Positions 1-64,000 of a DNA stretch of 64,000 bases are shown here, piece by piece (within the stretch, counting starts at the first letter, position 1; each line of letters starts with the position of its first letter). The stretch spans positions 620,001 to 684,000 of the forward strand of contig NZ_ARVU01000001.1 in the NCBI RefSeq assembly GCF_000384415.1, given 5' to 3'. The position numbers and the translations under genes are program-made. The notes under the pieces were generated by a model. It did not search any database. It saw nothing but the letters and a program-made list of their open reading frames with translations, and had not been told where the DNA came from. The stretch is from Cycloclasticus pugetii PS-1 (GTDB lineage Bacteria; Pseudomonadota; Gammaproteobacteria; Methylococcales; Cycloclasticaceae).

Positions 1-1770
1 TGGCTGTTTGGACAGGAGGTGGACCCACACGATCTTGCAACGCGCCGCCGCGTTGGTTATATGTCACAGTTCTTTTCGCTGTACACGGAGCTGACGGTAC
101 GACAGAACTTAGCGCTGCATGCCCGGCTGTTTCATGTGCCCGCCGCTGATATTTCGCGACGTGTGGAAGACATGATTGAGCGTTTTGACCTAGCCACCGT
201 AGTGGATAGTTTGCCGGGTGGATTGCCTGTTGGTCTTAGGCAACGTTTATCGCTAGCGGTGGCGATGATCCACAAGCCAGAAATGTTAATCCTCGATGAG
301 CCGACTTCGGGCGTCGACCCAGTTGCGCGCGATGCTTTTTGGCGTATGTTGGTTGAGCTGTCGCGTGATGATGGTGTGACTATTTTTATTTCTACCCATT
401 TTATGAACGAAGCTGAACGTTGTGACCGTATTTCGCTGATGCATGCAGGTCAGGTGCTGGTAACTGACACGCCTGATGCTTTGATCAGGCAGCGGGGAGT
501 GGAGACATTGGAAGAGGCGTTTGTGGCGCATTTAGAAGAAGCATCGGAGACAGGAATTGCTGAAAAACAAGCAGATGAGAGAGCGTCGCTCGATTCAATA
601 AATGCCTCGACAGCTCACGTTGAGTCGAAGGGTTGGCGGCGCTGGTTCGACTCTCGACGGATGATCAGTTATGCCCGACGAGAAGGGTTGGAGCTGCGCC
701 GTGATCCGATACGGCTGACCTTAGCATTGGTCGGTAGCGTGATATTAATGTTCGTGATGGGCTACGGCATCAGCCTAGACGTGGAGGACCTTACGTTTGC
801 GGTGCTAGATCGAGACCAGACGACCATGAGTCGCGACTATACACTTAATCTTGCCGGCTCACGCTACTTCATTGAGCAAGCCCCCATTACCAATGTTGCC
901 GATTTGGATCGGCGAATGCGCGAAGGCGATATCAGTTTGGCCATTGAAATTCCGCAGGGCTTCGCGCGCGACATCGCCAGGGGGCGACAGGTCGAGATTG
1001 GTGCCTGGATTGATGGCGCGATGCCATCACGAGGTGAGACTACTCGAGGTTATGTGCAAGGGATTCATGCCCAGTGGCTCGCGACCAAGGCGCGTGAAGC
1101 CGGCTACGCTGAGGCTTTGGCAGGTCTCGTTAATATTGAGACTCGGTTCCGTTATAACCCAGATGTTAAAAGCCTAGTTGCTATGGTGCCGGCTGTTATT
1201 CCGCTTTTGTTGATGTTGATTCCGGCGATGCTCGCGGCGCTCAGCGTGGTCCGGGAGAAGGAGCTTGGCTCGATTACCAATTTTTATGTTACCCCAACAA
1301 CGCGGCTCGAATTTCTGCTGGGTAAGCAGCTGCCTTATGTGATGCTATCTTTTTTGAGTTTTTTATTGCTGACACTGCTTGCGGTGACTGTTTTCGGTGT
1401 GCCGCTGAAGGGTAGCTTTCTGACCTTAGCAATAGGGGCATTGCTTTATGTTGGTTGCGCAACTGCGGTGGGTTTGCTGATCTCTACTTTCATGCGCAGC
1501 CAGATTGCGGCAATCTTCGGTACTGCGGTATTGACGATCCTGCCAGCAGCCAATTTCTCGGGCATGATTGATCCAGTGTCGTCTTTAGAAGGAATGGGGC
1601 GGATGATTGGTGAGGTTTACCCAACGACTCATTTTTTAACAATCGCACGGGGTACTTTCTCAAAGGCGTTGAACTTTTCCGACCTGCATGCGTCTTTCCT
1701 TCCGTTGGTATTGGCTGTGCCGGTGTTGATCGGCTTGTCTGCCGTAATGCTTAAGAAGCAGGAGCGGTAG
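1..1770 (+). CDS. RbbA/YhiH-type ABC transporter, fused ATPase and permease (5' end cut by window)
   Basis: The reading frame is open from the first base, so the gene begins upstream. What remains is most of the second nucleotide-binding domain followed by an ABC-2 permease. Visible motifs are the Q-loop (YMSQFFSL), a non-canonical signature ([12 protein letters not shown]), Walker [13 protein letters not shown] and the switch histidine in [10 protein letters not shown]. The permease half has a first membrane segment after about residue 220, a large periplasmic loop, then five C-terminal segments. E. coli RbbA has two ATPase domains and is about 900 residues long, so roughly a third is missing. 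It lies 3 bases before a YhhJ-like permease, as in yhiI-rbbA-yhhJ loci, and probably exports a hydrophobic compound. GTG at 19 is an internal codon, not the start. Composition is richer in G+C than the genes after 2.9 kb. Confidence 0.88.
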
Positions 1771-1773
1771 TCC

Positions 1774-2895
1774 ATGCGTCTTGCTAATATTTTCCACATT
1801 GGTGTTAAGGAGTTGCGCAGTGTCGTGCGTGATCCGATTATGCTTGTGTTGATCGTTTATGCCTTTACCGTTTCAGTTTACACGGCCGCTACGGCCATGC
1901 CAGAGAGTCTCAACAAGGCGCCGATTGCGGTTGTAAACGAGGATCGCTCTCCGCTGTCATGGCGTATTGTTAGTGCTTTTTACCCACCGTATTTTGTTCC
2001 GCCTGACGTGATTGATCAAGCACAGATGGATGCTCGCATGGATGCTGGCCTTGACACCTTTGCACTGGATATTCCGCCGAACTTTCAACGTGATGTGCTA
2101 GCGGGGCGGCGGCCAACGATTCAGCTTAATGTTGATGCCACGCGGATGAGCCAAGCCTTTACCGGTAGCCGATATATACAAACTATCGTTGCTGACGAAG
2201 TGCAGACCTTTGCGCAGCGCTACCGTGAGGTTCCGGAGTTGCCGGTTGACTTGGCGCTACGGGCGCGATTCAATCCCCAGCTAAATAAGTCGTGGTTTGG
2301 TGCGATTATGCAGGTCATCAACAACGTGACGATGTTGTCTATTGTTCTTACTGGCGCGGCGCTGATTCGCGAACGCGAGCACGGCACCGTCGAGCACCTG
2401 CTGGTAATGCCGGTTACGCCTTTTGAGATTATGACCAGCAAGGTCTGGGCGATGGGGCTGGTTGTACTTGTTGCTACCGCCTTTGCATTAACCGCGGTTG
2501 TGCAAGGCTGGCTGTCGGTGCCGATTCAAGGCTCACTGGGGTTATTCCTAGTTGGCGCGGCGTTGCATTTGTTTGCGACTACCTCAATGGGTATTTTCCT
2601 CGGCACTGTCGCCCGTTCGATGCCACAGTTTGCTCTGCTACTGATGTTGGTGTTACTGCCGTTGCAGATGCTCTCCGGTGGCTCGACGCCGCGCGAGAGC
2701 ATGCCGGAGCTCGTTCAATTGGTCATGTTTGCTGCACCGAATACACACTTTGTGATGCTTGCTCAGGCGATTCTCTATCGTGGCGCTGGTTTTGCCGCTG
2801 TCTGGCCGCAATTTCTTGCCATTACGGCGATCGGAGTCGTGCTGTTTTCACTTTCGCTATCACGCTTTCGGCGTACTATTAGTAGCATGGCATAA
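1774..2895 (+). CDS. YhhJ-like ABC-2 type permease
   Basis: A 373-residue inner-membrane permease of the ABC-2 family. One membrane segment lies near residues 20-40, a periplasmic domain spans about 45-175, and a cluster of five or six hydrophobic segments runs from about 180 to 365. The motif LIREREHGTVEHLLVMP just after the second segment is typical of YhhJ/YbhR-type exporters. It starts 3 bases after the RbbA-like gene and is surely co-transcribed and co-assembled with it, with a HlyD-type adaptor expected upstream of the window. It shares the high G+C of its partner, and composition drops sharply after its stop codon. The transported substrate cannot be told from the sequence. Confidence 0.85.
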   Translation: MRLANIFHIGVKELRSVVRDPIMLVLIVYAFTVSVYTAATAMPESLNKAPIAVVNEDRSPLSWRIVSAFYPPYFVPPDVIDQAQMDARMDAGLDTFALDIPPNFQRDVLAGRRPTIQLNVDATRMSQAFTGSRYIQTIVADEVQTFAQRYREVPELPVDLALRARFNPQLNKSWFGAIMQVINNVTMLSIVLTGAALIREREHGTVEHLLVMPVTPFEIMTSKVWAMGLVVLVATAFALTAVVQGWLSVPIQGSLGLFLVGAALHLFATTSMGIFLGTVARSMPQFALLLMLVLLPLQMLSGGSTPRESMPELVQLVMFAAPNTHFVMLAQAILYRGAGFAAVWPQFLAITAIGVVLFSLSLSRFRRTISSMA

Positions 2896-3006
2896 GAAGA
2901 TTCTCTGGGCGATGAGTGAATGAGAGTAACGGCCTAACTGCTCGATTTACATAAAACTGGTAGCATTTATAGTGGTTATGTTAGTGATGTGGTAGGTTAG
3001 TTACAT

Positions 3007-4518
3007 ATGAATCAAACGCTCCTAAAGTACAAGTTAGTGTTGCTTCCATTAGTGTTGGTCATGCTTTTAGATTTTGCGTTGTTGGCGATTAACTACTATG
3101 TTACTGCTCAAATTGAAGTATCTGCTAAGAACATCAATATCGCGGGTCGACAGCGGATGTTATCGCAGAAAATTATAAAGTTAGCGTCCCTTATTCATAA
3201 TTCATCGCAGCATCAGACAGTTCCTCTGGGTGATATGGATAAACTGGCTAAAGCAGTTGCCTTATTTGATGAAACATTAAATGCTTTTAGTGAAGGTGGT
3301 ACGGCTACAGCAGCTTCAGGTGAGGTCATATTTATTGACAAGCTGGTTGATGAAGATGCTAGAGAACGCTTATTTGACGCTCAGTATATTTGGCGACCAT
3401 TGCATGAGGAATTAAGCTATTTTCTATCATCTCAAGCAGTTTCAGCATCATTTTCCCACCAGATGATGAAGGACTTGGCTAAGCATGATGAAGAACTATT
3501 GAGCTTGATGAATGAACTAACCATTAGTTTAGAAGAAGAGGCTAAGGCTGAGACATTTTTTTTAAGAAGTATTCAAACAGCGACAGTTTTACTTATTTTT
3601 GTTTGCTTTTGTATTGCTACAATAAGACTTATTCGTAGAGAAGACTATTACGATAATCTGATGGAAAAAACGACAGATATTGTGATTGGGGTTGATGTTA
3701 AAACAGCGCTGACCACTTTTGTTAGTGGGTCTGTGGTTGAATTACTTGGCTTCAACCAACAACATTACCTTTTAAAGCCAGCGAGTTTGTTTTTTGTAAA
3801 AGAATCGAAAGCTGTTTTTTCGGAAATATTGGAGGCAGTTGATAAGACAGGCCGTTTACCTACTAGTCGGTGTGAGGTGCGATTGCTAAAAAGTGATGAT
3901 AGTATTTTAGTCGCAGACATTGTGATGCAAACCGCGTTGAGTGAGAACGGCAAAAATGTAGAAGTTACGGCTGCCATTAGAGATATATCGGAAAGGAAAG
4001 CAGCTGAAGCCATTCTTATTGAGCAAGCACATAAAGACGAGTTAACGGGATTGCCCAATCGTATTGTGTTTTATGAGTTGGCGGAACATGCGCTTAGTAT
4101 TGCGCAAAGAAATAAAACGAGACTGGCGATACTGTATATCGATTTAGATCAATTTAAACCTATTAACGATACCTATGGGCACGGTGTTGGCGATACGGTG
4201 TTGCAAACAACGGCGAATCGAATTGCTGCTTGCATTAGGAAATCTGACAGTGTTTTTCGTATTGGTGGCGATGAATTTATTGTGTTACTTGAAGGGCAAG
4301 TGGATGATGAGGGGGTAAGGAGTCTTGCCGAGAATATTATTCAATCAGTTTCTAACAGCATAATGGTCAACGGTGATAGTTGTCAGATTGGTGCCAGTAT
4401 TGGCGTTGCATTTTATCCAGACGATGGCGCAGATATTGATGTGTTAACACAAAAGGCAGATAAAGCGATGTATACAGTGAAACATTCAGGACGAAACAAT
4501 GTGGCCTTTGCTGAATAA
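3007..4518 (+). CDS. Membrane diguanylate cyclase with PilJ-type sensor, PAS and GGDEF domains
   Basis: A 503-residue predicted producer of c-di-GMP. Membrane segments lie at about residues 9-31 and 190-208. Between them is a periplasmic four-helix region with the type IV pili/NarX-type signature NINIAGRQRMLSQKI (about 42-56). A PAS-like domain covers about 215-330. The C-terminal cyclase domain (about 340-503) keeps the active site GGDEF at 420-424 and the inhibitory site RKSD at 411-414, five residues before it, so product inhibition is likely. No LOV cysteine motif is present in the PAS region. The gene ends 3 bases before tadA, so the two may share a transcript. The signal sensed is unknown; NarX/PilJ-like domains often bind small anions or respond to surface contact. 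Confidence 0.9.
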   Translation: MNQTLLKYKLVLLPLVLVMLLDFALLAINYYVTAQIEVSAKNINIAGRQRMLSQKIIKLASLIHNSSQHQTVPLGDMDKLAKAVALFDETLNAFSEGGTATAASGEVIFIDKLVDEDARERLFDAQYIWRPLHEELSYFLSSQAVSASFSHQMMKDLAKHDEELLSLMNELTISLEEEAKAETFFLRSIQTATVLLIFVCFCIATIRLIRREDYYDNLMEKTTDIVIGVDVKTALTTFVSGSVVELLGFNQQHYLLKPASLFFVKESKAVFSEILEAVDKTGRLPTSRCEVRLLKSDDSILVADIVMQTALSENGKNVEVTAAIRDISERKAAEAILIEQAHKDELTGLPNRIVFYELAEHALSIAQRNKTRLAILYIDLDQFKPINDTYGHGVGDTVLQTTANRIAACIRKSDSVFRIGGDEFIVLLEGQVDDEGVRSLAENIIQSVSNSIMVNGDSCQIGASIGVAFYPDDGADIDVLTQKADKAMYTVKHSGRNNVAFAE

Positions 4519-4521
4519 ATA

Positions 4522-4977
4522 ATGCTTATGAATGATGAGGCTTGGATGCGCAGAGCGATCAATTTAGCGCATAAAGCAGAAGAAGTTGGTGAAGTACCTG
4601 TCGGTGCAATTATCGTCAAAGATAATGAGTGTATTTCTGAAGGTTATAACCTGCCTATAAAGAATAATGACCCAACTGCACATGCTGAAATAGTGGCTAT
4701 TCGTGACGCTGGTCTGCAACTTGATAATTACCGCCTTGTTGATACAACCCTTTTTGTCACTCTTGAACCTTGCGTGATGTGTTTGGGGGCTATTCAACAT
4801 GCGCGAATTAAACGCATTGTGTTTGGTGCGTTAGATGAAAAAAGGGGGGCTGTTTGTAGTGCGCTATCACTCACTAAAGCTAGTTATGCAAACCATCATG
4901 TTGAATGGACAGGGGGCGTGCTGGCGAAGGAGTGTTCTGAGTTATTAAGCGCTTTTTTTAAAAAAAGGCGTAAATGA
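4522..4977 (+). CDS. tadA: tRNA-specific adenosine deaminase TadA
   Basis: Deaminates adenosine 34 to inosine in the anticodon of tRNA-Arg(ACG). The 151-residue length is normal. The zinc and catalytic signature is complete: His54-Ala-Glu56 (HAEIVAI) and Pro83-Cys-x-x-Cys87 (PCVMC). The start is ATG 4522 or ATG 4528; neither has a strong Shine-Dalgarno sequence, consistent with translational coupling to the cyclase gene that stops 3 bases upstream. The product is probably essential. Confidence 0.95.
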   Translation: MLMNDEAWMRRAINLAHKAEEVGEVPVGAIIVKDNECISEGYNLPIKNNDPTAHAEIVAIRDAGLQLDNYRLVDTTLFVTLEPCVMCLGAIQHARIKRIVFGALDEKRGAVCSALSLTKASYANHHVEWTGGVLAKECSELLSAFFKKRRK

Positions 4978-5070
4978 AAGGGCTATAGGAAATGTTAAGG
5001 CAGTTATCAGCTTAATCAGGATGGCTTACTATGTTATTTCAACTGTGTTGATTATAGCGCAAGGAAAATA

Positions 5071-5913
5071 ATGGCAAAATACAGTGAAAAGAGGTGGCTT
5101 GCTAACGATGGAATGCCTATGCATGCCGTTAGGTGGCAGCCTGATGTTGAGCCGATAATGACGGTGTGTTTAATTCATGGTTTGGGCGAGCATAGTGGTC
5201 GCTACAAAGACATGGTTGAATACTATACATCCTGTGGTGTTGAGATTGTTTCGTTTGATTTGCGAGGGCATGGAAAGTCTGGTGGTCAACGTGGTCATAG
5301 TGCTGATTTTCAACAAATGATACGGGATATTAAGTGTTTTATAGATGAAGTATCAAATATTGACGTTGCCAAGCCCTGGTTTATCTACGGTCACAGCTTG
5401 GGTGCAACACTGAGCATTCAATATGCGCTGTCACATCCAATTGGTTTCAAAGGCGTCGTGTTGAGTTCACCCTTGTTTAAACCTGCATTTGAGCCAGCTA
5501 AATGGAAATTACTATTGGGTCGACTTGTGCAAACAGGGTGGCCAACTTTATCGTTATCGAACGAGATAAACGAAGTCGCCTTATGTCGGGATAAAGAGAT
5601 ATTGAAAAGCCGAGCGGAAGATTCTTTAATTCATCACCGGATTTCAGCTAGATTAGGCATTCAAATGCTAAGTGAGGGCGAGCAACTGTTACGAAAAGCC
5701 TCAGAAGTGGACTTTCCAGTCTTGTTGATGCACGGTGATGCTGATGCGATCACAAGTCATACAGCGAGTACCATATTTTCTGAGCGCGTCGGTCAGCAAT
5801 GCCGTTTGAAGATCTGGCAAGGTTTTTATCATGAACTTCATCATGAACCAGAGAAAGAAAAGGTTTTTGAGTACGGTTTAAATTGGATGAAAAGAGAGTT
5901 ACAGCGCTTGTAA
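5071..5913 (+). CDS. Alpha/beta hydrolase, S33 lysophospholipase/monoacylglycerol lipase type
   Basis: A 280-residue cytoplasmic serine hydrolase of the PldB/monoglyceride lipase-like Hydrolase_4 group. The nucleophile is Ser109 in GHSLG (107-111). The oxyanion region is HGLGEHSGRY (about 36-45), the acid is in MHGDADAIT, and the catalytic histidine is in GFYHELHHE near the C terminus. No signal peptide is seen. It probably hydrolyses lysophospholipids or monoacylglycerols. It is preceded by AAGGAAA a few bases from the ATG. Its last 15 bases overlap the convergent mltF gene tail to tail. Confidence 0.85.
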   Translation: MAKYSEKRWLANDGMPMHAVRWQPDVEPIMTVCLIHGLGEHSGRYKDMVEYYTSCGVEIVSFDLRGHGKSGGQRGHSADFQQMIRDIKCFIDEVSNIDVAKPWFIYGHSLGATLSIQYALSHPIGFKGVVLSSPLFKPAFEPAKWKLLLGRLVQTGWPTLSLSNEINEVALCRDKEILKSRAEDSLIHHRISARLGIQMLSEGEQLLRKASEVDFPVLLMHGDADAITSHTASTIFSERVGQQCRLKIWQGFYHELHHEPEKEKVFEYGLNWMKRELQRL

Positions 5914-7320
5914 CTCGATATTTAGTGTGGCGTCGGTATCAATTTTGTTTTGTTCATCACTTAATGAGTTAGGCTCAAGTTTTTTAAGCATTTTGATATA
6001 TTGGCGAACATTATCAATATAGGTGACGGGTTCTTTACCACGTGCGTAGCCGTATTTTGTTTTTTGATACCACTCCTTTTCAGCAAGTAGTGGTAGTCGC
6101 TGTTTTACATCAATCCATTTGTCTGGGTCGCCGCCTTGTTGTTGGGTCAATATGCGCGCATCTTCTAAGTGGCCAAAACCAATATTATAAGCGGCCAAGG
6201 CCATCCATGTTCTGTCGGGTTCTTCGATCCGTTTAGGGATTTTTTTTATTCGAGTTGATAAATAATGTGCGCCGCCTTCAATGCTTTGCTCGGGGTCTAA
6301 TCGATTAGTTACGTTCATTTGTTTGGCAGTGGCTTTCGTCAGCATCATAATGCCGCGAACACCCGTTGGCGAAACAGCGTGTTTGTTCCAGTGAGACTCT
6401 TGATAGGCAACAGCCGCTAGTAATTTCCAGTCAAGATTATATTTTTTTGCAGCTAAATGAAAAGACTTAATGAGCTTAGGGAGCCGAGTGTCAGCATGGT
6501 GCCAGAAGGTACAAATTCCAACGTAATCTAATTGTTTAGAATAGCCGAAGTGCTTGTCTTGTAGCTGCTCTAAGACACCGGTGGATTTAAGTTCTGCGAG
6601 AAATTTAACCGCTTCATTATATAAGCTGTGGTCTTCACCAAGAGGAAAAGCCCACGCTATTTTTTCAGGTTTTGAAATATCAAAAGCAACGTTTAAGTTG
6701 GGAAATTGACCGCGAATGAGTTGAAATTGATTGGAGTCGACGACGGTGTAGTCAAGTATATGATCGTTCACTAGAGAAACTAACTCTAGAACAGTTGAAT
6801 CGGTGCTTTCTATCCAAGACAGGTTTTTATGTGTTTTTTGAATGCTACGTAAGTTTTCGGCATGACTGGTGTTGGCAATAACTTCTATAAAAGAACCGCT
6901 CAGTTTCGCCACGGACTTAGGGCGACGCGTTCGATAATGATATACAAGCTGTTGCGTGACTTCGTAATAAGGCGGCGTGAAATGTAAGCGTTTTTTTCTG
7001 TCTGGGGTGATACTTAGTCCAGCAGCTACAAAATCAGCCTCATCCTCAGTTGATAATTGCACCAATTGTTGAAATTCTTTTGCAATAATGAAGCGTATAT
7101 TAACACCGAGCTTTTCCGCAAACAGTGATGTTAATTCATACTCAAAACCATGGGTTCCGGCTTCGTCAATGAGATACGTTGATGGATCTATTCGCGTCAG
7201 AACAACAAGCTCTCCACGGTTAAGTACTTTTTCTAATGATGAAGGCGCTGGTGTGCAGCCTGAAAGTACAGACACAGCAAGAAAAATAAAAACGTATTTT
7301 ATGCGTGAGGGGCTAAGCAT
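5899..7320 (-). CDS. mltF: Membrane-bound lytic murein transglycosylase F
   Basis: A 473-residue outer-membrane lipoprotein that cleaves peptidoglycan glycan strands to 1,6-anhydro products. It has a lipoprotein signal peptide with lipobox LSGC at about 19-22. A solute-binding-protein-like domain (SBP_bac_3, about 30-270) follows, then a lysozyme-like SLT domain (about 275-450) with the catalytic glutamate in AVAYQESHWN. This two-domain layout and length are standard for MltF. The gene is convergent with the S33 hydrolase and overlaps it by 15 bases. It appears monocistronic. Confidence 0.93.
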   Translation of the reverse strand: MLSPSRIKYVFIFLAVSVLSGCTPAPSSLEKVLNRGELVVLTRIDPSTYLIDEAGTHGFEYELTSLFAEKLGVNIRFIIAKEFQQLVQLSTEDEADFVAAGLSITPDRKKRLHFTPPYYEVTQQLVYHYRTRRPKSVAKLSGSFIEVIANTSHAENLRSIQKTHKNLSWIESTDSTVLELVSLVNDHILDYTVVDSNQFQLIRGQFPNLNVAFDISKPEKIAWAFPLGEDHSLYNEAVKFLAELKSTGVLEQLQDKHFGYSKQLDYVGICTFWHHADTRLPKLIKSFHLAAKKYNLDWKLLAAVAYQESHWNKHAVSPTGVRGIMMLTKATAKQMNVTNRLDPEQSIEGGAHYLSTRIKKIPKRIEEPDRTWMALAAYNIGFGHLEDARILTQQQGGDPDKWIDVKQRLPLLAEKEWYQKTKYGYARGKEPVTYIDNVRQYIKMLKKLEPNSLSDEQNKIDTDATLNIELQAL

Positions 7321-7488
7321 AACCGATAGGCTAAAGGGGATTGTACATAAACGTAATGAATAAATTCTGATAAAGTTTTAGTGTTAGGTAGCTAGATATT
7401 AGCAAAAGCAGGGTATTTTACATAACCCAATTGAAAGTAGGGGCGTTCTGAATGAATGCTATAACTGGGTTATTGGTGAGTAATAATT

Positions 7489-7543
7489 AAAAAAGTTACG
7501 ACAACCAGATTAGCAAACACTGCCGTGGTGCTAACCTGGTTGT
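7489..7543 (-). terminator. Probable rho-independent terminator after the aldolase gene
   Basis: Arms 7501-7515 and 7529-7543 form a 15-base-pair stem with one G-U-type mismatch and a 13-base loop. On the minus strand a run of six T (complement of 7489-7494) follows after 6 bases. It lies about 60 bases downstream of the class II aldolase stop codon. The gap between stem and T run makes it slightly imperfect. Confidence 0.65.
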
Positions 7544-7602
7544 TTAATAAGCCGACGTGAAACTTATAATTAGAGCCTGCCTCCTGAGTCGAAAGGCTTT
7601 AA

Positions 7603-8667
7603 TTACTTAACTACTTGGTTGAGTTCGCCAGAGTCGTAACGAAGTACCATTTCTTCTAGGTTAATGGGTTTAATACTGCTTGCCTGTCCAGATGTTCCAA
7701 ACGCGTCCATACGATCTTCGCATATACGTTGCATTGCGTCGGTTGATACAGCTAGGAACTTTCTAGGGTCAAAGTTTTTGGGGTTTTCTGCTAAGTGCCG
7801 CCTGATAGAACCAGTACTAGCTAAGCGTAAATCGGTGTCGATATTCACTTTTCGTACACCATACTTGATGCCCTGTTGGATTTCATTAACTGGTACGCCA
7901 TAGGTTTCACCAAGGTCGCCGCCAAAATCATTGACAATTTTTAGCCAATCTTGAGGAACCGATGAAGAACCATGCATTACAAGGTGAGTATTAGGCAGTC
8001 TTGCGTGGATCTCTTTTATGCGTTGAATAGCTAAAGTATCGCCAGTTGGGGGTTTGGTAAACTTATAGGCACCATGACTGGTGCCAATGGCGATAGCTAA
8101 TGCATCAACCCCCGTTTTTTTAACAAAATCAGCAGCTTCCTCAGGGTCGGTTAGCATTTGTTCGTGTGTTAAAACGCCAGAGGCGCCAACTCCATCTTCT
8201 TCACCTGCTTCACCAGTTTCAAGAGAACCGAGACAACCGAGCTCACCTTCAACAGACACACCACAAGCGTGCGACATTTCAACTGTTTTCCTAGTAACCT
8301 CAACATTATATTCATAACTACTGGGTGTTTTGCCGTCAGCTTCTAAAGAACCATCCATCATGACAGAGGTAAAACCTAACTGAATAGACCGTTGGCAGAT
8401 GGCAGGACTGGTGCCGTGATCTTGGTGAAAAACCACAGGAATGTGTGGGTACTGTTCAACCGCAGCGAGAATTAGGTGTTTTAGAAATGCTGAACCAGCA
8501 TATTTTCTTGCCCCGGCAGAACCTTGAATAATAACAGGACTATTAGTTGCGTCTGCTGCTTGCATAACAGCATGAACCTGTTCCATGTTATTGGCATTAA
8601 AAGCTGGTACGCCGTAGTTGTTTTCAGCAGCGTGGTCGAGTAGTTGGCGTAGAGAAATTAAAGCCAT
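7603..8667 (-). CDS. fba: Class II fructose-1,6-bisphosphate aldolase (CbbA/FbaA type)
   Basis: Catalyses reversible cleavage of fructose-1,6-bisphosphate to glyceraldehyde-3-phosphate and dihydroxyacetone phosphate, with divalent zinc. It is a 354-residue protein of the CbbA-like subgroup used in glycolysis, gluconeogenesis and Calvin or ribulose monophosphate cycles. Motifs visible are [11 protein letters not shown] at the N terminus, zinc-site HQDHG, EGELG, the second histidine in IGTSHGAYK, and MHGSSSVP followed by VNIDTDLR. The start has a good AAGGGG 8-9 bases upstream. It is transcribed alone, between a terminator upstream (phasin) and one downstream. No phosphoribulokinase or RuBisCO gene is in the window, so the pathway cannot be chosen from context. 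Confidence 0.94.
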
Positions 8668-8701
8668 TTGAAATCCCCTTATAGAATTAAGTTGTTTGGT
8701 G

Positions 8702-8720
8702 ACGAATGAGTGTTATTCGT
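8702..8720. promoter_or_regulatory. Inverted repeat upstream of the aldolase gene
   Basis: ACGAAT and ATTCGT form a perfect 6-base inverted repeat with a 7-base spacer, 35 bases before the aldolase start. It could be an operator or a 5'-leader hairpin. No regulator is assigned. Confidence 0.25.
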
Positions 8721-8780
8721 TGATAAGGCTAGTTTAACTTTTATGGCAGCGTGTTTCTATTTTAATAATGTTTCAACTAT

Positions 8781-8810
8781 AAAAAAACCACTACCGAGTG
8801 GTAGTGGTTT
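8781..8810 (-). terminator. Rho-independent terminator after the first phasin gene
   Basis: A perfect 11-base-pair stem (8785-8795 with 8800-8810) closes a GAGT loop. On the minus strand it is followed by an unbroken run of T (complement of 8781-8787). It lies 24 bases past the phasin stop codon and separates phasin transcription from the aldolase gene. Confidence 0.9.
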
Positions 8811-8833
8811 CCAACATAGACTTAATTTGATGT

Positions 8834-9157
8834 TTATTTTTTTGGTGTTAGAGCCGCTGCGCTTTCTTTAACAATGTTAAGTACTTGCTCGTTATAAGCT
8901 TTCGTGTCTTCGAATAAAGATTTGCTATCAGCAACAAATTTTTCAAGGCTTGATTGAGCGAGTTCGACTTGCTCTTTGGCAAAAGCATTAAGTGCCTCAG
9001 GATTATTAATGTTAGTTGCTGCTTTGATGCGGGCTTCAGCTAATTCGGCATAGTTTTTAGCAGCTTCTTGTTGTGCCGCGGCCATTTTTTTGAAATGAGT
9101 TTTGTTTAATTCAATTAATTTAGTGATAGGGGCTGCAAAAGCATTAAAGTCGTTCAT
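8834..9157 (-). CDS. Phasin family protein
   Basis: A 107-residue amphipathic, alanine- and lysine-rich helical protein with the Phasin_2 pattern: an N-terminal stretch of the type FAAPITKLIELNKTHFKKM, then heptad-like helices. Phasins coat polyhydroxyalkanoate granules and stabilise them. The start has GGAG 8 bases upstream. It is a paralogue of the phasin at 9322-9666, with the same opening pattern (F-x-x-P-I-x-K-L-x-E-L-N). A strong terminator follows. No PHA synthase or depolymerase gene is in the window. Confidence 0.85.
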   Translation of the reverse strand: MNDFNAFAAPITKLIELNKTHFKKMAAAQQEAAKNYAELAEARIKAATNINNPEALNAFAKEQVELAQSSLEKFVADSKSLFEDTKAYNEQVLNIVKESAAALTPKK

Positions 9158-9299
9158 GAAATTTCTCCAAATAAGGTTGAGTAAATCTAATTTAAAACAA
9201 AGGTTAGAAAGGCCAGTTTAAAGTAAAATTTATTGCGGCGCAACATTTGTTTTGTGAGGTGCTTCAACCCTAATAAAAGGTAGCTAACAATAGTTAATT

Positions 9300-9339
9300 A
9301 AAGAAACAAAAAATAATCAGGCTATTTTTTTGTTTCTTT
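9300..9339 (-). terminator. A/T-rich terminator hairpin overlapping the end of the second phasin gene
   Basis: Bases 9300-9315 and 9323-9339 are reverse complements apart from one bulged T, giving a roughly 16-base-pair A/U stem that contains the phasin stop codon. Low G+C makes it a weak terminator, so some read-through into the next phasin gene is plausible. Confidence 0.45.
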
Positions 9340-9666
9340 ATCAATTTCTTTTTTTAGCTGAACGGTGCTTTCCTGAAAAAGTTTAATTACTTCAGCGTTA
9401 TAGCCTGTCATGGTTTCAAACATAACACGGCTGTTATCTACCATTTTTTCATAGTTACTTTGGGCGAGTGCCATTTGATCGGTGACAAAACTAGCTAATG
9501 CAATAGGGTCTTTAATTTTTGTTGCAGTTTGCATGCGTTGCTGAACAAGTTTTTTATAATCTTCGGCTGCTTTTTTTTGAGCGTCCATGAGGGTGTCGAA
9601 GTGATGAGTATTTAATTCAACAAGTTTTGATATAGGTTGAGTGAAACTGTTTAAGTCCTTAATCAT
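9322..9666 (-). CDS. Phasin family protein (second copy)
   Basis: A 114-residue helical phasin, paralogous to the one downstream. The start chosen is the ATG whose first base is 9666 on the minus strand, because AGGAG lies 6-7 bases before it; an in-frame codon 33 bases earlier has no such site and would lie inside pyrF. With this start the gene overlaps the pyrF stop by 8 bases, so translation is likely coupled to pyrF. The sequence keeps the phasin pattern FTQPISKLVELNTHHFD and then long charged helices. Confidence 0.83.
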   Translation of the reverse strand: MIKDLNSFTQPISKLVELNTHHFDTLMDAQKKAAEDYKKLVQQRMQTATKIKDPIALASFVTDQMALAQSNYEKMVDNSRVMFETMTGYNAEVIKLFQESTVQLKKEIDKETKK

Positions 9667-10405
9667 TATGATCTCCTGATAAATTTTCACTAAATACATG
9701 ACGAATACTTTTTTGTATATCTAAGGCAGCCTGCTTGGGATCTCGAGCATCACGAATAGGTCGCCCAACTACAATATGGTCGGCTCCATTATAAAAGGCT
9801 TGTTCAACGCTGACGACTCGTTTTTGGTCGTCATCTGGCTTATTATCGACGGGTCGAATACCAGGCGAAACAACCAAGAAGTTTGGACCTAATGAGTCCC
9901 GTAGTCCTGGGGCTTCTAGTCCAGAAGAAATAACACCATCACAACCCAGTTCAATAGCTCGTTTGGCACGTGAGGTGACGAGTTCTTCAACATCGCATTT
10001 AAACCCTAAGTCATCTAGGTCGCCCCTATCTAAACTGGTTAAGACGGTAACAGCAAGAACTTTCAGTTGGCCTTTTTGCTCAGCGGCAGCCTGCATAATA
10101 GCGTTGTTACCGTGTATGGTGACAAAATCAACTTTCTTATCGCTAAGCTGTTTAACAGCACGACCAACTGTTGCAGGCACATCAAAAAATTTGAGGTCAA
10201 CAAAGATGCGTTTATTTTGTTCATTGAGCCAGTCGATTAGCTCAAAATAATCACCAGACATGAATAACTCAAGTCCAATTTTGTAGAAAATAACGCTGTC
10301 GCCTAATAGCGTGACTAACGCTTTAGCCTGTGGAATATCAGGGACATCCAAAGCAACGATGAGTCGTTCATTAACAGGAATAGGTTTGTTAGAAAGCCAT
10401 GACAT
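9659..10405 (-). CDS. pyrF: Orotidine 5'-phosphate decarboxylase
   Basis: Converts OMP to UMP in the last step of pyrimidine synthesis. About 248 residues. The Asp-x-Lys-x-x-Asp catalytic signature is present in FVDLKFFDVPATV, with VALDVPD at the N terminus and the phosphate-binding VVSPGIRP and VVGRPI segments. The ORF extends to 10420, but ATG at 10405 is preferred because GGAG sits 9 bases upstream, whereas nothing resembling a ribosome-binding site precedes 10420. It overlaps the following phasin gene by 8 bases, an unusual partner for a pyrimidine gene. Confidence 0.94.
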   Translation of the reverse strand: MSWLSNKPIPVNERLIVALDVPDIPQAKALVTLLGDSVIFYKIGLELFMSGDYFELIDWLNEQNKRIFVDLKFFDVPATVGRAVKQLSDKKVDFVTIHGNNAIMQAAAEQKGQLKVLAVTVLTSLDRGDLDDLGFKCDVEELVTSRAKRAIELGCDGVISSGLEAPGLRDSLGPNFLVVSPGIRPVDNKPDDDQKRVVSVEQAFYNGADHIVVGRPIRDARDPKQAALDIQKSIRHVFSENLSGDHND

Positions 10406-10618
10406 GAGGCGCCGCTCCATAGTGTTTAAAGTATGATGGATATTATAACGCCCTGTCGCCCGCTTGCCGATGGAAATTTGTCATGGCATGGGTTAAGCAA
10501 ATATTCAGCTTTTTGGTTATGATGTACGTTATTAATGATAAGACAATAGCTAGCATGGCGAAGTATTTAAACTAACATTATAGCTAGATAAGGAAGCCGT
10601 TAAATTAGGGTTTGGATT

Positions 10619-13600
10619 ATGGGCATAAAAAAACATAAAAAGGGTTTAGGCCAGCAATTAAACCTTGCTTTGTTGATAGGAGCTATTTTTTTATCAGTCA
10701 TCTCATCAGCTTTAATTTCATATAAAGCCTATGAGCAAGAGCGGGCCGATTATGTTCAACACGGTAAGAGAGTAGCTGAAGCTTTAATCGATCAGCTTTC
10801 AACTCCTTTTTCTGGCGGTATTGAAGAACTATTAGGCTATTTAGCGACCCCTTTTTTTAAACTTGAGGGTGTGCAAAGCATCATTATTTTTGATGCAGAT
10901 TTCAAAGAAATATCATCAGTCAAAAAGAACACAGAGTATGAGTTAATAAGCGGCTGGCAAGATGTTGACTTGGAGGAAGCGAGGCTAGAGCGTGAGACGG
11001 AACAAGCCTTTTACTTTACCGCTCGGCTCAATAATAATGGGGAAATACCTGCTGCTTACTTAATGCTGATACTTGATAAGCCGTCCTTAATTCAGTATGC
11101 CCAGACACTATTTGTCGCCAACGTAGGCATTATTATTGCGGTTGCGTTGGTTTTATTAGTACTGATGAGCTTGCTAGTTCGGCGTTTAACAAGGCCGTTA
11201 AAAGACTTTTCATCGATCATGATTCAAGCAGCATCAGGTGAGATCGGGCTTAGAGCCGAACATGAGGTTGCTGCGGAACTTGGCCATATGTCTGAAGCGT
11301 TCAACCAGATGATGAAGGTGCTGGAAACGCGAAGTAGTGAACTTGAACAGTCGAGGGATCAAGCCGTACAAACAGCTAAAATTAAATCAGATTTTGCAGC
11401 GAACCTAAGCCATGAAATTAGAACGCCTCTTAATGGCATTTTGGGCATGGTTAATTTGCTCAAAGAAATGGGCTTGCCACAGCATCAGCATGAATACCTT
11501 GAGGTAGCCAGTAAATCAGGTGACTCCTTATTGCAAATGATCAATGATGTGTTGGACTTTAGTAAAATGGAATCGGGGAATTTTCAGCTGGCACTGGAGG
11601 ATATTGATTTAAGGTTGTTGCTTGAACAGCTAGCGTTGTTATATGCAGAGAAAATACAAGTTAAAGATTTAGAGCTTTGTTTGGATTTGCCCACCGACAA
11701 TGTAATGTTTGTTCGAGGTGATGCGGTAAGGATTCGACAAGTCATCAGTAATTTATTAAATAACGCGGTCAAATTCACAAGCCAGGGGCATATTACTTTA
11801 TCAGCAAAAATTGTGTCATCCTCAAAGGGGCGTTCTTTGATTGAGATAGCAGTGACTGATACGGGTATTGGAATACCGGAAGGCGCATTAAGTGAAATTT
11901 TTAGGCCTTTTGGTCAGGTCAGTGCAGAAACAACCAATCAATATGGTGGAACCGGACTTGGATTGACGATCGTTAATCAAATGACAAAGTTAATGGGGGG
12001 TTCTGTATCGGTTACTAGTGAAGTCAATGAAGGGTCAAGCTTCAGAGTATTACTTCCAATGCAAACGCATAATATTTCCTTCGAAGAACCTGCCGATGAG
12101 GTTGAATTATTGAGTGGAAAACGGGTGATGTTAATTGAACCGTTTGAAGAAACTCAAAATTATCTTGAAGGGATGTTCGATGCGTGGGGGGTTGAATGTC
12201 AAATAGTTAACAGTTTAGATGAGGCCATTTTCATCCTAAAGGACGAGTTAAAGTCGGGCAGAGGGTTGGATAGCTGCCTGTTTAATGTTGATTATAGTTT
12301 GGGGGATATGACTGCGTTTTTAGCGAGTTTTAAGGCGAATGAGGAATTTTCTGGTACAAAGTTAATTCCGATGGTCCGGTTTGGCAGCAAAATTAGCTCT
12401 GCAGACGAAAGCTTGCCGTTATTTGTAGGATCAATTGACCGTCCTGTACGGTATGAGAAGTTACGGATGACATTAATAGATGTATTCTCTGAAGGTAAGG
12501 GGAGCACGTCAGCGGAGATTGGGAAAAAACCCAAGATCAAGACATCAGATGTTTTGCAAAGTATAAAGGCCCTAGTTGTCGATGATAATGTGACTAACCA
12601 ACTGGTAGCCGAGGCAACACTAAAGGAAATAGGTATATCGTCTGATGTGGCCAATGATGGTCTTGAAGCACTGAATGCTTTTAAAGAAAAAAACTATGAT
12701 CTGATTTTGATGGATTGCAATATGCCAGTGATGGATGGGTATGAAGCAACTAAAGCAATCCGGGCGTTAGGCCTTAAGTGCCGGCAGCCGATTATTATTG
12801 CTTTAACGGCGAAAGATCAACCAGGTGACTTTGAACACTGTATTAATAGCGGGATGGATGACTATTTATTAAAGCCGTTTCAATTGTCAGCGTTATTGGC
12901 CAAGCTTGAAAAACTATTTGGTTTCCCTCTAATAGACGATGAATCATCAGGTATAGAGCTTGAAGTGTCAGAAGGCTCAGTAATTGTTGAATCGGCATTC
13001 AAGGAGCTCGTTGCTAATACTGGCAGTGGTATTCAACAAATTGTTCAATCCTATCTACTCGATACACCTATCTATATTGTTACCTTAATTGCCGCAATGG
13101 AGGCTGGTGATACAACAAAGTGTTTGGATGTGGCGCATAAAATTAAGGGCAGTTCACGTAACTTGGGGGCGGAAGATTTTGTATCTGTTTGTGTTGAAAT
13201 AGAGGAGGCCTGGTCTCGTAACACTGTTGATGAATCGATAATTGCGCCATTAGCTGAGCGGTTAGAAACAGAGTTCACCTTGGTTGAAGCATCTTTGAAC
13301 AGCAAGTTAGCGACGTTAGAACTTTCTGATACAGAACAAACAAAGCGAACGAAAGAAGTGGTGTTAATTGTTGATGATGATCAAAGTACGCGAATGACGG
13401 TAGCAAGTGTTTTGGAGCGCGAAGGGTATCAAGTTGAACTGGGTGCTAATGGTCGTGATGCAGTGAGGTTGTTTGAAGTGTTAAGGCCTAATGTGATTAT
13501 CATGGATGCAATGATGCCCATTAAAGATGGTTTTGAGGCCTGTCGAGAAATCAAGGCAATGCAGGGTGGTTCGGATGTTCCAGTGCTTATAACCACGGCC

Positions 13601-15046
13601 CTAGAAAGTGAAAAATCTGTGGATTTAGCCTATGAAAGTGGCGCCGCTGATTTTGTACCCAAGCCGATAAACTTGTCAGTTTTAAGACAGCGAGTGAGAC
13701 GTTTGTTAGACAAGCAGTTTGCTGATCAACATGTACATAAATTAGCTTATAAAGATGCATTAACGGGTCTACCCAATAGAACTGCTTTTGTTGAACAGTT
13801 TCAGCAAGAACTTGAACATGCCAAGAGAAAAGATTCAAAAGTGGCGGTTTTCTTTATTGATCTAGATCGGTTTAAAGATGTTAATGACAGCATGGGCCAT
13901 GAAGCTGGTGATATTCTGTTGAAAGCGCTATCTGGGCGGCTAAAAAACTGTATCCGCTCAGGAGATATGTTGGCACGAATCGGTGGTGATGAATTTGTGG
14001 TTGTATTAAGTGATATGACCGGTAAAACAGCGCCTGACCAGGTTGCTAAGGCCATGTTAAATGCGCTAAAAGAACCATTTAGCCTCGCCGGGAACGAGGT
14101 TTTTGCAGGGGTTAGTATTGGTTTGGCAATATACCCGGATGATGGTCTATCAAAAGAGACGTTGTTGAAAAATGCAGATACGGCGATGTATAGAGCAAAA
14201 GCCGCTGGGAGAAATACTTACCGTGCTTATACGCAGGAAATGAGTGAGGTATTAGAGCAAAGAATGCGTATTGAAACTGAGCTACGGAAAGTGTTGGCGG
14301 ATAATGAGTTATCGCTGTACTTCCAACCGAAACAAGACACATCAACAGCGGAAGTGATAGGCTCAGAAGCATTAGTTAGGTGGGAGCACCGGTTAAGAGG
14401 AATGGTATCACCAGCCGAGTTTATACCTGTTGCAGAAGAAATGGGGCTGATTAAAGAAATTGGTTTGTGGGTGCTAGACACCGCGTGCGCAACAGCAAAA
14501 AAGTGGCAACTAGAATTTGACTACTATGGCACTGTTGCAGTTAATGTATCCGCGGTACAGATGGCAGAGGAGAATTTTGTATCATTGGTTGGTATGTGTT
14601 TGGCTAAACATGAATTAGAACCAAAATACATAGAATTAGAAGTAACTGAAAGTATGGTGTTGGACAATATTGATGCGATGTTGGAAAAATTAAACGATAT
14701 TGCAGCAATGGGTGTGAGTATTTCTATTGATGACTTTGGTACAGGGTATTCGTCATTTAATTATCTTAAGCAGTTACCAGCGAACACCTTAAAATTGGAC
14801 ATGGAGTTCATCAAAGAGATACCAGAAAATGAAGCTGATATGGCTGTTGTTGATGGAATGATAGTGTTGGCACATAATTTAGGTATGAAGGTTGTGGCTG
14901 AAGGGGTTGAAGCACAAGATCAATATGATTTCCTAGCAGAGCATAGTTGTGACCTAGTTCAGGGCTATTTAATTAATAAACCACTGTCGGAAGACGAATT
15001 TATCGCAGAGTATGCCCGTTCAGCTAAAGAAGTAGGTCGCGTTTAA
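10619..15046 (+). CDS. BarA-like tripartite hybrid histidine kinase fused to REC-GGDEF-EAL
   Basis: A 1475-residue inner-membrane signalling protein joining a phosphorelay to c-di-GMP turnover. Membrane segments lie at about residues 14-35 and 165-187, with a periplasmic domain between, then HAMP (about 188-240). HisKA follows with His265 in NLSHEIRTPLNG, and HATPase_c to about 482 with its ATP-lid GTGLGL motif. Next come a degenerate receiver (about 500-625), an intact receiver (about 650-768, Asp699) and Hpt (about 785-895, His840). A third receiver (about 914-1032, Asp963) leads into GGDEF (1122-1126, inhibitory RSGD 1113-1116) and EAL (Glu1250, with NVS, EVTES, DDFGTGYSS and EGVE). Both catalytic domains look active. 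The first half matches BarA/GacS architecture; the second resembles a PleD- or RpfG-style output. It stands alone, divergent from pyrF. Confidence 0.93.
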   Translation: MGIKKHKKGLGQQLNLALLIGAIFLSVISSALISYKAYEQERADYVQHGKRVAEALIDQLSTPFSGGIEELLGYLATPFFKLEGVQSIIIFDADFKEISSVKKNTEYELISGWQDVDLEEARLERETEQAFYFTARLNNNGEIPAAYLMLILDKPSLIQYAQTLFVANVGIIIAVALVLLVLMSLLVRRLTRPLKDFSSIMIQAASGEIGLRAEHEVAAELGHMSEAFNQMMKVLETRSSELEQSRDQAVQTAKIKSDFAANLSHEIRTPLNGILGMVNLLKEMGLPQHQHEYLEVASKSGDSLLQMINDVLDFSKMESGNFQLALEDIDLRLLLEQLALLYAEKIQVKDLELCLDLPTDNVMFVRGDAVRIRQVISNLLNNAVKFTSQGHITLSAKIVSSSKGRSLIEIAVTDTGIGIPEGALSEIFRPFGQVSAETTNQYGGTGLGLTIVNQMTKLMGGSVSVTSEVNEGSSFRVLLPMQTHNISFEEPADEVELLSGKRVMLIEPFEETQNYLEGMFDAWGVECQIVNSLDEAIFILKDELKSGRGLDSCLFNVDYSLGDMTAFLASFKANEEFSGTKLIPMVRFGSKISSADESLPLFVGSIDRPVRYEKLRMTLIDVFSEGKGSTSAEIGKKPKIKTSDVLQSIKALVVDDNVTNQLVAEATLKEIGISSDVANDGLEALNAFKEKNYDLILMDCNMPVMDGYEATKAIRALGLKCRQPIIIALTAKDQPGDFEHCINSGMDDYLLKPFQLSALLAKLEKLFGFPLIDDESSGIELEVSEGSVIVESAFKELVANTGSGIQQIVQSYLLDTPIYIVTLIAAMEAGDTTKCLDVAHKIKGSSRNLGAEDFVSVCVEIEEAWSRNTVDESIIAPLAERLETEFTLVEASLNSKLATLELSDTEQTKRTKEVVLIVDDDQSTRMTVASVLEREGYQVELGANGRDAVRLFEVLRPNVIIMDAMMPIKDGFEACREIKAMQGGSDVPVLITTALESEKSVDLAYESGAADFVPKPINLSVLRQRVRRLLDKQFADQHVHKLAYKDALTGLPNRTAFVEQFQQELEHAKRKDSKVAVFFIDLDRFKDVNDSMGHEAGDILLKALSGRLKNCIRSGDMLARIGGDEFVVVLSDMTGKTAPDQVAKAMLNALKEPFSLAGNEVFAGVSIGLAIYPDDGLSKETLLKNADTAMYRAKAAGRNTYRAYTQEMSEVLEQRMRIETELRKVLADNELSLYFQPKQDTSTAEVIGSEALVRWEHRLRGMVSPAEFIPVAEEMGLIKEIGLWVLDTACATAKKWQLEFDYYGTVAVNVSAVQMAEENFVSLVGMCLAKHELEPKYIELEVTESMVLDNIDAMLEKLNDIAAMGVSISIDDFGTGYSSFNYLKQLPANTLKLDMEFIKEIPENEADMAVVDGMIVLAHNLGMKVVAEGVEAQDQYDFLAEHSCDLVQGYLINKPLSEDEFIAEYARSAKEVGRV

Positions 15047-15131
15047 GAAGAGTAACAACTGATCGTTAATGATGGCAGGCCTGCAACGGGTCGGTTATCC
15101 TAATGGTTTATTTTTAATAATAGAGTTTTTC

Positions 15132-15698
15132 GTGCATATTATTTACTTACATGGTTTTTGCAGTTCTGTAGATTCCTTTAAAGCGCAGTTAGTTAAAAGC
15201 TATATTGAGCGAAACAATGTTCATACCTTGTTTTTAAAAGATTTACCCCCTTCTCCAGCTCAAGCGATGTCCTTGGTTGAGGCGCACATAGCTTCGTTAG
15301 ATGATCAATATTGGGGTGTTGTTGGTAGTTCTTTAGGGGGCTTTTATGCAACGTATTTAAGTCAAAAGTATGCCAAGAAAGCAGTGTTAATTAACCCCGC
15401 TGTTGATGCGCATTTGATACTTGAAAAAGCCTTGGGGAAGAATACTAATTATCATACCGGAGAGAGCTTTGATTTTACTCTAACGCATCTCCAGGAGTTG
15501 CAGCAGTTACACTTACCAAAGCTTCAGCAAGCGCAAAACTTACTGTTACTCACCAAAGTGGGTGATGAGGTGTTGGATTTTCAAAAAGGGGTTGATTACT
15601 ACCAAGGTAGCGAGCAAGTGGTGCTTGAGGGCGGTGATCACGGCTTTGCTGATTACGAAAATTATTTAGAGAAAACATTCGACTTCTTAACTTCGTAA
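15132..15698 (+). CDS. YqiA-like alpha/beta fold esterase
   Basis: About 188 residues, UPF0227/YqiA-type small esterase. The family opens with a short strand and a YLHGFxSS loop; here that begins at GTG 15132 (V-H-I-I-Y-L-H-G-F-C-S-S). The ORF extends 63 bases further upstream, but those residues do not resemble the family, and GAG lies near the GTG, so 15132 is chosen. The nucleophile is the serine in GSSLGG. The acid and histidine are likely in TKVGDEVL and GGDHGF. Cytoplasmic; the physiological substrate is unknown. In E. coli the family sits beside parE and cpdA, which are not here. Confidence 0.8.
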   Translation: MHIIYLHGFCSSVDSFKAQLVKSYIERNNVHTLFLKDLPPSPAQAMSLVEAHIASLDDQYWGVVGSSLGGFYATYLSQKYAKKAVLINPAVDAHLILEKALGKNTNYHTGESFDFTLTHLQELQQLHLPKLQQAQNLLLLTKVGDEVLDFQKGVDYYQGSEQVVLEGGDHGFADYENYLEKTFDFLTS

Positions 15699-15782
15699 AA
15701 GGTTAAGTTTCATCATAAATCGGTTGTTATACAGCCACCATGTTTCAAATCGGCATGGATTAATTGAATTAGGATAGAGAAC

Positions 15783-16601
15783 ATGATTGAAGGCCATTTA
15801 AAGAAAATGCTCAGCACCTTGAGTAACCCTGTTGAATATGTATTGCCCATCGGTGATGAGCGTATTGGCTTGAACCAATATTTGGGTAAAACCATCGCGT
15901 TAACCTATGAAGGTGAGATCAATTGTCTAAATTGTGGAAAACGAACAAAGAAAAGCTATAGCCAAGGCTTTTGTTATTATTGTATGACTAAGCTGGCTCA
16001 GTGTGATTTATGCATTATGAAACCTGAAACGTGTCACTATCACTTAGGTACGTGTCGAGAACCTCAATGGGGCGAAGAGTTTTGTTTTCAAGACCACTTT
16101 GTTTATTTAGCAAATTCATCGGGCTTAAAGGTTGGCATTACTCGCCATACACAGGTGCCAACGCGTTGGGTTGACCAAGGAGCAACACAGGCCTTGCCCA
16201 TTTTTAAGGTGCGAACACGTCTACAGTCTGGTCAAGTTGAGATGGCTTTAAAACAACACGTGTCGGATAAAACTGACTGGCGGAAGATGTTAAAGGGCCA
16301 AGCGGACCATAAAAACCTATATGAACATAGAGACCGCCTTATTGAGGCTGCAGCCTCTGAGTTAAGCAATATTCAGGCGGCTAATAAAGACGGGGATATA
16401 GAGTTAATAAAAGATGCTAAGCAGGTAGAGATTAATTACCCCGTTGTTGAATATCCTCAAAAGGTTACCTCCTTTAATTTTGATAAAACAGCTAGGGTCG
16501 AAGGCCGTTTAATGGGCATAAAAGGACAATATCTAATATTAGATAGTGGGGTCTTAAATATAAGAAAGTTCACCAGTTACAAGGTTCAATTTGATGCATA
16601 A
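15783..16601 (+). CDS. DUF2797 protein with Cys-rich zinc-ribbon region
   Basis: A 272-residue cytoplasmic protein of the DUF2797 family, function unknown. Residues about 44-84 carry a cysteine-rich block (C-x-x-C, C-x-x-C, C-x-x-C and further Cys/His) that probably binds zinc. Downstream is the family hallmark GLKVGITRHTQVPTRWVDQGA, reminiscent of a GIY-YIG-like fold (my inference). It overlaps the following CinA-like gene by 8 bases, which suggests coupled translation. Confidence 0.8.
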   Translation: MIEGHLKKMLSTLSNPVEYVLPIGDERIGLNQYLGKTIALTYEGEINCLNCGKRTKKSYSQGFCYYCMTKLAQCDLCIMKPETCHYHLGTCREPQWGEEFCFQDHFVYLANSSGLKVGITRHTQVPTRWVDQGATQALPIFKVRTRLQSGQVEMALKQHVSDKTDWRKMLKGQADHKNLYEHRDRLIEAAASELSNIQAANKDGDIELIKDAKQVEINYPVVEYPQKVTSFNFDKTARVEGRLMGIKGQYLILDSGVLNIRKFTSYKVQFDA

Positions 16602-17805
16602 AACAGACAAGGCGCCTAGCGTCATTATTTTTTCACAAGGCGATGAAGTGATTACAGGTGCTTTGGTAGACACCAATGCTGCTTTTTTGGCTGATCAGTG
16701 TCGCTTGCTAGGCTTCGATGTTATTAGGCATATTACTGTTTCGGATGACTTAGCAGATTTGGTTCAAGTGCTTAAAGAAATAGATGCGATGGCTGATGTT
16801 TGTTTGTGTACAGGTGGTTTAGGGCCAACACAAGATGATTTAACCGCCGAAGCCTTTGCTCAAGCCTTTCAAGTAGAACTTGAAATGGATAGTGAGGCTT
16901 TAGTGATGATTGCTGAGTTTTTCGCGCAATTAAAAATGCCTATGGCCGATGTAAATAAGAAGCAAGCACTGTTGCCCACAAACTCGACACGAATTGATAA
17001 TCGTTGGGGAACGGCGCCTGGCTTTACTGCCGTCGGTCAGCAGTGCCGGTTTTACTTTATGCCAGGTGTACCGTATGAAATGAAACAGATGATGGAGACG
17101 TTTGTGTTGGCCGATTTACAGCGCCAATTTAAGCTGGAGCAGCCCCGTTTGATTACATTTCGAAGCATGGGCAAGGGAGAGTCTGATATCCAGCAAGCCG
17201 TTAATAGCTTAGAGATTGACAATGATATTCGTGTGAGTTTTAGAGCGGGTATGCCAGAGAATGAATTAAAGCTACTCTTTCCACAAAGCCATACCAAAGA
17301 GCAGGTTCAATATTGGGTTGATAACGTTAGTGATGCATTGGGTGCTAGCCTTTTTGCCATTGATGGTTGGGGTCAATCAGTCAGTAATTTACCGGATTGT
17401 GTCGATCAGTTAATGACCGAAAAAAAGTTGACACTGAGTCTTATTGAAACCTTATCGCAGGGTGATATCGCCCGCCAGTGCCAAGCAGATTGGTTATTAA
17501 CTTCAGCTGTTTATCCAAAAGTTTCAGGCATCCAAACTGCGTTTAGCACGGTGCAGCAACCCATTGGCGAAGCGTTGGCGCTTGAGATAGCAAAGGAAAA
17601 TCGTGCTCGGCATAAAACAGCGTTAAGCCTTGTGCAACTACATAAGAAAGTAAATGATACAACAGTGGCTGTTTTTACCGCAGTAGCAGATGCTCACGGC
17701 CACATTTCAAGCACAAAGGAAGTGTGGGGGAGAGCGCTACGTCAACAAACAGTAGCGTCAGCACTTGCGTTCAATTTAATTAGAAAATTTATTCAAAATC
17801 AATAA
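16594..17805 (+). CDS. CinA-like protein with degenerate C-terminal amidase domain
   Basis: About 403 residues. The N-terminal MoaB/CinA-like domain (about 1-170, with SQGDEVITG, DTNAAFLADQ and CLCTGGLGPTQDDLT) is well preserved; in characterised CinA proteins it acts as an ADP-ribose or nucleotide pyrophosphatase. The C-terminal domain, which deamidates nicotinamide mononucleotide in PncC-type proteins, is about the right length but lacks the ESCTGG signature; the corresponding stretch reads ETLSQG. The expected GxVxYS region is also unrecognisable, so deamidase activity is doubtful. The start is ATG 16594 rather than the TTG just before it. It overlaps the DUF2797 gene and ends 1 base before uup, so it is probably co-transcribed with both. 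Confidence 0.82.
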   Translation: MHKTDKAPSVIIFSQGDEVITGALVDTNAAFLADQCRLLGFDVIRHITVSDDLADLVQVLKEIDAMADVCLCTGGLGPTQDDLTAEAFAQAFQVELEMDSEALVMIAEFFAQLKMPMADVNKKQALLPTNSTRIDNRWGTAPGFTAVGQQCRFYFMPGVPYEMKQMMETFVLADLQRQFKLEQPRLITFRSMGKGESDIQQAVNSLEIDNDIRVSFRAGMPENELKLLFPQSHTKEQVQYWVDNVSDALGASLFAIDGWGQSVSNLPDCVDQLMTEKKLTLSLIETLSQGDIARQCQADWLLTSAVYPKVSGIQTAFSTVQQPIGEALALEIAKENRARHKTALSLVQLHKKVNDTTVAVFTAVADAHGHISSTKEVWGRALRQQTVASALAFNLIRKFIQNQ

Positions 17806-17806
17806 T

Positions 17807-19678
17807 ATGCCATTACTTAAGCTAGATAATGTTAGTGTAGCGTTCGGTTTAAAACCAGTGCTAGATAATGCCGACCTGCAAATCGATGAACAAGAGCGAG
17901 TGGGCTTAATTGGCCGCAATGGCGAAGGAAAGTCGACCTTGTTAAAAGTATTGGCTGGGCAAGTGTTGGCCGACTCAGGTCAGGTCTGGCGGCAAGCGGG
18001 CATTACCATAGCAACACTTGAGCAGTCACCGTTACTGCCTGATGCCTCCACCGTTTATGATGCTGTTGCTGATAGTTTGGGTGAGGTGGGTCACTTAATT
18101 GCTCGTTATCACGACATGTTGCTTGACCCTGATGTTGACTTAGAAGCGCTGGGCAAATTACAACATCAATTTGAAGCATTAGATGGCTGGTCATTACAAC
18201 AACGTGTTGACTCAGTGTTAAGTCGTTTAAATTTACCCGCCGATAAAAAAATAAATGAAATGTCAGGTGGTTGGAAGCGACGTGTAGGGCTAGCACGTGC
18301 CTTGGTAGTCGAGCCTGATGTTTTACTGTTAGATGAACCAACTAACCATCTAGATATGGAAACAATTGTTTGGTTAGAAAAACAACTTGCAACCTTTCGC
18401 GGTGCCGTGGTTTGCATTACACATGACCGAGTTTTTTTACAAAATATAGCCAAACGTATTATAGAAATAGATAGAGGACAGCTAACCAGTTGGTCGTGTA
18501 GCTATGAGCAATACCTTGAAAGAAAAGCGGCCGCATTAGAGTCTGAAGCAAAAACAAATGCAGAATTTGATAAAAAGCTAGCGCGTGAAGAAGTCTGGAT
18601 TAGACAAGGCATTAAAGCGAGAAGAACACGAAATGAAGGCCGTGTGAGGGCTTTACAACAGTTACGGCGGGAACGTGCAGAGCGAAGAAACCTAGCCGGC
18701 CCTGCGAAACTAGAGGTTGAATCAGGTGAAAAGTCTGGCAAGTTGGTGATAGAGGCGGAGGATATTTCTATTGCCTATGGCGGGCGTAAAATGGTCGATC
18801 AGTTTTCATGTCGATTAATGCGGGGTGACCGCATAGGATTGGTAGGACCAAATGGTATTGGCAAAAGTACGCTCATTAAAGCGTTGCTAAAAGAAATTGA
18901 ATTAGATTCCGGTGCTGTAAAACACGGAACCAAACTAAAAGTCGCCTATTTTGATCAGCACAGAGATGTTCTGGATCTAGAGAAAACAGTTATTGATCTA
19001 GTCTCCGACGGACGAGAGAGCATTACCATTAATGGGCGTGACAGGCATATTATCAGCTACTTAGGTGATTTTTTGTTTGCCCCTGAACGAGCACGATCAC
19101 CAGCAAAAGTATTATCTGGTGGTGAACGTAATCGAATTTTACTGGCGAAGTTATTTAGTCAGCCGGCTAACTTTATCGTGATGGATGAACCGACTAATGA
19201 TTTAGATGTTGAAACATTAGAGTTACTAGAAGAGTTACTGGTTGACTATGAAGGTACCTTAATACTGGTGAGTCACGACCGTAAGTTCTTAGAAAACGTG
19301 GTTACTAATTTTTGGTTTTTTGAAGGGGATGGTGTCATTACTGATTATGTAGGTGAGTTGCCTAATTGGAGTCAAATTATTAAAGACAGTAGTCAGGCCG
19401 AGCAGCCGAGTAAAACGGTTAGTGAAAAAAAACAGCCTAAAACCGTTAAAAAGCCGAAATTAAGTTTCAAAGTTAAAAAAGAATTAGATGACTTACCAAA
19501 GCAGATCGAGGTGCTTGAAGAAACGTTAGCGAAGCTACAGCAATTAACGAGTACGGCGGAGTTTCATGCAGGAGACCGAGAAGAGATAAAAAGCAAAATG
19601 GCTGAATTAACGTCTATCGATGAACAATTACAAGAAAAGTATCAACGTTGGGATGAGTTAGAGTCTCAACTACAATAA
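17807..19678 (+). CDS. uup: ABC-F family ATPase Uup
   Basis: A 623-residue cytosolic ATPase with two nucleotide-binding domains and no membrane segment. Walker A motifs are GRNGEGKST (about 37-45) and GPNGIGKST; signatures are MSGGWKRRVGLA and LSGGERNRILLA; Walker B/D-loops are LLLDEPTNHLD and VMDEPTNDLD. The P-site tRNA-interaction linker, rich in Arg and Lys, lies between the two domains. The Lys-rich C-terminal coiled coil (about 545-623) separates Uup from EttA and YbiT. Uup acts on ribosomes and affects transposon excision and RecG-like functions in E. coli. Its stop is about 75 bases before the tRNA-Ser gene. Confidence 0.93.
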   Translation: MPLLKLDNVSVAFGLKPVLDNADLQIDEQERVGLIGRNGEGKSTLLKVLAGQVLADSGQVWRQAGITIATLEQSPLLPDASTVYDAVADSLGEVGHLIARYHDMLLDPDVDLEALGKLQHQFEALDGWSLQQRVDSVLSRLNLPADKKINEMSGGWKRRVGLARALVVEPDVLLLDEPTNHLDMETIVWLEKQLATFRGAVVCITHDRVFLQNIAKRIIEIDRGQLTSWSCSYEQYLERKAAALESEAKTNAEFDKKLAREEVWIRQGIKARRTRNEGRVRALQQLRRERAERRNLAGPAKLEVESGEKSGKLVIEAEDISIAYGGRKMVDQFSCRLMRGDRIGLVGPNGIGKSTLIKALLKEIELDSGAVKHGTKLKVAYFDQHRDVLDLEKTVIDLVSDGRESITINGRDRHIISYLGDFLFAPERARSPAKVLSGGERNRILLAKLFSQPANFIVMDEPTNDLDVETLELLEELLVDYEGTLILVSHDRKFLENVVTNFWFFEGDGVITDYVGELPNWSQIIKDSSQAEQPSKTVSEKKQPKTVKKPKLSFKVKKELDDLPKQIEVLEETLAKLQQLTSTAEFHAGDREEIKSKMAELTSIDEQLQEKYQRWDELESQLQ

Positions 19679-19702
19679 ATACAAAAGGTTTAAGTTTGCT
19701 GA

Positions 19703-19708
19703 TATAAT
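19703..19708 (+). promoter_or_regulatory. -10 box of the tRNA-Ser promoter
   Basis: A perfect TATAAT followed by a G+C-rich discriminator (AGCGCCC), typical of stringently controlled tRNA promoters. The mature tRNA starts 45 bases downstream. No good -35 box is seen at the expected distance. Confidence 0.6.
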
Positions 19709-19752
19709 TCAGCGCCCTAAAACGCAAGCACAGTGCGTTTTATAAGTTTTAT

Positions 19753-19840
19753 GGAGAGATGTCAGAGTGGCCGAATGAGCACGCTTGGAAAGCGTGTGTA
19801 CCGCAAGGTACCGAGGGTTCGAATCCCTCTCTCTCCACCA
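19753..19840 (+). tRNA. tRNA-Ser (anticodon GGA)
   Basis: An 88-base class II tRNA with encoded CCA. The acceptor stem is GGAGAGA pairing with TCTCTCC. The anticodon stem CACGC/GCGTG closes the loop TTGGAAA, giving anticodon GGA, which reads UCC and UCU. A variable arm (TGTACCGCAAGGTACCGA region) and the T arm GAGGGTTCGAATCCCTC are evident. It lies just upstream of the convergent efflux operon, and no direct repeat of its 3' end was found elsewhere in the window. Confidence 0.97.
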
Positions 19841-19950
19841 TTAACTGCAAACGAAGCGCCATCTGCCGCAGATGGCATAGCCAAAAAATCAGTGCTGCAT
19901 TAATTTGAAGGCTTCTACAACTAGCCCTATTGAACGGTAAAAAGTGATAT

Positions 19951-20832
19951 TCAACCTTCATGATTATTGATAGTAATGCTGGCTGTTCGCCCTGAAATAA
20001 GTGCTATGTTATCAGGAATTTCATCAATCGCTATGCGGACTGGTACACGTTGTGCCAACCTTATCCAGTTAAAAGTTGGATTGACATTGGCGATCAGTGT
20101 ATTAGAGGATGTTGCACGTTCACGGTCTTCAATTGCGGATGAAATCCCGACGACATGTCCGCTGATAGCTTGGTCTTCTCCCATAATATGAACTGTTGCA
20201 GGCATGCCAGTGCGAATATGGCTTAGTTTTGTTTCTTCAAAATATCCAGCGACATAAAAGCTATCAATATCGACCAACGCCATTACCGGTTGTCCGGCGG
20301 TTGCATAGGTTCCTGGGCGCAGTGAAAAATTGGTTACGATTCCATTGATTGGGGACTTCACTTGCGAGCGCTCTAGATTAAGGCGGGCGAGTTTCAGGTC
20401 TGCCAATGCTTGCTCATATTTCGCCTGGGCCTGCTCAGCAACAGAGATACGGTTATCACGTTCTTGTTCCGAGACAATGGTGTTTTTTAGGGTTTTATAT
20501 CGTTTTTCCTCCCTGTTTGCTGCAGCAAGTGTTGCCCTAGCATTGCTTAAAGCAGCTTCGTTTTGCGCTACAGTATTTTCCAAGCGATCGGTGTCGATAG
20601 AAAATAATACATCGCCCTTTTGAACCTGCTGGTTGTCCTGAACAAAGACGGCCTCTACTTGGCCGGATACATCGGAAGATAAGGCAACAATGTCGGCCTT
20701 GATCTTGCCATCGCGTGTTTGCGGAGTGTAAGTATAGTAGGAATAGATATGCCAGAGCACAAACGCTGCAAGAACGGTCAGCGTGCATGTCATCATGACT
20801 TTTAGGATGTGAATTGTTTTTTCTTTTTGCAT
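19951..20832 (-). CDS. HlyD-family efflux adaptor, AaeA/EmrA-like
   Basis: A 293-residue periplasmic membrane fusion protein. One N-terminal membrane anchor (about 9-27) precedes a biotinyl-lipoyl-like barrel half (AVFVQDNQQVQKGDVLFSID). A coiled-coil hairpin spans about 80-150, and the second barrel half (SQVKSPINGIVTNFSLRPG) and beta-barrel domain follow. It links the FUSC-type inner-membrane exporter to an outer-membrane channel. It is the last gene of a four-gene operon (MarR, FUSC, DUF1656, HlyD) and starts 3 bases after the DUF1656 gene. In E. coli the aaeXAB system exports aromatic carboxylic acids such as p-hydroxybenzoate; a similar substrate is inferred here. Confidence 0.9.
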   Translation of the reverse strand: MQKEKTIHILKVMMTCTLTVLAAFVLWHIYSYYTYTPQTRDGKIKADIVALSSDVSGQVEAVFVQDNQQVQKGDVLFSIDTDRLENTVAQNEAALSNARATLAAANREEKRYKTLKNTIVSEQERDNRISVAEQAQAKYEQALADLKLARLNLERSQVKSPINGIVTNFSLRPGTYATAGQPVMALVDIDSFYVAGYFEETKLSHIRTGMPATVHIMGEDQAISGHVVGISSAIEDRERATSSNTLIANVNPTFNWIRLAQRVPVRIAIDEIPDNIALISGRTASITINNHEG

Positions 20833-20835
20833 ATT

Positions 20836-21060
20836 TTAACCGGTTATAAGGTAAAAAGTTTTAAGTGAGATCCCCAGTAATATAAAAAATAGGGACATAT
20901 CGAATAAGGGGCGATGCCAGACAACTTTGTAGATGTTCACTTTTTCAAAAAGAGTTGAAATCATGATTCTTCCAATAAATGCACTTAGCAAGCATAAGAG
21001 TAACGGCGAGATAAATATTCCAGCTATATCAATTTCTCCGATCATGGGGCATACCTCCAA
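20836..21060 (-). CDS. DUF1656 small membrane protein, AaeX-like
   Basis: A 74-residue inner-membrane protein with two hydrophobic segments (about 10-32 and 52-72) and the family opening GEIDIAGIFISPLL. DUF1656 proteins (AaeX) almost always lie between a FUSC exporter and its HlyD adaptor, as here. It overlaps the end of the FUSC gene by 19 bases, indicating coupled translation. Its exact role in the pump is not known. Confidence 0.88.
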   Translation of the reverse strand: MEVCPMIGEIDIAGIFISPLLLCLLSAFIGRIMISTLFEKVNIYKVVWHRPLFDMSLFFILLGISLKTFYLITG

Positions 21061-23018
21061 GCAGGTGCATATTCAAACAACGCAAGACGAAGGCCAATGA
21101 GCCCCCTTAACAGTGGATGTTTGGCCGATTTCAACTCATGCTTCCAGGCGGTTGAAAGGGCGTTGTCTATTTTTGCCAAAAGCTTGTCTGACGGTTCTTT
21201 ATGGTTAATGTCTTGGCGGATTGTGGTGAATAGGTCTTCCAGCACGCGACGAGTTTCTTCATTCAGGTAAGCACTGGTATGTCGTAGCTCGGCAATACTT
21301 GCAGCTGCACGCAAACGACTTAAAACACGAGAGCTAGTATTTATTTGACCGGTTTGTTCAAGCCTACTTGCAAGGGAACCAATTTTATCTAAAGACCGAT
21401 TGAGGAAAGCATCTCTATCGCGGGGTGTGGCGCGGTAAGTTAGGTTTAATACTTCTTCGCGACCCTCACGAATAAGTCGTTCCATGGTGTGTTTGGCGCC
21501 CAACGTGCGCACTAAGCCTAGCGAACAAAAGGCAATAAAAATGCCTAAAAGGTTGGCGATACAAATTTCAAGAAAGACACCAAAATCATAGGGTTGGTAG
21601 CTGCTTTGAAAATTAATGCTGCTAAAAGCCATAGCCAATAGCAGTATCGCCATCGGGTTTTTCGTTGCCCAAGCGCCTATTGGTAAGATAAATATCGCCA
21701 TTATGATCAGAAACATGGGGTAATCATTGGCAAGCGGAAGCAGGCCATAGCTTAATATACTTGCGGCGAATAAGGCGATAATTGTAAACCTACCAAATAA
21801 GGTAATGGCGCGACCACCTTCGTCTGAACCACCAAAGAAGGCGAGAGCAGCAACCCCCATTAAAACTGCAGCGGGAGCATGATGCCAGCCTGTTGCATAC
21901 CATAATACACAGAGCAGGCTGTAGGAGATAAGGCTGCCAATAAATATTTTTTTGGCAATATAGGTATCCGGATAAAGCTTAAATGAACGTGTATTGCTGA
22001 CTTCTTTTTCAAGAAGAGGCGGTAACGGCGAATCTTGTTCTAGTGACTGTTGGCATTGGCGTATTTCAGACCAGTTATGCAGTATAGTTTTTAGTAATTC
22101 GGCCATGTTTTCTTGAACTAAATGGCGCCACTTAGACATGGAATCCATACTATGAGCCGTTTGGGTTATTTGTGTAAGTAGGGCTTCGTCCGCTGGCTCG
22201 CCATTTTTTGCATGGGCGGCCGCTGTTTTTAAAGAGGCCGTTAACTTGTTGCGTATATCGGGTTCGGCATCGGCAATGCGAGATGAGATGGCTGATAGCA
22301 ACGGCACTAAGCGCAATAAACGCAATTGTATGGAAAATATAAGTTGGCTTTCCCGTCGCGTAACAAGCGGGTCATAGCGCAATTGAGCGGCCAGAGCAGA
22401 TAAGGAGCTGATATCAGAGAGGGCTTTTAAGCGGTCATGTACTGCTTCGTCGTCGGTAATATGGCCTTCAAAGGCATCATCAATCCATTTCTCCATATCA
22501 GCCAGCCAACCTTGCAATTTAAACTGCACGCCAGGTTTTAAAGAACGTGGAGCAATAATGCTGTCGACCATGGTGCAACATATGATCCCCAGACCAATTT
22601 CGCAGATACGAAATATGGCTATGTCAAACAGTGTGGCTGGGTGTTCTATATAGGGTATTGCGACGATCATTAAGGTCAGACCAAAGAGTTGAAAACCGTA
22701 GCTTCGCGGTGTGCGATCTAGTAAAGAACATCCAAATGCTACTGCACCAATTAGCCCTATAAAGGCAATCATTAAGATCGGTGTGTTTGCAAAAAAACTT
22801 ACTAAAATCAACGAGACAAGCCCGCCACAAAATGTACCGGTAAATCGATAAACGGCTTTAGATCTTACGGCACCGCTCATGGGGTTCATAACCACGCAGC
22901 AGGTAACAATGGTCCAATATGTTTCGGGGAGGCCAATATGCGCAGAGATTGTAAACGCCATCATCGCTGCTAGGTACAGCTTGAATGCGAATAGCCACTG
23001 GTCAGGTTTAAAAATCAT
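21042..23018 (-). CDS. FUSC-family aromatic acid exporter, AaeB-like
   Basis: A 658-residue inner-membrane transporter. Two sets of about five to six hydrophobic segments (about 10-165 and 350-505) each precede a cytoplasmic helical domain, the layout of AaeB/FUSC proteins. The N terminus FKLYLAAMMAFTISAHIGLPETYWTIVTCCVVMNP is typical. It should supply the proton-driven step of efflux of aromatic acids or similar hydrophobic anions. Its start overlaps the MarR stop by 4 bases (ATGA), and it overlaps the DUF1656 gene at its end. Confidence 0.9.
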   Translation of the reverse strand: MIFKPDQWLFAFKLYLAAMMAFTISAHIGLPETYWTIVTCCVVMNPMSGAVRSKAVYRFTGTFCGGLVSLILVSFFANTPILMIAFIGLIGAVAFGCSLLDRTPRSYGFQLFGLTLMIVAIPYIEHPATLFDIAIFRICEIGLGIICCTMVDSIIAPRSLKPGVQFKLQGWLADMEKWIDDAFEGHITDDEAVHDRLKALSDISSLSALAAQLRYDPLVTRRESQLIFSIQLRLLRLVPLLSAISSRIADAEPDIRNKLTASLKTAAAHAKNGEPADEALLTQITQTAHSMDSMSKWRHLVQENMAELLKTILHNWSEIRQCQQSLEQDSPLPPLLEKEVSNTRSFKLYPDTYIAKKIFIGSLISYSLLCVLWYATGWHHAPAAVLMGVAALAFFGGSDEGGRAITLFGRFTIIALFAASILSYGLLPLANDYPMFLIIMAIFILPIGAWATKNPMAILLLAMAFSSINFQSSYQPYDFGVFLEICIANLLGIFIAFCSLGLVRTLGAKHTMERLIREGREEVLNLTYRATPRDRDAFLNRSLDKIGSLASRLEQTGQINTSSRVLSRLRAAASIAELRHTSAYLNEETRRVLEDLFTTIRQDINHKEPSDKLLAKIDNALSTAWKHELKSAKHPLLRGLIGLRLALFEYAPAWRYAP

Positions 23019-23494
23019 TTTTGATCAGTTTTGCCATTTAGTAAATAGGCTTGGCATCGCTCTTCCAACAGACGCATTACGCGCGTTGTTGTCTCAATAT
23101 CTTCTTCTGGCACATCACCCATCAGCTTAAAACGAAGGTCCTTAAGTGTAGCTTCCATTTTGCTAGCGTGGCGCTTTCCCTTCGGTAGCAGCTTAATGGC
23201 TTTGCTTCTACGGTCATTGGGAACATCACAACGAACGAGTAGCCCGGCCTCTTCGCCTTGATCAAGTATACGAACCAGCGCGGCTGCATCAATACCAGCT
23301 TCGATAGCCAGCGTTTTTTGTTGAACATGAGGCCCGAAACGCGATGCTAGTAAAACGATAATGGCTAATGACGTGGAAATACCATGATCAAAAGGAAGAG
23401 TGCTAACAGTTTGCATCCAAACTCTCCGTGAAGGCTGAATAACATTAGTAAGATCAAAGAGATGTTGGTCTAGAGAGCGTTTTTTAGTAGACAT
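23015..23494 (-). CDS. MarR-family transcriptional regulator of the efflux operon
   Basis: A 159-residue winged-helix regulator. The recognition region is TLAIEAGIDAAALVRILDQGEEAGLLVR and the wing contains the MarR signature D-x-R-x-K (NDRRSKAIKL). MarR proteins usually repress an efflux gene set and release DNA upon binding phenolic compounds. It is the first gene of the operon, overlapping the exporter gene by 4 bases. A perfect inverted repeat covering its own -35 box (23539-23556) is a strong candidate operator, so autorepression of the whole operon is inferred. Confidence 0.9.
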   Translation of the reverse strand: MSTKKRSLDQHLFDLTNVIQPSRRVWMQTVSTLPFDHGISTSLAIIVLLASRFGPHVQQKTLAIEAGIDAAALVRILDQGEEAGLLVRCDVPNDRRSKAIKLLPKGKRHASKMEATLKDLRFKLMGDVPEEDIETTTRVMRLLEERCQAYLLNGKTDQK

Positions 23495-23524
23495 TTTGTA
23501 TAGTTCAAATGTAAGTTTTTGTAT

Positions 23525-23553
23525 ATGTTATAAATCAATAGTTGATTTGTCAA
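23525..23553 (-). promoter_or_regulatory. Sigma-70 promoter of the MarR-efflux operon
   Basis: On the minus strand a perfect -35 TTGACA (complement of 23548-23553) is separated by 17 bases from -10 TAACAT (complement of 23525-23530, four of six consensus bases). This would start transcription some 20-25 bases before the MarR start codon. Confidence 0.65.
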
Positions 23554-23556
23554 CTA
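23539..23556. promoter_or_regulatory. Candidate MarR operator
   Basis: TAGTTGA and TCAACTA form a perfect 7-base inverted repeat with spacer TTTG. It contains the -35 hexamer of the promoter that drives the adjacent MarR gene, so a bound dimer would exclude RNA polymerase. An 18-base palindrome is the size expected for a MarR dimer. Confidence 0.6.
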
Positions 23557-23879
23557 GTTCAAAGTATCGACAAGCATCTAACATGGTTATGCTCAGTGTG
23601 CTGTATGAGGTTTATCAAACAGCATGTTTAAATATTTCAGGAGAGGGTGAGGTGACTAGCGTTATATCCGCAGCCACTGTTAGGACCAGTGAGAACTTGG
23701 CGCTGACGAGACAGTAAGTTATTAGGCTTTTATGACACGCTGGCCAGCTTTTAACTGGCTGAGCAGGCGACAAAAAACAAAGCGTTATACGCTTTTCAAA
23801 TTGCCGGCGAGATTAACGATAAACCAAGCGTTTATCGGCTATTCATTCGTATTAGCCATACAGTGTCATTCATATAAAA
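23557..23879. other. Intergenic stretch between the MarR operon promoter and the M14 peptidase gene
   Basis: No convincing gene is present. It holds a very short frame (GTG 23652 to TAA 23717, about 21 codons) preceded by GGAGAGGGTGAG. It also holds two small hairpins: 23779-23796 with a short T tail on the plus strand, and the 8-base-pair stem listed at 23817-23837. Confidence 0.4.
23817..23837. terminator. Hairpin downstream of the M14 peptidase gene, possible weak terminator
   Basis: CGATAAAC and GTTTATCG form an 8-base-pair stem with a 5-base loop, about 43 bases past the minus-strand stop codon. No T run follows on either strand, so intrinsic termination is uncertain. Confidence 0.3.
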
Positions 23880-26489
23880 CTAGTTAGATGGCTTTTCTGC
23901 AGTGCTTTGATGAGCTTCATAATGTATTACTTGAGGCTCAGAGTAGTTTGGAACATCATCATAACTAAAGGCAGCATAATATTTTGAGATTTTGCTAGAG
24001 CCAAAGCTGTCGTATGTGTAATTATCCGAACCAGCATAGAGCTTTACACCATCATAGGGTGAGCGAGGTGGGCGGAACCTATTGCGTACGACATAAGTGC
24101 CAACAAATGCTTTGGTAGGTGGGTTCGCCCATGTTAATTTCATTCGACCATTTTCATTGCTTGCTTTTAATTCAGTAACCGCTGCCGTTGGTTTTTTGCG
24201 ACGCTTGATATATTTAACGACTAATTTCACTTCATTTTTATGTCCAGCCTCATGCCAGTCAATCAATTTTGCATAAGATTCTGACTCAGAGGTGGCTCGT
24301 ATTACAAAAGCAGCTGCCTCATTAGATTCGTGTTTTTCTTCTAATGTTAATTGACTATATTTGTCGAAAATGAAGTACTGCTTTTGCTTGCGAACAAGGT
24401 CTTGCGTGGTTGCTTCATAACCGACATACTCGATATTAGTTCGATTTCTGATATCAGAATAGCTGATGGCATTCATGTCGACAAACTCAAGATTAAAGCA
24501 GATATCACGATCACTGGGGGGGGTGTTTTTATTTTGTAAGCAAATAAAGGCTTCGGTAATAACCGTTTCTTCTGGGTTCGGTAAACTGTACAGGTTAAAC
24601 TCAATATAGCCGTATGTTTTACCATCATTTTCGCTAAAACCAGACAGGAGCTCGTTTTCAACAACCCCTTTTTTTGACAGACTACAAAGGCGCGTGGGTG
24701 ATAAGACCACTTCTGTTTCAGGGACGGTATAAATGACCTCAAGGTGTGGGCGATAATGAATCCCGCCACCAAATTTTCCATAGCCAATGTCGAATTGCAT
24801 CATTTGTGAATCACGCCCAAGAGGCAGTGTTTTGGGGCCATCTATGCGAAATAATACCGAGCGTTTTGCTAGGTTTGATTCTAGAATTCGACATTCATGA
24901 GCACTAAAGGTCCAATGACTCCAGATACCCTGTGTTAGGGCGTCTGATGGAACTGTTTGACCTAAGGTTTCTATGCTTTCGGCCTGCTCTATATCTTCAA
25001 AGTTTGTTATATCGGCTACGTTATCTTGCTCTAAAAATGAAATCGACCAATCTCCAAACTGCTCAATTTTTGCGGCGACACGATTCATTGGGTAGAGTGA
25101 AGCCCTGGCAAACTTAATAACAGCATTTTCAGGGATGTTATCGAGGCTAAACTCAAGAACACCGGTACAGATACCTTTGGATTGGTTGATGCCAATGAAG
25201 AGTGAATTGTGACCAAAATGTTGGCGGTTTTGCTCGCCAGTGTATTGACCAACATAACCGACATTGGATTTACCGGGGAATAGCACCCTAGAAAATTCAT
25301 TATGATCTAGTAATGTTTTTAATCTAATTTTTGTAGCAAAAGGCGATTTAATATTACTCAAGCGATGAACCGCACGAATATAGTAAAAATACATGGTGCC
25401 ACTATCGAGTTCTATATCTGTAAACTCTTGTGCATGGGTAATGCCAACTAAATTACTTTCGGTGCAGGCTTGTTTGTTTTTTGTATTGCGATAGATTTCA
25501 AAATAAATATCTTCATCTTCTTCATACGTCCACGTTAACGTGGCAGATTTACTTTCAATCTTAAGGATATTAAGTTCAGTAACGCGTTTTGGAGCGTGTG
25601 TGGAATAATTAATTGCCTCACCTAATGCATATTGTACCGCCGGTATATTTTCATTAATCGACTGGGTCATGTTTTGCATATAGTCGGGAATATTACGGGT
25701 ACCGACTTCGACAACAGTGGCAAGAATGCCTCGGCTATAATAGTATTCTCGTCCGCTTCCACCGATCAAGTTTGTAGGCGGTTTACCACGATGAATACCG
25801 TATTTACGCCCTGTTACTTTGTAGATTTTTCTGGCCATATTGGCGCAAAGCATATTCAGGTCTGTGCCTTCATGTTCGGCTTCATGATTAAACTTGTGGG
25901 CAGGGAAAAAAACATTTCCCTGAGAGTGGTAATCTAAAGCAATCGTAATGTTTTGATGACTGTCCACAAATTGTTTGATGGCCTGAGTTTCTGGCTCACT
26001 AAAGGGCTGTGGCCCACTATAGACGTTTGATGAAGTGTTTTTTGAGCCTGGGAAACCGACACTAAAGTTACGATTAAGGTCAACACCATAGGTACCATCG
26101 TGATTGAGACGACGGTTCTTTCGCCAAAATGAGAAATGCTTCATTGAGTATTCGAAGCCATCCGGATTTAAACAAGGCACCATATAAAGCGTGTTACGGC
26201 TTAAGATGTTGATAAGCTCAGGGTTGTACTCATGGTTATCGACGATATATTCAATAAACTTAACAGCCAGCTCGTTACCAATCCATTCTCTGGCATGAAT
26301 GGTGCCTGTATACAAAAGAGCGGGTTTAGACTCTGCCTTTTCTACATCGAAAGAAGCGGTGATTAGCATAATCTCACGTTGTTCGTGAGTGCTGCCGATA
26401 CTCTGAAGTTTAAATAAATTGGGGTGCTGAGAAACAACATGTTGTAAATACTGTTCTGTTTCTTGGTATGTTTTATATTGTTTTTTCAC
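23880..26489 (-). CDS. M14 zinc carboxypeptidase with FN3 and DNRLRE-like beta domains, no signal peptide
   Basis: An 869-residue metallopeptidase. The M14 domain (about 1-295) has zinc ligands His65, Glu68 (HAREW) and His188 (DYHSQG), substrate-binding Asn139-Arg140 (DLNRNF) and the catalytic Glu261 (VVEVGT), so it should be active as a carboxypeptidase. A fibronectin type III-like domain follows at about 300-390. Two beta-rich repeats resembling DNRLRE domains follow (beginning RVLFPGKSNVGYVGQ and VVLSPTRLCSL), and a second FN3-like unit lies near 765-855. Accessory domains of this kind are usual on secreted enzymes, yet the N terminus (MKKQYKTYQETEQ) is hydrophilic. It appears to start at GTG. 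It lies downstream of two ATP-grasp genes on the same strand, suggesting trimming of a peptide product or substrate. Confidence 0.85.
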   Translation of the reverse strand: MKKQYKTYQETEQYLQHVVSQHPNLFKLQSIGSTHEQREIMLITASFDVEKAESKPALLYTGTIHAREWIGNELAVKFIEYIVDNHEYNPELINILSRNTLYMVPCLNPDGFEYSMKHFSFWRKNRRLNHDGTYGVDLNRNFSVGFPGSKNTSSNVYSGPQPFSEPETQAIKQFVDSHQNITIALDYHSQGNVFFPAHKFNHEAEHEGTDLNMLCANMARKIYKVTGRKYGIHRGKPPTNLIGGSGREYYYSRGILATVVEVGTRNIPDYMQNMTQSINENIPAVQYALGEAINYSTHAPKRVTELNILKIESKSATLTWTYEEDEDIYFEIYRNTKNKQACTESNLVGITHAQEFTDIELDSGTMYFYYIRAVHRLSNIKSPFATKIRLKTLLDHNEFSRVLFPGKSNVGYVGQYTGEQNRQHFGHNSLFIGINQSKGICTGVLEFSLDNIPENAVIKFARASLYPMNRVAAKIEQFGDWSISFLEQDNVADITNFEDIEQAESIETLGQTVPSDALTQGIWSHWTFSAHECRILESNLAKRSVLFRIDGPKTLPLGRDSQMMQFDIGYGKFGGGIHYRPHLEVIYTVPETEVVLSPTRLCSLSKKGVVENELLSGFSENDGKTYGYIEFNLYSLPNPEETVITEAFICLQNKNTPPSDRDICFNLEFVDMNAISYSDIRNRTNIEYVGYEATTQDLVRKQKQYFIFDKYSQLTLEEKHESNEAAAFVIRATSESESYAKLIDWHEAGHKNEVKLVVKYIKRRKKPTAAVTELKASNENGRMKLTWANPPTKAFVGTYVVRNRFRPPRSPYDGVKLYAGSDNYTYDSFGSSKISKYYAAFSYDDVPNYSEPQVIHYEAHQSTAEKPSN

Positions 26490-26684
26490 TGCAGTTGATT
26501 CTTCTTAAAGTAAGGGGCGTTAGATTAAGGGGGCTTATTGGGGGCGTATAAAGCCAGCTAATGCTTATTTGGACGATGCTAACACGTTGATCACATTAAG
26601 TTAACACCGATGCCTAGTTGCTAATGCTGCGTTGTTTGCGGCATTAGCGCATTGCTTATAAGTATCAAGGCTTAACGTCCCTAT

Positions 26685-28304
26685 TTAGAGTAAAACGGGT
26701 GTCATGTCATTTGCCAAACCTTTAATACTACGTGGTTGTTTTTTTACCGTTAGTTGAAAACATAATAAATTCGGTAGTAATGCTTTAACTTCATCGGCTC
26801 TTCCTTTGAATGTGCCATCATTACCCCATATCGCAATCGTTTTTTCAGCGCGTTGATGATTTTCTAATAAGCTGACATCATTATATGTGCCGATTGGGTC
26901 GCAGGCCTTTTTTAGGTCTGAAATGTTCTTCGCTCGGTACGCAAAAAGACTGCCAATAATAATGCTGCCATAGTCATGTTGTTTCGCATAAGCGATACAT
27001 TTTTTTATTAAAGCATCATCATAATGGTCTTCTTCGCAGGTTGGGTGTAAAGCAATAAAAAATAAGCTCGGTTTTTTAATATCCCATGTTCGGCTCAGTG
27101 AATAACGGTATGTCTCATCGGTGGGTGGTATGACAAACGCATTGTCGGCATTTGCGCTAATGGACTCAGCTGTTTTAGCAGAATTTTTTGATGTGGTTGG
27201 AGCCGGTTTTGAATCGGTTTTTTTTTGACGACCTAAATTATCTTGAAAATTCCAAATATCACTGGGCCACTCTTCTTGACTTAGGTCTTTTATTAAGAGC
27301 TCATTAGTGCTTGTTTTGGCAAGTGGTGTAAAGCAGTCGGCATCTGAGCTAGGGGTATATTGACCAAAGGTGATTTGGCGCATGGTTCTTAATAAGTAGG
27401 GCGATATCTTACCAAGCTCTTCCCAGTTATTAATGGGGAAATGGGGCTTTTTAAATTGACCGTTACCAAATAACCACATCAAATATTGACCTATCCAGTC
27501 CCTAATATAAGGGAAGGCCGCAAAGGCCGTTGCGCACTCTAATATGCGGTACTTGCCATCTTTTCCAACAGCGATGTCACAGGCCCAGTATTCTGCTTTT
27601 GCGGCTTTAGAAACGCGTACAGCTAAATCAAGCACTTCCTTTGGCACGTTTTGGTAATCAATGCTGCCACCCTGACTGGTATTGGTTAACCACTCACCTT
27701 CTGGTGGACGGCGCCAAAAGGCACATACCGGTTCGTGACCGATTAACATGACGCGAATATCAGCTGACATGGGAATAAAATCTTGAACGTAAATGGGGTT
27801 GTATTTTTTGCTTTCTAGTAGTTGTTTGGCTTCATCAAAAGTATCGACCTTATGAACAAAATAGCCACCATAATTTGACGGCCCATAGGATTTTTTAATG
27901 ATTTTTGGGTAACGAGTTTTTTCAAGAAACTGGTAGCCTTTTTTACGGTCGTAAAAAATATGTGTTGGCGGAATAGGAATGTCATATTTTTTACAAAAGC
28001 GTGTAACGTTTTCTTTGGATTTATTAGAAAACTGTGTGTCTAGTGAGGGGACAAAGCGGACGTTAGGCAGTGCTTTGGAGATTTCACGAAACGTTTCGTA
28101 CGCTGTTGCCGGAATATTACCAATTAAAACATCAATTTTTTTGTTTTTAATGTCGTTAATAAGGCGTTGCTGGTCATTTTTCCAATGATAAGTGACGGTT
28201 TCAATTTTATCCGGCCAACCTTTAAAGTTAGATGGGTGAAAAAATTGCAGTACAAAGTCCATGTACAGTAAACCTAATGTTGGGCGTTTTTGACTGCTAT
28301 TCAT
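26685..28304 (-). CDS. ATP-grasp ligase fused to a DUF1643 domain
   Basis: A 539-residue cytoplasmic fusion. Residues about 1-310 form a RimK-like ATP-grasp enzyme: ATP-binding lysines in KIIKKSYGPSNYGGYFVHK (about 134-152), DIRVMLIG and the metal-binding WACDIAVG and ILECATAF segments. In the last, the usual Glu-x-Asn reads Glu256-Cys-Ala258, so the second metal ligand is changed. A Lys/Ser/Ala/Thr-rich linker (about 360-390) leads to a complete DUF1643 domain (about 398-539), with YSLSRTWDIKKPSLFFIALHPT, DPIGTYND and WGNDGTFKGR. DUF1643 has no assigned function. The gene overlaps the upstream ATP-grasp gene by 4 bases. It probably makes an amide bond to an amino acid or peptide acceptor; substrates are unknown. 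Confidence 0.85.
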   Translation of the reverse strand: MNSSQKRPTLGLLYMDFVLQFFHPSNFKGWPDKIETVTYHWKNDQQRLINDIKNKKIDVLIGNIPATAYETFREISKALPNVRFVPSLDTQFSNKSKENVTRFCKKYDIPIPPTHIFYDRKKGYQFLEKTRYPKIIKKSYGPSNYGGYFVHKVDTFDEAKQLLESKKYNPIYVQDFIPMSADIRVMLIGHEPVCAFWRRPPEGEWLTNTSQGGSIDYQNVPKEVLDLAVRVSKAAKAEYWACDIAVGKDGKYRILECATAFAAFPYIRDWIGQYLMWLFGNGQFKKPHFPINNWEELGKISPYLLRTMRQITFGQYTPSSDADCFTPLAKTSTNELLIKDLSQEEWPSDIWNFQDNLGRQKKTDSKPAPTTSKNSAKTAESISANADNAFVIPPTDETYRYSLSRTWDIKKPSLFFIALHPTCEEDHYDDALIKKCIAYAKQHDYGSIIIGSLFAYRAKNISDLKKACDPIGTYNDVSLLENHQRAEKTIAIWGNDGTFKGRADEVKALLPNLLCFQLTVKKQPRSIKGLANDMTPVLL

Positions 28305-29215
28305 TTATTTTTCTCGTGTAGTTTTTTTTCAATTAAGTTGACGATGGCGTTAATTTTTTTAGTATTAAAATCTAAGCCTAGTTGTTCTTGTTCTGGTGTG
28401 GCAAAAGCAGGGATGCCGTTGACCTCTAAAACCACATATTGTTCACGTTCTTGATCATAAATCATATCGACGCCAGCAATATCCAGGCCGGTTAATTTGG
28501 CGGCCTTTTTAGCTAAAGCGACCAGCTCATCAGTTGGTTCACGTAGTAACAATTTGCCGCCACTGGTAATGTTGGTTTTCCAGTCGCCAGCAGGGGCTTG
28601 ACGACCATAGCAACTGATGTATTCACCGTCGACAATATCAACCCTGAAGTCAGTGTTATCGTAATCAATAAAGCGTTCAACGTAAAAATGCCGAAGATCG
28701 GTATGTTTTATAAAGGGTATCAGCATATCAAGGGCCGCGTCGTTTTCAATTTTAACAAGCCCCATGCCTCCCCAGCCCTCAGTAGGTTTGTATATAATCT
28801 TGCCACCCCATTCTTTTAAGATTCTGCGTAGTGTATGAACATCATTACGATGGCATAACTCATATTCTGGCGTGATGATGCCATTACGTTGTAATAAATG
28901 AGCTGTTTTGAATTTATCCTCGGTTAGGCTAAAGGCCGTATAGTTATTAATGATCGGTATATATTGATCCAACGCTTCATAAAGATATAGTTGGTACTGT
29001 GTTTGTTGGCCAGCGTTGTAGCTAAAGAACAAATCTAACTCTTCCATTATAACGCCATCGCAGTAAATAGCGCCATTTGTGGCTGTTGCATTTCTTAAAT
29101 TTAGCTCGGTAATTGCAGAAATGTCGCGTTCTTGTAATTGGGCAATGATCGAATTTTGAATAACATCACCACCACCATTTTGATAGATCCATAACCCAAT
29201 TTCATAGGTAGACAT
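28301..29215 (-). CDS. RimK-like ATP-grasp ligase
   Basis: A 304-residue ATP-dependent carboxylate-amine ligase. ATP-grasp motifs are complete: KIIYKPTEGWGGMGLVKI (nucleotide lysine and Gly-rich loop), FYVERFID, DFRVDIVDGEYI, the Arg-rich acceptor loop near GRQAPAGDWKTN, and the metal-binding GVDMIYD with VVLEVNGIPAF (Glu-x-Asn intact). It is the first gene of the minus-strand group and overlaps the ATP-grasp-DUF1643 gene by 4 bases. Two different ATP-grasp enzymes in one operon suggest two successive peptide-bond steps, or a catalytic and a divergent partner. Confidence 0.87.
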   Translation of the reverse strand: MSTYEIGLWIYQNGGGDVIQNSIIAQLQERDISAITELNLRNATATNGAIYCDGVIMEELDLFFSYNAGQQTQYQLYLYEALDQYIPIINNYTAFSLTEDKFKTAHLLQRNGIITPEYELCHRNDVHTLRRILKEWGGKIIYKPTEGWGGMGLVKIENDAALDMLIPFIKHTDLRHFYVERFIDYDNTDFRVDIVDGEYISCYGRQAPAGDWKTNITSGGKLLLREPTDELVALAKKAAKLTGLDIAGVDMIYDQEREQYVVLEVNGIPAFATPEQEQLGLDFNTKKINAIVNLIEKKLHEKNK

Positions 29216-29546
29216 GTTTTTTTATCCTCAGATGAAGCGCTCTATAAGATTACAGCAATATTAGTACCAAGCCTGTAAGTCTTTGTTAGAGCTTGCTTAA
29301 AGCTGTTTTAGGTGCAAATAGTCGCACCATATCAGCGCTTTTTGCTTTTATATGGTGCAGTGCAAAAAATAAATGCTAGTTTTTTTATTCGTTGTTCAAA
29401 ACTGCGATATATTTCTAAGTATGAGGTGAATAATAGTGTTTAGATCTTGAGACTAGGTGAACCGGGTTATGACTATGTTGTTTGGATTTACCCTGAATTT
29501 GGTTAGGCCTTTTTTTGACTGTTAATAAAGCATGGTGAAGGGTGAA
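29216..29546. other. Divergent intergenic region with competing hairpins (29311-29358)
   Basis: This region separates the minus-strand ATP-grasp operon from the plus-strand M20 gene and holds no gene. GCACCATAT (29324-29332) and ATATGGTGC (29350-29358) form a 9-base-pair stem with a 17-base loop. GGTGC at 29311-29315 could instead pair with GCACC at 29324-29328. Such mutually exclusive stems recall an attenuator, but no leader peptide is evident. AT-rich flanks could hold promoters for both sides. Confidence 0.4.
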
Positions 29547-30647
29547 ATGGATTTTTCTGAATTAGCAGAATTAATTAATATTAATTCTTATACGAAGAAT
29601 AAGCAGGGTGTCGATAAGAGTGGTGCCTTGTTTCAACTATGGATGGAAGAGATTGGTTTCGTGACCTATGTTTACCAGCGAGAAATGATAGGTAATCATT
29701 TATTGTTTACCTCAACTCAATCAACAGGTAAAAAATTACTGCTGTTGGGCCATTTAGATACCGTTTTCCCGCCTTTGAGTTTTGAAACCTTTAGTGAAGA
29801 TGAGCAGTGGATATATGGTCCGGGTGCTTGCGATATTAAAGGCGGTAACTATGTTGCTCTTTGTGCCTTAAGAGCTGTTAAAGCTGCCTGTGGTCAAATT
29901 GGCAATATAGATATGTTATTGGTCAGTGACGAGGAAACCGGCAGTGATGATTCCAAACTGATTAGCCAACAATTAGCCGAACAATATGATTATGTGTTGG
30001 TGTTTGAGGCTGCAGGAAAGAATAATGAATTGGTGACTGGGCGAAAAGGCGTGGGCACATTCTTTATTGATATTAAAGGTAAGGCCGCACATGCTGGAAA
30101 CCATTATTCCGAAGGAGTTAATGCTAATTTAGAGGCGGCGCATAAATGTATTCAATTAACTGAATTGACCGACTTGGAAAGAGGGACCACAGTGAATGTT
30201 GGTAAGTTGGAGGGCGGTATTGGTGCCAATACTATTTCTCCGCATGCTCGTTTAATTGTTGAAATGCGTTATACCAATATGAAAGAAAGAGATCGAGTGC
30301 TTGAGGCGATACACGTGATTACCCACACGCATGAAGTTGAGGGAACTGATGCCAGCTTATCTGGGGATATTCAGCGAGATGTCATGGAGCCTAATGAAAA
30401 ACAGCAGCGGTTTTTAAGACAATTAGAATCCATCACCGGTGATCGATTGTTAACAGAACAACGGGGTGGTGTTAGTGACGCAAATATTTTTGCTGCGAAG
30501 GGTTGTATTACCTTGGATGGGTTTGGCCCCTTTGGAGATGGGGACCATACTATTCATGAACGAGCGAATAAACAAAGTTTTATAACGCGTATTGAGCAAG
30601 TTAGAAAAATCTTGATGCATTATAACCAAGGTTTGGAGAAGGATTAA
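29547..30647 (+). CDS. M20 family metallopeptidase, glutamate carboxypeptidase (CPG2)-like
   Basis: About 366 residues. The di-zinc signature is present: His69 and Asp71 in LLLGHLDTV, bridging Asp96 in GPGACDIKGG, Glu129-Glu130 in SDEETGS, Glu154 in VFEAAG, and the last His in GDGDHTIHERANK. His182 (AAHAGNHY) marks the lid/dimer domain of the CPG2 group, which removes C-terminal glutamate or other residues from amides. No signal peptide is present, so it acts in the cytoplasm. ATG 29547 is chosen over 29532 because AAGGGTGAA immediately precedes it. It is divergent from the ATP-grasp operon, with which it probably works. Confidence 0.85.
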   Translation: MDFSELAELININSYTKNKQGVDKSGALFQLWMEEIGFVTYVYQREMIGNHLLFTSTQSTGKKLLLLGHLDTVFPPLSFETFSEDEQWIYGPGACDIKGGNYVALCALRAVKAACGQIGNIDMLLVSDEETGSDDSKLISQQLAEQYDYVLVFEAAGKNNELVTGRKGVGTFFIDIKGKAAHAGNHYSEGVNANLEAAHKCIQLTELTDLERGTTVNVGKLEGGIGANTISPHARLIVEMRYTNMKERDRVLEAIHVITHTHEVEGTDASLSGDIQRDVMEPNEKQQRFLRQLESITGDRLLTEQRGGVSDANIFAAKGCITLDGFGPFGDGDHTIHERANKQSFITRIEQVRKILMHYNQGLEKD

Positions 30648-31017
30648 CGCGTCTACTCAGTGCAATGAAGTTGATAAAAACCATGTGTGATCAAGTCGTT
30701 CGCTCGCAAGGCTAAGCAAATATCTTATTTTGGACGAATAAAAGGCCTACTTATCTTAAGTGGCCTGTAGGATAAACTGCATTTTGCAGCCGTGGCTACA
30801 TCATTATTAAGCCTTGCTTGGTATCAAATTTTTCATCGCTATTCGTAAAACAGTAGACATCTAGCCGTTGTTTTTTTAGGCCGTTATAAAGCCCTTTGTG
30901 TTTACTTAATGGGGTATCATCATGACAGTAAAGTTGTTAAAAATTTAATGAATCAGTGGCTTAGCCCGCCCTCTGGCATTCATTGGTATAAGCAAGTTGT
31001 CAACGATCGGGGTTTAT
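30648..31017. other. Intergenic region between the M20 gene and the DUF432 gene
   Basis: No gene is seen. A hairpin at 30743-30766 (AGGCC, one bulged T, ACTTA, loop TCT, TAAGT, GGCCT) could end or stabilise the M20 transcript but lacks a T run. The rest has no clear signal apart from the Shine-Dalgarno-like GGGG before the DUF432 start. Confidence 0.4.
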
Positions 31018-31830
31018 ATGGGTCAACAAGATTTAAAACAAGAATCGAGGTGCTGGGGGGTGTTTGATTTGACACCCAACACAAGGTTGCAATTTAACTG
31101 TGGGGACCTTTTGCTGGATATTGCGTCTGGCGAGAAAGATTGGCTTATGCAGTATGAATTGAAAACAAGCGACACAGTGCACAACCCGTGTATACAACTG
31201 ATGGGTACGGGTGAGGAGGGCTGGAGCTTGGCGAACAAGCAACGTATTGTGTCAAACAATATACCGCAAAAGCTTTCCTTGACTCCTGTTATGTCTGACA
31301 GGGCTATTGTCTGTCGTGCGACCACGACTGTTGTCTTGTTGCCAAAAGAACAAATATCGCTCTATGTTGCTGTTCCATTGTGGTTGCAACTGAGTATAAG
31401 GGGCGGGGAAAAACCATTGTTAGATGTCTCAACAGAGCGTATTTCAGATACATGGTTTGGCTTAAATTCACGAGAAGGTGTGATGAGTTATGCTTTGCGT
31501 ATGAGCGAGCAATTAGATATACAACCTTCAACCAACCACGGAATGCGAGTGACGATTGAGATTAGAATTAAAAATGAATCCAATGAACAACTAAATTTAG
31601 ATAAAGTGAGTGTGCCAGCACCACATCTTGCGCTTTATGTAGATGAAGTTGGTCACTTTTGGACACGCCGTATTACTATGGTTCGTGAACAAGATGAACA
31701 GGCGACCCTGACCATAGATAAAGTAATGAGTACAGGTTTAGCCCATCAAAACCTGACCCTAGTGAGTGCAGCAAGAGACGACCTGGGGCAACATAAAATA
31801 ACAAAGGCCTTATCAGCTTTGTTTGGTTAG
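31018..31830 (+). CDS. DUF432 family protein
   Basis: About 270 residues, soluble, no signal peptide or membrane segment. It matches the general pattern of DUF432 proteins: an N-terminal beta-rich half (WGVFDLTPNTRLQFNCGDLLLDI), a central VAVPLWLQLSIRGGEKPLLDVSTERISDTWFGLNSREGVMSYAL block and a C-terminal immunoglobulin-like half. The function is unknown. DUF432 genes often sit next to mechanosensitive channel genes, as here, 25 bases before an MscS gene, so a role in channel function or osmotic response is inferred. ATG 31018 is preferred over TTG 30997 because GGGG lies 6-7 bases before it. Confidence 0.7.
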   Translation: MGQQDLKQESRCWGVFDLTPNTRLQFNCGDLLLDIASGEKDWLMQYELKTSDTVHNPCIQLMGTGEEGWSLANKQRIVSNNIPQKLSLTPVMSDRAIVCRATTTVVLLPKEQISLYVAVPLWLQLSIRGGEKPLLDVSTERISDTWFGLNSREGVMSYALRMSEQLDIQPSTNHGMRVTIEIRIKNESNEQLNLDKVSVPAPHLALYVDEVGHFWTRRITMVREQDEQATLTIDKVMSTGLAHQNLTLVSAARDDLGQHKITKALSALFG

Positions 31831-31855
31831 CCAATAATACCCCAGGACATAACAG

Positions 31856-32701
31856 ATGGATAATGTATTCGCCAACATAAATACCGAGTTAACAATGGCC
31901 GTTGTACGTGCGCTGATTTTTTTTATAGTCGGTATTATTTTATCTCGAGCAGCTAATAACGTGGTGACCCGCTGGTCAACGCATAAGCTGGATGCGCATA
32001 AACAGTTATTGGTCGCAAGAGTGGCCAGTTACCTTGTGCTGCTGATGTTCTTTTTTATGGGTTTAAAAGCACTCGGGTTTGATTTAGGGGTGTTGATAGG
32101 CGCAGCTGGAATTATATCGGTTGCGATTGGTTTCGCCTCGCAAACCTCTGCCTCAAACATTATTAGTGGGTTGTTTTTGGTGTCTGAACGGCCCTTTTCG
32201 ATTGGTGACATGGTTCGTGTAGGTTCAACCATTGGCGAGGTTATTTCTATTGATTTATTATCGGTCAAACTAAGAACCTTTGATAATTTATTTGTACGAA
32301 TCCCCAATGAAACATTGATCAAGTCAGAAGTCACCACATTGACGCGTTTTCCAATTAGGCGAATTGATTTGGCGATAGGTGTTGCCTATAAAGAAAGCAT
32401 TAAGCATGTGCGCAAAGTGATGGAGCGGGTCGCCGATGCTAACCCGATCTGTTTGGATGAGCCTAAACCGACTTTTATTTTTAAAGGGTTTGGCGATTCC
32501 TCGTTGGATATGCAGTTTTCGGTTTGGGTAAAGCGAGAAAATTTTAGCGAACTAAAAAATGCTATTTATGAAGAAATTAAAGAAGCCTTTGATGCCGAAG
32601 GGATAGAAATACCCTTTCCGCACCAATCCATCTATGCGGGTAGTGTTACCGAGCCGTTCCCTATACGCGTGGTAACAGAGGAAAATGAGGCTGGACGTTA
32701 A
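31856..32701 (+). CDS. Small-conductance mechanosensitive channel, MscS family
   Basis: A 281-residue inner-membrane channel, similar in size to E. coli MscS. Three membrane segments are visible (about 10-32, 55-75, 80-115); the third is the Gly/Ala-rich pore helix GVLIGAAGIISVAIGFASQTSASNIISGLFLVSERPFSIGDMV. The cytoplasmic beta domain and alpha/beta vestibule follow, with FVRIPNETLIKSEV. It releases osmolytes on hypo-osmotic shock. It follows the DUF432 gene with a 25-base gap containing CAGGACATAACAG, so the two form an operon. Confidence 0.93.
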   Translation: MDNVFANINTELTMAVVRALIFFIVGIILSRAANNVVTRWSTHKLDAHKQLLVARVASYLVLLMFFFMGLKALGFDLGVLIGAAGIISVAIGFASQTSASNIISGLFLVSERPFSIGDMVRVGSTIGEVISIDLLSVKLRTFDNLFVRIPNETLIKSEVTTLTRFPIRRIDLAIGVAYKESIKHVRKVMERVADANPICLDEPKPTFIFKGFGDSSLDMQFSVWVKRENFSELKNAIYEEIKEAFDAEGIEIPFPHQSIYAGSVTEPFPIRVVTEENEAGR

Positions 32702-32802
32702 TTCGTAGTGAATAACGCTACTTAGAGAGCTTTATCAACTGGGCTTAGTCGCAAAAACCAATGTTTGAAGCTGACTGATTGGGCTTTATGATATCTGCGC
32801 TT

Positions 32803-33243
32803 TTAGTCATGGTTTTCATCGGCAATTACTTTTTCTCGTTGGTATAAAATAATGGCGGCGGTTCGTAGTGCGCCTAGTACAAACAAAAAAGTAGAAAGGG
32901 CATAAAGCATACTGGGATCAATTTTATGCTTGAATAAGGCAATTAAAATTTCACGAATAATGAAAACAATCGCTGCGTCAATAATTAAAGAAATTTTTAG
33001 TTTGTGAGAAATAAAGTAGTCGGTTATCGAACGCGATAATTCAATTAATACATAGAGGGTGAGCACATCAGTAATAATGTTAATATACTGACCGGTTACC
33101 CCTTCTAATTTAAACAAATCCCAAACAGAGAAAACGAGTTGGCCTGCCCCAATAGCAATGCCAATTATTATCAGTGCGAGAATCACCCCAAATACAATAT
33201 CAATGGTCTGACGATATAATTTTTTGAAAAACGTACTGAACAT
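32803..33243 (-). CDS. PsiE-like phosphate-starvation-inducible membrane protein
   Basis: A 146-residue protein with four hydrophobic segments (about 15-38, 53-72, 80-105, 110-132), matching PF06146 (PsiE). E. coli psiE is controlled by Pho and cAMP-CRP, but the biochemical role is unknown. It is convergent with the MscS gene and stands alone. A second PsiE-like protein is encoded at 57285-57743. Confidence 0.8.
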   Translation of the reverse strand: MFSTFFKKLYRQTIDIVFGVILALIIIGIAIGAGQLVFSVWDLFKLEGVTGQYINIITDVLTLYVLIELSRSITDYFISHKLKISLIIDAAIVFIIREILIALFKHKIDPSMLYALSTFLFVLGALRTAAIILYQREKVIADENHD

Positions 33244-33515
33244 TATTTGCTCCTAAGCACGTCATTCGACGTGTGCTATTAACGATAAAATAGACAATAA
33301 CACGAATTGCTTTGAGTCCTTATTTAATAATATAGAAAGCGCTAAATCAGACTGTCATAAACCGTTACTATGTCTTATGTTAAAAGAAACGAAAGGGCTA
33401 ACAGTTGATTAAAAGATCCGATGGCTGGTAGGGGTGGCGAGTGTATTTCATAAGAAGGGTTTGGCTGATTTTTACACATAAACAATGTATTTAAACATTA
33501 AGAAAGGGGAATAGA

Positions 33516-34853
33516 ATGACCGATGAAGTAAGCCAGTTAGTCGAACGGCTCAATGATGCTCATCATGATGAACAAAGGGTTGTCTTTGAAGATGCTGTTG
33601 ATCAACTCGAAGGCACTGAGCTGGCTTTATTACTCGAGTCATTGCCTGTGGCGGAGCGGTTAGAGCGATGGGAACAAGTGCCAGATGAAGAGCGTATTAA
33701 TGTGTTGGTCACAATGCGCTCGGAATCACGCCAGGCCATTTTTGACAGTATTGATGAGGAGAAATTACACGCTCTATTGAATAATGTTCATGCTGAAGAC
33801 CTTGTTCAATTAGCCGATACGTTGCCTGAGTCAGTGGTTGATGAAGCCTTGCAAAATATGGCTGAAATGCAACGTGAACATTATCAGCAATCGGTTCAAT
33901 ATGAAACTGATCAAATTGGGCGTTATGTCGATCACGGGCTATATATTTTGCCCAGAACAGCACGTGTTCGTGATGCCTTACGGGGGCTTAAAAAATCGTC
34001 TTTTGAGTGTGCAGATTGCCTTTATTTAATTAAAAGAAATGGTGATTTTGCAGGGACCGTATTAATTCAAACATTATTTTCTGCTCCGCCAGAGCAATCA
34101 TTGCAGGCATTAAGTATTGACGAGCCAATGACAGTGCCTGCTGAAATGAGTCGTTCTACAGCCTCCGATAAAGTTGAACATTCGGGTTTGATGGCGCTGC
34201 CTGTGGTTGATGCGAATAATAAACTATCTGGGCGTATTACTTTGCGCCAAGCCCTTGAAATAACGCGTGAAAATTATGAAAGCCAATTAATGGCAACAGC
34301 GGGTTTAAATGAAGATGAAGACCTTTTTGCGCCTGTATTACGCAGTTCTAAACGAAGGGCAACTTGGCTGGGCATTAATTTGTTAACCGCATTTTTCGCA
34401 TCTTGGGCGATTGGCCTTTTTGAAGCGACATTGCAACAAGTTGTTGCGCTAGCTGTTTTAATGCCTATTGTCGCCTCTATGGGCGGGATTGCCGGCAGTC
34501 AAACATTAACCTTAATTATTAGGGGACTTGCATTGGGGCAAATTGCAAAAGGTAATATCCCACCCTTGTTAATCAAAGAGGTCAGTGTCGGTGCGCTTAA
34601 CGGTGTGTTATGGGCTATTGTAATTGGCGTTATTGCCTCTTTCTGGTTTGCTAGTATCAACATTGGTTTAGTCATAGCAGCAGCGATTGTATTAAACATT
34701 ATTGCGGCAGCTTTTTCAGGCGTGGTGATTCCAATTATTCTTGACCGATTGACTATTGACCCAGCCTTATCGGGTTCAGTTATCTTGACAACAGTAACTG
34801 ATGTGGTGGGCTTTGTTGCATTTTTAGGTTTGGGAACCTTATTTCTGCTTTAA
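33516..34853 (+). CDS. mgtE: Magnesium transporter MgtE
   Basis: A 445-residue magnesium channel/transporter. An N-terminal MgtE_N helical superhelix (about 20-130) and a CBS-pair region (about 135-250) form the cytoplasmic magnesium sensor. Five membrane helices (about 285-445) contain the conserved PIVASMGGIAGSQTLTLIIRGLALGQ pore segment and a final helix with TTVTDVVGF. The CBS section looks divergent, but the total length is normal. GAAAGGGGAATAGA gives a good ribosome-binding site. The gene is transcribed alone, followed by tamA after about 95 bases. Confidence 0.93.
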   Translation: MTDEVSQLVERLNDAHHDEQRVVFEDAVDQLEGTELALLLESLPVAERLERWEQVPDEERINVLVTMRSESRQAIFDSIDEEKLHALLNNVHAEDLVQLADTLPESVVDEALQNMAEMQREHYQQSVQYETDQIGRYVDHGLYILPRTARVRDALRGLKKSSFECADCLYLIKRNGDFAGTVLIQTLFSAPPEQSLQALSIDEPMTVPAEMSRSTASDKVEHSGLMALPVVDANNKLSGRITLRQALEITRENYESQLMATAGLNEDEDLFAPVLRSSKRRATWLGINLLTAFFASWAIGLFEATLQQVVALAVLMPIVASMGGIAGSQTLTLIIRGLALGQIAKGNIPPLLIKEVSVGALNGVLWAIVIGVIASFWFASINIGLVIAAAIVLNIIAAAFSGVVIPIILDRLTIDPALSGSVILTTVTDVVGFVAFLGLGTLFLL

Positions 34854-34947
34854 TGCGGTATTGACGTTACTTTTACTCTTTCGCAAGGTTTAGTGGCGTG
34901 GTTATAAGGTGATGGTGCAAATTTAAAAATTATTTAGAGGTTATGCT

Positions 34948-36699
34948 TTGTTTACAGTGTTATTAAGGGGGAGCCTATTCGCTGTATTGTTGTCATTATT
35001 TTTTATGGCGGGCCTTGTGCAGGCGGAAGATCTGATCATTTCGGTGCAATTAGATGGCGCGCCTGAAGGCAAAAAGGACACCTTGTTAAGTGGTCTGAGT
35101 ATTGTTAAACATCAAAAAAATCAATTGTTATCGTCTAAACGTATTCATCGCTTACATGAACAAGCAGTTGATGAGCTTTCCGAAATGCTGCCCGTGTATG
35201 GTTATTACAAGGCCAAAGTTACTAGCAAATTAGAAAAAAAAGACAATATCTGGTTGGCGAGTTATCAGTTAAATTTAGCTGAGCCTGTCACTATTCAAGC
35301 GGTCAACGTGACAATCGAAGGTGAAGGCTTGCACGATGAGAGTTTTCAGCGGTTATTAGAAAATTTTCCATTAAAGGAAGGGGAGGTGCTTAATCATGAG
35401 CAGTATGAATCAGCCAAGAAAAACCTACGACGATTAGCTGCTGAACGAGGTTATTTTGATGGTGAGCTGACTGAGCATCGGGTTGAAGTGAGTTTAGCTA
35501 ACAACAAAGCGACTATTTATTTAGTGTATCAATCCGGTGTGCGGTATGTCTTTTCGAAGACTGTCTTTCCTAAAACGGTTATTAACAATGAACTATTGTT
35601 AAAACTATCGCCGATCAAGCAAGGCGCGCCTTATTTAGCCTCTAAGGTCTTGGCGCTGAGAAGTAATCTAAATAATAGTGGTTATTTTAATTCCGTGTCA
35701 GTGACGACGCTGATTGATGAACGTCAAAATGGCGTAGTCCCCTTAGCTATTTCCTTGGAACCGGAAACGCAGTATCGCTATTCTGCGGGGTTGGGGTTTG
35801 GAACCGATAGTGGTGCGAGGGCTTCACTCGGCTGGGAAAATAGATATGTTAATAATCGCGGGCATCGCTTTAGTGCGGGCACTAAATTTTCACAAATTGG
35901 TAATAGCTTGTCGGCGGACTACCAGATGCCCTTTTGGAGCCCTAAGATTTCTGATGTTGGTTTTAATGCCGAATTTAAAAACAAAGATACAGATAGCAGC
36001 GAAAGTCGTTCATTTGCAGTCGGCAGTTATTATAAAACTGATCGATGGGGCTGGAATGAAACCGGCTCAATAAAATTTCTAAATGAAAATTTTGACGTGT
36101 CAGAAGATGATAATACCTCGACCTTGGTGATTCCTAGTATTGCTTGGTCAAAAACATGGGCAGATAACAGTATCTATACCCGACAAGGTGGTCGGTTATC
36201 CTTGTCATTTTCCGGTGCCAGTGAAGCGGTATTATCGGATACGACGTTTGCGCAAATGGTTTTAAGAGGGAAATATATTCAATCGATTGGCGAAAAAGGT
36301 CGGTTTATTACCCGTGGTGCTTTAGGGGCGACAGACGTGAGCGATTTTACAAAACTGCCTAGCTCATTGCGGTTTTTTGCCGGTGGCGACAGCAGTATCC
36401 GTGGTTTTGATTTTGAATCACTAGGGTCTGAAGGTGACGATGGTGAGGTCACTGGTGGACGTTATTTATTGGTTGGAAGTGTGGAATACGAACGCATGCT
36501 GGTGGGCAACTGGGGAGTTGCCGTGTTCAGCGATTTTGGTAATGCCGTTAACAGTTTGCATGATCCCCTAGAATACAGTGCAGGCCTTGGTATTCGCTGG
36601 AAATCGCCCATTGGCCTTATTCGATTTGATATAGCTAAAGGGTTATCAGATTCAGCTGATTCAATCGGCTTCCATGTGGTCATTGGGCCTGACTTATGA
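34948..36699 (+). CDS. tamA: Translocation and assembly module subunit TamA (Omp85 family)
   Basis: A 583-residue outer-membrane protein. A signal peptide (about 1-26, ending LVQA) is followed by three POTRA domains (about 27-270) and a C-terminal Omp85 beta-barrel with GGDSSIRGFDFESLG as the conserved lid-loop RGF motif and the final strand GLSDSADSIGFHVVIGPDL. It starts at TTG 34948, 8 bases after TAGAGG; no in-frame ATG is available at that position, and length agrees with the family. It inserts autotransporters and helps lipid transport with TamB, whose gene overlaps it by 4 bases. Confidence 0.94.
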   Translation: MFTVLLRGSLFAVLLSLFFMAGLVQAEDLIISVQLDGAPEGKKDTLLSGLSIVKHQKNQLLSSKRIHRLHEQAVDELSEMLPVYGYYKAKVTSKLEKKDNIWLASYQLNLAEPVTIQAVNVTIEGEGLHDESFQRLLENFPLKEGEVLNHEQYESAKKNLRRLAAERGYFDGELTEHRVEVSLANNKATIYLVYQSGVRYVFSKTVFPKTVINNELLLKLSPIKQGAPYLASKVLALRSNLNNSGYFNSVSVTTLIDERQNGVVPLAISLEPETQYRYSAGLGFGTDSGARASLGWENRYVNNRGHRFSAGTKFSQIGNSLSADYQMPFWSPKISDVGFNAEFKNKDTDSSESRSFAVGSYYKTDRWGWNETGSIKFLNENFDVSEDDNTSTLVIPSIAWSKTWADNSIYTRQGGRLSLSFSGASEAVLSDTTFAQMVLRGKYIQSIGEKGRFITRGALGATDVSDFTKLPSSLRFFAGGDSSIRGFDFESLGSEGDDGEVTGGRYLLVGSVEYERMLVGNWGVAVFSDFGNAVNSLHDPLEYSAGLGIRWKSPIGLIRFDIAKGLSDSADSIGFHVVIGPDL

Positions 36700-39600
36700 T
36701 GTATCGCGCTGGTCTACGTGTATTGTTAGCCACGTTTCTTTTGATCGTTGTGCTGGTGGCTTGGCTTGCGTTGACCGAATCTGGTCTTTCGGCGGTGCTA
36801 TCGCTCAGTCAAAAATTGGTACCCGAATTAACGGTAAAAAAAGTGTCTGGCCGCTTGCTTGATGGCGCTGTATTTGAACAAATAGAGTATCAAGTTGACG
36901 AGCATAGCCAAGTGTCTATTAATAATTTAACGCTAAGTTGGCAGGCCGCTCAGTTAATAAGAGGGCGGTTAACAATTAACGAGTTGCTGATTGATGATGT
37001 GTTGATGACACAGCAGGGAAATGGGGCACAGACCTCAACGCCTATCAGTTTGCCTGCTATTTCATCGCCGTTAGTATTATCGCTGAAGAAGGTTCGTGTT
37101 AATACGCTAACAGTGCAGCAAGGGCAGGCTGTGACGCAGCCGATCAGAAACCTTCAGGCGGCGTTGAGTCTTTGGAATGACACCCTAACGATTGATGCTT
37201 TATCCCTCGACAGTACAGGTAAAGCAGGTTTAAAACTGAAGGGATCGATACAGTTAAGCGGTGATTACCCTACAACCTTAGCGTATGAGTGGTTTGCAAT
37301 TGATCCGACGTTGAAAGGGCTGGCTGGGAAAGGCGATATTAAAGGTAATGCGAGCGAATTACGAGTTGAGCTGAAGGTTATTAAACCGATGCAGTCGACC
37401 AGCGTCCTGACGATAAAAAATTTACTCGGTAAACTGAGTTGGCAAATGAATGCGCGCATTGCACAGCTTAATCTGGCTGATTATGTAGACGGCCAAACAG
37501 GGCATTTAAATAGCATTCAAGTAACAGCCCAAGGCGATATAAATCAAGCGGATATTAAGTTTGATGCAGGCTATCAACAAGAAGGCTGGCCCGTGTTGGC
37601 GTGGAGCGCTCAGCTGCTGAGTAAAGACCTTGATAGCTGGACGCTGAACAGCACTTTAACCAATGAAAACGGACTAAGGTTGTCCCTGTACGGCGCTGTT
37701 AAAAACGTGATGACGTTACCAATACTTGAGCTAACTGGACAGTGGCAACAGCTCGCTTGGCCGTTGTCTAACGGAGTTAGCGGTATAGCAAGTCGAAGCG
37801 GCGAATTGACTATTCAAGGCGGGCTTGATGAGTATAAGCTTGCAATAAATGGGGTGCTTGAAGCGCAACAACAGGCCTTCAATTTTAAAGGGGCGATGGA
37901 GGGCCGCTCGAATAAGTTAAACATCACACAGTTACAACTGAACGGTTTAGACGGTCAGGCTTCTTTAATGGGCTGGTTAGATTGGCAGAACCAAATACCT
38001 AGTTTTCAGGCTAATGTCACAATAGAAAACATTGACTTGCCAAACATTCTGAGTGAGACGGCCTTATTAATTAAAGAAGGGCAGGTATCGTTTGCCGGTA
38101 CGGTTGCCGATGCTACGGCTAAAATCGACGGCGATTTATCAATCAATTCGCTACCCTTGTCAGTACAAGCACAGGCAAAAATTAGCCAGCAAGGTGCGAA
38201 AGATTTAAATATTAAGCTGGCTGTTGAGTCCGGCCAAATGAGCTTTATTGGCGAAGCGCAATGGCAAGATATGCTCGCGCTTAAAGGCTCAGTGAGGCTC
38301 AATAAAGTTAACCCCGCATTTATTTCGTCACAATGGCAGGGGCAATTATCTGGTGGTTGGCAACTGGTGGCCGAAAACCTTAATACTAAGGCCGTGGGTG
38401 TATCAATAAAGGGGCTGGATATTAGCGGTACCTTAAGGCAACGACCGGTGCATTTAAGCAGCGATTTTTCATATCTTGCACAGCAGCTGACGGTCAAAAA
38501 TCTCCAACTACAGTCTGGCCAATCAGTTATCACAGCGTCGGGGCAAATAAATGAAGGGAAAACGCTAAATTGGGTTGTTAATTCGTCTAATTTAGCAGAT
38601 TTTCATCCCGAGCTAACGGGAGCATTAACGGCGTTAGGAACAGTCAGTGGGAACCTTGCTACAGCGCAAATATTTGCCGATATTGATGGCAGCACATTGG
38701 CCTATTCTAACCTCGTGAGCATTAATCAATGGAAAAGTAAGCTTAGCCTAGATATGAGTCAACAGGGCGTTATGAGTGGTAAAGGCTCGCTTGTCGGCTT
38801 AAGTGTTGAAAATTCAGCGCGACTTGATGTCACGGTGGATCTTAACGGTACGACAGATAAGCATCAAGTTTTTGTTGATGTGGCTAACAGGGAGTTAAAG
38901 GTATCGGCTCAACTGGCCGGTGGCTTGTCTGGGACAAATTGGCAGGGTGAGTTTTCACAACTGACGCTAGAACATGTTCTAGCAGGGCAGTGGCGCCTTA
39001 GCGAGCAAGGTGCAATACGTATCGCCAGTACGCATGGTTCATTTGATAAGCACTGTCTACAATCACCCACTGGCTCAGTCTGTATACAGGCAAATAATTC
39101 AACCCGTGGCGATTGGAATATTCAAGGTGAGTTGGCTACCATTCCGCTAACGCTGCTACAGAGCTTTTCACAGTCACTGGATTCATTCGAGGGGAATTTA
39201 AAGGGTCGGTTTGAGCTGACTGGTAAAGACCAGTATCCAATAAGCGGCCAAGGTGTTTTCAGTTTGACTGATGGTCGGGTTTTGCTAGAAAAAGATTTAA
39301 CGCTTGAAAATACAGTGATCGCCTTACGCAATGCCAATATCGATTTTCAGCTTGCCGAGAAAGGGGTGGTTGCGAATGTGTTGATTGAGCCTGATTTAAT
39401 CGGTGTTTCAGCGTTAACAGGCCAAGTTAGTGTGCCCTCCTTGAAAACGATTATTGATACGCCACAGCAAGCAGGGTTGTCAGGCTATTTCAGCTTGTCG
39501 GTAAAAGATTTATCGGTTTTTGATACGTTGTACTCTGAGTATGAACACTTACAAGGCCAGTTGAATGTTGATATCAAATTAACTGGTACGGTGGCGAACC

Positions 39601-40727
39601 CAGATGTTACAGGAAACGTATTGCTTGCTAACGCGGGAGTAGAGTTGACTAGTTCTGGAACAGTGTTATCAGCAATTAATGCGAGTTTAGAAGGCGGGGT
39701 GGAGACAGGTATTCACTTAAAATATAAGGCGACCTCTGGTGAAGGTGATTTTTATGGTGATGGTCAAGTTGTTTTTGCTGATAAAGGCTGGCATGCCTCG
39801 TCTACACTGGTAGGCGAGAATGTTGAGGTTTTGAATTTACCCGAAGCGTATGTAATCGCATCACCGAATTTATTATTTAATATGACGGCTGGCTCAGCAT
39901 ACCTTGAAGGAAGCATTAATATACCGACCGCAGACTTAGCACCGATAGAGTTTAATATTCCTGTGTCTGCTAGTAAAGATGTGGTTGTTATTGATAAGAC
40001 GTTAGCAAAAGAAACAAAACCTATTTCAACCCGGGTCAAATTAAACGTTAATTTGGGTGATAACGTACAGGTTAAAGGGCTGGGTTTTGAGGGAGCACTA
40101 ACTGGCGGATTATTAGTTAGCGGTGAGACAGATAAACTGCTTCTTGGAACTGGCGATATCGTTATTAATAAAGGTACCTATAGGGCATATGGCCAACAAC
40201 TAGCGGTTGATAATGGCAAAATACAATACTCCGGAGGCGCGCTGGATAACCCAAATTTGGATATAAAGGCGGTAAGAAAAGAGAAAAAATTTACAGCGGG
40301 CCTGCACTTGTTAGGCCCGGTCGATAACCTTCAAACCTCGTTATTTTCTATACCGTCGATGAGTGATGACGAGGTGCTGGCTCATTTGTTATTGGGTCGC
40401 TCTTTGTCGAACGCGAGTGCATCGGATGCTGCTTTGTTAGCCTCTGCTGCCAGTGGTTTAGGCATTAAAGGCGGTAATATGATTGGTGAACAAATAGCCA
40501 ATGCGTTTGGGTTGGATGCTGTTACATTTGATGGTAATGGTGGGGATGATACGGCTTTGCATGTTGGTAAGTATTTGCTGCCAAATTTATATTTAAGTTA
40601 CGGCATTGGGATTTTTGATTCGGTGAGCACGGTTAACCTGAGGTACGAATTGAGTAAGCTGTGGTCATTAAAAGCAGAATCGGGTGTAGATACGGGGGTG
40701 GATTTACTATACGTTCGTGAACAATAA
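36696..40727 (+). CDS. tamB: Translocation and assembly module subunit TamB
   Basis: A 1343-residue AsmA-like/DUF490 bridge protein. An N-terminal inner-membrane anchor (about 6-28) precedes more than a thousand residues of beta-taco repeats forming a periplasm-spanning hydrophobic groove. The C-terminal TamB domain ends with LLGRSLSNASASDAALL and YVREQ. Partners are TamA in the outer membrane, and the complex is implicated in anterograde phospholipid transport and outer-membrane protein assembly. It starts inside tamA (ATGATG; either methionine is possible). Confidence 0.93.
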   Translation: MMYRAGLRVLLATFLLIVVLVAWLALTESGLSAVLSLSQKLVPELTVKKVSGRLLDGAVFEQIEYQVDEHSQVSINNLTLSWQAAQLIRGRLTINELLIDDVLMTQQGNGAQTSTPISLPAISSPLVLSLKKVRVNTLTVQQGQAVTQPIRNLQAALSLWNDTLTIDALSLDSTGKAGLKLKGSIQLSGDYPTTLAYEWFAIDPTLKGLAGKGDIKGNASELRVELKVIKPMQSTSVLTIKNLLGKLSWQMNARIAQLNLADYVDGQTGHLNSIQVTAQGDINQADIKFDAGYQQEGWPVLAWSAQLLSKDLDSWTLNSTLTNENGLRLSLYGAVKNVMTLPILELTGQWQQLAWPLSNGVSGIASRSGELTIQGGLDEYKLAINGVLEAQQQAFNFKGAMEGRSNKLNITQLQLNGLDGQASLMGWLDWQNQIPSFQANVTIENIDLPNILSETALLIKEGQVSFAGTVADATAKIDGDLSINSLPLSVQAQAKISQQGAKDLNIKLAVESGQMSFIGEAQWQDMLALKGSVRLNKVNPAFISSQWQGQLSGGWQLVAENLNTKAVGVSIKGLDISGTLRQRPVHLSSDFSYLAQQLTVKNLQLQSGQSVITASGQINEGKTLNWVVNSSNLADFHPELTGALTALGTVSGNLATAQIFADIDGSTLAYSNLVSINQWKSKLSLDMSQQGVMSGKGSLVGLSVENSARLDVTVDLNGTTDKHQVFVDVANRELKVSAQLAGGLSGTNWQGEFSQLTLEHVLAGQWRLSEQGAIRIASTHGSFDKHCLQSPTGSVCIQANNSTRGDWNIQGELATIPLTLLQSFSQSLDSFEGNLKGRFELTGKDQYPISGQGVFSLTDGRVLLEKDLTLENTVIALRNANIDFQLAEKGVVANVLIEPDLIGVSALTGQVSVPSLKTIIDTPQQAGLSGYFSLSVKDLSVFDTLYSEYEHLQGQLNVDIKLTGTVANPDVTGNVLLANAGVELTSSGTVLSAINASLEGGVETGIHLKYKATSGEGDFYGDGQVVFADKGWHASSTLVGENVEVLNLPEAYVIASPNLLFNMTAGSAYLEGSINIPTADLAPIEFNIPVSASKDVVVIDKTLAKETKPISTRVKLNVNLGDNVQVKGLGFEGALTGGLLVSGETDKLLLGTGDIVINKGTYRAYGQQLAVDNGKIQYSGGALDNPNLDIKAVRKEKKFTAGLHLLGPVDNLQTSLFSIPSMSDDEVLAHLLLGRSLSNASASDAALLASAASGLGIKGGNMIGEQIANAFGLDAVTFDGNGGDDTALHVGKYLLPNLYLSYGIGIFDSVSTVNLRYELSKLWSLKAESGVDTGVDLLYVREQ

Positions 40728-40881
40728 ACCTAATAGCTATCAGTGGCTTAGTAGATAAGCGGTTATAGTAATGGGGTAAATGAAGGGTTAGTTTTAACAT
40801 ATGTTCACATGCTAGGTGAGCATTGTACAGTCGATATATGATGCGAAGCGTCTAGGGTGTTTATAGTGTGGGGAATAAAAT

Positions 40882-43158
40882 ATGAAGTTATTGCGGTGTT
40901 TTAGTTATCTTTGTTTGGTTGTTTTTAGTGTTCACAGCTCGGCTGTTGCTGCGCAGGAACTGATAAACCAAGAAGCGACTAAGTTATGGCTTAAAGAAAA
41001 ACAAGAGACGATAGAACTTATTTCTCAACAGCTAGCTGACAATACGATAGATAAAGCTCGTTTGTTGGAATTGCGTCAAACGCTTCGCTCAGCGCGAACA
41101 GAATTACAATATAAGGTAGACGTTATTAAACCGGTTAATAATAGCGTGCAAGCAGATTTGGCCGACCTTGGCGCTGCCCCCGATGAAGATGCGCCACCAG
41201 AGCCCGATAATATTCAAAAGTTGCGCGCTGAGTTAACGAATGAGTCGTTAATTATTGAAGGTTTGCTGACACAAGCCGAAGCGCTGACGTCTAAATCATC
41301 GCGGTTGTTAGAAAAAATCACTTCGTTAAGACGCACATTATTTTTAGATGGGCTTTTTGAGCGGCAAATGGCAGTATTTAATACTACTTTATGGAAAACA
41401 GCAGAAGAGCCTTTTTATGCTCAATTTTCAAATTACAAAGGTATTTTTTACGATAAAACTCTGCGGTCGTTGAGTGTCATATCGGGCTGTATTCTTTTGG
41501 TCGTTTTCCTTTTCGCCACGTTAGTATCAAAAAAAAGGTTAACTATAAAATTACAAAATGCTGGGCGGGAACATGTGTTTCCATTGGTTTCAGCGTCGTT
41601 AGTTTTGCCATTTTTAGCGATAGGGCTAGGGCTGCTTTTCATTTATCAACTATTTATTAGCCAAGGCATTGTTACCGAGGCTAATCACTTGTTAATACAA
41701 AAGGTATTAATGCTTACGGGGTTTTTGTTCGCTGTGTATTTGATGACAGGGCGGTTTTTGAAAGCGGCTCTTATTCGTTCACATTTGCGTTATTTAATCT
41801 GTGTGGTGGCACTGCTGTTTGCTGTCGATACATTGCTTCTTGAAAGTGGAAAAATTATCGGGGTGCCCATAGAGCTGGCAGTTGTCCAAAGTTATATTGT
41901 GAGCTTAACTTTTGCGTTTATATTAGGCCTGTTTTCTTTGTTTGTATTGATAGGGCCAAAAGAGACTAAAGACTACTTTTTCCCACGCAAGATATTTGTT
42001 GTTTTTCTAACGATTAGCCTCTCCATCATTGTATTTAATGTATTTGGCTATGCAGCTCTTAGCCGTTATATCTTCGAAGGTTTTGTTCTTATTTTTTCAT
42101 TATTAGCGTCTATTCTCGTTATAAGAGCGGTTATTCGTCCATACTTTTATCGCTTAGATAAACGCTTTTCTCAAGACAACATAGGGGAAGACTCAGAGCA
42201 GGTTATTTACTTCTGGTTATGCCTATCATTGGATCTTATTTTGTTCTTTATCTGTTTACCTTTTGTTGCCGGTATTTTTGGCACCGAATGGCAATATATT
42301 CAAGAGACGATAAAGCAGGCATTTTTTGGCTTTAAAGTTGGCAATATGACCATCTCAATTTCAAATATTGGGGTTGGTTTACTTGTCTTTCTAACCTTGC
42401 TGTTCATCACACGTGTTATTCAGCGTATTTTGGATCAAAAGATTTTGCCTAAAACGAACATGGATACGAGTGTTCGTCAGTCAATAACACAGGTGTTAGG
42501 TTATGTTGGGCTGATTATTGCGCTAATGGCGAGTATATCAGCGGTTGGATTTGATCTAACGAATTTGGCGTTGATAGCCGGTGCGCTGTCTGTTGGCATT
42601 GGTTTTGGTTTGCAAAGTATCGTGAGTAACTTTGTTTCAGGCCTTATTTTGCTGTTTGAACGGCCCATAAAAGTAGGGGATTGGCTGATTACCAATTCAG
42701 GTGAAGGGATTGTAAAGAAAATCAGCGTGCGTGCCACAGTTGTTGAAACCTTTGACCGAACATCGATTATTGTGCCAAATGCTGAGCTCATTTCATCGTC
42801 TGTTAAAAATTGGACGCATGCAGATAGAGTAGGTCGTGTGATTGTGAATGTTGGCGTGTCATACTCCTCGGACCCACAACAAGTTCGAGATCTTCTAATG
42901 GACATGATTACGGAAAATAAAGACGTCTTAAAAACCCCAAAACCAACAGTTCTTTTTAAGGACTTTGCAGATAGCGCATTGATATTTGAAATACGTTTCT
43001 TTATTAGTAATATCCAAGAAATTTTTCCAATTTCAAGCCAAGTGCGCTTTGATATTTGGGAAGTGTTTAAAGAGGCAGGGGTGGAAATTTCTTTCCCACA
43101 AAGAGACTTACACATTCGTACAGCACCTGGATTAGAGGGAGTGTTTGATGGAAAATAG
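40882..43158 (+). CDS. Large mechanosensitive channel, MscK-like, with periplasmic domain
   Basis: A 758-residue protein. A signal peptide (about 1-25, ending AVAA) is followed by a helical periplasmic domain (about 26-190, DUF3772-like) and about eleven membrane segments (about 195-560). The MscS core includes pore helix LALIAGALSVGIGFGLQSIVSNFVSGLILLFERPIKVGDWL and a cytoplasmic vestibule with SIIVPNAELISSSVKNW. It is smaller than E. coli MscK (about 1100 residues) but of the same type. It probably acts as an osmotic safety valve under ionic control. It overlaps the ZntB-like gene by 11 bases, so the two are co-translated. Confidence 0.88.
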   Translation: MKLLRCFSYLCLVVFSVHSSAVAAQELINQEATKLWLKEKQETIELISQQLADNTIDKARLLELRQTLRSARTELQYKVDVIKPVNNSVQADLADLGAAPDEDAPPEPDNIQKLRAELTNESLIIEGLLTQAEALTSKSSRLLEKITSLRRTLFLDGLFERQMAVFNTTLWKTAEEPFYAQFSNYKGIFYDKTLRSLSVISGCILLVVFLFATLVSKKRLTIKLQNAGREHVFPLVSASLVLPFLAIGLGLLFIYQLFISQGIVTEANHLLIQKVLMLTGFLFAVYLMTGRFLKAALIRSHLRYLICVVALLFAVDTLLLESGKIIGVPIELAVVQSYIVSLTFAFILGLFSLFVLIGPKETKDYFFPRKIFVVFLTISLSIIVFNVFGYAALSRYIFEGFVLIFSLLASILVIRAVIRPYFYRLDKRFSQDNIGEDSEQVIYFWLCLSLDLILFFICLPFVAGIFGTEWQYIQETIKQAFFGFKVGNMTISISNIGVGLLVFLTLLFITRVIQRILDQKILPKTNMDTSVRQSITQVLGYVGLIIALMASISAVGFDLTNLALIAGALSVGIGFGLQSIVSNFVSGLILLFERPIKVGDWLITNSGEGIVKKISVRATVVETFDRTSIIVPNAELISSSVKNWTHADRVGRVIVNVGVSYSSDPQQVRDLLMDMITENKDVLKTPKPTVLFKDFADSALIFEIRFFISNIQEIFPISSQVRFDIWEVFKEAGVEISFPQRDLHIRTAPGLEGVFDGK

Positions 43159-44122
43159 TCATATCCTTTACGCTTGTAAGTTGAATGGCGACGGCTCGAG
43201 TACCTTACTCGAAGAGTCACAGATACAACAAACCATTAGTAGTGAATCCAAGGTTTGGATTCATTTAGAAGCAGAGCACCCAGAAAGCCGCCGTTTGCTT
43301 GAAAAAGAGTTTCCGCATTTAGATCACTTAGTTGTTGATGCCTTATGTGCAGATGAAACAAGACCTAGAATTCTTGAATTTGACTATGGCGCGTTGCTTA
43401 TTTTACGCGGGGTAAATTTAAACCCTGGCGCTGAGCCGAATGATATGGTGTCGATACGTTTATGGGTTGATAAAGATAATATTATCAGCCTACGGCGTCG
43501 AAAACTAAGAGCTGCCATCGATATTCAAGGGAAACTGAAAGCGGGGAAAGGGCCAAAAAATAGTGGCGATTTTGTGACCATGCTAATCGCTGGTTTATTT
43601 GAGCGAATGGAACCTATTTTTTCTGAAATAGATGAGAAGTTAGACGAGGTTGAAGAAAGTGTTATGGAAAACCCTGACACAAATGAGCGACAGGAAATCA
43701 CCTCTATTCGTAAAGACGCCATTATGTTTAAACGTTATATTGCCCCTCAAAGAGACGTGATTTCAAGCCTTCGTGTCTCTGATCAGTCGTGGTTGGAGCA
43801 AATGCATAAACGCCGCTTGCAAGAGTCATTAGACCGCGTAATAAGGTATGTTGAAGATTTGGATACGATTCGTGAGAGGGCTCAAATTGTTAAAGATGAG
43901 CTGGTCACCGGTCTTTCTGATCGGCTGAATAAAAATATGTATATGCTCTCGGTTGTTGCGGCTATATTTTTGCCCCTAGGTTTCTTGACTGGGCTGTTAG
44001 GGATTAATGTTGGCGGTATACCAGGGGCAAATAATGAAGCTGCTTTTTGGATCTTTATGGGCATATTGGCGCTAATTATCTTAGCTCAGGTCTGGTTGTT
44101 TAAAAAATTAAAATGGTTTTAA
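43148..44122 (+). CDS. CorA-family divalent metal transporter, ZntB-like
   Basis: About 324 residues. A long cytoplasmic N-terminal domain with the acidic helix FSEIDEKLDEVEESV is followed by two C-terminal membrane helices. The signature after the first helix reads GINVGGIPG, the ZntB form rather than CorA's GMNF(x)MPE, so zinc or another divalent cation is the likely substrate. ATG 43148 is preferred to TTG 43145. It overlaps the MscK-like gene by 11 bases. The region to 44347 is convergent, with no gene. Confidence 0.88.
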   Translation: MENSHILYACKLNGDGSSTLLEESQIQQTISSESKVWIHLEAEHPESRRLLEKEFPHLDHLVVDALCADETRPRILEFDYGALLILRGVNLNPGAEPNDMVSIRLWVDKDNIISLRRRKLRAAIDIQGKLKAGKGPKNSGDFVTMLIAGLFERMEPIFSEIDEKLDEVEESVMENPDTNERQEITSIRKDAIMFKRYIAPQRDVISSLRVSDQSWLEQMHKRRLQESLDRVIRYVEDLDTIRERAQIVKDELVTGLSDRLNKNMYMLSVVAAIFLPLGFLTGLLGINVGGIPGANNEAAFWIFMGILALIILAQVWLFKKLKWF

Positions 44123-44347
44123 TAAGCGGTTTTTAAAGGTATGCGATAGTGACTATCGGCTAAGCGTTTAGCGGATAGTTTGCTGGCCTTAACTGAACCA
44201 GCAAACCATTCATGGCGTCTTATAAGAGAGGGGGTAAGGGGCTAAAACCGCTGAGTGTTTATAAAAATAATCTCTGCATACCGTTAGACAGGGGGAGCGC
44301 ATGCAAGGGCTAAATTTTGCTCTTTTTAGTTAATAGCGCGCAGGTGG

Positions 44348-45757
44348 TTAAAGTGTTTCTAAAACGCTAGAACTAACGGGTCTTTCCCACTTAAGCCTCT
44401 TTTCAATAGACGCAATAATATGCCCGGCTATATCTTTACCGGTGGCAGACTCAATACCTTCTAAACCTGGAGATGAATTAACTTCTAAAAGCAGAGGACC
44501 TTTACTCGAACGTATAATATCAACGCCAGCAACTTTAAGCCCTAATACTTTTGCCGAAAGCGTTGCTAAACGACGTTCTTCGGGTGTTATTTTAACCACA
44601 GAAGCGCTACCACCTTGATGAATGTTGGCTCTAAATTCGCCAGGAGCAGCAGTTCGTTGAATTGAGGCAACTACTTTGCCATCAATGACAAAACAGCGTA
44701 AATCTTTCCCGTCTGCTTCTTTAATAAACTCTTGAACTAGCAAGTTTGCATGCAGTGCTTTGAAGGCATTGATAACACTTTCGGCGGCTTTTTTAGTTTC
44801 AGCTAATACAACACCTCGGCCTTGAGTGCCTTCTAATAGTTTTACAATCAATGGCGCTCCGCCAACCATTTCTATCAAGTCGCTGGTATCCATTGGCGAG
44901 TGTGCAAAACCTGTTGTGGGGATACCAATGCCACTTTTTAACATCAGTTGAAGCGAAAATAACTTATCTCTTGATTGGCTAATAGCGGATGATGAATTGA
45001 CGGTATAAATGCCCATGCTTTCAAATTGGCGAGCCAAGGCGCAGCCATAAAAGGTCATGCTAGGTCTTATACGTGTGACAACGGCATCTAAGTCATTGAG
45101 GATTTTACCGCCTCGATAATGGACTTCAGGTGCTTGTTCATCGACTTTCATATAGCAATATTTGATGTTTAAAAACACCATTTCATGGCCACGTTCCTCA
45201 GCGGCTTCCATAAGGCGCATGTTGCTATAAAGGTCGGGGTTACTGGCAAGTAAGCCTATTTTTAGCCCACTTTTGTTTTTTTGAGGCTGGCCATACCAAT
45301 CGTAAAGCTGTTCTTTTGACGGCTCGTTGAGGCATAGGCTTAGCTCAGGGTCTACCAAGATTCGTCCTTTCATCGCTTCACGACCTAACAACATACGATA
45401 GCCCATTGAATCACGGTTTGCTAAGGTGAGTTCTACTTCCCATGTTTCGCTTTCCACCTTAATTAAGGTGGAAATTACGTAGCGTGTTTCAGAAATTCCA
45501 GACGAGCTTTTGACGGAACGTTTGTCAACCACAGGGCGTTCACAGCGCAACACAGTGCGGCGATCCTTTTGTAGTGGGTGTACTTCAAAGCTAACCCATA
45601 AAAGGCCTTCGCGTCTAAAGGTTTGAATGTTAAAGGCATGAATAGAGGATGTTTTAGCACCTGAGTCTACACGCGCTTTGATAGCAGGAATGCCTAGGGC
45701 AGGGAAGGAACACCATTCTTCACTACCTACAATGATTTTATTATTGCTAGAAGTCAT
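44348..45757 (-). CDS. RimB-like retropepsin-fold protease fused to RimK-type ATP-grasp glutamate ligase
   Basis: A 469-residue fusion. Residues about 5-150 form a RimB/PF05618 aspartic-protease-like domain with the active-site motif Asp31-Ser-Gly-Ala ([11 protein letters not shown]) and [12 protein letters not shown]. Residues about 165-455 form a complete RimK ATP-grasp unit: [21 protein letters not shown], the ATP loop [66 protein letters not shown]. RimK adds glutamates to the C terminus of ribosomal protein S6; in Pseudomonas, RimB acts with RimK as a separate protein. One chain carrying both is unusual. It is the third gene of an operon with a second RimK and an AstE-like hydrolase, 37 bases after the latter. 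Confidence 0.87.
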
Positions 45758-45794
45758 TTATTAGTCCAAATTAAAGGGTAAAAGGGGTACAAAA

Positions 45795-46856
45795 CTAGAT
45801 GATTGGAAGGTCTTCAGGGGGGGCTTCATCACTAGCAGGATCAAGGTCCAGCTGAAAAGCCTCCAAATTATCTACAACATCCTTAGGACGTGTGAAACGC
45901 GCAATATGAAATAAGGCTTCACCTTCACTAACGAGAGGCAGATTGGTTCTGCCGATAATAATGCCTGAAATGGGTGAAATAATATCGGTTTCTTTGCCAT
46001 CCTCACCGTAGGGTGTGGCAACAGCACCGAGTAAGTCACCCTCAAAAACATGTTTTCCCATTGAAACAGTCATCCGGAAAATACCACTTTGAGGTGCGCG
46101 AACCCAAAGAGTAGAGCGTGCAACAAAAGGTTCTGGAGCTTTCTTTTTGGTTTTACGTTTAGGGGGTGTCAGCATGCCAATCGATTGCATCACCGATAGA
46201 ATGCCTTTGACCCCTGCGCGGATCGAAAACTCATCGAAGCGGAGTGCTTCCCCTGCTTCGTAAACAATGATTGGTAAGTTTTTTTCTGTACTACAGGCAT
46301 ACCGTAAAGAGCCTTCTATTAGGCCAGAATTAACCACCACAGGCGCATTAAAGGCTAAGGCCATCTGTTCGGTCACCTGGTTGCTTAAGTCGGCGCGTAT
46401 TTGCGGCAAGTTGTCTCTATGAATGGCTGCTGTATGCAAATCAATGCCATGTGTACATTGCTGCACCACTTCGGTCATAAATAATTTAGCTAAGCGTGCA
46501 GCTAAGGAGCCTTTTACCGAGCCTGGGAAACAGCGGTTTAAATCTCTGCGGTCGGGTAAGTAACGGCTTTGGTTGAGAAAACCATAAACATTAACAATAG
46601 GCACAGTAATCAACGTGCCTTTCATTCGTGAGAGTGATTTGCTTTTTACCAGTCGACGAATAATTTCAACGCCATTAATTTCATCACCATGAACGGCCGC
46701 AGAAACAAAGAGAATGGGGCCTTCTTGCTTTCCTCGAATGACCTGTACCGGCATTGATAAAGAAGAATGTGTATATAAATCTGGCAGGGGAACATCAATG
46801 ATAGTGTTTGTTCCTGGTAAGACTTCTTGACCTGCAAGTATAAAGGGTTCTGACAT
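45795..46856 (-). CDS. Succinylglutamate desuccinylase/aspartoacylase-family hydrolase
   Basis: A 353-residue M14-like zinc amidohydrolase. Zinc ligands are His and Glu in VHGDEINGVEI and a later His in GIDLHTA; an Arg-rich substrate loop is DRRDLNRCFPGS and the likely catalytic Glu is in IIVYEAGEAL. The C-terminal domain (about 255-325) is beta-barrel-like (RAPQSGIFRMTV, ISPISGIIIGRT). Genes of this type are often found next to rimK-like genes. It probably removes an acyl or amino-acyl cap from a glutamate-containing product; the substrate is unknown. It lies between two RimK-domain genes on one strand. Confidence 0.87.
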   Translation of the reverse strand: MSEPFILAGQEVLPGTNTIIDVPLPDLYTHSSLSMPVQVIRGKQEGPILFVSAAVHGDEINGVEIIRRLVKSKSLSRMKGTLITVPIVNVYGFLNQSRYLPDRRDLNRCFPGSVKGSLAARLAKLFMTEVVQQCTHGIDLHTAAIHRDNLPQIRADLSNQVTEQMALAFNAPVVVNSGLIEGSLRYACSTEKNLPIIVYEAGEALRFDEFSIRAGVKGILSVMQSIGMLTPPKRKTKKKAPEPFVARSTLWVRAPQSGIFRMTVSMGKHVFEGDLLGAVATPYGEDGKETDIISPISGIIIGRTNLPLVSEGEALFHIARFTRPKDVVDNLEAFQLDLDPASDEAPPEDLPII

Positions 46857-46938
46857 TTTAATTATCCACTTGTATGTAGCTTAAATAGAGACCTTATCAG
46901 TCGGTTTTATTAATTAGCTAGAGATTAAACCGATCTGC

Positions 46939-48156
46939 TTATTGGTCTGCGTCGTCTTCATGAGGTTGGTTTAATTCATCTGATTGTAAATCCTGAACTT
47001 TTGGCCTTCGGCGAGCCTTTGTTTTCTTTGGAATCATGCCACGTAAAGAGTCTAATTTTCCAAAGCATAATAGCCTATCATCAGCTTCGAGTTCGCGTGC
47101 AGCACGTGGGTTAGGGATTGCCTTGGCCCCTCGATACAAGGTGAGCACGTTAATGTCTTTTTCTTCATCCATCACTTCTTGGATGGTCTTCCCAAGAAAC
47201 TCTGATCCTTCAGGAATATATATTTCACTGACGCCATACCCTTTGCTAATGGTTAACCGTTGGCGTATATCAATTTCAGGAAAATCAACTTGAGCAGATA
47301 CATAGTCAATCACAGCGCCGGCAATATCTAAACCGGTGGCCGTTTCAATACCTTCAAGTCCTGGCGAAGAATTGACCTCCATTATTTGAGGGCCGTTTTT
47401 ACCTTCCAACATATCAACGCCAGCTACTTCTAGGCCTAAAATCTGAGTTGCTCGTACGGCTGTTTCTCTATACCGTTCATCAAGTTCTACCGGTTCAGCA
47501 ATGCCGCCTCGGTGTACATTGCTACGAAATTCTTGTCCTTGGGCGACGCGGCGCATTGCGGCAACAACACGATCGCCAACGACAAAAGCGCGAATATCCT
47601 TTCCTTTGCTTTCTGCCACAAACTTTTGAATGAGCACATTTTGTTTTTGGCTTTGTAGTAGTTCAATAATCGACTCAGCCGCTTTCATTGATTCAGCCAA
47701 TAGCACACCAATGCCCTGGGTGCCTTCAATCAATTTAATAACGACAGGTGCACCACCAACTCGTTCGATCGCAGGAATCACATCCTTTCGGTCTCGGACA
47801 AAGGTAGTTCTAGGAATACCAATATGATGACGACTTAAGATTTGCAGGCTACGTAACTTATCTCGCGAGTTAGAAATGCCATGTGCAGTATTAGCACAAA
47901 AAACGCCCATTTCTTGAAATTGACGGACAACAGCCGTGCCATAGTAAGTAATTGATGCACCAATTCTCGGTAACACAGCATCATAGCTACTTAAAACTTT
48001 TTGCCGGTAGTAGAGGTCGGGGATGCCTTGTTGTAAATCGATAGCAAACTTAAGGGTGTTTAAGACTTTTACATCATGCCCTCTTTGAAGGGCCGCTTCT
48101 TTTAAACGTCGTGTGCTGTAGGCATTAGGTCCACAGGATAAAATAGCAAGTTTCAT
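46939..48156 (-). CDS. rimK: RimK-type glutamate ligase with C-terminal RCK_C (TrkA_C) domain
   Basis: A 405-residue protein. Residues 1-290 are a typical RimK: MKLAILSCGPNAYSTRRLKEA, SRDKLRSLQILSRHHIGIP, ATP loop [70 protein letters not shown]. Plain RimK is about 300 residues; here an extra RCK_C/TrkA_C-like unit follows (about 310-372, GVSEIYIPEGSEFLGKTIQEVMDEEKD to DDRLLCFGK), then a charged tail. RCK_C domains bind small ligands in K+ channels, so ligand control of the ligase is inferred. It is the first gene of the operon rimK, AstE-like, RimB-RimK. It should modify ribosomal protein S6 or make poly-glutamate. Confidence 0.9.
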   Translation of the reverse strand: MKLAILSCGPNAYSTRRLKEAALQRGHDVKVLNTLKFAIDLQQGIPDLYYRQKVLSSYDAVLPRIGASITYYGTAVVRQFQEMGVFCANTAHGISNSRDKLRSLQILSRHHIGIPRTTFVRDRKDVIPAIERVGGAPVVIKLIEGTQGIGVLLAESMKAAESIIELLQSQKQNVLIQKFVAESKGKDIRAFVVGDRVVAAMRRVAQGQEFRSNVHRGGIAEPVELDERYRETAVRATQILGLEVAGVDMLEGKNGPQIMEVNSSPGLEGIETATGLDIAGAVIDYVSAQVDFPEIDIRQRLTISKGYGVSEIYIPEGSEFLGKTIQEVMDEEKDINVLTLYRGAKAIPNPRAARELEADDRLLCFGKLDSLRGMIPKKTKARRRPKVQDLQSDELNQPHEDDADQ

Positions 48157-48273
48157 AAGAGCACCCTTAGGTTTTATCGTTAAGAAGTGATTGTATAGTC
48201 TTAATAATTGAAGCTACAGCTTTATATCGCTAAAGGTTAAATCGGTTAGCTCAAATTTGTTCTCGTTTTGTTT

Positions 48274-48777
48274 TTAATAAGTTGAGCCAATTAATTTTTT
48301 TGTCATTGCAGGGTAGGGGCCATTTAGACTTAGCCAGATGGAAGGAAATGTATCTGAAAAACCAGCTTCATTTATTTTTCCTATAAATTGTCCATTAAAA
48401 TAAAAGTAAGTGATTTTTTCATTATCAATGTAAACCGTAATGGTATCGTTGGGTTTAACACTCGGCCATATTTTTAATAATTGTTTTGCCCAGTTTTTTT
48501 TCTGCTCTTCGCTAATATTGAAACGTTTCAATTGGGTTAGTGTTTCATCTACAAGCTCAACATTAGAGATGACTCTTTTGTAAGTTAGCTCTAGAGATAG
48601 CGGCCTTTTTCCTTCTTCGTACGTTCCGCTTGGAGTTTTTAACTCAATATCATAAATATCCCAAAACCAAACGCTGAAGTTTGAACGACCGACAAGGTTT
48701 AGATCATCTAAATGCAATTTATTAGCACTTGTATTAGCTGTATGTAGCAACAAAAGTAAGATGAATATTTTCTTCAT
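48274..48777 (-). CDS. Chalcone isomerase-like periplasmic protein
   Basis: A 167-residue exported protein. A signal peptide (about 1-18, MKKIFILLLLLHTANTSA) precedes a domain of the Chalcone_3 type: FSVWFWDIYDIELKTPSG, ELTYKRVISNVELVDETL, a Pro-containing VKPNDTITVYI and FYFNGQFIGKINEAGFSDTFPSIWLS. Bacterial members probably bind fatty acids rather than chalcones. It is downstream of ChrR on the same strand with a 55-base gap, so it is likely part of the sigma/anti-sigma transcript and the same stress response. Confidence 0.8.
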   Translation of the reverse strand: MKKIFILLLLLHTANTSANKLHLDDLNLVGRSNFSVWFWDIYDIELKTPSGTYEEGKRPLSLELTYKRVISNVELVDETLTQLKRFNISEEQKKNWAKQLLKIWPSVKPNDTITVYIDNEKITYFYFNGQFIGKINEAGFSDTFPSIWLSLNGPYPAMTKKLIGSTY

Positions 48778-48832
48778 AAAATCTAAAAGTCGTAAGCGGT
48801 TTATTAAAAATAAAGTATTTCTAATATGCTAC

Positions 48833-49534
48833 TTAATAACTGGCGTACCGATTTAAAAGCGGACCTAGGATACCTGTAAATTTTAAAGGCGCTTCTGTTA
48901 TGGCTAAACAAACACAGCCAGTATCACCAGCGACAGGGCTGTGTTCATCAGAACCATCACAGGCAATAAAATCACCAGCGGTATGTGTTCCCTTGTGATC
49001 TTTAAAGTCTCCTTCAATCACAAACGTAAATTCTTTACCTAAATGCGTGTGTTTGGGGATTTTAGTTTTCGCTGAAAAACGTAATAAATTAACCTTAAAA
49101 CTAACGTCGTATAATTCAAGCTCAACGGTTGAAATGTTTGATGTTAGTTTTTGCCATTCAAACCCATCCTGATTGAAGTTTAATAATTGCTTTAGTAAGG
49201 GCCTATTGATTTCAGCAACGGCATAATCATCAACAAAACCGATGCCGCCATTATTTTCTCTATCATGGTTTGTCAATACTTGAGGCACTGCCTTGTTAGT
49301 GTCAGCCGTTGTCAACTTCGCTATATCTGTAATTAAACGATCAAAGCCAGCACCTTCGTTATGACTACTTTCAGATAATTCAAGGTTTTCACCATAATGT
49401 GACTCTAAATCCTTAATTTTTTGTCGACATGTTGGACAGTGTTTTTGGTGGAGAGCAATGGCCAAACTCAAAGCAGGTTCCACACTGCCCTCTACATAAT
49501 TTAATAATAATTCAGTATCAATATGATTATTCAT
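48833..49534 (-). CDS. chrR: ChrR-family zinc anti-sigma factor with cupin domain
   Basis: A 233-residue cytoplasmic anti-sigma factor. The N-terminal ZAS domain has His-x3-Cys-x2-Cys in LHQKHCPTCRQKI and should bind the adjacent sigma factor. The C-terminal cupin (about 130-225) has metal ligands in TKIPKHTHLGKEFTFVIEG and a third His in GSDEHSPVAG. In Rhodobacter sphaeroides, ChrR holds RpoE inactive until singlet oxygen or organic peroxide triggers its loss, which needs the cupin. It overlaps the sigma gene by 4 bases, so it is made stoichiometrically with it. Confidence 0.92.
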   Translation of the reverse strand: MNNHIDTELLLNYVEGSVEPALSLAIALHQKHCPTCRQKIKDLESHYGENLELSESSHNEGAGFDRLITDIAKLTTADTNKAVPQVLTNHDRENNGGIGFVDDYAVAEINRPLLKQLLNFNQDGFEWQKLTSNISTVELELYDVSFKVNLLRFSAKTKIPKHTHLGKEFTFVIEGDFKDHKGTHTAGDFIACDGSDEHSPVAGDTGCVCLAITEAPLKFTGILGPLLNRYASY

Positions 49535-50196
49535 TCGTTTTGATTTCCTAGATGGTGGCGCAAAACCTTCAATGAACTTCTAATTCTAGATTTAATAACA
49601 CCCAATGTTAAACCCAGCTCTTGAGCTGCCAATTGGTGGCTTTTATCTTCGTAATAGACTTTTAATATTACCCGTTTTTGCTCCTCACTTAAGTGCTTGA
49701 GATTATTGCTTACTTGTATTTTTTCAGAAGTGCTAACAAGCCCTTTATGAAGGTTATCTTCAGCTATTTGCAGCTGAGAGTGTGAGTCATCAAGGCTAAC
49801 TTCAGCAATTCTCTTTTGCCTTAGTACATCAATTTTTAAATTTCTAGCGATGGTGAAAATCCATGTTGAAACGTTTGCTTTTTCTGCTTGGTATGTTTTG
49901 GCTTTTTGCCAAACACGCATGAACACTTCATGGGTCATTTCTTCAGCATCACTGGTACTAGTGTGTTGCTTGAAGAATGTTTTGACCTTAGGAGCAAAGT
50001 AAAGATACAGTTTTTTGTATGCATTCTTGTCTTGCTTAACGGCAATAGCCTGCATGTATTGTTTACACAGCTTTGCTTGTTCCGTCTTGCTGATGATGGG
50101 CTCGTTCATAGAGTAATAAACTGGTTGCAGAAGCGTGCTTTGAGCTGACCAATATACTAAGTTTTCGGTTATTTGTCTTTGCGCCTGCCCATTCAT
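49531..50196 (-). CDS. rpoE: RNA polymerase ECF sigma factor, ECF11/RpoE type
   Basis: A 221-residue group 4 sigma factor. Region 2 spans about 45-115 (YKKLYLYFAPKVKTFF, AEEMTHEVFMRVWQKA, WIFTIARNLKIDVLR) and region 4 about 160-215 (LSEEQKRVILKVYYEDKSHQLAAQELGLTLGVIKSRIRSSLKVLR). The pairing with ChrR places it in ECF11, the singlet-oxygen stress group. The N terminus is 25-30 residues longer than usual; ATG at 50118 is an alternative start, though neither has a strong ribosome-binding site. A perfect ECF11-type promoter lies upstream (50262-50291), so it activates its own operon. Confidence 0.92.
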   Translation of the reverse strand: MNGQAQRQITENLVYWSAQSTLLQPVYYSMNEPIISKTEQAKLCKQYMQAIAVKQDKNAYKKLYLYFAPKVKTFFKQHTSTSDAEEMTHEVFMRVWQKAKTYQAEKANVSTWIFTIARNLKIDVLRQKRIAEVSLDDSHSQLQIAEDNLHKGLVSTSEKIQVSNNLKHLSEEQKRVILKVYYEDKSHQLAAQELGLTLGVIKSRIRSSLKVLRHHLGNQNE

Positions 50197-50261
50197 ATTT
50201 TTTAAACTCTAAGTGTTATAAACATCGATAAATAGAACAGCGATACACTGCCCTATTTACT

Positions 50262-50291
50262 GTTTTACGAAAAATATGCTTTTTTGGATCA
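50262..50291 (-). promoter_or_regulatory. ECF11/RpoE-type autoregulatory promoter of rpoE-chrR
   Basis: On the minus strand, TGATCC (complement of 50286-50291), then exactly 18 bases, then TAAAAC (complement of 50262-50267). The Rhodobacter RpoE consensus is TGATCC about 18 bases before TA(A). It lies about 65 bases before the sigma start codon. Confidence 0.75.
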
Positions 50292-50362
50292 AAAAAATAA
50301 ATTTAATCTAATTGGCAATTTTTTACGTACAAGTAAATATGTCCCAGAAATTTGAGGTGTCG

Positions 50363-50935
50363 ATGAAAGTACTGTGTTTGATCTTTAGTGTTTTTTTAAT
50401 CAATGGTTGCGCAATAGATGCCGAGCGTTACCGCGATAAAACACCTGATTTTAAGTTTGAATCTTTTTTTCAAGGAAACCTCTGCGCAAAAGGCTTAGTG
50501 AAATCAAGAAATGGTCAAATTAATCGAAAATTTGCAGCTGATATTGTTGCCTCTCATTCTGCCAATCAAGTTATCTTAGAAGAAGTTTTTCTATTTGATG
50601 ATGGAGAACGCCAAGAACGTAACTGGGTGTTTGATAAAACAGCTGAAGGTTGGTCCGGTACGGCCGGTGATGTCATTGGTATTGCAAACGGTGAAGTATT
50701 TGGCGATAGCCTGAATTTGAAGTATCAGCTGAAAATTAACATTGATAACTCTGAATATATTGTCGAAATGGATGATTGGTTAACGTTAGTTGATGATTCG
50801 ACGCTTATGGGCTCTACAGAAATAACTAAATGGGGTGTTAATTTGGGCCGAATTGATATCGTTATTCAAAAAACCGAGAGTCTTCAGCGAAATGCAAGTA
50901 AGCTAGAAAACTGTATTGAGGCTGGAGTGTTATAA
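50363..50935 (+). CDS. DUF3833 lipoprotein
   Basis: About 190 residues. Starting at ATG 50363 gives a clear lipoprotein signal (MKVLCLIFSVFLINGC, lipobox ING-Cys) and GAGG lies 5 bases upstream; the ORF extends to 50312 but the extra residues are not signal-like. The mature part matches DUF3833 (FFQGNLCAKGLVKSRNGQINRKF, WSGTAGDVIG, MDDWLTLVDDSTLMGSTEITKWG). The function is unknown. It is the first gene of the eight-gene lipid operon divergent from rpoE-chrR. A weak sigma-70-like TTGGCA-N17-AAATAT precedes it, but no ECF11 box was found on this strand. Confidence 0.85.
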   Translation: MKVLCLIFSVFLINGCAIDAERYRDKTPDFKFESFFQGNLCAKGLVKSRNGQINRKFAADIVASHSANQVILEEVFLFDDGERQERNWVFDKTAEGWSGTAGDVIGIANGEVFGDSLNLKYQLKINIDNSEYIVEMDDWLTLVDDSTLMGSTEITKWGVNLGRIDIVIQKTESLQRNASKLENCIEAGVL

Positions 50936-51868
50936 ATGCGTTTGCTAAACCGCTTAAAACCGATGCTTGTATGGTTCGATACCCAATCCGGTTTGGATTC
51001 AGTTGCCACTAAAGACTCGAATAAATTGGGCTGGGCTCAAGTCACCCCATTCGTTTTTATGCATTTAATGGTATTCGCTGTCGTGTGGGTCGGGTTCAGT
51101 TGGGTAGCTCTTTGGGGCGCAATCTTTCTATATTTAGTCAGAATGTTTGCGATTACTGGTTTTTACCACCGATATTTTTCACATAAATTGTTTAAAACGT
51201 CACGTTTTATACAATTCTTTTTTGCATTTATGGGAGCCAGTGCGGCGCAACGAGGCCCATTGTGGTGGGCTTCACATCATAGAGTTCACCATCAGGCTTC
51301 TGATAAAGAAGGTGACCCACACTCACCCCGGTTGCAAGGCTTCATTTGGAGTCATTGCCTTTGGTTCTTAGCACCCAAAAACTTGCAAACAAAAACTGAT
51401 AAGGTGAAAGACTTTAATAAGTTCCCGGAACTTAGGTGGCTTGATCGATTCGATATAACGGCACCTTTGGTACTAATAATTACCCTGTATTGCGCCGGCT
51501 TTCTGATGGAAACGTATTACCCTCAGCTGGATACAACAGGCGCGCAAATGGTTATATGGGGCTTCTTTATATCAACAGTTGCCTTATATCACGGCACTTA
51601 CACGATAAATTCACTGGCACATTGTTTCGGTAGTCGACGTTTCGATACGCCTGATGACAGCCGTAATAACGCACTCTTAGCAATTATTACACTCGGCGAA
51701 GGCTGGCATAACAACCATCACTTTTACCCGGGAAGTGCCCGTCAGGGCTTCCTATGGTGGGAATTTGATATGACGTTCTATCTGCTAAAAGTAATGAGTT
51801 GGTGCGGCTTAGTTTGGGATTTAAAACCCATTCCGATTGAGGTTCAAAAAGAATTTAAAAGGAAATAG
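50936..51868 (+). CDS. Membrane acyl-CoA/acyl-lipid fatty acid desaturase
   Basis: A 310-residue di-iron desaturase of the OLE1/DesA type. The three histidine boxes are intact: HRYFSH (about 78-83), HHRVHH (about 115-120) and HNNHH (about 260-264, EGWHNNHHFYPG). Four membrane segments surround them. It probably introduces a cis double bond into acyl chains (delta-9 inferred), using oxygen. It starts directly after the DUF3833 stop codon and overlaps nothing. In this operon it likely supplies the unsaturated chain that the methyltransferase and flavin enzyme modify. Confidence 0.92.
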   Translation: MRLLNRLKPMLVWFDTQSGLDSVATKDSNKLGWAQVTPFVFMHLMVFAVVWVGFSWVALWGAIFLYLVRMFAITGFYHRYFSHKLFKTSRFIQFFFAFMGASAAQRGPLWWASHHRVHHQASDKEGDPHSPRLQGFIWSHCLWFLAPKNLQTKTDKVKDFNKFPELRWLDRFDITAPLVLIITLYCAGFLMETYYPQLDTTGAQMVIWGFFISTVALYHGTYTINSLAHCFGSRRFDTPDDSRNNALLAIITLGEGWHNNHHFYPGSARQGFLWWEFDMTFYLLKVMSWCGLVWDLKPIPIEVQKEFKRK

Positions 51869-51870
51869 TG

Positions 51871-52287
51871 ATGATAATTGAAGACTTTACTCAAATTTAC
51901 CAACGGCTCAATAAAGATAATCTTGAGTTATTAACAGACCTTTATAGTGCAGATATTACCTTTATCGACCCCTTACATACAATTGAAGGGGTCGATAATT
52001 TAACGGTTTATTTTGCAGGTTTATATGACAATGTTTCCTCCATATCTTTTGATTTCGAAGAAGTTACATCGGATAAAAACAGTCATTTCATAACCTGGGA
52101 TATGACCTTGGCCCATTCAAAAATGAACGGGGGAAAGCCCTATATTGTGCCCGGTGTAACACACTTAAAAACCAACGAAGAAGAGCAAATAAACTATCAC
52201 CGAGATTACTATGATGCTGGTCAGATGCTGTACGAGCAAATACCGCTGATTAGAAACATCATCAGACTCATTAAACGGAGGCTCTAA
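51871..52287 (+). CDS. NTF2/SnoaL-like fold protein
   Basis: A 138-residue soluble protein of the nuclear transport factor 2 superfamily: IEDFTQIYQRLNKDNLELLTDLYSADITFIDPLHTIEG at the N terminus, then the beta-sheet with HFITWDMTLAHSKMNGGKPYIVPGVTHLK and YHRDYYDAGQMLYEQIPLI. ATG 51871 is preferred to GTG 51868, as AAGGAAA lies 8 bases upstream. Members in similar ECF11-linked operons are annotated only as NTF2-like; the role is unknown. It abuts the SDR gene through a TAATG junction. Confidence 0.85.
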   Translation: MIIEDFTQIYQRLNKDNLELLTDLYSADITFIDPLHTIEGVDNLTVYFAGLYDNVSSISFDFEEVTSDKNSHFITWDMTLAHSKMNGGKPYIVPGVTHLKTNEEEQINYHRDYYDAGQMLYEQIPLIRNIIRLIKRRL

Positions 52288-53051
52288 TGGCCTACGATTT
52301 TAACGGTAAAAAAGTATGGGTTACGGGTGCTTCCAGCGGAATTGGGAGATGTTTAGCTGATCAACTGCATGAAAAAGGTGCCCATGTATTTGTCAGCGCG
52401 AGAAATACCGAAAAATTAAGCGAAAACTTTTCCGGCAAGGAAAGAATAACCATTTTGCCCGGCGATTTAACATCTGCAGATGTTAATAAAAACATCGTGG
52501 CTGACATTAATGCATCAGCGGGAGGGTTAGACTGCGTTATTTTTAATGCAGGGACGGCTGAATATGTTGATGCTTATCATTTCTCAGCAGCTCCGTTTGA
52601 ACGAATGATAGAGGCCAACTATTTCACTATGATAAGGGGAATTGAAGCGGCCTTACCGCTATTAAAAGAATCTGAAAATGCGTATTTGGTAGGTATGAGT
52701 TCTAGCGTTGGGTGGCAAGGTCTGCCTTCAGGGCAAGCATATTCAGCGAGTAAAGCGGCTATTAGAAACTTATTTCAAGGCTTAAAAATAGAGCTGGCTC
52801 CAAAAAACATAGCGGTCAGCTGGATCTGCCCTGGCTTTGTTAAAACACCCTTAACCGATAAAAACACCTTCGATATGCCATTTAGGGTAAGCACCGATGA
52901 AGCCGCACATACAATTGTTAAACAGTTAATGAAACAAACAACAGAAATCCATTTTCCTAAACGGTTTACCTATTTCTTGAAATTTGTATCGTGTCTGCCT
53001 GCAGGCTTGGCAGCAAAAATATTAAGTAAAACCGTGCCGGAGTCAAGCTGA
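52287..53051 (+). CDS. Short-chain dehydrogenase/reductase
   Basis: A 254-residue classical SDR. The nucleotide-binding motif is TGASSGIG (about 13-20), NAG occurs at FNAGTA, and the catalytic Ser, Tyr and Lys are in SSSVGW and YSASKAA. A C-terminal hydrophobic tail (FTYFLKFVSCLPAGLAAKIL) suggests membrane association. It starts with GGAGG 7 bases upstream in a TAATG overlap and ends in a TGATG overlap with the flavin oxidoreductase gene. It likely acts on a lipid-derived carbonyl or alcohol; substrate unknown. Confidence 0.9.
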   Translation: MAYDFNGKKVWVTGASSGIGRCLADQLHEKGAHVFVSARNTEKLSENFSGKERITILPGDLTSADVNKNIVADINASAGGLDCVIFNAGTAEYVDAYHFSAAPFERMIEANYFTMIRGIEAALPLLKESENAYLVGMSSSVGWQGLPSGQAYSASKAAIRNLFQGLKIELAPKNIAVSWICPGFVKTPLTDKNTFDMPFRVSTDEAAHTIVKQLMKQTTEIHFPKRFTYFLKFVSCLPAGLAAKILSKTVPESS

Positions 53052-54307
53052 TGAAAATTGCTGTTGTCGGTACAGGTATATCGGGTAATTTGGCGGCATA
53101 CCACTTAAACAAAAAACATGATATTACCGTTTTTGAAGCTGAAAACTATGCCGGTGGCCATACACATACACATACGGTTGAGCTAGGTGGTGAGAAGCAA
53201 GTCATTGATACGGGGTTTATCGTCTTTAATAAAAAGACCTACCCTAATTTTATTAACTTATTAAAAGAATTGGAGGTGCCCTATCAATCAAGCAAGATGA
53301 GTTTTAGCGTTCAAAATCAGCGTACAGGTCTTGAATATAATGGGACTAACCTGAATGCTCTATTCGCGCAACGTAGGAATCTATTTAGACCCCGTTTTTA
53401 TCGGATGATAAAACAAATATTACGTTTTAATAAAGAAAGCCTTAGCCTGCTAGCAGACGATACAGACTCAATATCGCTAGGTGATTATTTATATAATAAT
53501 CAATACGGTAAGGAGTTTATACATGACTATATTATACCTATGGGAGCTGCAATTTGGTCAACCGACCACGATAGTATGTTTGCCTTTCCAGCACGTTTTT
53601 TTGTGCAGTTTTTTCATAACCATGGCATGTTATCGGTCGATGTTCGTCCCGAATGGTTTGTTATTAAGGGCGGCTCTTCGGAATATTTAAAACCCCTTAT
53701 CGCTGGACATAAAGACAAGATCCGCTTGTCAGCACCTGTTGAAAATGTACGCAGGACAGCAGGTGGTGTATTTGTAAAAGCGACCGGCTATGAAGAAGAG
53801 CGTTTCGATTATGTTTTTATAGCCTCACATAGTGACCAAGCGTTAAGTTCGTTAGCAGAACCAACCCCATTAGAAAACGAGGTGTTGGGTGCTATTCCTT
53901 ACATCAATAATGAAGTTGTTTTACATTATGACCAAAGCCTATTACCAAAACGTAAATTAGCTTGGGGCGCTTGGAATTATCACTTATTGAAAGAGAAAAA
54001 AGAGCGCGTCGCATTGACCTACAATATGAATATTTTGCAGTCACTTAAAAGTGATTACACCTTTAATGTAACGCTTAATAATACTGCAGCTATTGACCCC
54101 AAAAAAATCATTAAAGTACTTCAATACACGCACCCATTTTTTAGTGTAGACGGTGTAAAAGCACAACAAAAACACAGCGAATTAAACGGCCAAAATCGTA
54201 CCTATTATTGTGGTGCTTATTGGCGATATGGGTTTCATGAAGATGGCGTTGTTAGTGCCTTGCAAGCACTTAAAGACTTCAATAGAGATGTGCTCGGTGA
54301 ACAGTAA
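53051..54307 (+). CDS. FAD-dependent oxidoreductase, UfaD-like
   Basis: A 418-residue NAD(P)/FAD-binding Rossmann protein of the amine oxidase-like group: GTGISG at about 7-12, FEAENYAGGHTHTHTV, DTGFIVFNKKTYPNF, and a C-terminal FAD-contact region YYCGAYWRYGFHEDGVVSAL. Proteins of this type beside DUF1365 and CFA-type methyltransferase genes are part of the RpoE-ChrR regulon in Rhodobacter, where a homologue (UfaD) desaturates methylated acyl chains on the way to furan fatty acids. The match to UfaD is inferred from context and motifs. It overlaps the DUF1365 gene by 11 bases. Confidence 0.87.
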   Translation: MKIAVVGTGISGNLAAYHLNKKHDITVFEAENYAGGHTHTHTVELGGEKQVIDTGFIVFNKKTYPNFINLLKELEVPYQSSKMSFSVQNQRTGLEYNGTNLNALFAQRRNLFRPRFYRMIKQILRFNKESLSLLADDTDSISLGDYLYNNQYGKEFIHDYIIPMGAAIWSTDHDSMFAFPARFFVQFFHNHGMLSVDVRPEWFVIKGGSSEYLKPLIAGHKDKIRLSAPVENVRRTAGGVFVKATGYEEERFDYVFIASHSDQALSSLAEPTPLENEVLGAIPYINNEVVLHYDQSLLPKRKLAWGAWNYHLLKEKKERVALTYNMNILQSLKSDYTFNVTLNNTAAIDPKKIIKVLQYTHPFFSVDGVKAQQKHSELNGQNRTYYCGAYWRYGFHEDGVVSALQALKDFNRDVLGEQ

Positions 54308-55067
54308 AATATTTACTGGCCGAGTGAGACATCGGCGGTTTAAGCCGAAAGAAAACGAATTTCAATACACTATATTTATGTTGTATTTAGACCTTGATGA
54401 ATTACCGACGTTGTTTGATCGATTTTGGCTCTGGTCCTTAAATAAACCCAATGTCGCTAGCTTCCAGACTCAACAATATTTAGCGGATGAAAACGGCTGT
54501 ATAAAAACCGCGGTTAAACATGAAGTTAAAGCACAGTTAGGCGTTGTTCCGAAAGGGCCCATAAGGTTACTGACACATCTGTCTTATTTTGGATATTGCT
54601 TTAACCCAGTTTCTTTTTATTATTGCTTTAACGAAGATGGTGAAACGCTTGATTTTATAGTCGCGCAAATTAATAACACGCCGTGGAATGAAAGGCACTG
54701 TTATGTTTTAGATAATAGACCCTCCGACGCAAGCAATAGCCCCTCTAAAGTGGTTAGAAGTGAGTTTGAAAAAACATTTCATGTATCGCCATTTTTGCCG
54801 ATGGGTATGCGCTATTTTTGGCGTTTTAATACGCCGAGTGAAAAATTAGCTGTTTATATGAAAAACACGCAGGATGACGAGACGTTCTTTGATGTTAATT
54901 TGTCATTAAAGCGCAAAGAAATTAATTCGTTAAATTTATGCGCTGCTCTCGTAACGTTCCCTTTGATGACGTGGCAAGTAATAGTTGGTATTTACTGGCA
55001 ATCATTAAAGTTATGGTTAAGAAAAACACCTTTTTATGATCACCCTAAAACGCATAACACTAAGTAA
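54297..55067 (+). CDS. DUF1365 protein
   Basis: About 256 residues. The family opens with a short N terminus followed by G-R-V-R-H-R-R-F; this is matched by GTG 54297 (V-N-S-K-I-F-T-G-R-V-R-H-R-R-F), so that start is used even though the frame extends 87 bases upstream. Conserved blocks LYLDLDELP, LTHLSYFGYCFNPVSFYYCF and NTPWNERHCYV are present. DUF1365 genes nearly always lie between the flavin oxidoreductase and the CFA-type methyltransferase, as here. The function is unknown, presumably in fatty acyl modification. Confidence 0.9.
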   Translation: MNSKIFTGRVRHRRFKPKENEFQYTIFMLYLDLDELPTLFDRFWLWSLNKPNVASFQTQQYLADENGCIKTAVKHEVKAQLGVVPKGPIRLLTHLSYFGYCFNPVSFYYCFNEDGETLDFIVAQINNTPWNERHCYVLDNRPSDASNSPSKVVRSEFEKTFHVSPFLPMGMRYFWRFNTPSEKLAVYMKNTQDDETFFDVNLSLKRKEINSLNLCAALVTFPLMTWQVIVGIYWQSLKLWLRKTPFYDHPKTHNTK

Positions 55068-55112
55068 TGAATAGACTCGATAGTAACCTAACAATGATAA
55101 TTTGAGGATGGT

Positions 55113-56408
55113 ATGAGCAAATCAGCATCAGTAAGAAAACTAACACAACACTTAGAAAATAAAGCCTCTCATCGCAGAGGCACTTTGTTTAGCAAGGTGT
55201 TGAAAAAAGCTGTATTTAAACAGCTAAATCACCTTCAGTATGGTCAACTAACGTTGACCGACAGTGGGGAAACACACCATTTTATGGGTGATAAAAGCAG
55301 TGATTTAGTCGTAGAAATAAACGTTTTAAATAACGAATTTTATTGGTATATCGCTTTAGGCGGTAGCATAGGGGCTGCCGAATCTTATATAAATGATTAC
55401 TGGCGCACACCTGATCTAACCAAGGTTATTCAGCTATTTGCGTTAAACCAATCTGTTATGGACTCAATGGAGACAGGTTTGGCGAGCTTTACAAGCCCCA
55501 TTAAAAAAGCATTTCACTGGTTAAACAAGAACACGCATAAGGGAAGTAAAAGTAATATCGTTGCGCACTACGACCTCGGTAATGATTTCTTTAAGCTATT
55601 TCTGGATCCAACGATGATGTATTCATCGGGTATTTTTTATCAACCAGATAACACAATGGAGCAAGCCTCGGCCAATAAATTAGAAAGAATTTGTACTCGT
55701 TTAAAGTTAAGGCCAGAAGATCAAGTGATTGAAATTGGCACAGGCTGGGGTGGTTTTGCGATGTACGCGGCTAAACACTATGGCTGCCATGTCACCACAA
55801 CTACAATTTCTGAAGAACAGTACGCCTATGCACAACAACAAATTGACAATGCGGGTTTAAGCAACAAGATTACGCTATTAAAACAAGACTATCGTGAGCT
55901 GACAGGGCAGTATGATAAGTTAGTGTCAATAGAAATGATCGAAGCGGTAGGTCATCAATACTTTGACACCTTCTTTTCAAAATGTAGTGCGCTTTTAAAA
56001 GACGATGGTGAGATGCTTATTCAAGCCATTACTATTAGTGACCAGCGATTTAATAGCGCAAAAAAAGATGTCGACTTTATAAAGCGCTATATTTTTCCTG
56101 GTAGTTGTATACCGTCTATTAACGCGATTAGCCACAGCCTAACTAAATCGAGTGATTTGCGAATGACCAATATGGATGACTTCGGTATGCATTACGCAAG
56201 AACGTTAAATGAATGGAACAAATCGTTTAAAAATAATATTCAAGAGGTAAAGGCACAAGGCTTTAGTGATGAGTTCATTAGGATGTGGGAATATTATTTC
56301 AGTTATTGCGAAGGTGGATTTAAAGAACAGGTAATTAGTGTATCGCAGTTGCATTTAGTTAAACCTATGGCGCGGGTTCCAATGTCGTTAGTAGCACTGG
56401 AGACATAA
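55113..56408 (+). CDS. CFA synthase-type S-adenosylmethionine methyltransferase, possibly UfaM-like
   Basis: A 431-residue cyclopropane-fatty-acyl-phospholipid synthase family enzyme. The N-terminal lipid-binding domain is followed by the SAM-binding motif VIEIGTGWGGFAMYAA (about 208-223). Also seen are HYDLGNDFF, SSGIFYQPDNTMEQAS, SIEMIEAVGH and FIKRYIFPG. It would methylate the double bond of phospholipid acyl chains, giving either a cyclopropane or, as in Rhodobacter UfaM, a methyl branch for furan fatty acid synthesis. The neighbouring UfaD-like flavin enzyme favours the second. Its GGAG near the 3' end serves the next gene. Confidence 0.9.
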   Translation: MSKSASVRKLTQHLENKASHRRGTLFSKVLKKAVFKQLNHLQYGQLTLTDSGETHHFMGDKSSDLVVEINVLNNEFYWYIALGGSIGAAESYINDYWRTPDLTKVIQLFALNQSVMDSMETGLASFTSPIKKAFHWLNKNTHKGSKSNIVAHYDLGNDFFKLFLDPTMMYSSGIFYQPDNTMEQASANKLERICTRLKLRPEDQVIEIGTGWGGFAMYAAKHYGCHVTTTTISEEQYAYAQQQIDNAGLSNKITLLKQDYRELTGQYDKLVSIEMIEAVGHQYFDTFFSKCSALLKDDGEMLIQAITISDQRFNSAKKDVDFIKRYIFPGSCIPSINAISHSLTKSSDLRMTNMDDFGMHYARTLNEWNKSFKNNIQEVKAQGFSDEFIRMWEYYFSYCEGGFKEQVISVSQLHLVKPMARVPMSLVALET

Positions 56409-56410
56409 CA

Positions 56411-56911
56411 ATCAACCTGTGGCAAACAGTTTTATTATTTCAGGCTGGTTGGCTAGTCCTCGTTTCATGCCACGACAGTTTGCTTTACTTAGTCTCAATC
56501 GCTTTGATTTTGCTTTATTTGCTGCTCGACCTATATAAGACAAAGCAAAAAGACTATTTATCGTACGCCTTGCCGAAGCTTTTAATGTTTATAAGCGGTT
56601 GCCTGGCAGATTGGAGTTTAGCCAAACTTGAGTTTATTCAGTTTGCTGCTGATGGCCCGACTCTACCTTTTTGGTTAGTGTTGCTTTGGCTGCTTTTTTC
56701 TATTACGTTTGAACAGTGTTACCGCTGGTTAAGCGGTAAGCTAAAGGTTGCCGCTTTATTGGGAGGCTTATTTGGCCCAGCTTCATATTGGGCTGCCAGC
56801 AAACTGTCCGCTGTCAGCATACAGATGCCGGTTGAATTTACTCTATTAAGTGCTGTTTTTTGGGCCGTGCTGTTTGTTGCTTTTATTAAAAAAAGACCGC
56901 TGGCCACTTAA
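56411..56911 (+). CDS. DUF2878 membrane protein with apparent AUC start codon
   Basis: About 166 residues, five or six hydrophobic segments. The DUF2878 family begins M-N-L-W-Q; here the reading frame gives I-N-L-W-Q-T-V-L-L-F-Q-A-G-W from the ATC at 56411, just 2 bases after the methyltransferase stop. GGAG (56399-56402) lies 8 bases before that ATC. The first conventional in-frame start (TTG 56480) would delete the first membrane helix. I therefore place the start at ATC, or at a mis-sequenced ATG. It is the last gene of the lipid operon and overlaps convergent cbiX by 4 bases. The function is unknown. Confidence 0.72.
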   Translation: MNLWQTVLLFQAGWLVLVSCHDSLLYLVSIALILLYLLLDLYKTKQKDYLSYALPKLLMFISGCLADWSLAKLEFIQFAADGPTLPFWLVLLWLLFSITFEQCYRWLSGKLKVAALLGGLFGPASYWAASKLSAVSIQMPVEFTLLSAVFWAVLFVAFIKKRPLAT

Positions 56912-57288
56912 GCGCTCACTAATGTCGAGTTAACCGCGGTTGAAATCAATAAATCCACCATTAAATCAGAAGCGCCTAAGTGAGGCGAAAGGCTAATATT
57001 GATGTTTGCATGCTGAGCTGTACACCTATTAATAATATTAGGTATATCTTCCACCACATGCCGACCAGAATTAAGAAAGTAAGGCAAAACGGTAATTGAT
57101 GTTGCACCCTCTGCAATACACTGCTCAATACCTTCAGGAATCAATATATCGCTTAGCTCCAAAAATGCCGGCTTAACAATATCGTATTGTTCACCGCAGT
57201 TCTTTTTAAGCTTTTCAGCTAGATGGACTACCTCATCATTCGATTGTTTGCGTCGGCTACCATGCGCAACTAGTAATAGTGCATTCAT
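56908..57288 (-). CDS. cbiX: Sirohydrochlorin chelatase, CbiX small/SirB type
   Basis: A 126-residue class II chelatase. Metal-binding histidines are in LLVAHGSRRKQ (His near residue 9) and SGRHVVEDIP. It inserts cobalt, iron or nickel into sirohydrochlorin for B12 or siroheme. Small CbiX proteins act as homodimers. It is the last gene of the minus-strand light-linked operon and overlaps the PsiE-like gene by 4 bases. No other cobalamin or siroheme gene is adjacent. Placement with photolyase suggests control of tetrapyrrole metabolism by light. Confidence 0.88.
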   Translation of the reverse strand: MNALLLVAHGSRRKQSNDEVVHLAEKLKKNCGEQYDIVKPAFLELSDILIPEGIEQCIAEGATSITVLPYFLNSGRHVVEDIPNIINRCTAQHANINISLSPHLGASDLMVDLLISTAVNSTLVSA

Positions 57289-57743
57289 GATGTAACAGTC
57301 TCATCATGATTCTTTCCTAGCAAGTAGTAAGTGATACCTAAAGCCAGAATAATACTCGCTAGAGCAAACATATGCATAGGGTCGACAAACTTAAAGTCAA
57401 TAATGATAACTTTCCTAGCCATTGCCATCATAGCCGTTGCGACGACTAACCTTAGCGGAAATACATCAGTCCTTAAGTAAAGCACAATATTTTGGAAAAT
57501 TTCTATCGCGATTAAAACCGCTAAAAAAGCAGCGAAGGTCTTAAATATATCTGACAAGCTAAGCAACAAGAAAGGAGGCGCTAGTAGTTGCTTATACATC
57601 ACATAAAAAACATCGGCGACTCCCCAAAAAATAACCAGCACCATTAATACAGCCAGTATTTTTATGGCCACTTTTATGGCCTTATGCAAAATGGAAATTA
57701 AAGGGTCGTGGTGCTCGGTAGGTAGTTCATCATGCTGGCTCAT
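57285..57743 (-). CDS. PsiE-like membrane protein (second copy)
   Basis: A 152-residue inner-membrane protein with four hydrophobic segments (about 27-50, 65-87, 93-113, 125-143) and conserved VATAMMAMARKVIIIDFK. It is of the PsiE family and a paralogue of 32803-33243. The N terminus is charged (MSQHDELPTEHHDPL). It is in an operon between a lipocalin and cbiX; the role there is unknown. Confidence 0.78.
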   Translation of the reverse strand: MSQHDELPTEHHDPLISILHKAIKVAIKILAVLMVLVIFWGVADVFYVMYKQLLAPPFLLLSLSDIFKTFAAFLAVLIAIEIFQNIVLYLRTDVFPLRLVVATAMMAMARKVIIIDFKFVDPMHMFALASIILALGITYYLLGKNHDETVTS

Positions 57744-57772
57744 GTCAGGTCTCTTTAAAATATATAAGGTAA

Positions 57773-58300
57773 TTACTGGTGAACGAAAATTAACGCTGAG
57801 GTGTCGAATCCAATAGATTTTGACATTGAGATAAACCGGTCTATCACCTCTGGTTTAACGGTAGGGGTTCTTGCTAACAACCATAAATAGTCTTTATCTG
57901 GGCCCGATATAAAGGCATATTGATAGCCTACGGCATCCAACTCAAAAACAATATACGAACCATAAAAGGGGCCAAAAAATGATACCTTTAAATGCCCTTC
58001 ATCGGCGTCATTCACAAAATAAGCTTTACCTTGGGCTTCTTGCCAAGCATTATTGTCGGCTGAAAACCCACGGTTAACAACGTTAATACCACCGTCCTCT
58101 CTTAAGCTATAGTCTGCGGTAACTTTGCTAAGCCCTCTTTCAAAAGAATGGTCTAGCCGCGCAATTTCATGCCATGTTCCTAAGTACCGTTCAAGCTGAA
58201 AATTTTCAACCGGTTTTACCCCCTCTGGTATGCCAACACATCCGGACAGGATAAAAACAACACTGAAAAAAAGATAAGCTATGGTTTTTTTTCTAAACAT
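57773..58300 (-). CDS. blc: Lipocalin Blc-like outer-membrane lipoprotein
   Basis: About 175 residues. A lipoprotein signal peptide has lipobox LSGC (SVVFILSGCVG). The lipocalin signature GTWHEIARLDHSFERG is present, as is the final strand LWLLARTPTVKPEVIDRFI. Bacterial lipocalins carry lysophospholipids or fatty acids and appear under membrane stress. ATG at 58300 is preferred; the GTG at 58315 lies right against the AAAGG element. Its presence with photolyase in a light-linked operon matches many gammaproteobacteria and points to repair or carriage of damaged lipids. Confidence 0.9.
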   Translation of the reverse strand: MFRKKTIAYLFFSVVFILSGCVGIPEGVKPVENFQLERYLGTWHEIARLDHSFERGLSKVTADYSLREDGGINVVNRGFSADNNAWQEAQGKAYFVNDADEGHLKVSFFGPFYGSYIVFELDAVGYQYAFISGPDKDYLWLLARTPTVKPEVIDRFISMSKSIGFDTSALIFVHQ

Positions 58301-58307
58301 AGAGTGA

Positions 58308-59720
58308 CTATACACCTTTAAAAGCAGACAGCGCTCTTAAGCGACCCCGCTTTAAATCAACAATCGGGCTAGGGTAATTCTCCGGTCTATTCTTGGCGCT
58401 GGGTAAATGAATGTCTTTATCTGATAAGTGTGCCAGCTCTGGCAGGTAATGGCGAATAAAAGCACCCTTTGGATCAAACCGTTGCGATTGAGTGACTGGA
58501 TTAAAAATTCTAAAGTAAGGCACCGAATCAGAGCCTGTTGAGGCACACCATTGCCAGCCCCCATTGTTTGCCGACAGATCACCATCAATTAAATGTTGCA
58601 TAAACCAACGCTCACCTAAGCGCCAGTCTATCAATAAATGTTTCGTTAAAAACATAGCCACTATCATCCGCAAACGGTTATGCATCCACCCCCTTGTTAA
58701 TAGCTGCCGCATGGCTGCATCAACAATGGGGATTCCCGTTTTACCGTTCTGCCATGCCGCTAATTGCTCTTTATCATGTCGCCATTCAATCTGCTCTGTT
58801 TGCAGCTTCAAGGGCTTATGTTTAGACACTTGCGGAAAATCAATCAGTGTGTGTTTATAAAATTCACGCCACAGCAATTCGTTTTGCCAAATATGTACGC
58901 CATCACTCATTTCACAATGCAAGGTTGCGTGCCAACATTGTGCAGCGGAGAGTATTCCACTGGCTAGATACGGCGAAAGTCGGCTGGTGCCAGCTAACGA
59001 TGGCGTATCCCTATCGGTTTTGTAGTGTTGAATAGGCTGCTGACAAAATTCAGTCAATCGAGTTAAGGCTTCCTGTTGACCGGCAGGCCAAAAGGTTTGT
59101 ATTTTGTTTGAAACCGTTGGCCAGGGTATGTCTGCAAGTTGACACTGCTCTTTCAATCTCTTCGTTACGTTGTCGCTTATTTTTTTGCAAGGATTAGGTA
59201 CAGGGTAGAGGCTAGGCGGGGTCGCAAGCCGCTGCCGAGCTTGTGTTGAAAACGCTGTAAATACTTTATACGGCGTGCCGGTTTTAGTCCGTATACTTGC
59301 TGGTGGAAGCAGCAATTGGTCGTGATGCTCTTGATAGGCCACGCCAATGTCTTGGCATCGTTCAATAACGTTTGCATCTCTTTGACTTTCGTTAACGGCC
59401 AGCTCCGCGTTAACGTGCACTTGATTTACAGCCCACTGCTGACAAATAGTGGCGATTAAATCAGGAATTTGCTGGTAGTTATCATGCTGAAAAAAGTGCA
59501 ATTCAATATTTAGCTCAGCTAACTCTTTTTCAAGTTGAACGAGATTGCGGTGCCAAAAGTCCAGTTTTACCGCAGCATCATCATGCTGATGCCATTGTTG
59601 TGGTGTGGCAATATATATTGCAATAACCGGCTGTGTCGATTGGCAAGCATGGTAAAGCGCAGGGTTATCAATGGTGCGCAAATCATTACGAAACCAAACT
59701 AATTCATGCTGTGCCGACAT
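58308..59720 (-). CDS. phrB: Deoxyribodipyrimidine photolyase (CPD photolyase)
   Basis: About 470 residues. It repairs cyclobutane pyrimidine dimers using blue light. The N-terminal antenna domain begins HELVWFRNDLRTIDN. The C-terminal FAD domain carries TSRLSPYLASGILS, WMHNRLRMIVAMFLTKHLL, DGDLSANNGGWQWCASTGSDSVPYFRIFNP and KGAFIRHYLPEL, the class I pattern with the Trp chain residues. The longer frame reaches 59768, but ATG at 59720 starts at the MerR stop codon (TAATG) and gives the family N terminus. It is in the six-gene minus-strand operon. Confidence 0.94.
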   Translation of the reverse strand: MSAQHELVWFRNDLRTIDNPALYHACQSTQPVIAIYIATPQQWHQHDDAAVKLDFWHRNLVQLEKELAELNIELHFFQHDNYQQIPDLIATICQQWAVNQVHVNAELAVNESQRDANVIERCQDIGVAYQEHHDQLLLPPASIRTKTGTPYKVFTAFSTQARQRLATPPSLYPVPNPCKKISDNVTKRLKEQCQLADIPWPTVSNKIQTFWPAGQQEALTRLTEFCQQPIQHYKTDRDTPSLAGTSRLSPYLASGILSAAQCWHATLHCEMSDGVHIWQNELLWREFYKHTLIDFPQVSKHKPLKLQTEQIEWRHDKEQLAAWQNGKTGIPIVDAAMRQLLTRGWMHNRLRMIVAMFLTKHLLIDWRLGERWFMQHLIDGDLSANNGGWQWCASTGSDSVPYFRIFNPVTQSQRFDPKGAFIRHYLPELAHLSDKDIHLPSAKNRPENYPSPIVDLKRGRLRALSAFKGV

Positions 59721-60622
59721 TAGCGTTTTGTTTTTTCTAGCCAAGTTTTTATCGCAGCGGATTGCCAAGCGTTACTGCTATGGCCGCCTACACAGGCAAT
59801 ACCTAGGCTAGTTAATTGCTCATGGTGAATATCCGATGCCAAGCCAAGGCAGATAATATCGTCTTTCCACAGTGTGCCAAGTTTAGCTAACGGCTTAAAT
59901 GCTGTTTGCTCTAGGCGTTGATCTGCATATACTATTAATGGCCATTCAGCATTATTATGTAAGCGTGTTAAACCCGCTAAATCTTCAACTTTACCAAAGG
60001 CATTAACACGAAGGCCGCTTTGCAAAAGCAGGCTATGCAGCAAATAATAACCCAATGATGTCCCATCAAGGTCTAGGCTTGCTAGATAGCAATGTCCTTG
60101 TGGTTTTTGTTTTTCTGTACGCAAGGTCATTATTAGCATTTGCCGTTGCCAACTTTGTTGCCATAGCTGTTGTTCCAGCTGATAGCCCAGTGGTTGCAGT
60201 TGCCAGCGCTGGACTAATGTTACCTGCAAAGGGTGGTAGACGTATTCACAGAGTGTAGTAAACGGCACAGATTTGTTTAATCGGTCCAGCATCTGGTTTA
60301 CACCATGCTTGTTAAGCTCTGTGATGCTCGACAACAATTTATTTTGCTCCACTAACCATTGTTCAGCAACCGGCTCAGCCGCAGCATATGACTTACCGCT
60401 GGCAAGCAAAGTAGCCACCTTGCTGATCGCTACACCACGGTTTAGCCACGACAATATGTGTTGAATATCCTGAATATTGCCTTGGTTATACACACGATGG
60501 CCCTTCGCTGTTCTTTGTGGCTTAATTAAGCCATAACGCCGCTCCCATGCGCGCAAGGTGACCGAGGCCACCCCGGTTTGTTGGCTAACATCACCAATCG
60601 TATACGTTTTTTCAGATAGCAT
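59720..60622 (-). CDS. LitR-like MerR-family regulator, probably class II
   Basis: A 300-residue regulator. A MerR winged helix (about 7-75, TIGDVSQQTGVASVTLRAWERRYGLIKPQRTAKGHRVY) has the W-E-R-R-Y-G pattern of the LitR/CarH group. The C-terminal part resembles the B12-binding Rossmann fold, but the adenosylcobalamin lower-ligand histidine motif (DxHxxG) is not found; the stretch reads LDLDGTSLG. This fits class II LitR, which works with LOV photoreceptors rather than B12. A matching binding site is at 61607-61630, upstream of the operon it belongs to. It overlaps the DUF523 gene by 11 bases and phrB by 1. Confidence 0.85.
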   Translation of the reverse strand: MLSEKTYTIGDVSQQTGVASVTLRAWERRYGLIKPQRTAKGHRVYNQGNIQDIQHILSWLNRGVAISKVATLLASGKSYAAAEPVAEQWLVEQNKLLSSITELNKHGVNQMLDRLNKSVPFTTLCEYVYHPLQVTLVQRWQLQPLGYQLEQQLWQQSWQRQMLIMTLRTEKQKPQGHCYLASLDLDGTSLGYYLLHSLLLQSGLRVNAFGKVEDLAGLTRLHNNAEWPLIVYADQRLEQTAFKPLAKLGTLWKDDIICLGLASDIHHEQLTSLGIACVGGHSSNAWQSAAIKTWLEKTKR

Positions 60623-61556
60623 TACGTAAACTCAAATCGTCTGGGTAAGGTTGCAAATATGCCTGTTTTTCAATGTAGGGGTCGGGGTGGTTGTTAAAAT
60701 GATGCTTCAGCAAGGTAATGGGCACAATGAGCGGCACCTGATTAGTACGATATTGTTCAATAAGCTTACCTAGCTCTTGTTTCTCTTTAGCGGATAACAC
60801 TTTTTTCAAATAACCCTGTAAGTGCATTAACACATTGGTATGCGTTTTACGGGTGGCAAGAACGCTTAAATTTTCCATTAACAAACTAAAATAGTGCTCA
60901 GCCAAGTCATCAATATCGTGCTTACCCGCATCGGCCAATAATCGACCAAGCTCAACATAATGCGTGGGGGTACGCGCCATTAAGCAATACTTATAACTCG
61001 CGTGAAATTTAAGAATGCCTTGATAACTAAGCCCTTGTTTCTTTAGTTGTTGCCAATTGTGATAAGCATAAACCCGCGTGATAAAGCTTTCCCTGAGCAC
61101 CGCATCTTCTAATCGGCCAGACTCTTCAACGGGTAATAATGGCTTAGCCTCCATAACGGCTTTAGCATAAACCCCACGACCGGGTTCAGCCGCAGGATAA
61201 CCACCTTCTTGATAGACTTTGACCCGAAACACCCCACAACTAGGTGACTTTTGCATAAATACATAACCGCATAATTCATCTAGCTGTTGCGCTTTATGTT
61301 CACTATATGTCTTCAGCTGATCGGTGTAATCTACGCTATTATCGTGAACAGCCACCACCTTAGGCGACTGTACGTCGCCAATAAGGCGGATGGGTTTTCT
61401 AGGAATAGACATGCCGCTGGCCACTTCAGGGCATTCAGGTACAAACTCAAAATAGCGAGAGAGACTATCGGTACAAAGACGAGAATGCTTATGACCGCCG
61501 TCAAAACGTACCTCATTACCCAGCAAGCAACTGCTAATTCCTACTTTTATTTTCAT
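60612..61556 (-). CDS. DUF523-DUF1722 protein (YbgA-like)
   Basis: A 314-residue two-domain protein: DUF523 (about 1-150; VGISSCLLGNEVRFDGGHK, FVPECPEVASGMSIPRKPIRL, FMQKSPSCGVFRVKVY) and DUF1722 (about 185-305; FHASYKYCLMARTPTHYVELGRLLADAG, LMHLQGYLKKVLSAKEK). The cysteines in SSCL, VPECPE and SPSCG are conserved. The function is unknown, but the gene commonly accompanies photolyase and LitR. It is the first gene of the operon; a TTGTAC-N17-TATTCT promoter overlapping the LitR site lies upstream. Confidence 0.9.
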   Translation of the reverse strand: MKIKVGISSCLLGNEVRFDGGHKHSRLCTDSLSRYFEFVPECPEVASGMSIPRKPIRLIGDVQSPKVVAVHDNSVDYTDQLKTYSEHKAQQLDELCGYVFMQKSPSCGVFRVKVYQEGGYPAAEPGRGVYAKAVMEAKPLLPVEESGRLEDAVLRESFITRVYAYHNWQQLKKQGLSYQGILKFHASYKYCLMARTPTHYVELGRLLADAGKHDIDDLAEHYFSLLMENLSVLATRKTHTNVLMHLQGYLKKVLSAKEKQELGKLIEQYRTNQVPLIVPITLLKHHFNNHPDPYIEKQAYLQPYPDDLSLRNAI

Positions 61557-61584
61557 TGTTAATGTCCCTTATAAACTGTATGCA

Positions 61585-61613
61585 AGAATAGCAGCTTATA
61601 AAAAGTTGTACAA
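61585..61613 (-). promoter_or_regulatory. Predicted promoter of the DUF523-LitR-phrB operon
   Basis: On the minus strand, -35 TTGTAC (complement of 61608-61613) lies 17 bases before -10 TATTCT (complement of 61585-61590). The -35 box is part of one LitR half-site, so a bound regulator would block it. Confidence 0.55.
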
Positions 61614-61630
61614 GAATGTTATTTTGTACA
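61607..61630. promoter_or_regulatory. LitR-type operator between divergent light-linked operons
   Basis: TGTACA at 61607-61612 and TGTACA at 61625-61630, separated by exactly 12 bases. This agrees with the T(G/A)TACA-N12-TGTACA site reported for class II LitR in Pseudomonas putida (recalled, not searched). It is the only such pair found in the window and lies between the DUF523 and SDR genes. Confidence 0.75.
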
Positions 61631-61671
61631 AATATATGCCATTATAAAGCCATCAATTAAAGGTCATTTCT

Positions 61672-62580
61672 ATGAAACATGTTCTTATAACTGGTGGTAC
61701 AGGCTTAATTGGCTCGGCTTTGTGTAAATTATTGCTAAGCCAGCAGCATCAGGTCACCGTGCTTAGTCGGCAGCCCGACACAGTGCCCGCTAAATGCGGC
61801 CAACATGTTAAAGGCATTCAGTCGTTAAGCGATATTAGTGATGAGACACCGATTGATTGGGTTTTCAATTTGGCAGGCGAACCCATTGCCGATAAGCCAT
61901 GGACAAAAAAACGCAAGGCGTTGCTGGAAGCAAGCCGAATTGAGCTAACGCAACAGCTTGTTGACTGGATCGCCCAGCGCAAAACCACGCCAGACTGTTT
62001 AATCAGTGGTTCGGCCGTTGGCTGGTATGGCAATGGCAAAGACACAGTGTTAACAGAGCACAGTAATTTTGTGGATGAATACACCCACCAATTGTGTGAT
62101 GCATGGGAGCAACAAGCACTGCGCGCCAAAGCATTTGGTGTACGCGTGTGCACTATACGAACCGGCTTAGTGTTAGCACCAACGGGAGGCTTTTTACATA
62201 AAATGCTGCTGCCCTTCAAATTAGGCCTTGGGGGAAAGCTCGGCTCTGGTCAACAATACATGCCTTGGGTGCATATTAACGATATGGTACGCTTGCTGGC
62301 GTTCCTTGCTAATAACGAGCAAGCTCAAGGGCCATTTAATGCGTGCTCTGCTAACCCAGCACGTAACAATGAATTTACCAAAACCTTAGCGCAGACCCTA
62401 CATCGTTATGCGTTTATTCCAATCCCTGCTTGGTTACTTAAGGGCGTATTAGGTGAAATGTCTGGCTTATTATTAACAGGGCAACGAGCCATTCCCGAGA
62501 AAGCTCATGCAATGGGTTTTAACTTTGCTTATTCTGATTTACAAACAGCGTTAACAGATATTTTACAAACCAAACACTAA
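61672..62580 (+). CDS. TIGR01777-type NAD-dependent epimerase/dehydratase (YfcH-like)
   Basis: A 302-residue extended SDR. The nucleotide motif is ITGGTGLIGSAL (about 6-17); conserved family blocks are NLAGEPIADKPWTKKRK, SGSAVGWYG, WEQQALRAKAFGVRVCTIRTGLVLAP and GSGQQYMPWVHINDM, with a DUF1731-like C terminus (AIPEKAHAMGFNFAY). The substrate is unknown. It diverges from the LitR operon across the shared operator and is followed by hemH after 14 bases. Confidence 0.9.
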   Translation: MKHVLITGGTGLIGSALCKLLLSQQHQVTVLSRQPDTVPAKCGQHVKGIQSLSDISDETPIDWVFNLAGEPIADKPWTKKRKALLEASRIELTQQLVDWIAQRKTTPDCLISGSAVGWYGNGKDTVLTEHSNFVDEYTHQLCDAWEQQALRAKAFGVRVCTIRTGLVLAPTGGFLHKMLLPFKLGLGGKLGSGQQYMPWVHINDMVRLLAFLANNEQAQGPFNACSANPARNNEFTKTLAQTLHRYAFIPIPAWLLKGVLGEMSGLLLTGQRAIPEKAHAMGFNFAYSDLQTALTDILQTKH

Positions 62581-62594
62581 CAGCGGACGACATA

Positions 62595-63614
62595 ATGACA
62601 AACAAAGCAGTATTATTGGCTAACCTAGGATCACCAGACAATACCGAAACAGCCTCAGTCCGGCGCTATTTAAATCAATTTCTAATGGACCCCCACGTGA
62701 TTCAGTTACCGTGGTTATTGCGCCGAATGATTGTTAGCCTGTTTGTATTGCCAACGCGGCCAAAAGCTTCTGCTGAAGCTTATAAAAGTGTCTGGATGAA
62801 TGAAAGTTCGCCGTTGATTGTTTTATCAGAGCGGCTTAAAAACGCATTGCAATCTCAATTAGATATGCCTGTTGCAATGGCCATGCGCTATGGTAAGCCC
62901 AGCATTGAAACGGAATTATTAGCGCTCAGTCAACAAGCCGGTATAGAAGAAGTTTTGTATATCCCACTGTATCCACATTTTGCCGATAGTACCGTCACCA
63001 CTTCTATTGAAGAAGCCGAGCGAGTTATTAAAGAACACAATCTAAACATCAAGCTTAACGTTGTTGCGCCGTTTTATGACCAACCTGATTATATTAATGC
63101 CTTAGTACACAGCGCCCAGCCCTATTTAGAGCAAGCCTACGATCATATCGTTTTTAGTTATCACGGCCTACCCGAATCGCATATTACAAAACGTGACCCA
63201 ACGGGCCAACATTGCCTGCAAAGTGCAGACTGTTGCCAGCGCCCAAGCGAAGCGCATAAAACCTGTTATCGCCACCAAGTGATGCGCACCACGCAATGTT
63301 TTGTAGAACAGGCGCAGATAGGGCCAGAAAAATACTCGGTTAGTTTTCAGTCTCGGCTTGGCCGCGCTAAATGGTTAGCACCTAATACAGAAGACCGCTT
63401 GCGTGAACTGGCCCAATCAGGCGTTAAAAAAGTGTTGGTGATTTGCCCCGCTTTTGTCACAGACTGTTTAGAAACACTTGAAGAAATAGCCATTCGTGCA
63501 GACGAGGTGTTTAAGGAAGCAGGGGGGGGCGAGTTACAGTTAATTCCGTGTCTTAATGATCACCCTGCATGGGTTAATACGCTAGGGGCGTGGTGCGAAG
63601 CGAAGGAAGGATAA
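62595..63614 (+). CDS. hemH: Ferrochelatase
   Basis: A 339-residue enzyme that inserts Fe(II) into protoporphyrin IX to form heme. Conserved features are VLLANLGSPD, VRRYLNQFLMDP, the catalytic His in FSYHGLPESH, and VCPAFVTDCLETLEEI with its Glu. It is of typical gammaproteobacterial length. It lies in an operon with a TIGR01777 SDR next to the LitR operator. Because protoporphyrin is a strong photosensitiser, light induction of hemH would reduce singlet oxygen production; that link is inferred. Confidence 0.94.
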   Translation: MTNKAVLLANLGSPDNTETASVRRYLNQFLMDPHVIQLPWLLRRMIVSLFVLPTRPKASAEAYKSVWMNESSPLIVLSERLKNALQSQLDMPVAMAMRYGKPSIETELLALSQQAGIEEVLYIPLYPHFADSTVTTSIEEAERVIKEHNLNIKLNVVAPFYDQPDYINALVHSAQPYLEQAYDHIVFSYHGLPESHITKRDPTGQHCLQSADCCQRPSEAHKTCYRHQVMRTTQCFVEQAQIGPEKYSVSFQSRLGRAKWLAPNTEDRLRELAQSGVKKVLVICPAFVTDCLETLEEIAIRADEVFKEAGGGELQLIPCLNDHPAWVNTLGAWCEAKEG

Positions 63615-63716
63615 AAAGCTTAAGCTTGGAACAATATCCTTGTATTTAATCGCAGTTTCAATAATGGGTGACTGAGTAAAAGCGACATTAATACTTTAAC
63701 CTTGGCCCCGAATTGT

Positions 63717-64000
63717 TTACATGTTGCCTAGGCATAAATACTTGATTTCTACAAACTCATCGATACCATATTTAGAGCCTTCGCGGCCAATACCAGACTC
63801 TTTAACGCCTCCAAATGGCGCGACTTCTGATGAAATAATGCCCGCATTGATGCCAATAATACCTACTTCAAGCGATTCAGCAACTTGCCACACACGCTTA
63901 ATGTTTTGTGAGTAAAAATAAGCGGCTAAGCCAAAAGGTGTATCGTTAGCAAGCTCAATGGCTTGCTGGTCTGTTGTAAAGCGATAGAGCGGGGCAACGG
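63717..64000 (-). CDS. gabD: Succinate-semialdehyde dehydrogenase, 3' part (gene continues beyond window)
   Basis: Reading the minus strand upstream from the stop codon at 63717-63719 gives about 94 residues with no break, ending at the window edge. They include VAPLYRF, ANDTPFGLAAYFYSQNI, APFGGVKESGIGREGSKYG and DEFVEIKYLCLG, the C-terminal signature of NAD(P)-dependent succinate-semialdehyde dehydrogenase (GabD group of aldehyde dehydrogenases). The catalytic Cys and the N-terminal two thirds lie outside the window. It is convergent with hemH, with a 100-base gap. Confidence 0.9.
   Translation of the reverse strand, partial: VAPLYRFTTDQQAIELANDTPFGLAAYFYSQNIKRVWQVAESLEVGIIGINAGIISSEVAPFGGVKESGIGREGSKYGIDEFVEIKYLCLGNM

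Follow-up and report, generated by a model that had tools for sequence, protein, structure and literature searches.

Gene organization of the locus

The window analyzed here is a stretch of 64,000 nucleotides from Cycloclasticus pugetii PS-1, within which genes for two ATP-grasp ligases and two metallopeptidases lie side by side, with the following features:

23880-26489, minus strand: M14 metallocarboxypeptidase (869 aa; Pfam Peptidase_M14, E=2.5e-55)
26685-28304, minus strand: ATPg2, a divergent RimK/LysX-like ATP-grasp ligase (539 aa; RimK, E=8.9e-17)
26728-27107, minus strand: DUF1643 domain of ATPg2 (aa 400-525; E=5.9e-33)
28301-29215, minus strand: ATPg1, a stand-alone RimK/MptN/ArgX-like ATP-grasp ligase (304 aa; RimK, E=1.5e-20)
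29216-29531, no strand: intergenic region between the divergent ATPg1 and M20 genes, without a conserved ORF
29532-30647, plus strand: carboxypeptidase G2 (CPG2)-like M20 peptidase, divergent (371 aa; Peptidase_M20, E=9.4e-18, plus M20_dimer)

The four open reading frames proposed by an earlier, sequence-only reading are all present at the positions given, and the layout it described was borne out: the adjacent ATPg1 and ATPg2 genes share 4 bp (28301-28304), consistent with the translational coupling claimed for them, the M14 gene lies on the ligase strand (minus), and the CPG2-like M20 gene runs divergently (plus). The region between ATPg1 and M20 presumably serves as the promoter region for both transcripts. 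A second ATP-grasp/peptidase cluster, absent from that reading, occupies positions 44348-48156 of the window and encodes a RimB-RimK fusion (44348-45757, separate from the module), an AstE-like protein, and a RimK.

Conservation and co-occurrence of the four genes

All four genes are found in identical order, with unrelated flanks, in Campylobacterota (Sulfurovum and Nitratiruptor), Pseudoalteromonas, Alteromonas, and Photobacterium—that is, the gene order is common to Campylobacterota and four Gammaproteobacterial lineages, spanning two phyla. The M20 gene is divergent in 42 of 43 complete loci. Spacing across the 43 relatives' loci is tight, with medians of 5 bp between ATPg1 and ATPg2, 90 bp between M20 and ATPg1 (overlapping in some), and 68 bp between ATPg2 and M14, where overlaps also occur. 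Intact ATPg2 and M14 were detected in the identical 17 of 200 Campylobacterota genomes, every one of which also carries ATPg1 and M20; in two of these (G548 and G668), ATPg2 lies ~0.75-0.84 Mb from the other three genes. The chance of such an identical pattern is 1/C(200,17)=5e-25, a figure that ignores shared ancestry. A separate check of 18 genomes found M14 in 17 of them, mostly not adjoining ATPg2, and the four proteins diverge in step (Mantel r 0.88-0.93).

The grouping is far beyond chance, because the same order recurs in two phyla, ATPg2 and M14 share an identical phyletic pattern, and the divergence of the proteins is correlated. That all four come from common superfamilies might invite the view that they are unrelated neighbors that met by chance in this genome; however, the order kept across two phyla and the ATPg2/M14 pattern in 200 genomes effectively rule this out. 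Co-occurrence in other genomes, which had been set beforehand as the test of whether the four genes form one unit, was thus found, and they almost certainly constitute one uncharacterized pathway.

A patchy cassette with changing flanks could also signal a defence or mobile-element function, since within the genus Cycloclasticus the module is present in only 3 of ~17 genomes, with unshared flanks, and the DUF1643 family also occurs on phages and has homologs on many plasmids. However, the Campylobacterota copies sit among core genes and co-diverge slowly, and no obvious effector is encoded. PADLOC returned 0 matches across all proteins, which removes any known defence system from consideration, and one viral-contig scan, in which no relative was confirmed, led us to reject a phage origin as well. 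A role of this kind is accordingly quite improbable.

The ATP-grasp ligases

ATPg1 contains a RimK-like ATP-grasp domain (PF08443, 74 bits versus a cut-off of 21) and belongs, ExN motif included, to the RimK-like ATP-grasp carboxylate-amine ligase superfamily: K143, R191, R205, N215, D250, E264, and N266 are invariant in 43 of 43 relatives, and the canonical catalytic positions are all kept. Its closest PDB relatives are RimK (5zct, 4iwx, and 7qyr) and ArgX (3vpb), and, aligned with RimK, its R191 and N266 occupy the positions of R189 and N262, the residues through which the RimK structure shows contact to the terminal glutamate (PMC10092738).

ATPg2 consists of a ligase region (aa 1-356) followed by DUF1643 (aa 400-525), a fusion that the sequence-only reading did not record. 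Its PF08443 match (61.7 bits versus a cut-off of 21) recurs in 59 of 59 relatives, all of which also retain R184, N208, D243, and E256. The metal-binding Asn of the ExN signature is missing, being replaced by Ala (Ala258) in 59/59 relatives; the Asn that contacts glutamate in RimK (N266 of ATPg1) is thus Ala in ATPg2. This substitution may reflect a change in how metal is bound, a change in the reaction catalyzed, or a partner role without catalysis. The tail is variable: HHH_5 was scored in 25 of the 59 relatives and DUF1643 in three, all of them Cycloclasticus copies, with tandem helix-hairpin-helix (HhH) motifs at the same place elsewhere. The tail is normally a C-terminal HhH region, swapped for DUF1643 only in Cycloclasticus; what the HhH tails bind may be protein instead of nucleic acid. 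Because pLDDT is mostly <60 across the DUF1643 region of the predicted model, its low-confidence fold was left uninterpreted.

None of the four module proteins reached an NCBIfam equivalog cut-off. The top model for ATPg1 was MptN (E=5.6e-38; 131 bits versus 350), and the NAGGN synthetase equivalog TIGR03103 gave 36.2 bits against 569. The two ligases scored 125 and 77 bits (TIGR00768, cut-off 143.4) and 65 and 19 bits (PRK10446, cut-off 331) with the canonical RimK models, and 97 and 71 bits with the LysX equivalog TIGR02144 (LysX_arch, cut-off 275.6); Rimk_N was scored in neither. Literature searches on the gene set, DUF1643, and ATP-grasp proteins with HhH found no description, although a mention in a 2009 amidoligase survey is possible. 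With no equivalog, PADLOC match, or paper on the set, the earlier claim of no known pathway holds within the scope of these searches.

Both ligases nevertheless resemble enzymes of established pathways. MptN and CofF are cofactor glutamate ligases, yet beyond the low MptN score the module is without methanopterin or F420 genes. Another parallel is the LysW/LysX/ArgX/LysK system, in which ligases attach an amino acid to a small carrier protein and an M20 enzyme (LysK) frees the processed product: the best Foldseek matches of ATPg2 are ArgX, LysX, and RimK, headed in the PDB by ArgX with LysW (3vpb), and ATPg1 is ArgX-like around GCYxRxxPxxxWxxN. However, the LysX_arch scores fall far below the cut-off, recurrent neighbors include no carrier gene, LysW, or LysZ/LysY/LysJ homolog, and the scheme, lacking these biosynthetic partners here, has no role for the additional M14 enzyme, which makes carrier chemistry improbable.

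Graspetide ligases are also ATP-grasps (PMC8939145), and PsnB appears among the structural matches of ATPg2, so that the ligases might instead crosslink a precursor peptide that the peptidases mature. Against this, neither a conserved exporter nor, in the intergenic gaps of the 43 loci, a conserved small ORF was found. We rejected a RiPP with a local precursor because the gene spacing leaves no room for such an ORF; an unlinked precursor would revive the proposal, which we consider very improbable.

The metallocarboxypeptidases

The M14 protein combines a catalytic domain (aa 1-297) with a conserved, beta-rich tail of ~570 residues that has fn3-like ends and went unmentioned in the earlier reading. 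The structure search, dominated by the catalytic domain, gave no match to the tail among the matches listed and no evidence for a new fold. The enzyme is of the A/B (funnelin) type, with an HxxE...H zinc site, the R127/N144/R145 carboxylate site, and the E270 catalytic Glu; the corresponding zinc and catalytic residues (H65, E68, R126, N139, R140, H188, and E261) are invariant in 48/48 sequences, and VIA-align gave Z ~30 to carboxypeptidases A4, B, and T. R247, which is Arg in all 48, falls at carboxypeptidase A (CPA) position 255 in a gapless alignment, whereas the CPA Y248 position is replaced, mostly by N, K, Q, or H. Arg255 confers acidic C-terminal specificity on carboxypeptidase O (PMC9925722), and cleavage of C-terminal Glu/Asp, as in that enzyme, is therefore predicted for M14; the residue informs on the C-terminal side chain only.

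In the M20 protein, the co-catalytic zinc ligands and catalytic Glu (H74, D101, E134, E135, E159, and H339), as well as R282, are invariant (35/35). Its closest solved relative is carboxypeptidase G2 (1cg2, E=2.4e-29), and it scores 191 bits against PRK06133, 'glutamate carboxypeptidase' (cut-off 349), so that a glutamate-type carboxypeptidase is predicted. The usual substrates of CPG2-type M20 enzymes are small molecules, which favours a small product.

The sequence-only reading had proposed synthesis and trimming of a small cytoplasmic peptide or amino-acylated metabolite. Its cytoplasmic setting fits: in the 48/48 relatives examined, M14 has a conserved Met start and lacks a signal peptide, and in some genomes the M14 and ATPg2 genes overlap. 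Since both hydrolases look like Glu/Asp carboxypeptidases, reversible acidic aminoacylation would be a more specific reading than trimming.

Proposed mechanism and candidate acceptors

We propose, at roughly even confidence, a self-contained cytoplasmic module in which Glu/Asp is ligated onto a carboxylate acceptor and then removed again. ATPg1, being RimK/ArgX-like, would use ATP to convert the acceptor carboxylate into an acyl phosphate; a glutamate-like amino acid would then attack this intermediate through its amino group. ATPg2 would be a second, divergent ligase of the same series, brought to its target by its C-terminal adaptor (tandem HhH, or DUF1643 in Cycloclasticus). M14 may then take the C-terminal Glu/Asp off the product, its large beta tail docking on substrate or partner, and M20 may hydrolyze small glutamyl conjugates to recycle the amino acid. 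In this scheme the catalysis itself, the identity of the added residue (Glu/Asp), the step order, and reversibility are inferred. In its favour, genes for amino-acid synthesis or for a precursor are not conserved nearby.

The product could instead be small: from amino acids, the ligases would build a soluble osmolyte or redox metabolite of peptide or pseudo-peptide nature, and the carboxypeptidases would degrade or remodel it. The NAGGN osmolyte system, in which a peptide ligase and an M42 peptidase are encoded side by side, follows the same ligase-peptidase logic; the named carriers of the module come from marine or vent habitats, the cassette forms a complete unit, and the small substrates of CPG2-like M20 enzymes agree. 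Unlike NAGGN, however, the module encodes neither an asparagine synthase-like protein nor a GNAT-fused ligase, and it lacks an M42 peptidase. The recurrent neighbors include no conserved transporter, acyltransferase, or amidotransferase; no peptide-ligase equivalog was matched at cut-off, and the M14 docking tail and ATPg2 HhH/DUF1643 tail would be unusual for metabolite enzymes. We regard a small product as possible, if unlikely.

These tails are no less compatible with a macromolecular target than with a small peptide or aminoacylated metabolite. More tentatively, the module might be a bacterial writer-eraser system, distinct from RimK/RimB, in which ATP-grasp writers add acidic amino acids to a macromolecule and M14/M20 metallopeptidase erasers take them off again; equally tentatively, its target might be a protein C-terminus, or something bound to nucleic acid or ribosomes to which the ATPg2 HhH tail gives access. 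RimK/RimB (RimABK, S6 poly-glutamylation) likewise pairs an ATP-grasp ligase with a glutamate-removing peptidase, and the Arg and Asn through which RimK contacts glutamate are conserved in ATPg1. RimB, however, is retropepsin-like rather than a metallopeptidase, the module has two divergent ligases without a scored Rimk_N and an added HhH/DUF1643 tail, and the genome carries its RimB-RimK fusion separately. Eukaryotic TTL/TTLL glutamylases and CCP (M14) deglutamylases share with the module an ATP-grasp-type writer and an M14 eraser whose basic specificity residue serves C-terminal Glu, but represent other ATP-grasp and M14 subfamilies (the M14 of the module being carboxypeptidase A/B/T-like), and the module is bacterial, with an extra M20.

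Two macromolecular acceptors were examined, S6 and EF-P, and lend no support because neither differs obviously between module-positive and module-negative genomes. S6 C-termini are acidic and Ala/Glu-rich in positive and negative Campylobacterota alike, an indirect sequence comparison in which no link of the S6 tails to the module was seen. The EF-P loop sequence is the same in both sets, and EF-P was rejected as acceptor. In three loci (L063, L101, and L115), the EF-P gene is found 30-50 bp upstream of ATPg2; in G548 and G668 it is likewise close upstream, and in L107 and L110 its place is upstream of the M20-ATPg1-ATPg2 set. This linkage looks lineage-specific.

Biological significance

Modules of amino-acid ligases and peptidases yield cofactors or osmolytes, or tune proteins, as in RimK/RimB and tubulin glutamylation. 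If its target is macromolecular, the present module would represent a second bacterial glutamylation switch, operating via metallocarboxypeptidases, and would in its composition be the bacterial parallel to TTLL/CCP tubulin glutamylation; a small-molecule target would mean a new peptide metabolite in marine and hydrothermal-vent bacteria. Proteins that so far carry just the labels 'ATP-grasp domain-containing', 'M14', or 'DUF1643' thereby gain a testable function, and since the gene complement is fixed over two phyla, one knockout or in vitro reconstitution should reveal the product.

A conserved four-gene module

The window (G000:C1:620001-684000, from a genome of 2.38 Mb in one contig) carries the four genes picked out by the sequence-only reading, all of them present as described there, with two ligases and an M14 carboxypeptidase on the reverse strand and a divergent M20 peptidase.

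Features of the module in the window
23880-26489, reverse strand: M14, 869 aa, with the peptidase confined to the first ~297 residues
26685-28304, reverse strand: ATPg2, RimK-like ATP-grasp ligase with a C-terminal DUF1643 domain
26728-27107, reverse strand: DUF1643 domain of ATPg2 (residues 400-525)
28301-29215, reverse strand: ATPg1, ATP-grasp ligase
29532-30647, forward strand: M20, divergent peptidase

The two ligase genes overlap by 4 bp. Near the module (30997-33243 and 40882-44122) are a CorA transporter and two MscS-type channels, one of which adjoins a weak match to DUF432; in the relatives L015 and L016 the module has none of these genes as neighbours.

Within the order, true orthologs were found in only three genomes, all of the same genus as the window, and all three hold the four genes together in identical order; none of the window's flanking genes tested lies beside the module in the other two. 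One ATPg2 profile scan of genome contigs confirmed 324 relatives, and the best 80 of these, which were kept, come from Sulfurovum, Sulfurimonas, Nitratiruptor, and other Campylobacterota, as well as from Pseudoalteromonas, Alteromonas, Paraglaciecola, Psychrosphaera, and Veronia. A search of a plasmid collection also revealed the four genes, arranged in the same way, in Photobacterium sp. DA100 (53-68% identity). The neighbourhood comparison proposed from sequence alone thus shows that the four genes do co-occur elsewhere, with the arrangement M20(-) ATPg1(+) ATPg2(+) M14(+) conserved at 42 of the 43 loci where all four are full length. Across these 43 loci the median gaps are 5 bp for ATPg1-ATPg2 (minimum -8), 68 bp for ATPg2-M14, and 90 bp for M20-ATPg1, distances so short that they leave no room for a conserved precursor peptide, and any other neighbour gene is present at 12 of 81 loci at most. 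The four proteins also diverge in parallel: their pairwise distances correlate with r=0.88-0.93, compared with at most 0.32 under the null, and shared species history contributes to these values.

Patchy distribution and fixed composition

Among 200 Campylobacterota genomes, ATPg2 was detected in 18, among which the G576 copy is a fragment interrupted by stop codons. The 17 genomes with intact ATPg2 are exactly those that have M14 at full length, tail included; ATPg1 occurs in the same 17 and in G644, and high-scoring M20 (>550 bits) in the same 17, in G644, and in G600, the remaining M20 matches (~190-212 bits) being paralogs. If genomes were independent, which they are not, the probability that two sets of 17 in 200 coincide would be 5e-25. 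M14 was likewise present in 17 of 18 genomes examined separately, most of which lack an M14 adjoining ATPg2, and ATPg2 lies ~0.75-0.84 Mb from the other three genes in genomes G548 and G668. Only one of 274 sampled gammaproteobacterial genomes, the window's own, has the module. Given this rarity, and co-occurrence even where ATPg2 is distant, the module is patchy but fixed in composition, and its functional association is kept even when the genes are unlinked.

The module can also split 3+1, as at L155 (G251:C138), a co-directional M20-ATPg1-M14 operon with ATPg2 elsewhere in the genome. Remnants (an ATPg2 pseudogene only in G576, M20 only in G600, and ATPg1 with M20 near a contig start in G644) suggest module loss or incomplete assembly. 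Two MAGs, HLG_WM_MAG_04 and SZUA-1390, each contain two ATPg2 loci (L081/L097 and L073/L098), reflecting either true duplication or mixed bins.

Ligases and peptidases

In all 43 ATPg1 sequences seven residues are invariant: K143, R191, R205, N215, D250, E264, and N266. Of these, R191 and N266 align with R189 and N262 of RimK, the two residues that touch the last glutamate of a poly-glutamate chain in the structure of the Pseudomonas enzyme (PMC10092738). The closest NCBIfam models for ATPg1 are MptN, RimK, and ArgX, every one well under its equivalog cut-off. ATPg2, nearest in fold to ArgX, LysX, and RimK by structure search, has R184, R198, R199, N208, D243, and E256 invariant in 59/59 relatives, and the Asn of its ExN motif is replaced in all 59 (Ala258). 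In nearly all relatives the C-terminus consists of an acidic linker and, after it, a tandem helix-hairpin-helix (HhH) region (Pfam HHH_5 matched in 25/59); DUF1643 takes its place in the three Cycloclasticus copies alone, a domain-replacement event. The DUF1643 family is frequent on plasmids and has been reported in phages.

All catalytic and carboxylate-binding residues of M14 are invariant (48/48). R247 aligns gap-free with carboxypeptidase A position 255, where Arg confers on carboxypeptidase O its preference for acidic C-terminal residues (PMC9925722); the position of carboxypeptidase A Tyr248 is not conserved. In the predicted model (mean pLDDT 83) the catalytic domain resembles carboxypeptidases A4, B, and T (Z ~30), and the tail is all-beta, with fn3 matches in 27/48. 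Since the starting Met (48/48; MK in 45) stands directly at the peptidase domain, M14 has no signal peptide. M20, whose zinc and catalytic positions are all invariant (35/35), has carboxypeptidase G2 as its nearest solved relative.

Relation to known systems

The window contains a second ATP-grasp/peptidase cluster.

44348-48156, reverse strand: RimB(PF05618)-RimK fusion, AstE/aspartoacylase-like protein, and RimK with a TrkA_C domain

A RimB-RimK hybrid protein has been published (PMC11957791), and this cluster matches the known RimB/RimK type; the four-gene module is therefore additional to it. RimABK, TTLL/CCP, the LysW system, and NAGGN likewise join an ATP-grasp ligase to a peptidase, so the general kind is already known. 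As far as these searches reach, the claim that the set belongs to no described pathway held up: its combination and domain tails reached no NCBIfam equivalog at cut-off, it matches no PADLOC model, and the literature searched holds no description of the gene set, with a mention possible in an amidoligase survey (Iyer et al. 2009). Thus, the ligase-peptidase principle is known, and this gene combination with its domain tails matches no known system checked.

Proposed function and candidate acceptors

Two ligases together with two carboxypeptidases pointing to C-terminal Glu/Asp suggest a cycle of ligation and trimming, a reading from predicted activities to which we give an even chance. The ligases, binding amino acid carboxylates, would attach acidic residues to a carboxylate acceptor, and the carboxypeptidases, with predicted specificity for C-terminal glutamate/aspartate, would trim them off again. 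The module holds no biosynthetic or precursor genes, which implies an acceptor already present in the cell. That the product is instead a free peptide metabolite, as first proposed from sequence, seems to us less likely than the cycle.

Two candidates were considered for the acceptor of such a cycle. The ribosomal protein S6 is the reported RimK substrate, and its tails are acidic both with and without the module in the genomes compared, leaving S6 unsupported. In some Sulfurimonas-type genomes the gene for elongation factor P (EF-P) directly precedes ATPg2 (30-50 bp upstream at L063, L101, and L115; also close in G548 and G668) or stands upstream of an M20-ATPg1-ATPg2 operon (L107 and L110); the EF-P modification loop is the same in module-positive and module-negative genomes, and EF-P is likewise unsupported. 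ATPg2 and M14 each carry a docking tail, which somewhat favours a macromolecular acceptor, and M20 leans towards the recycling of small conjugates.
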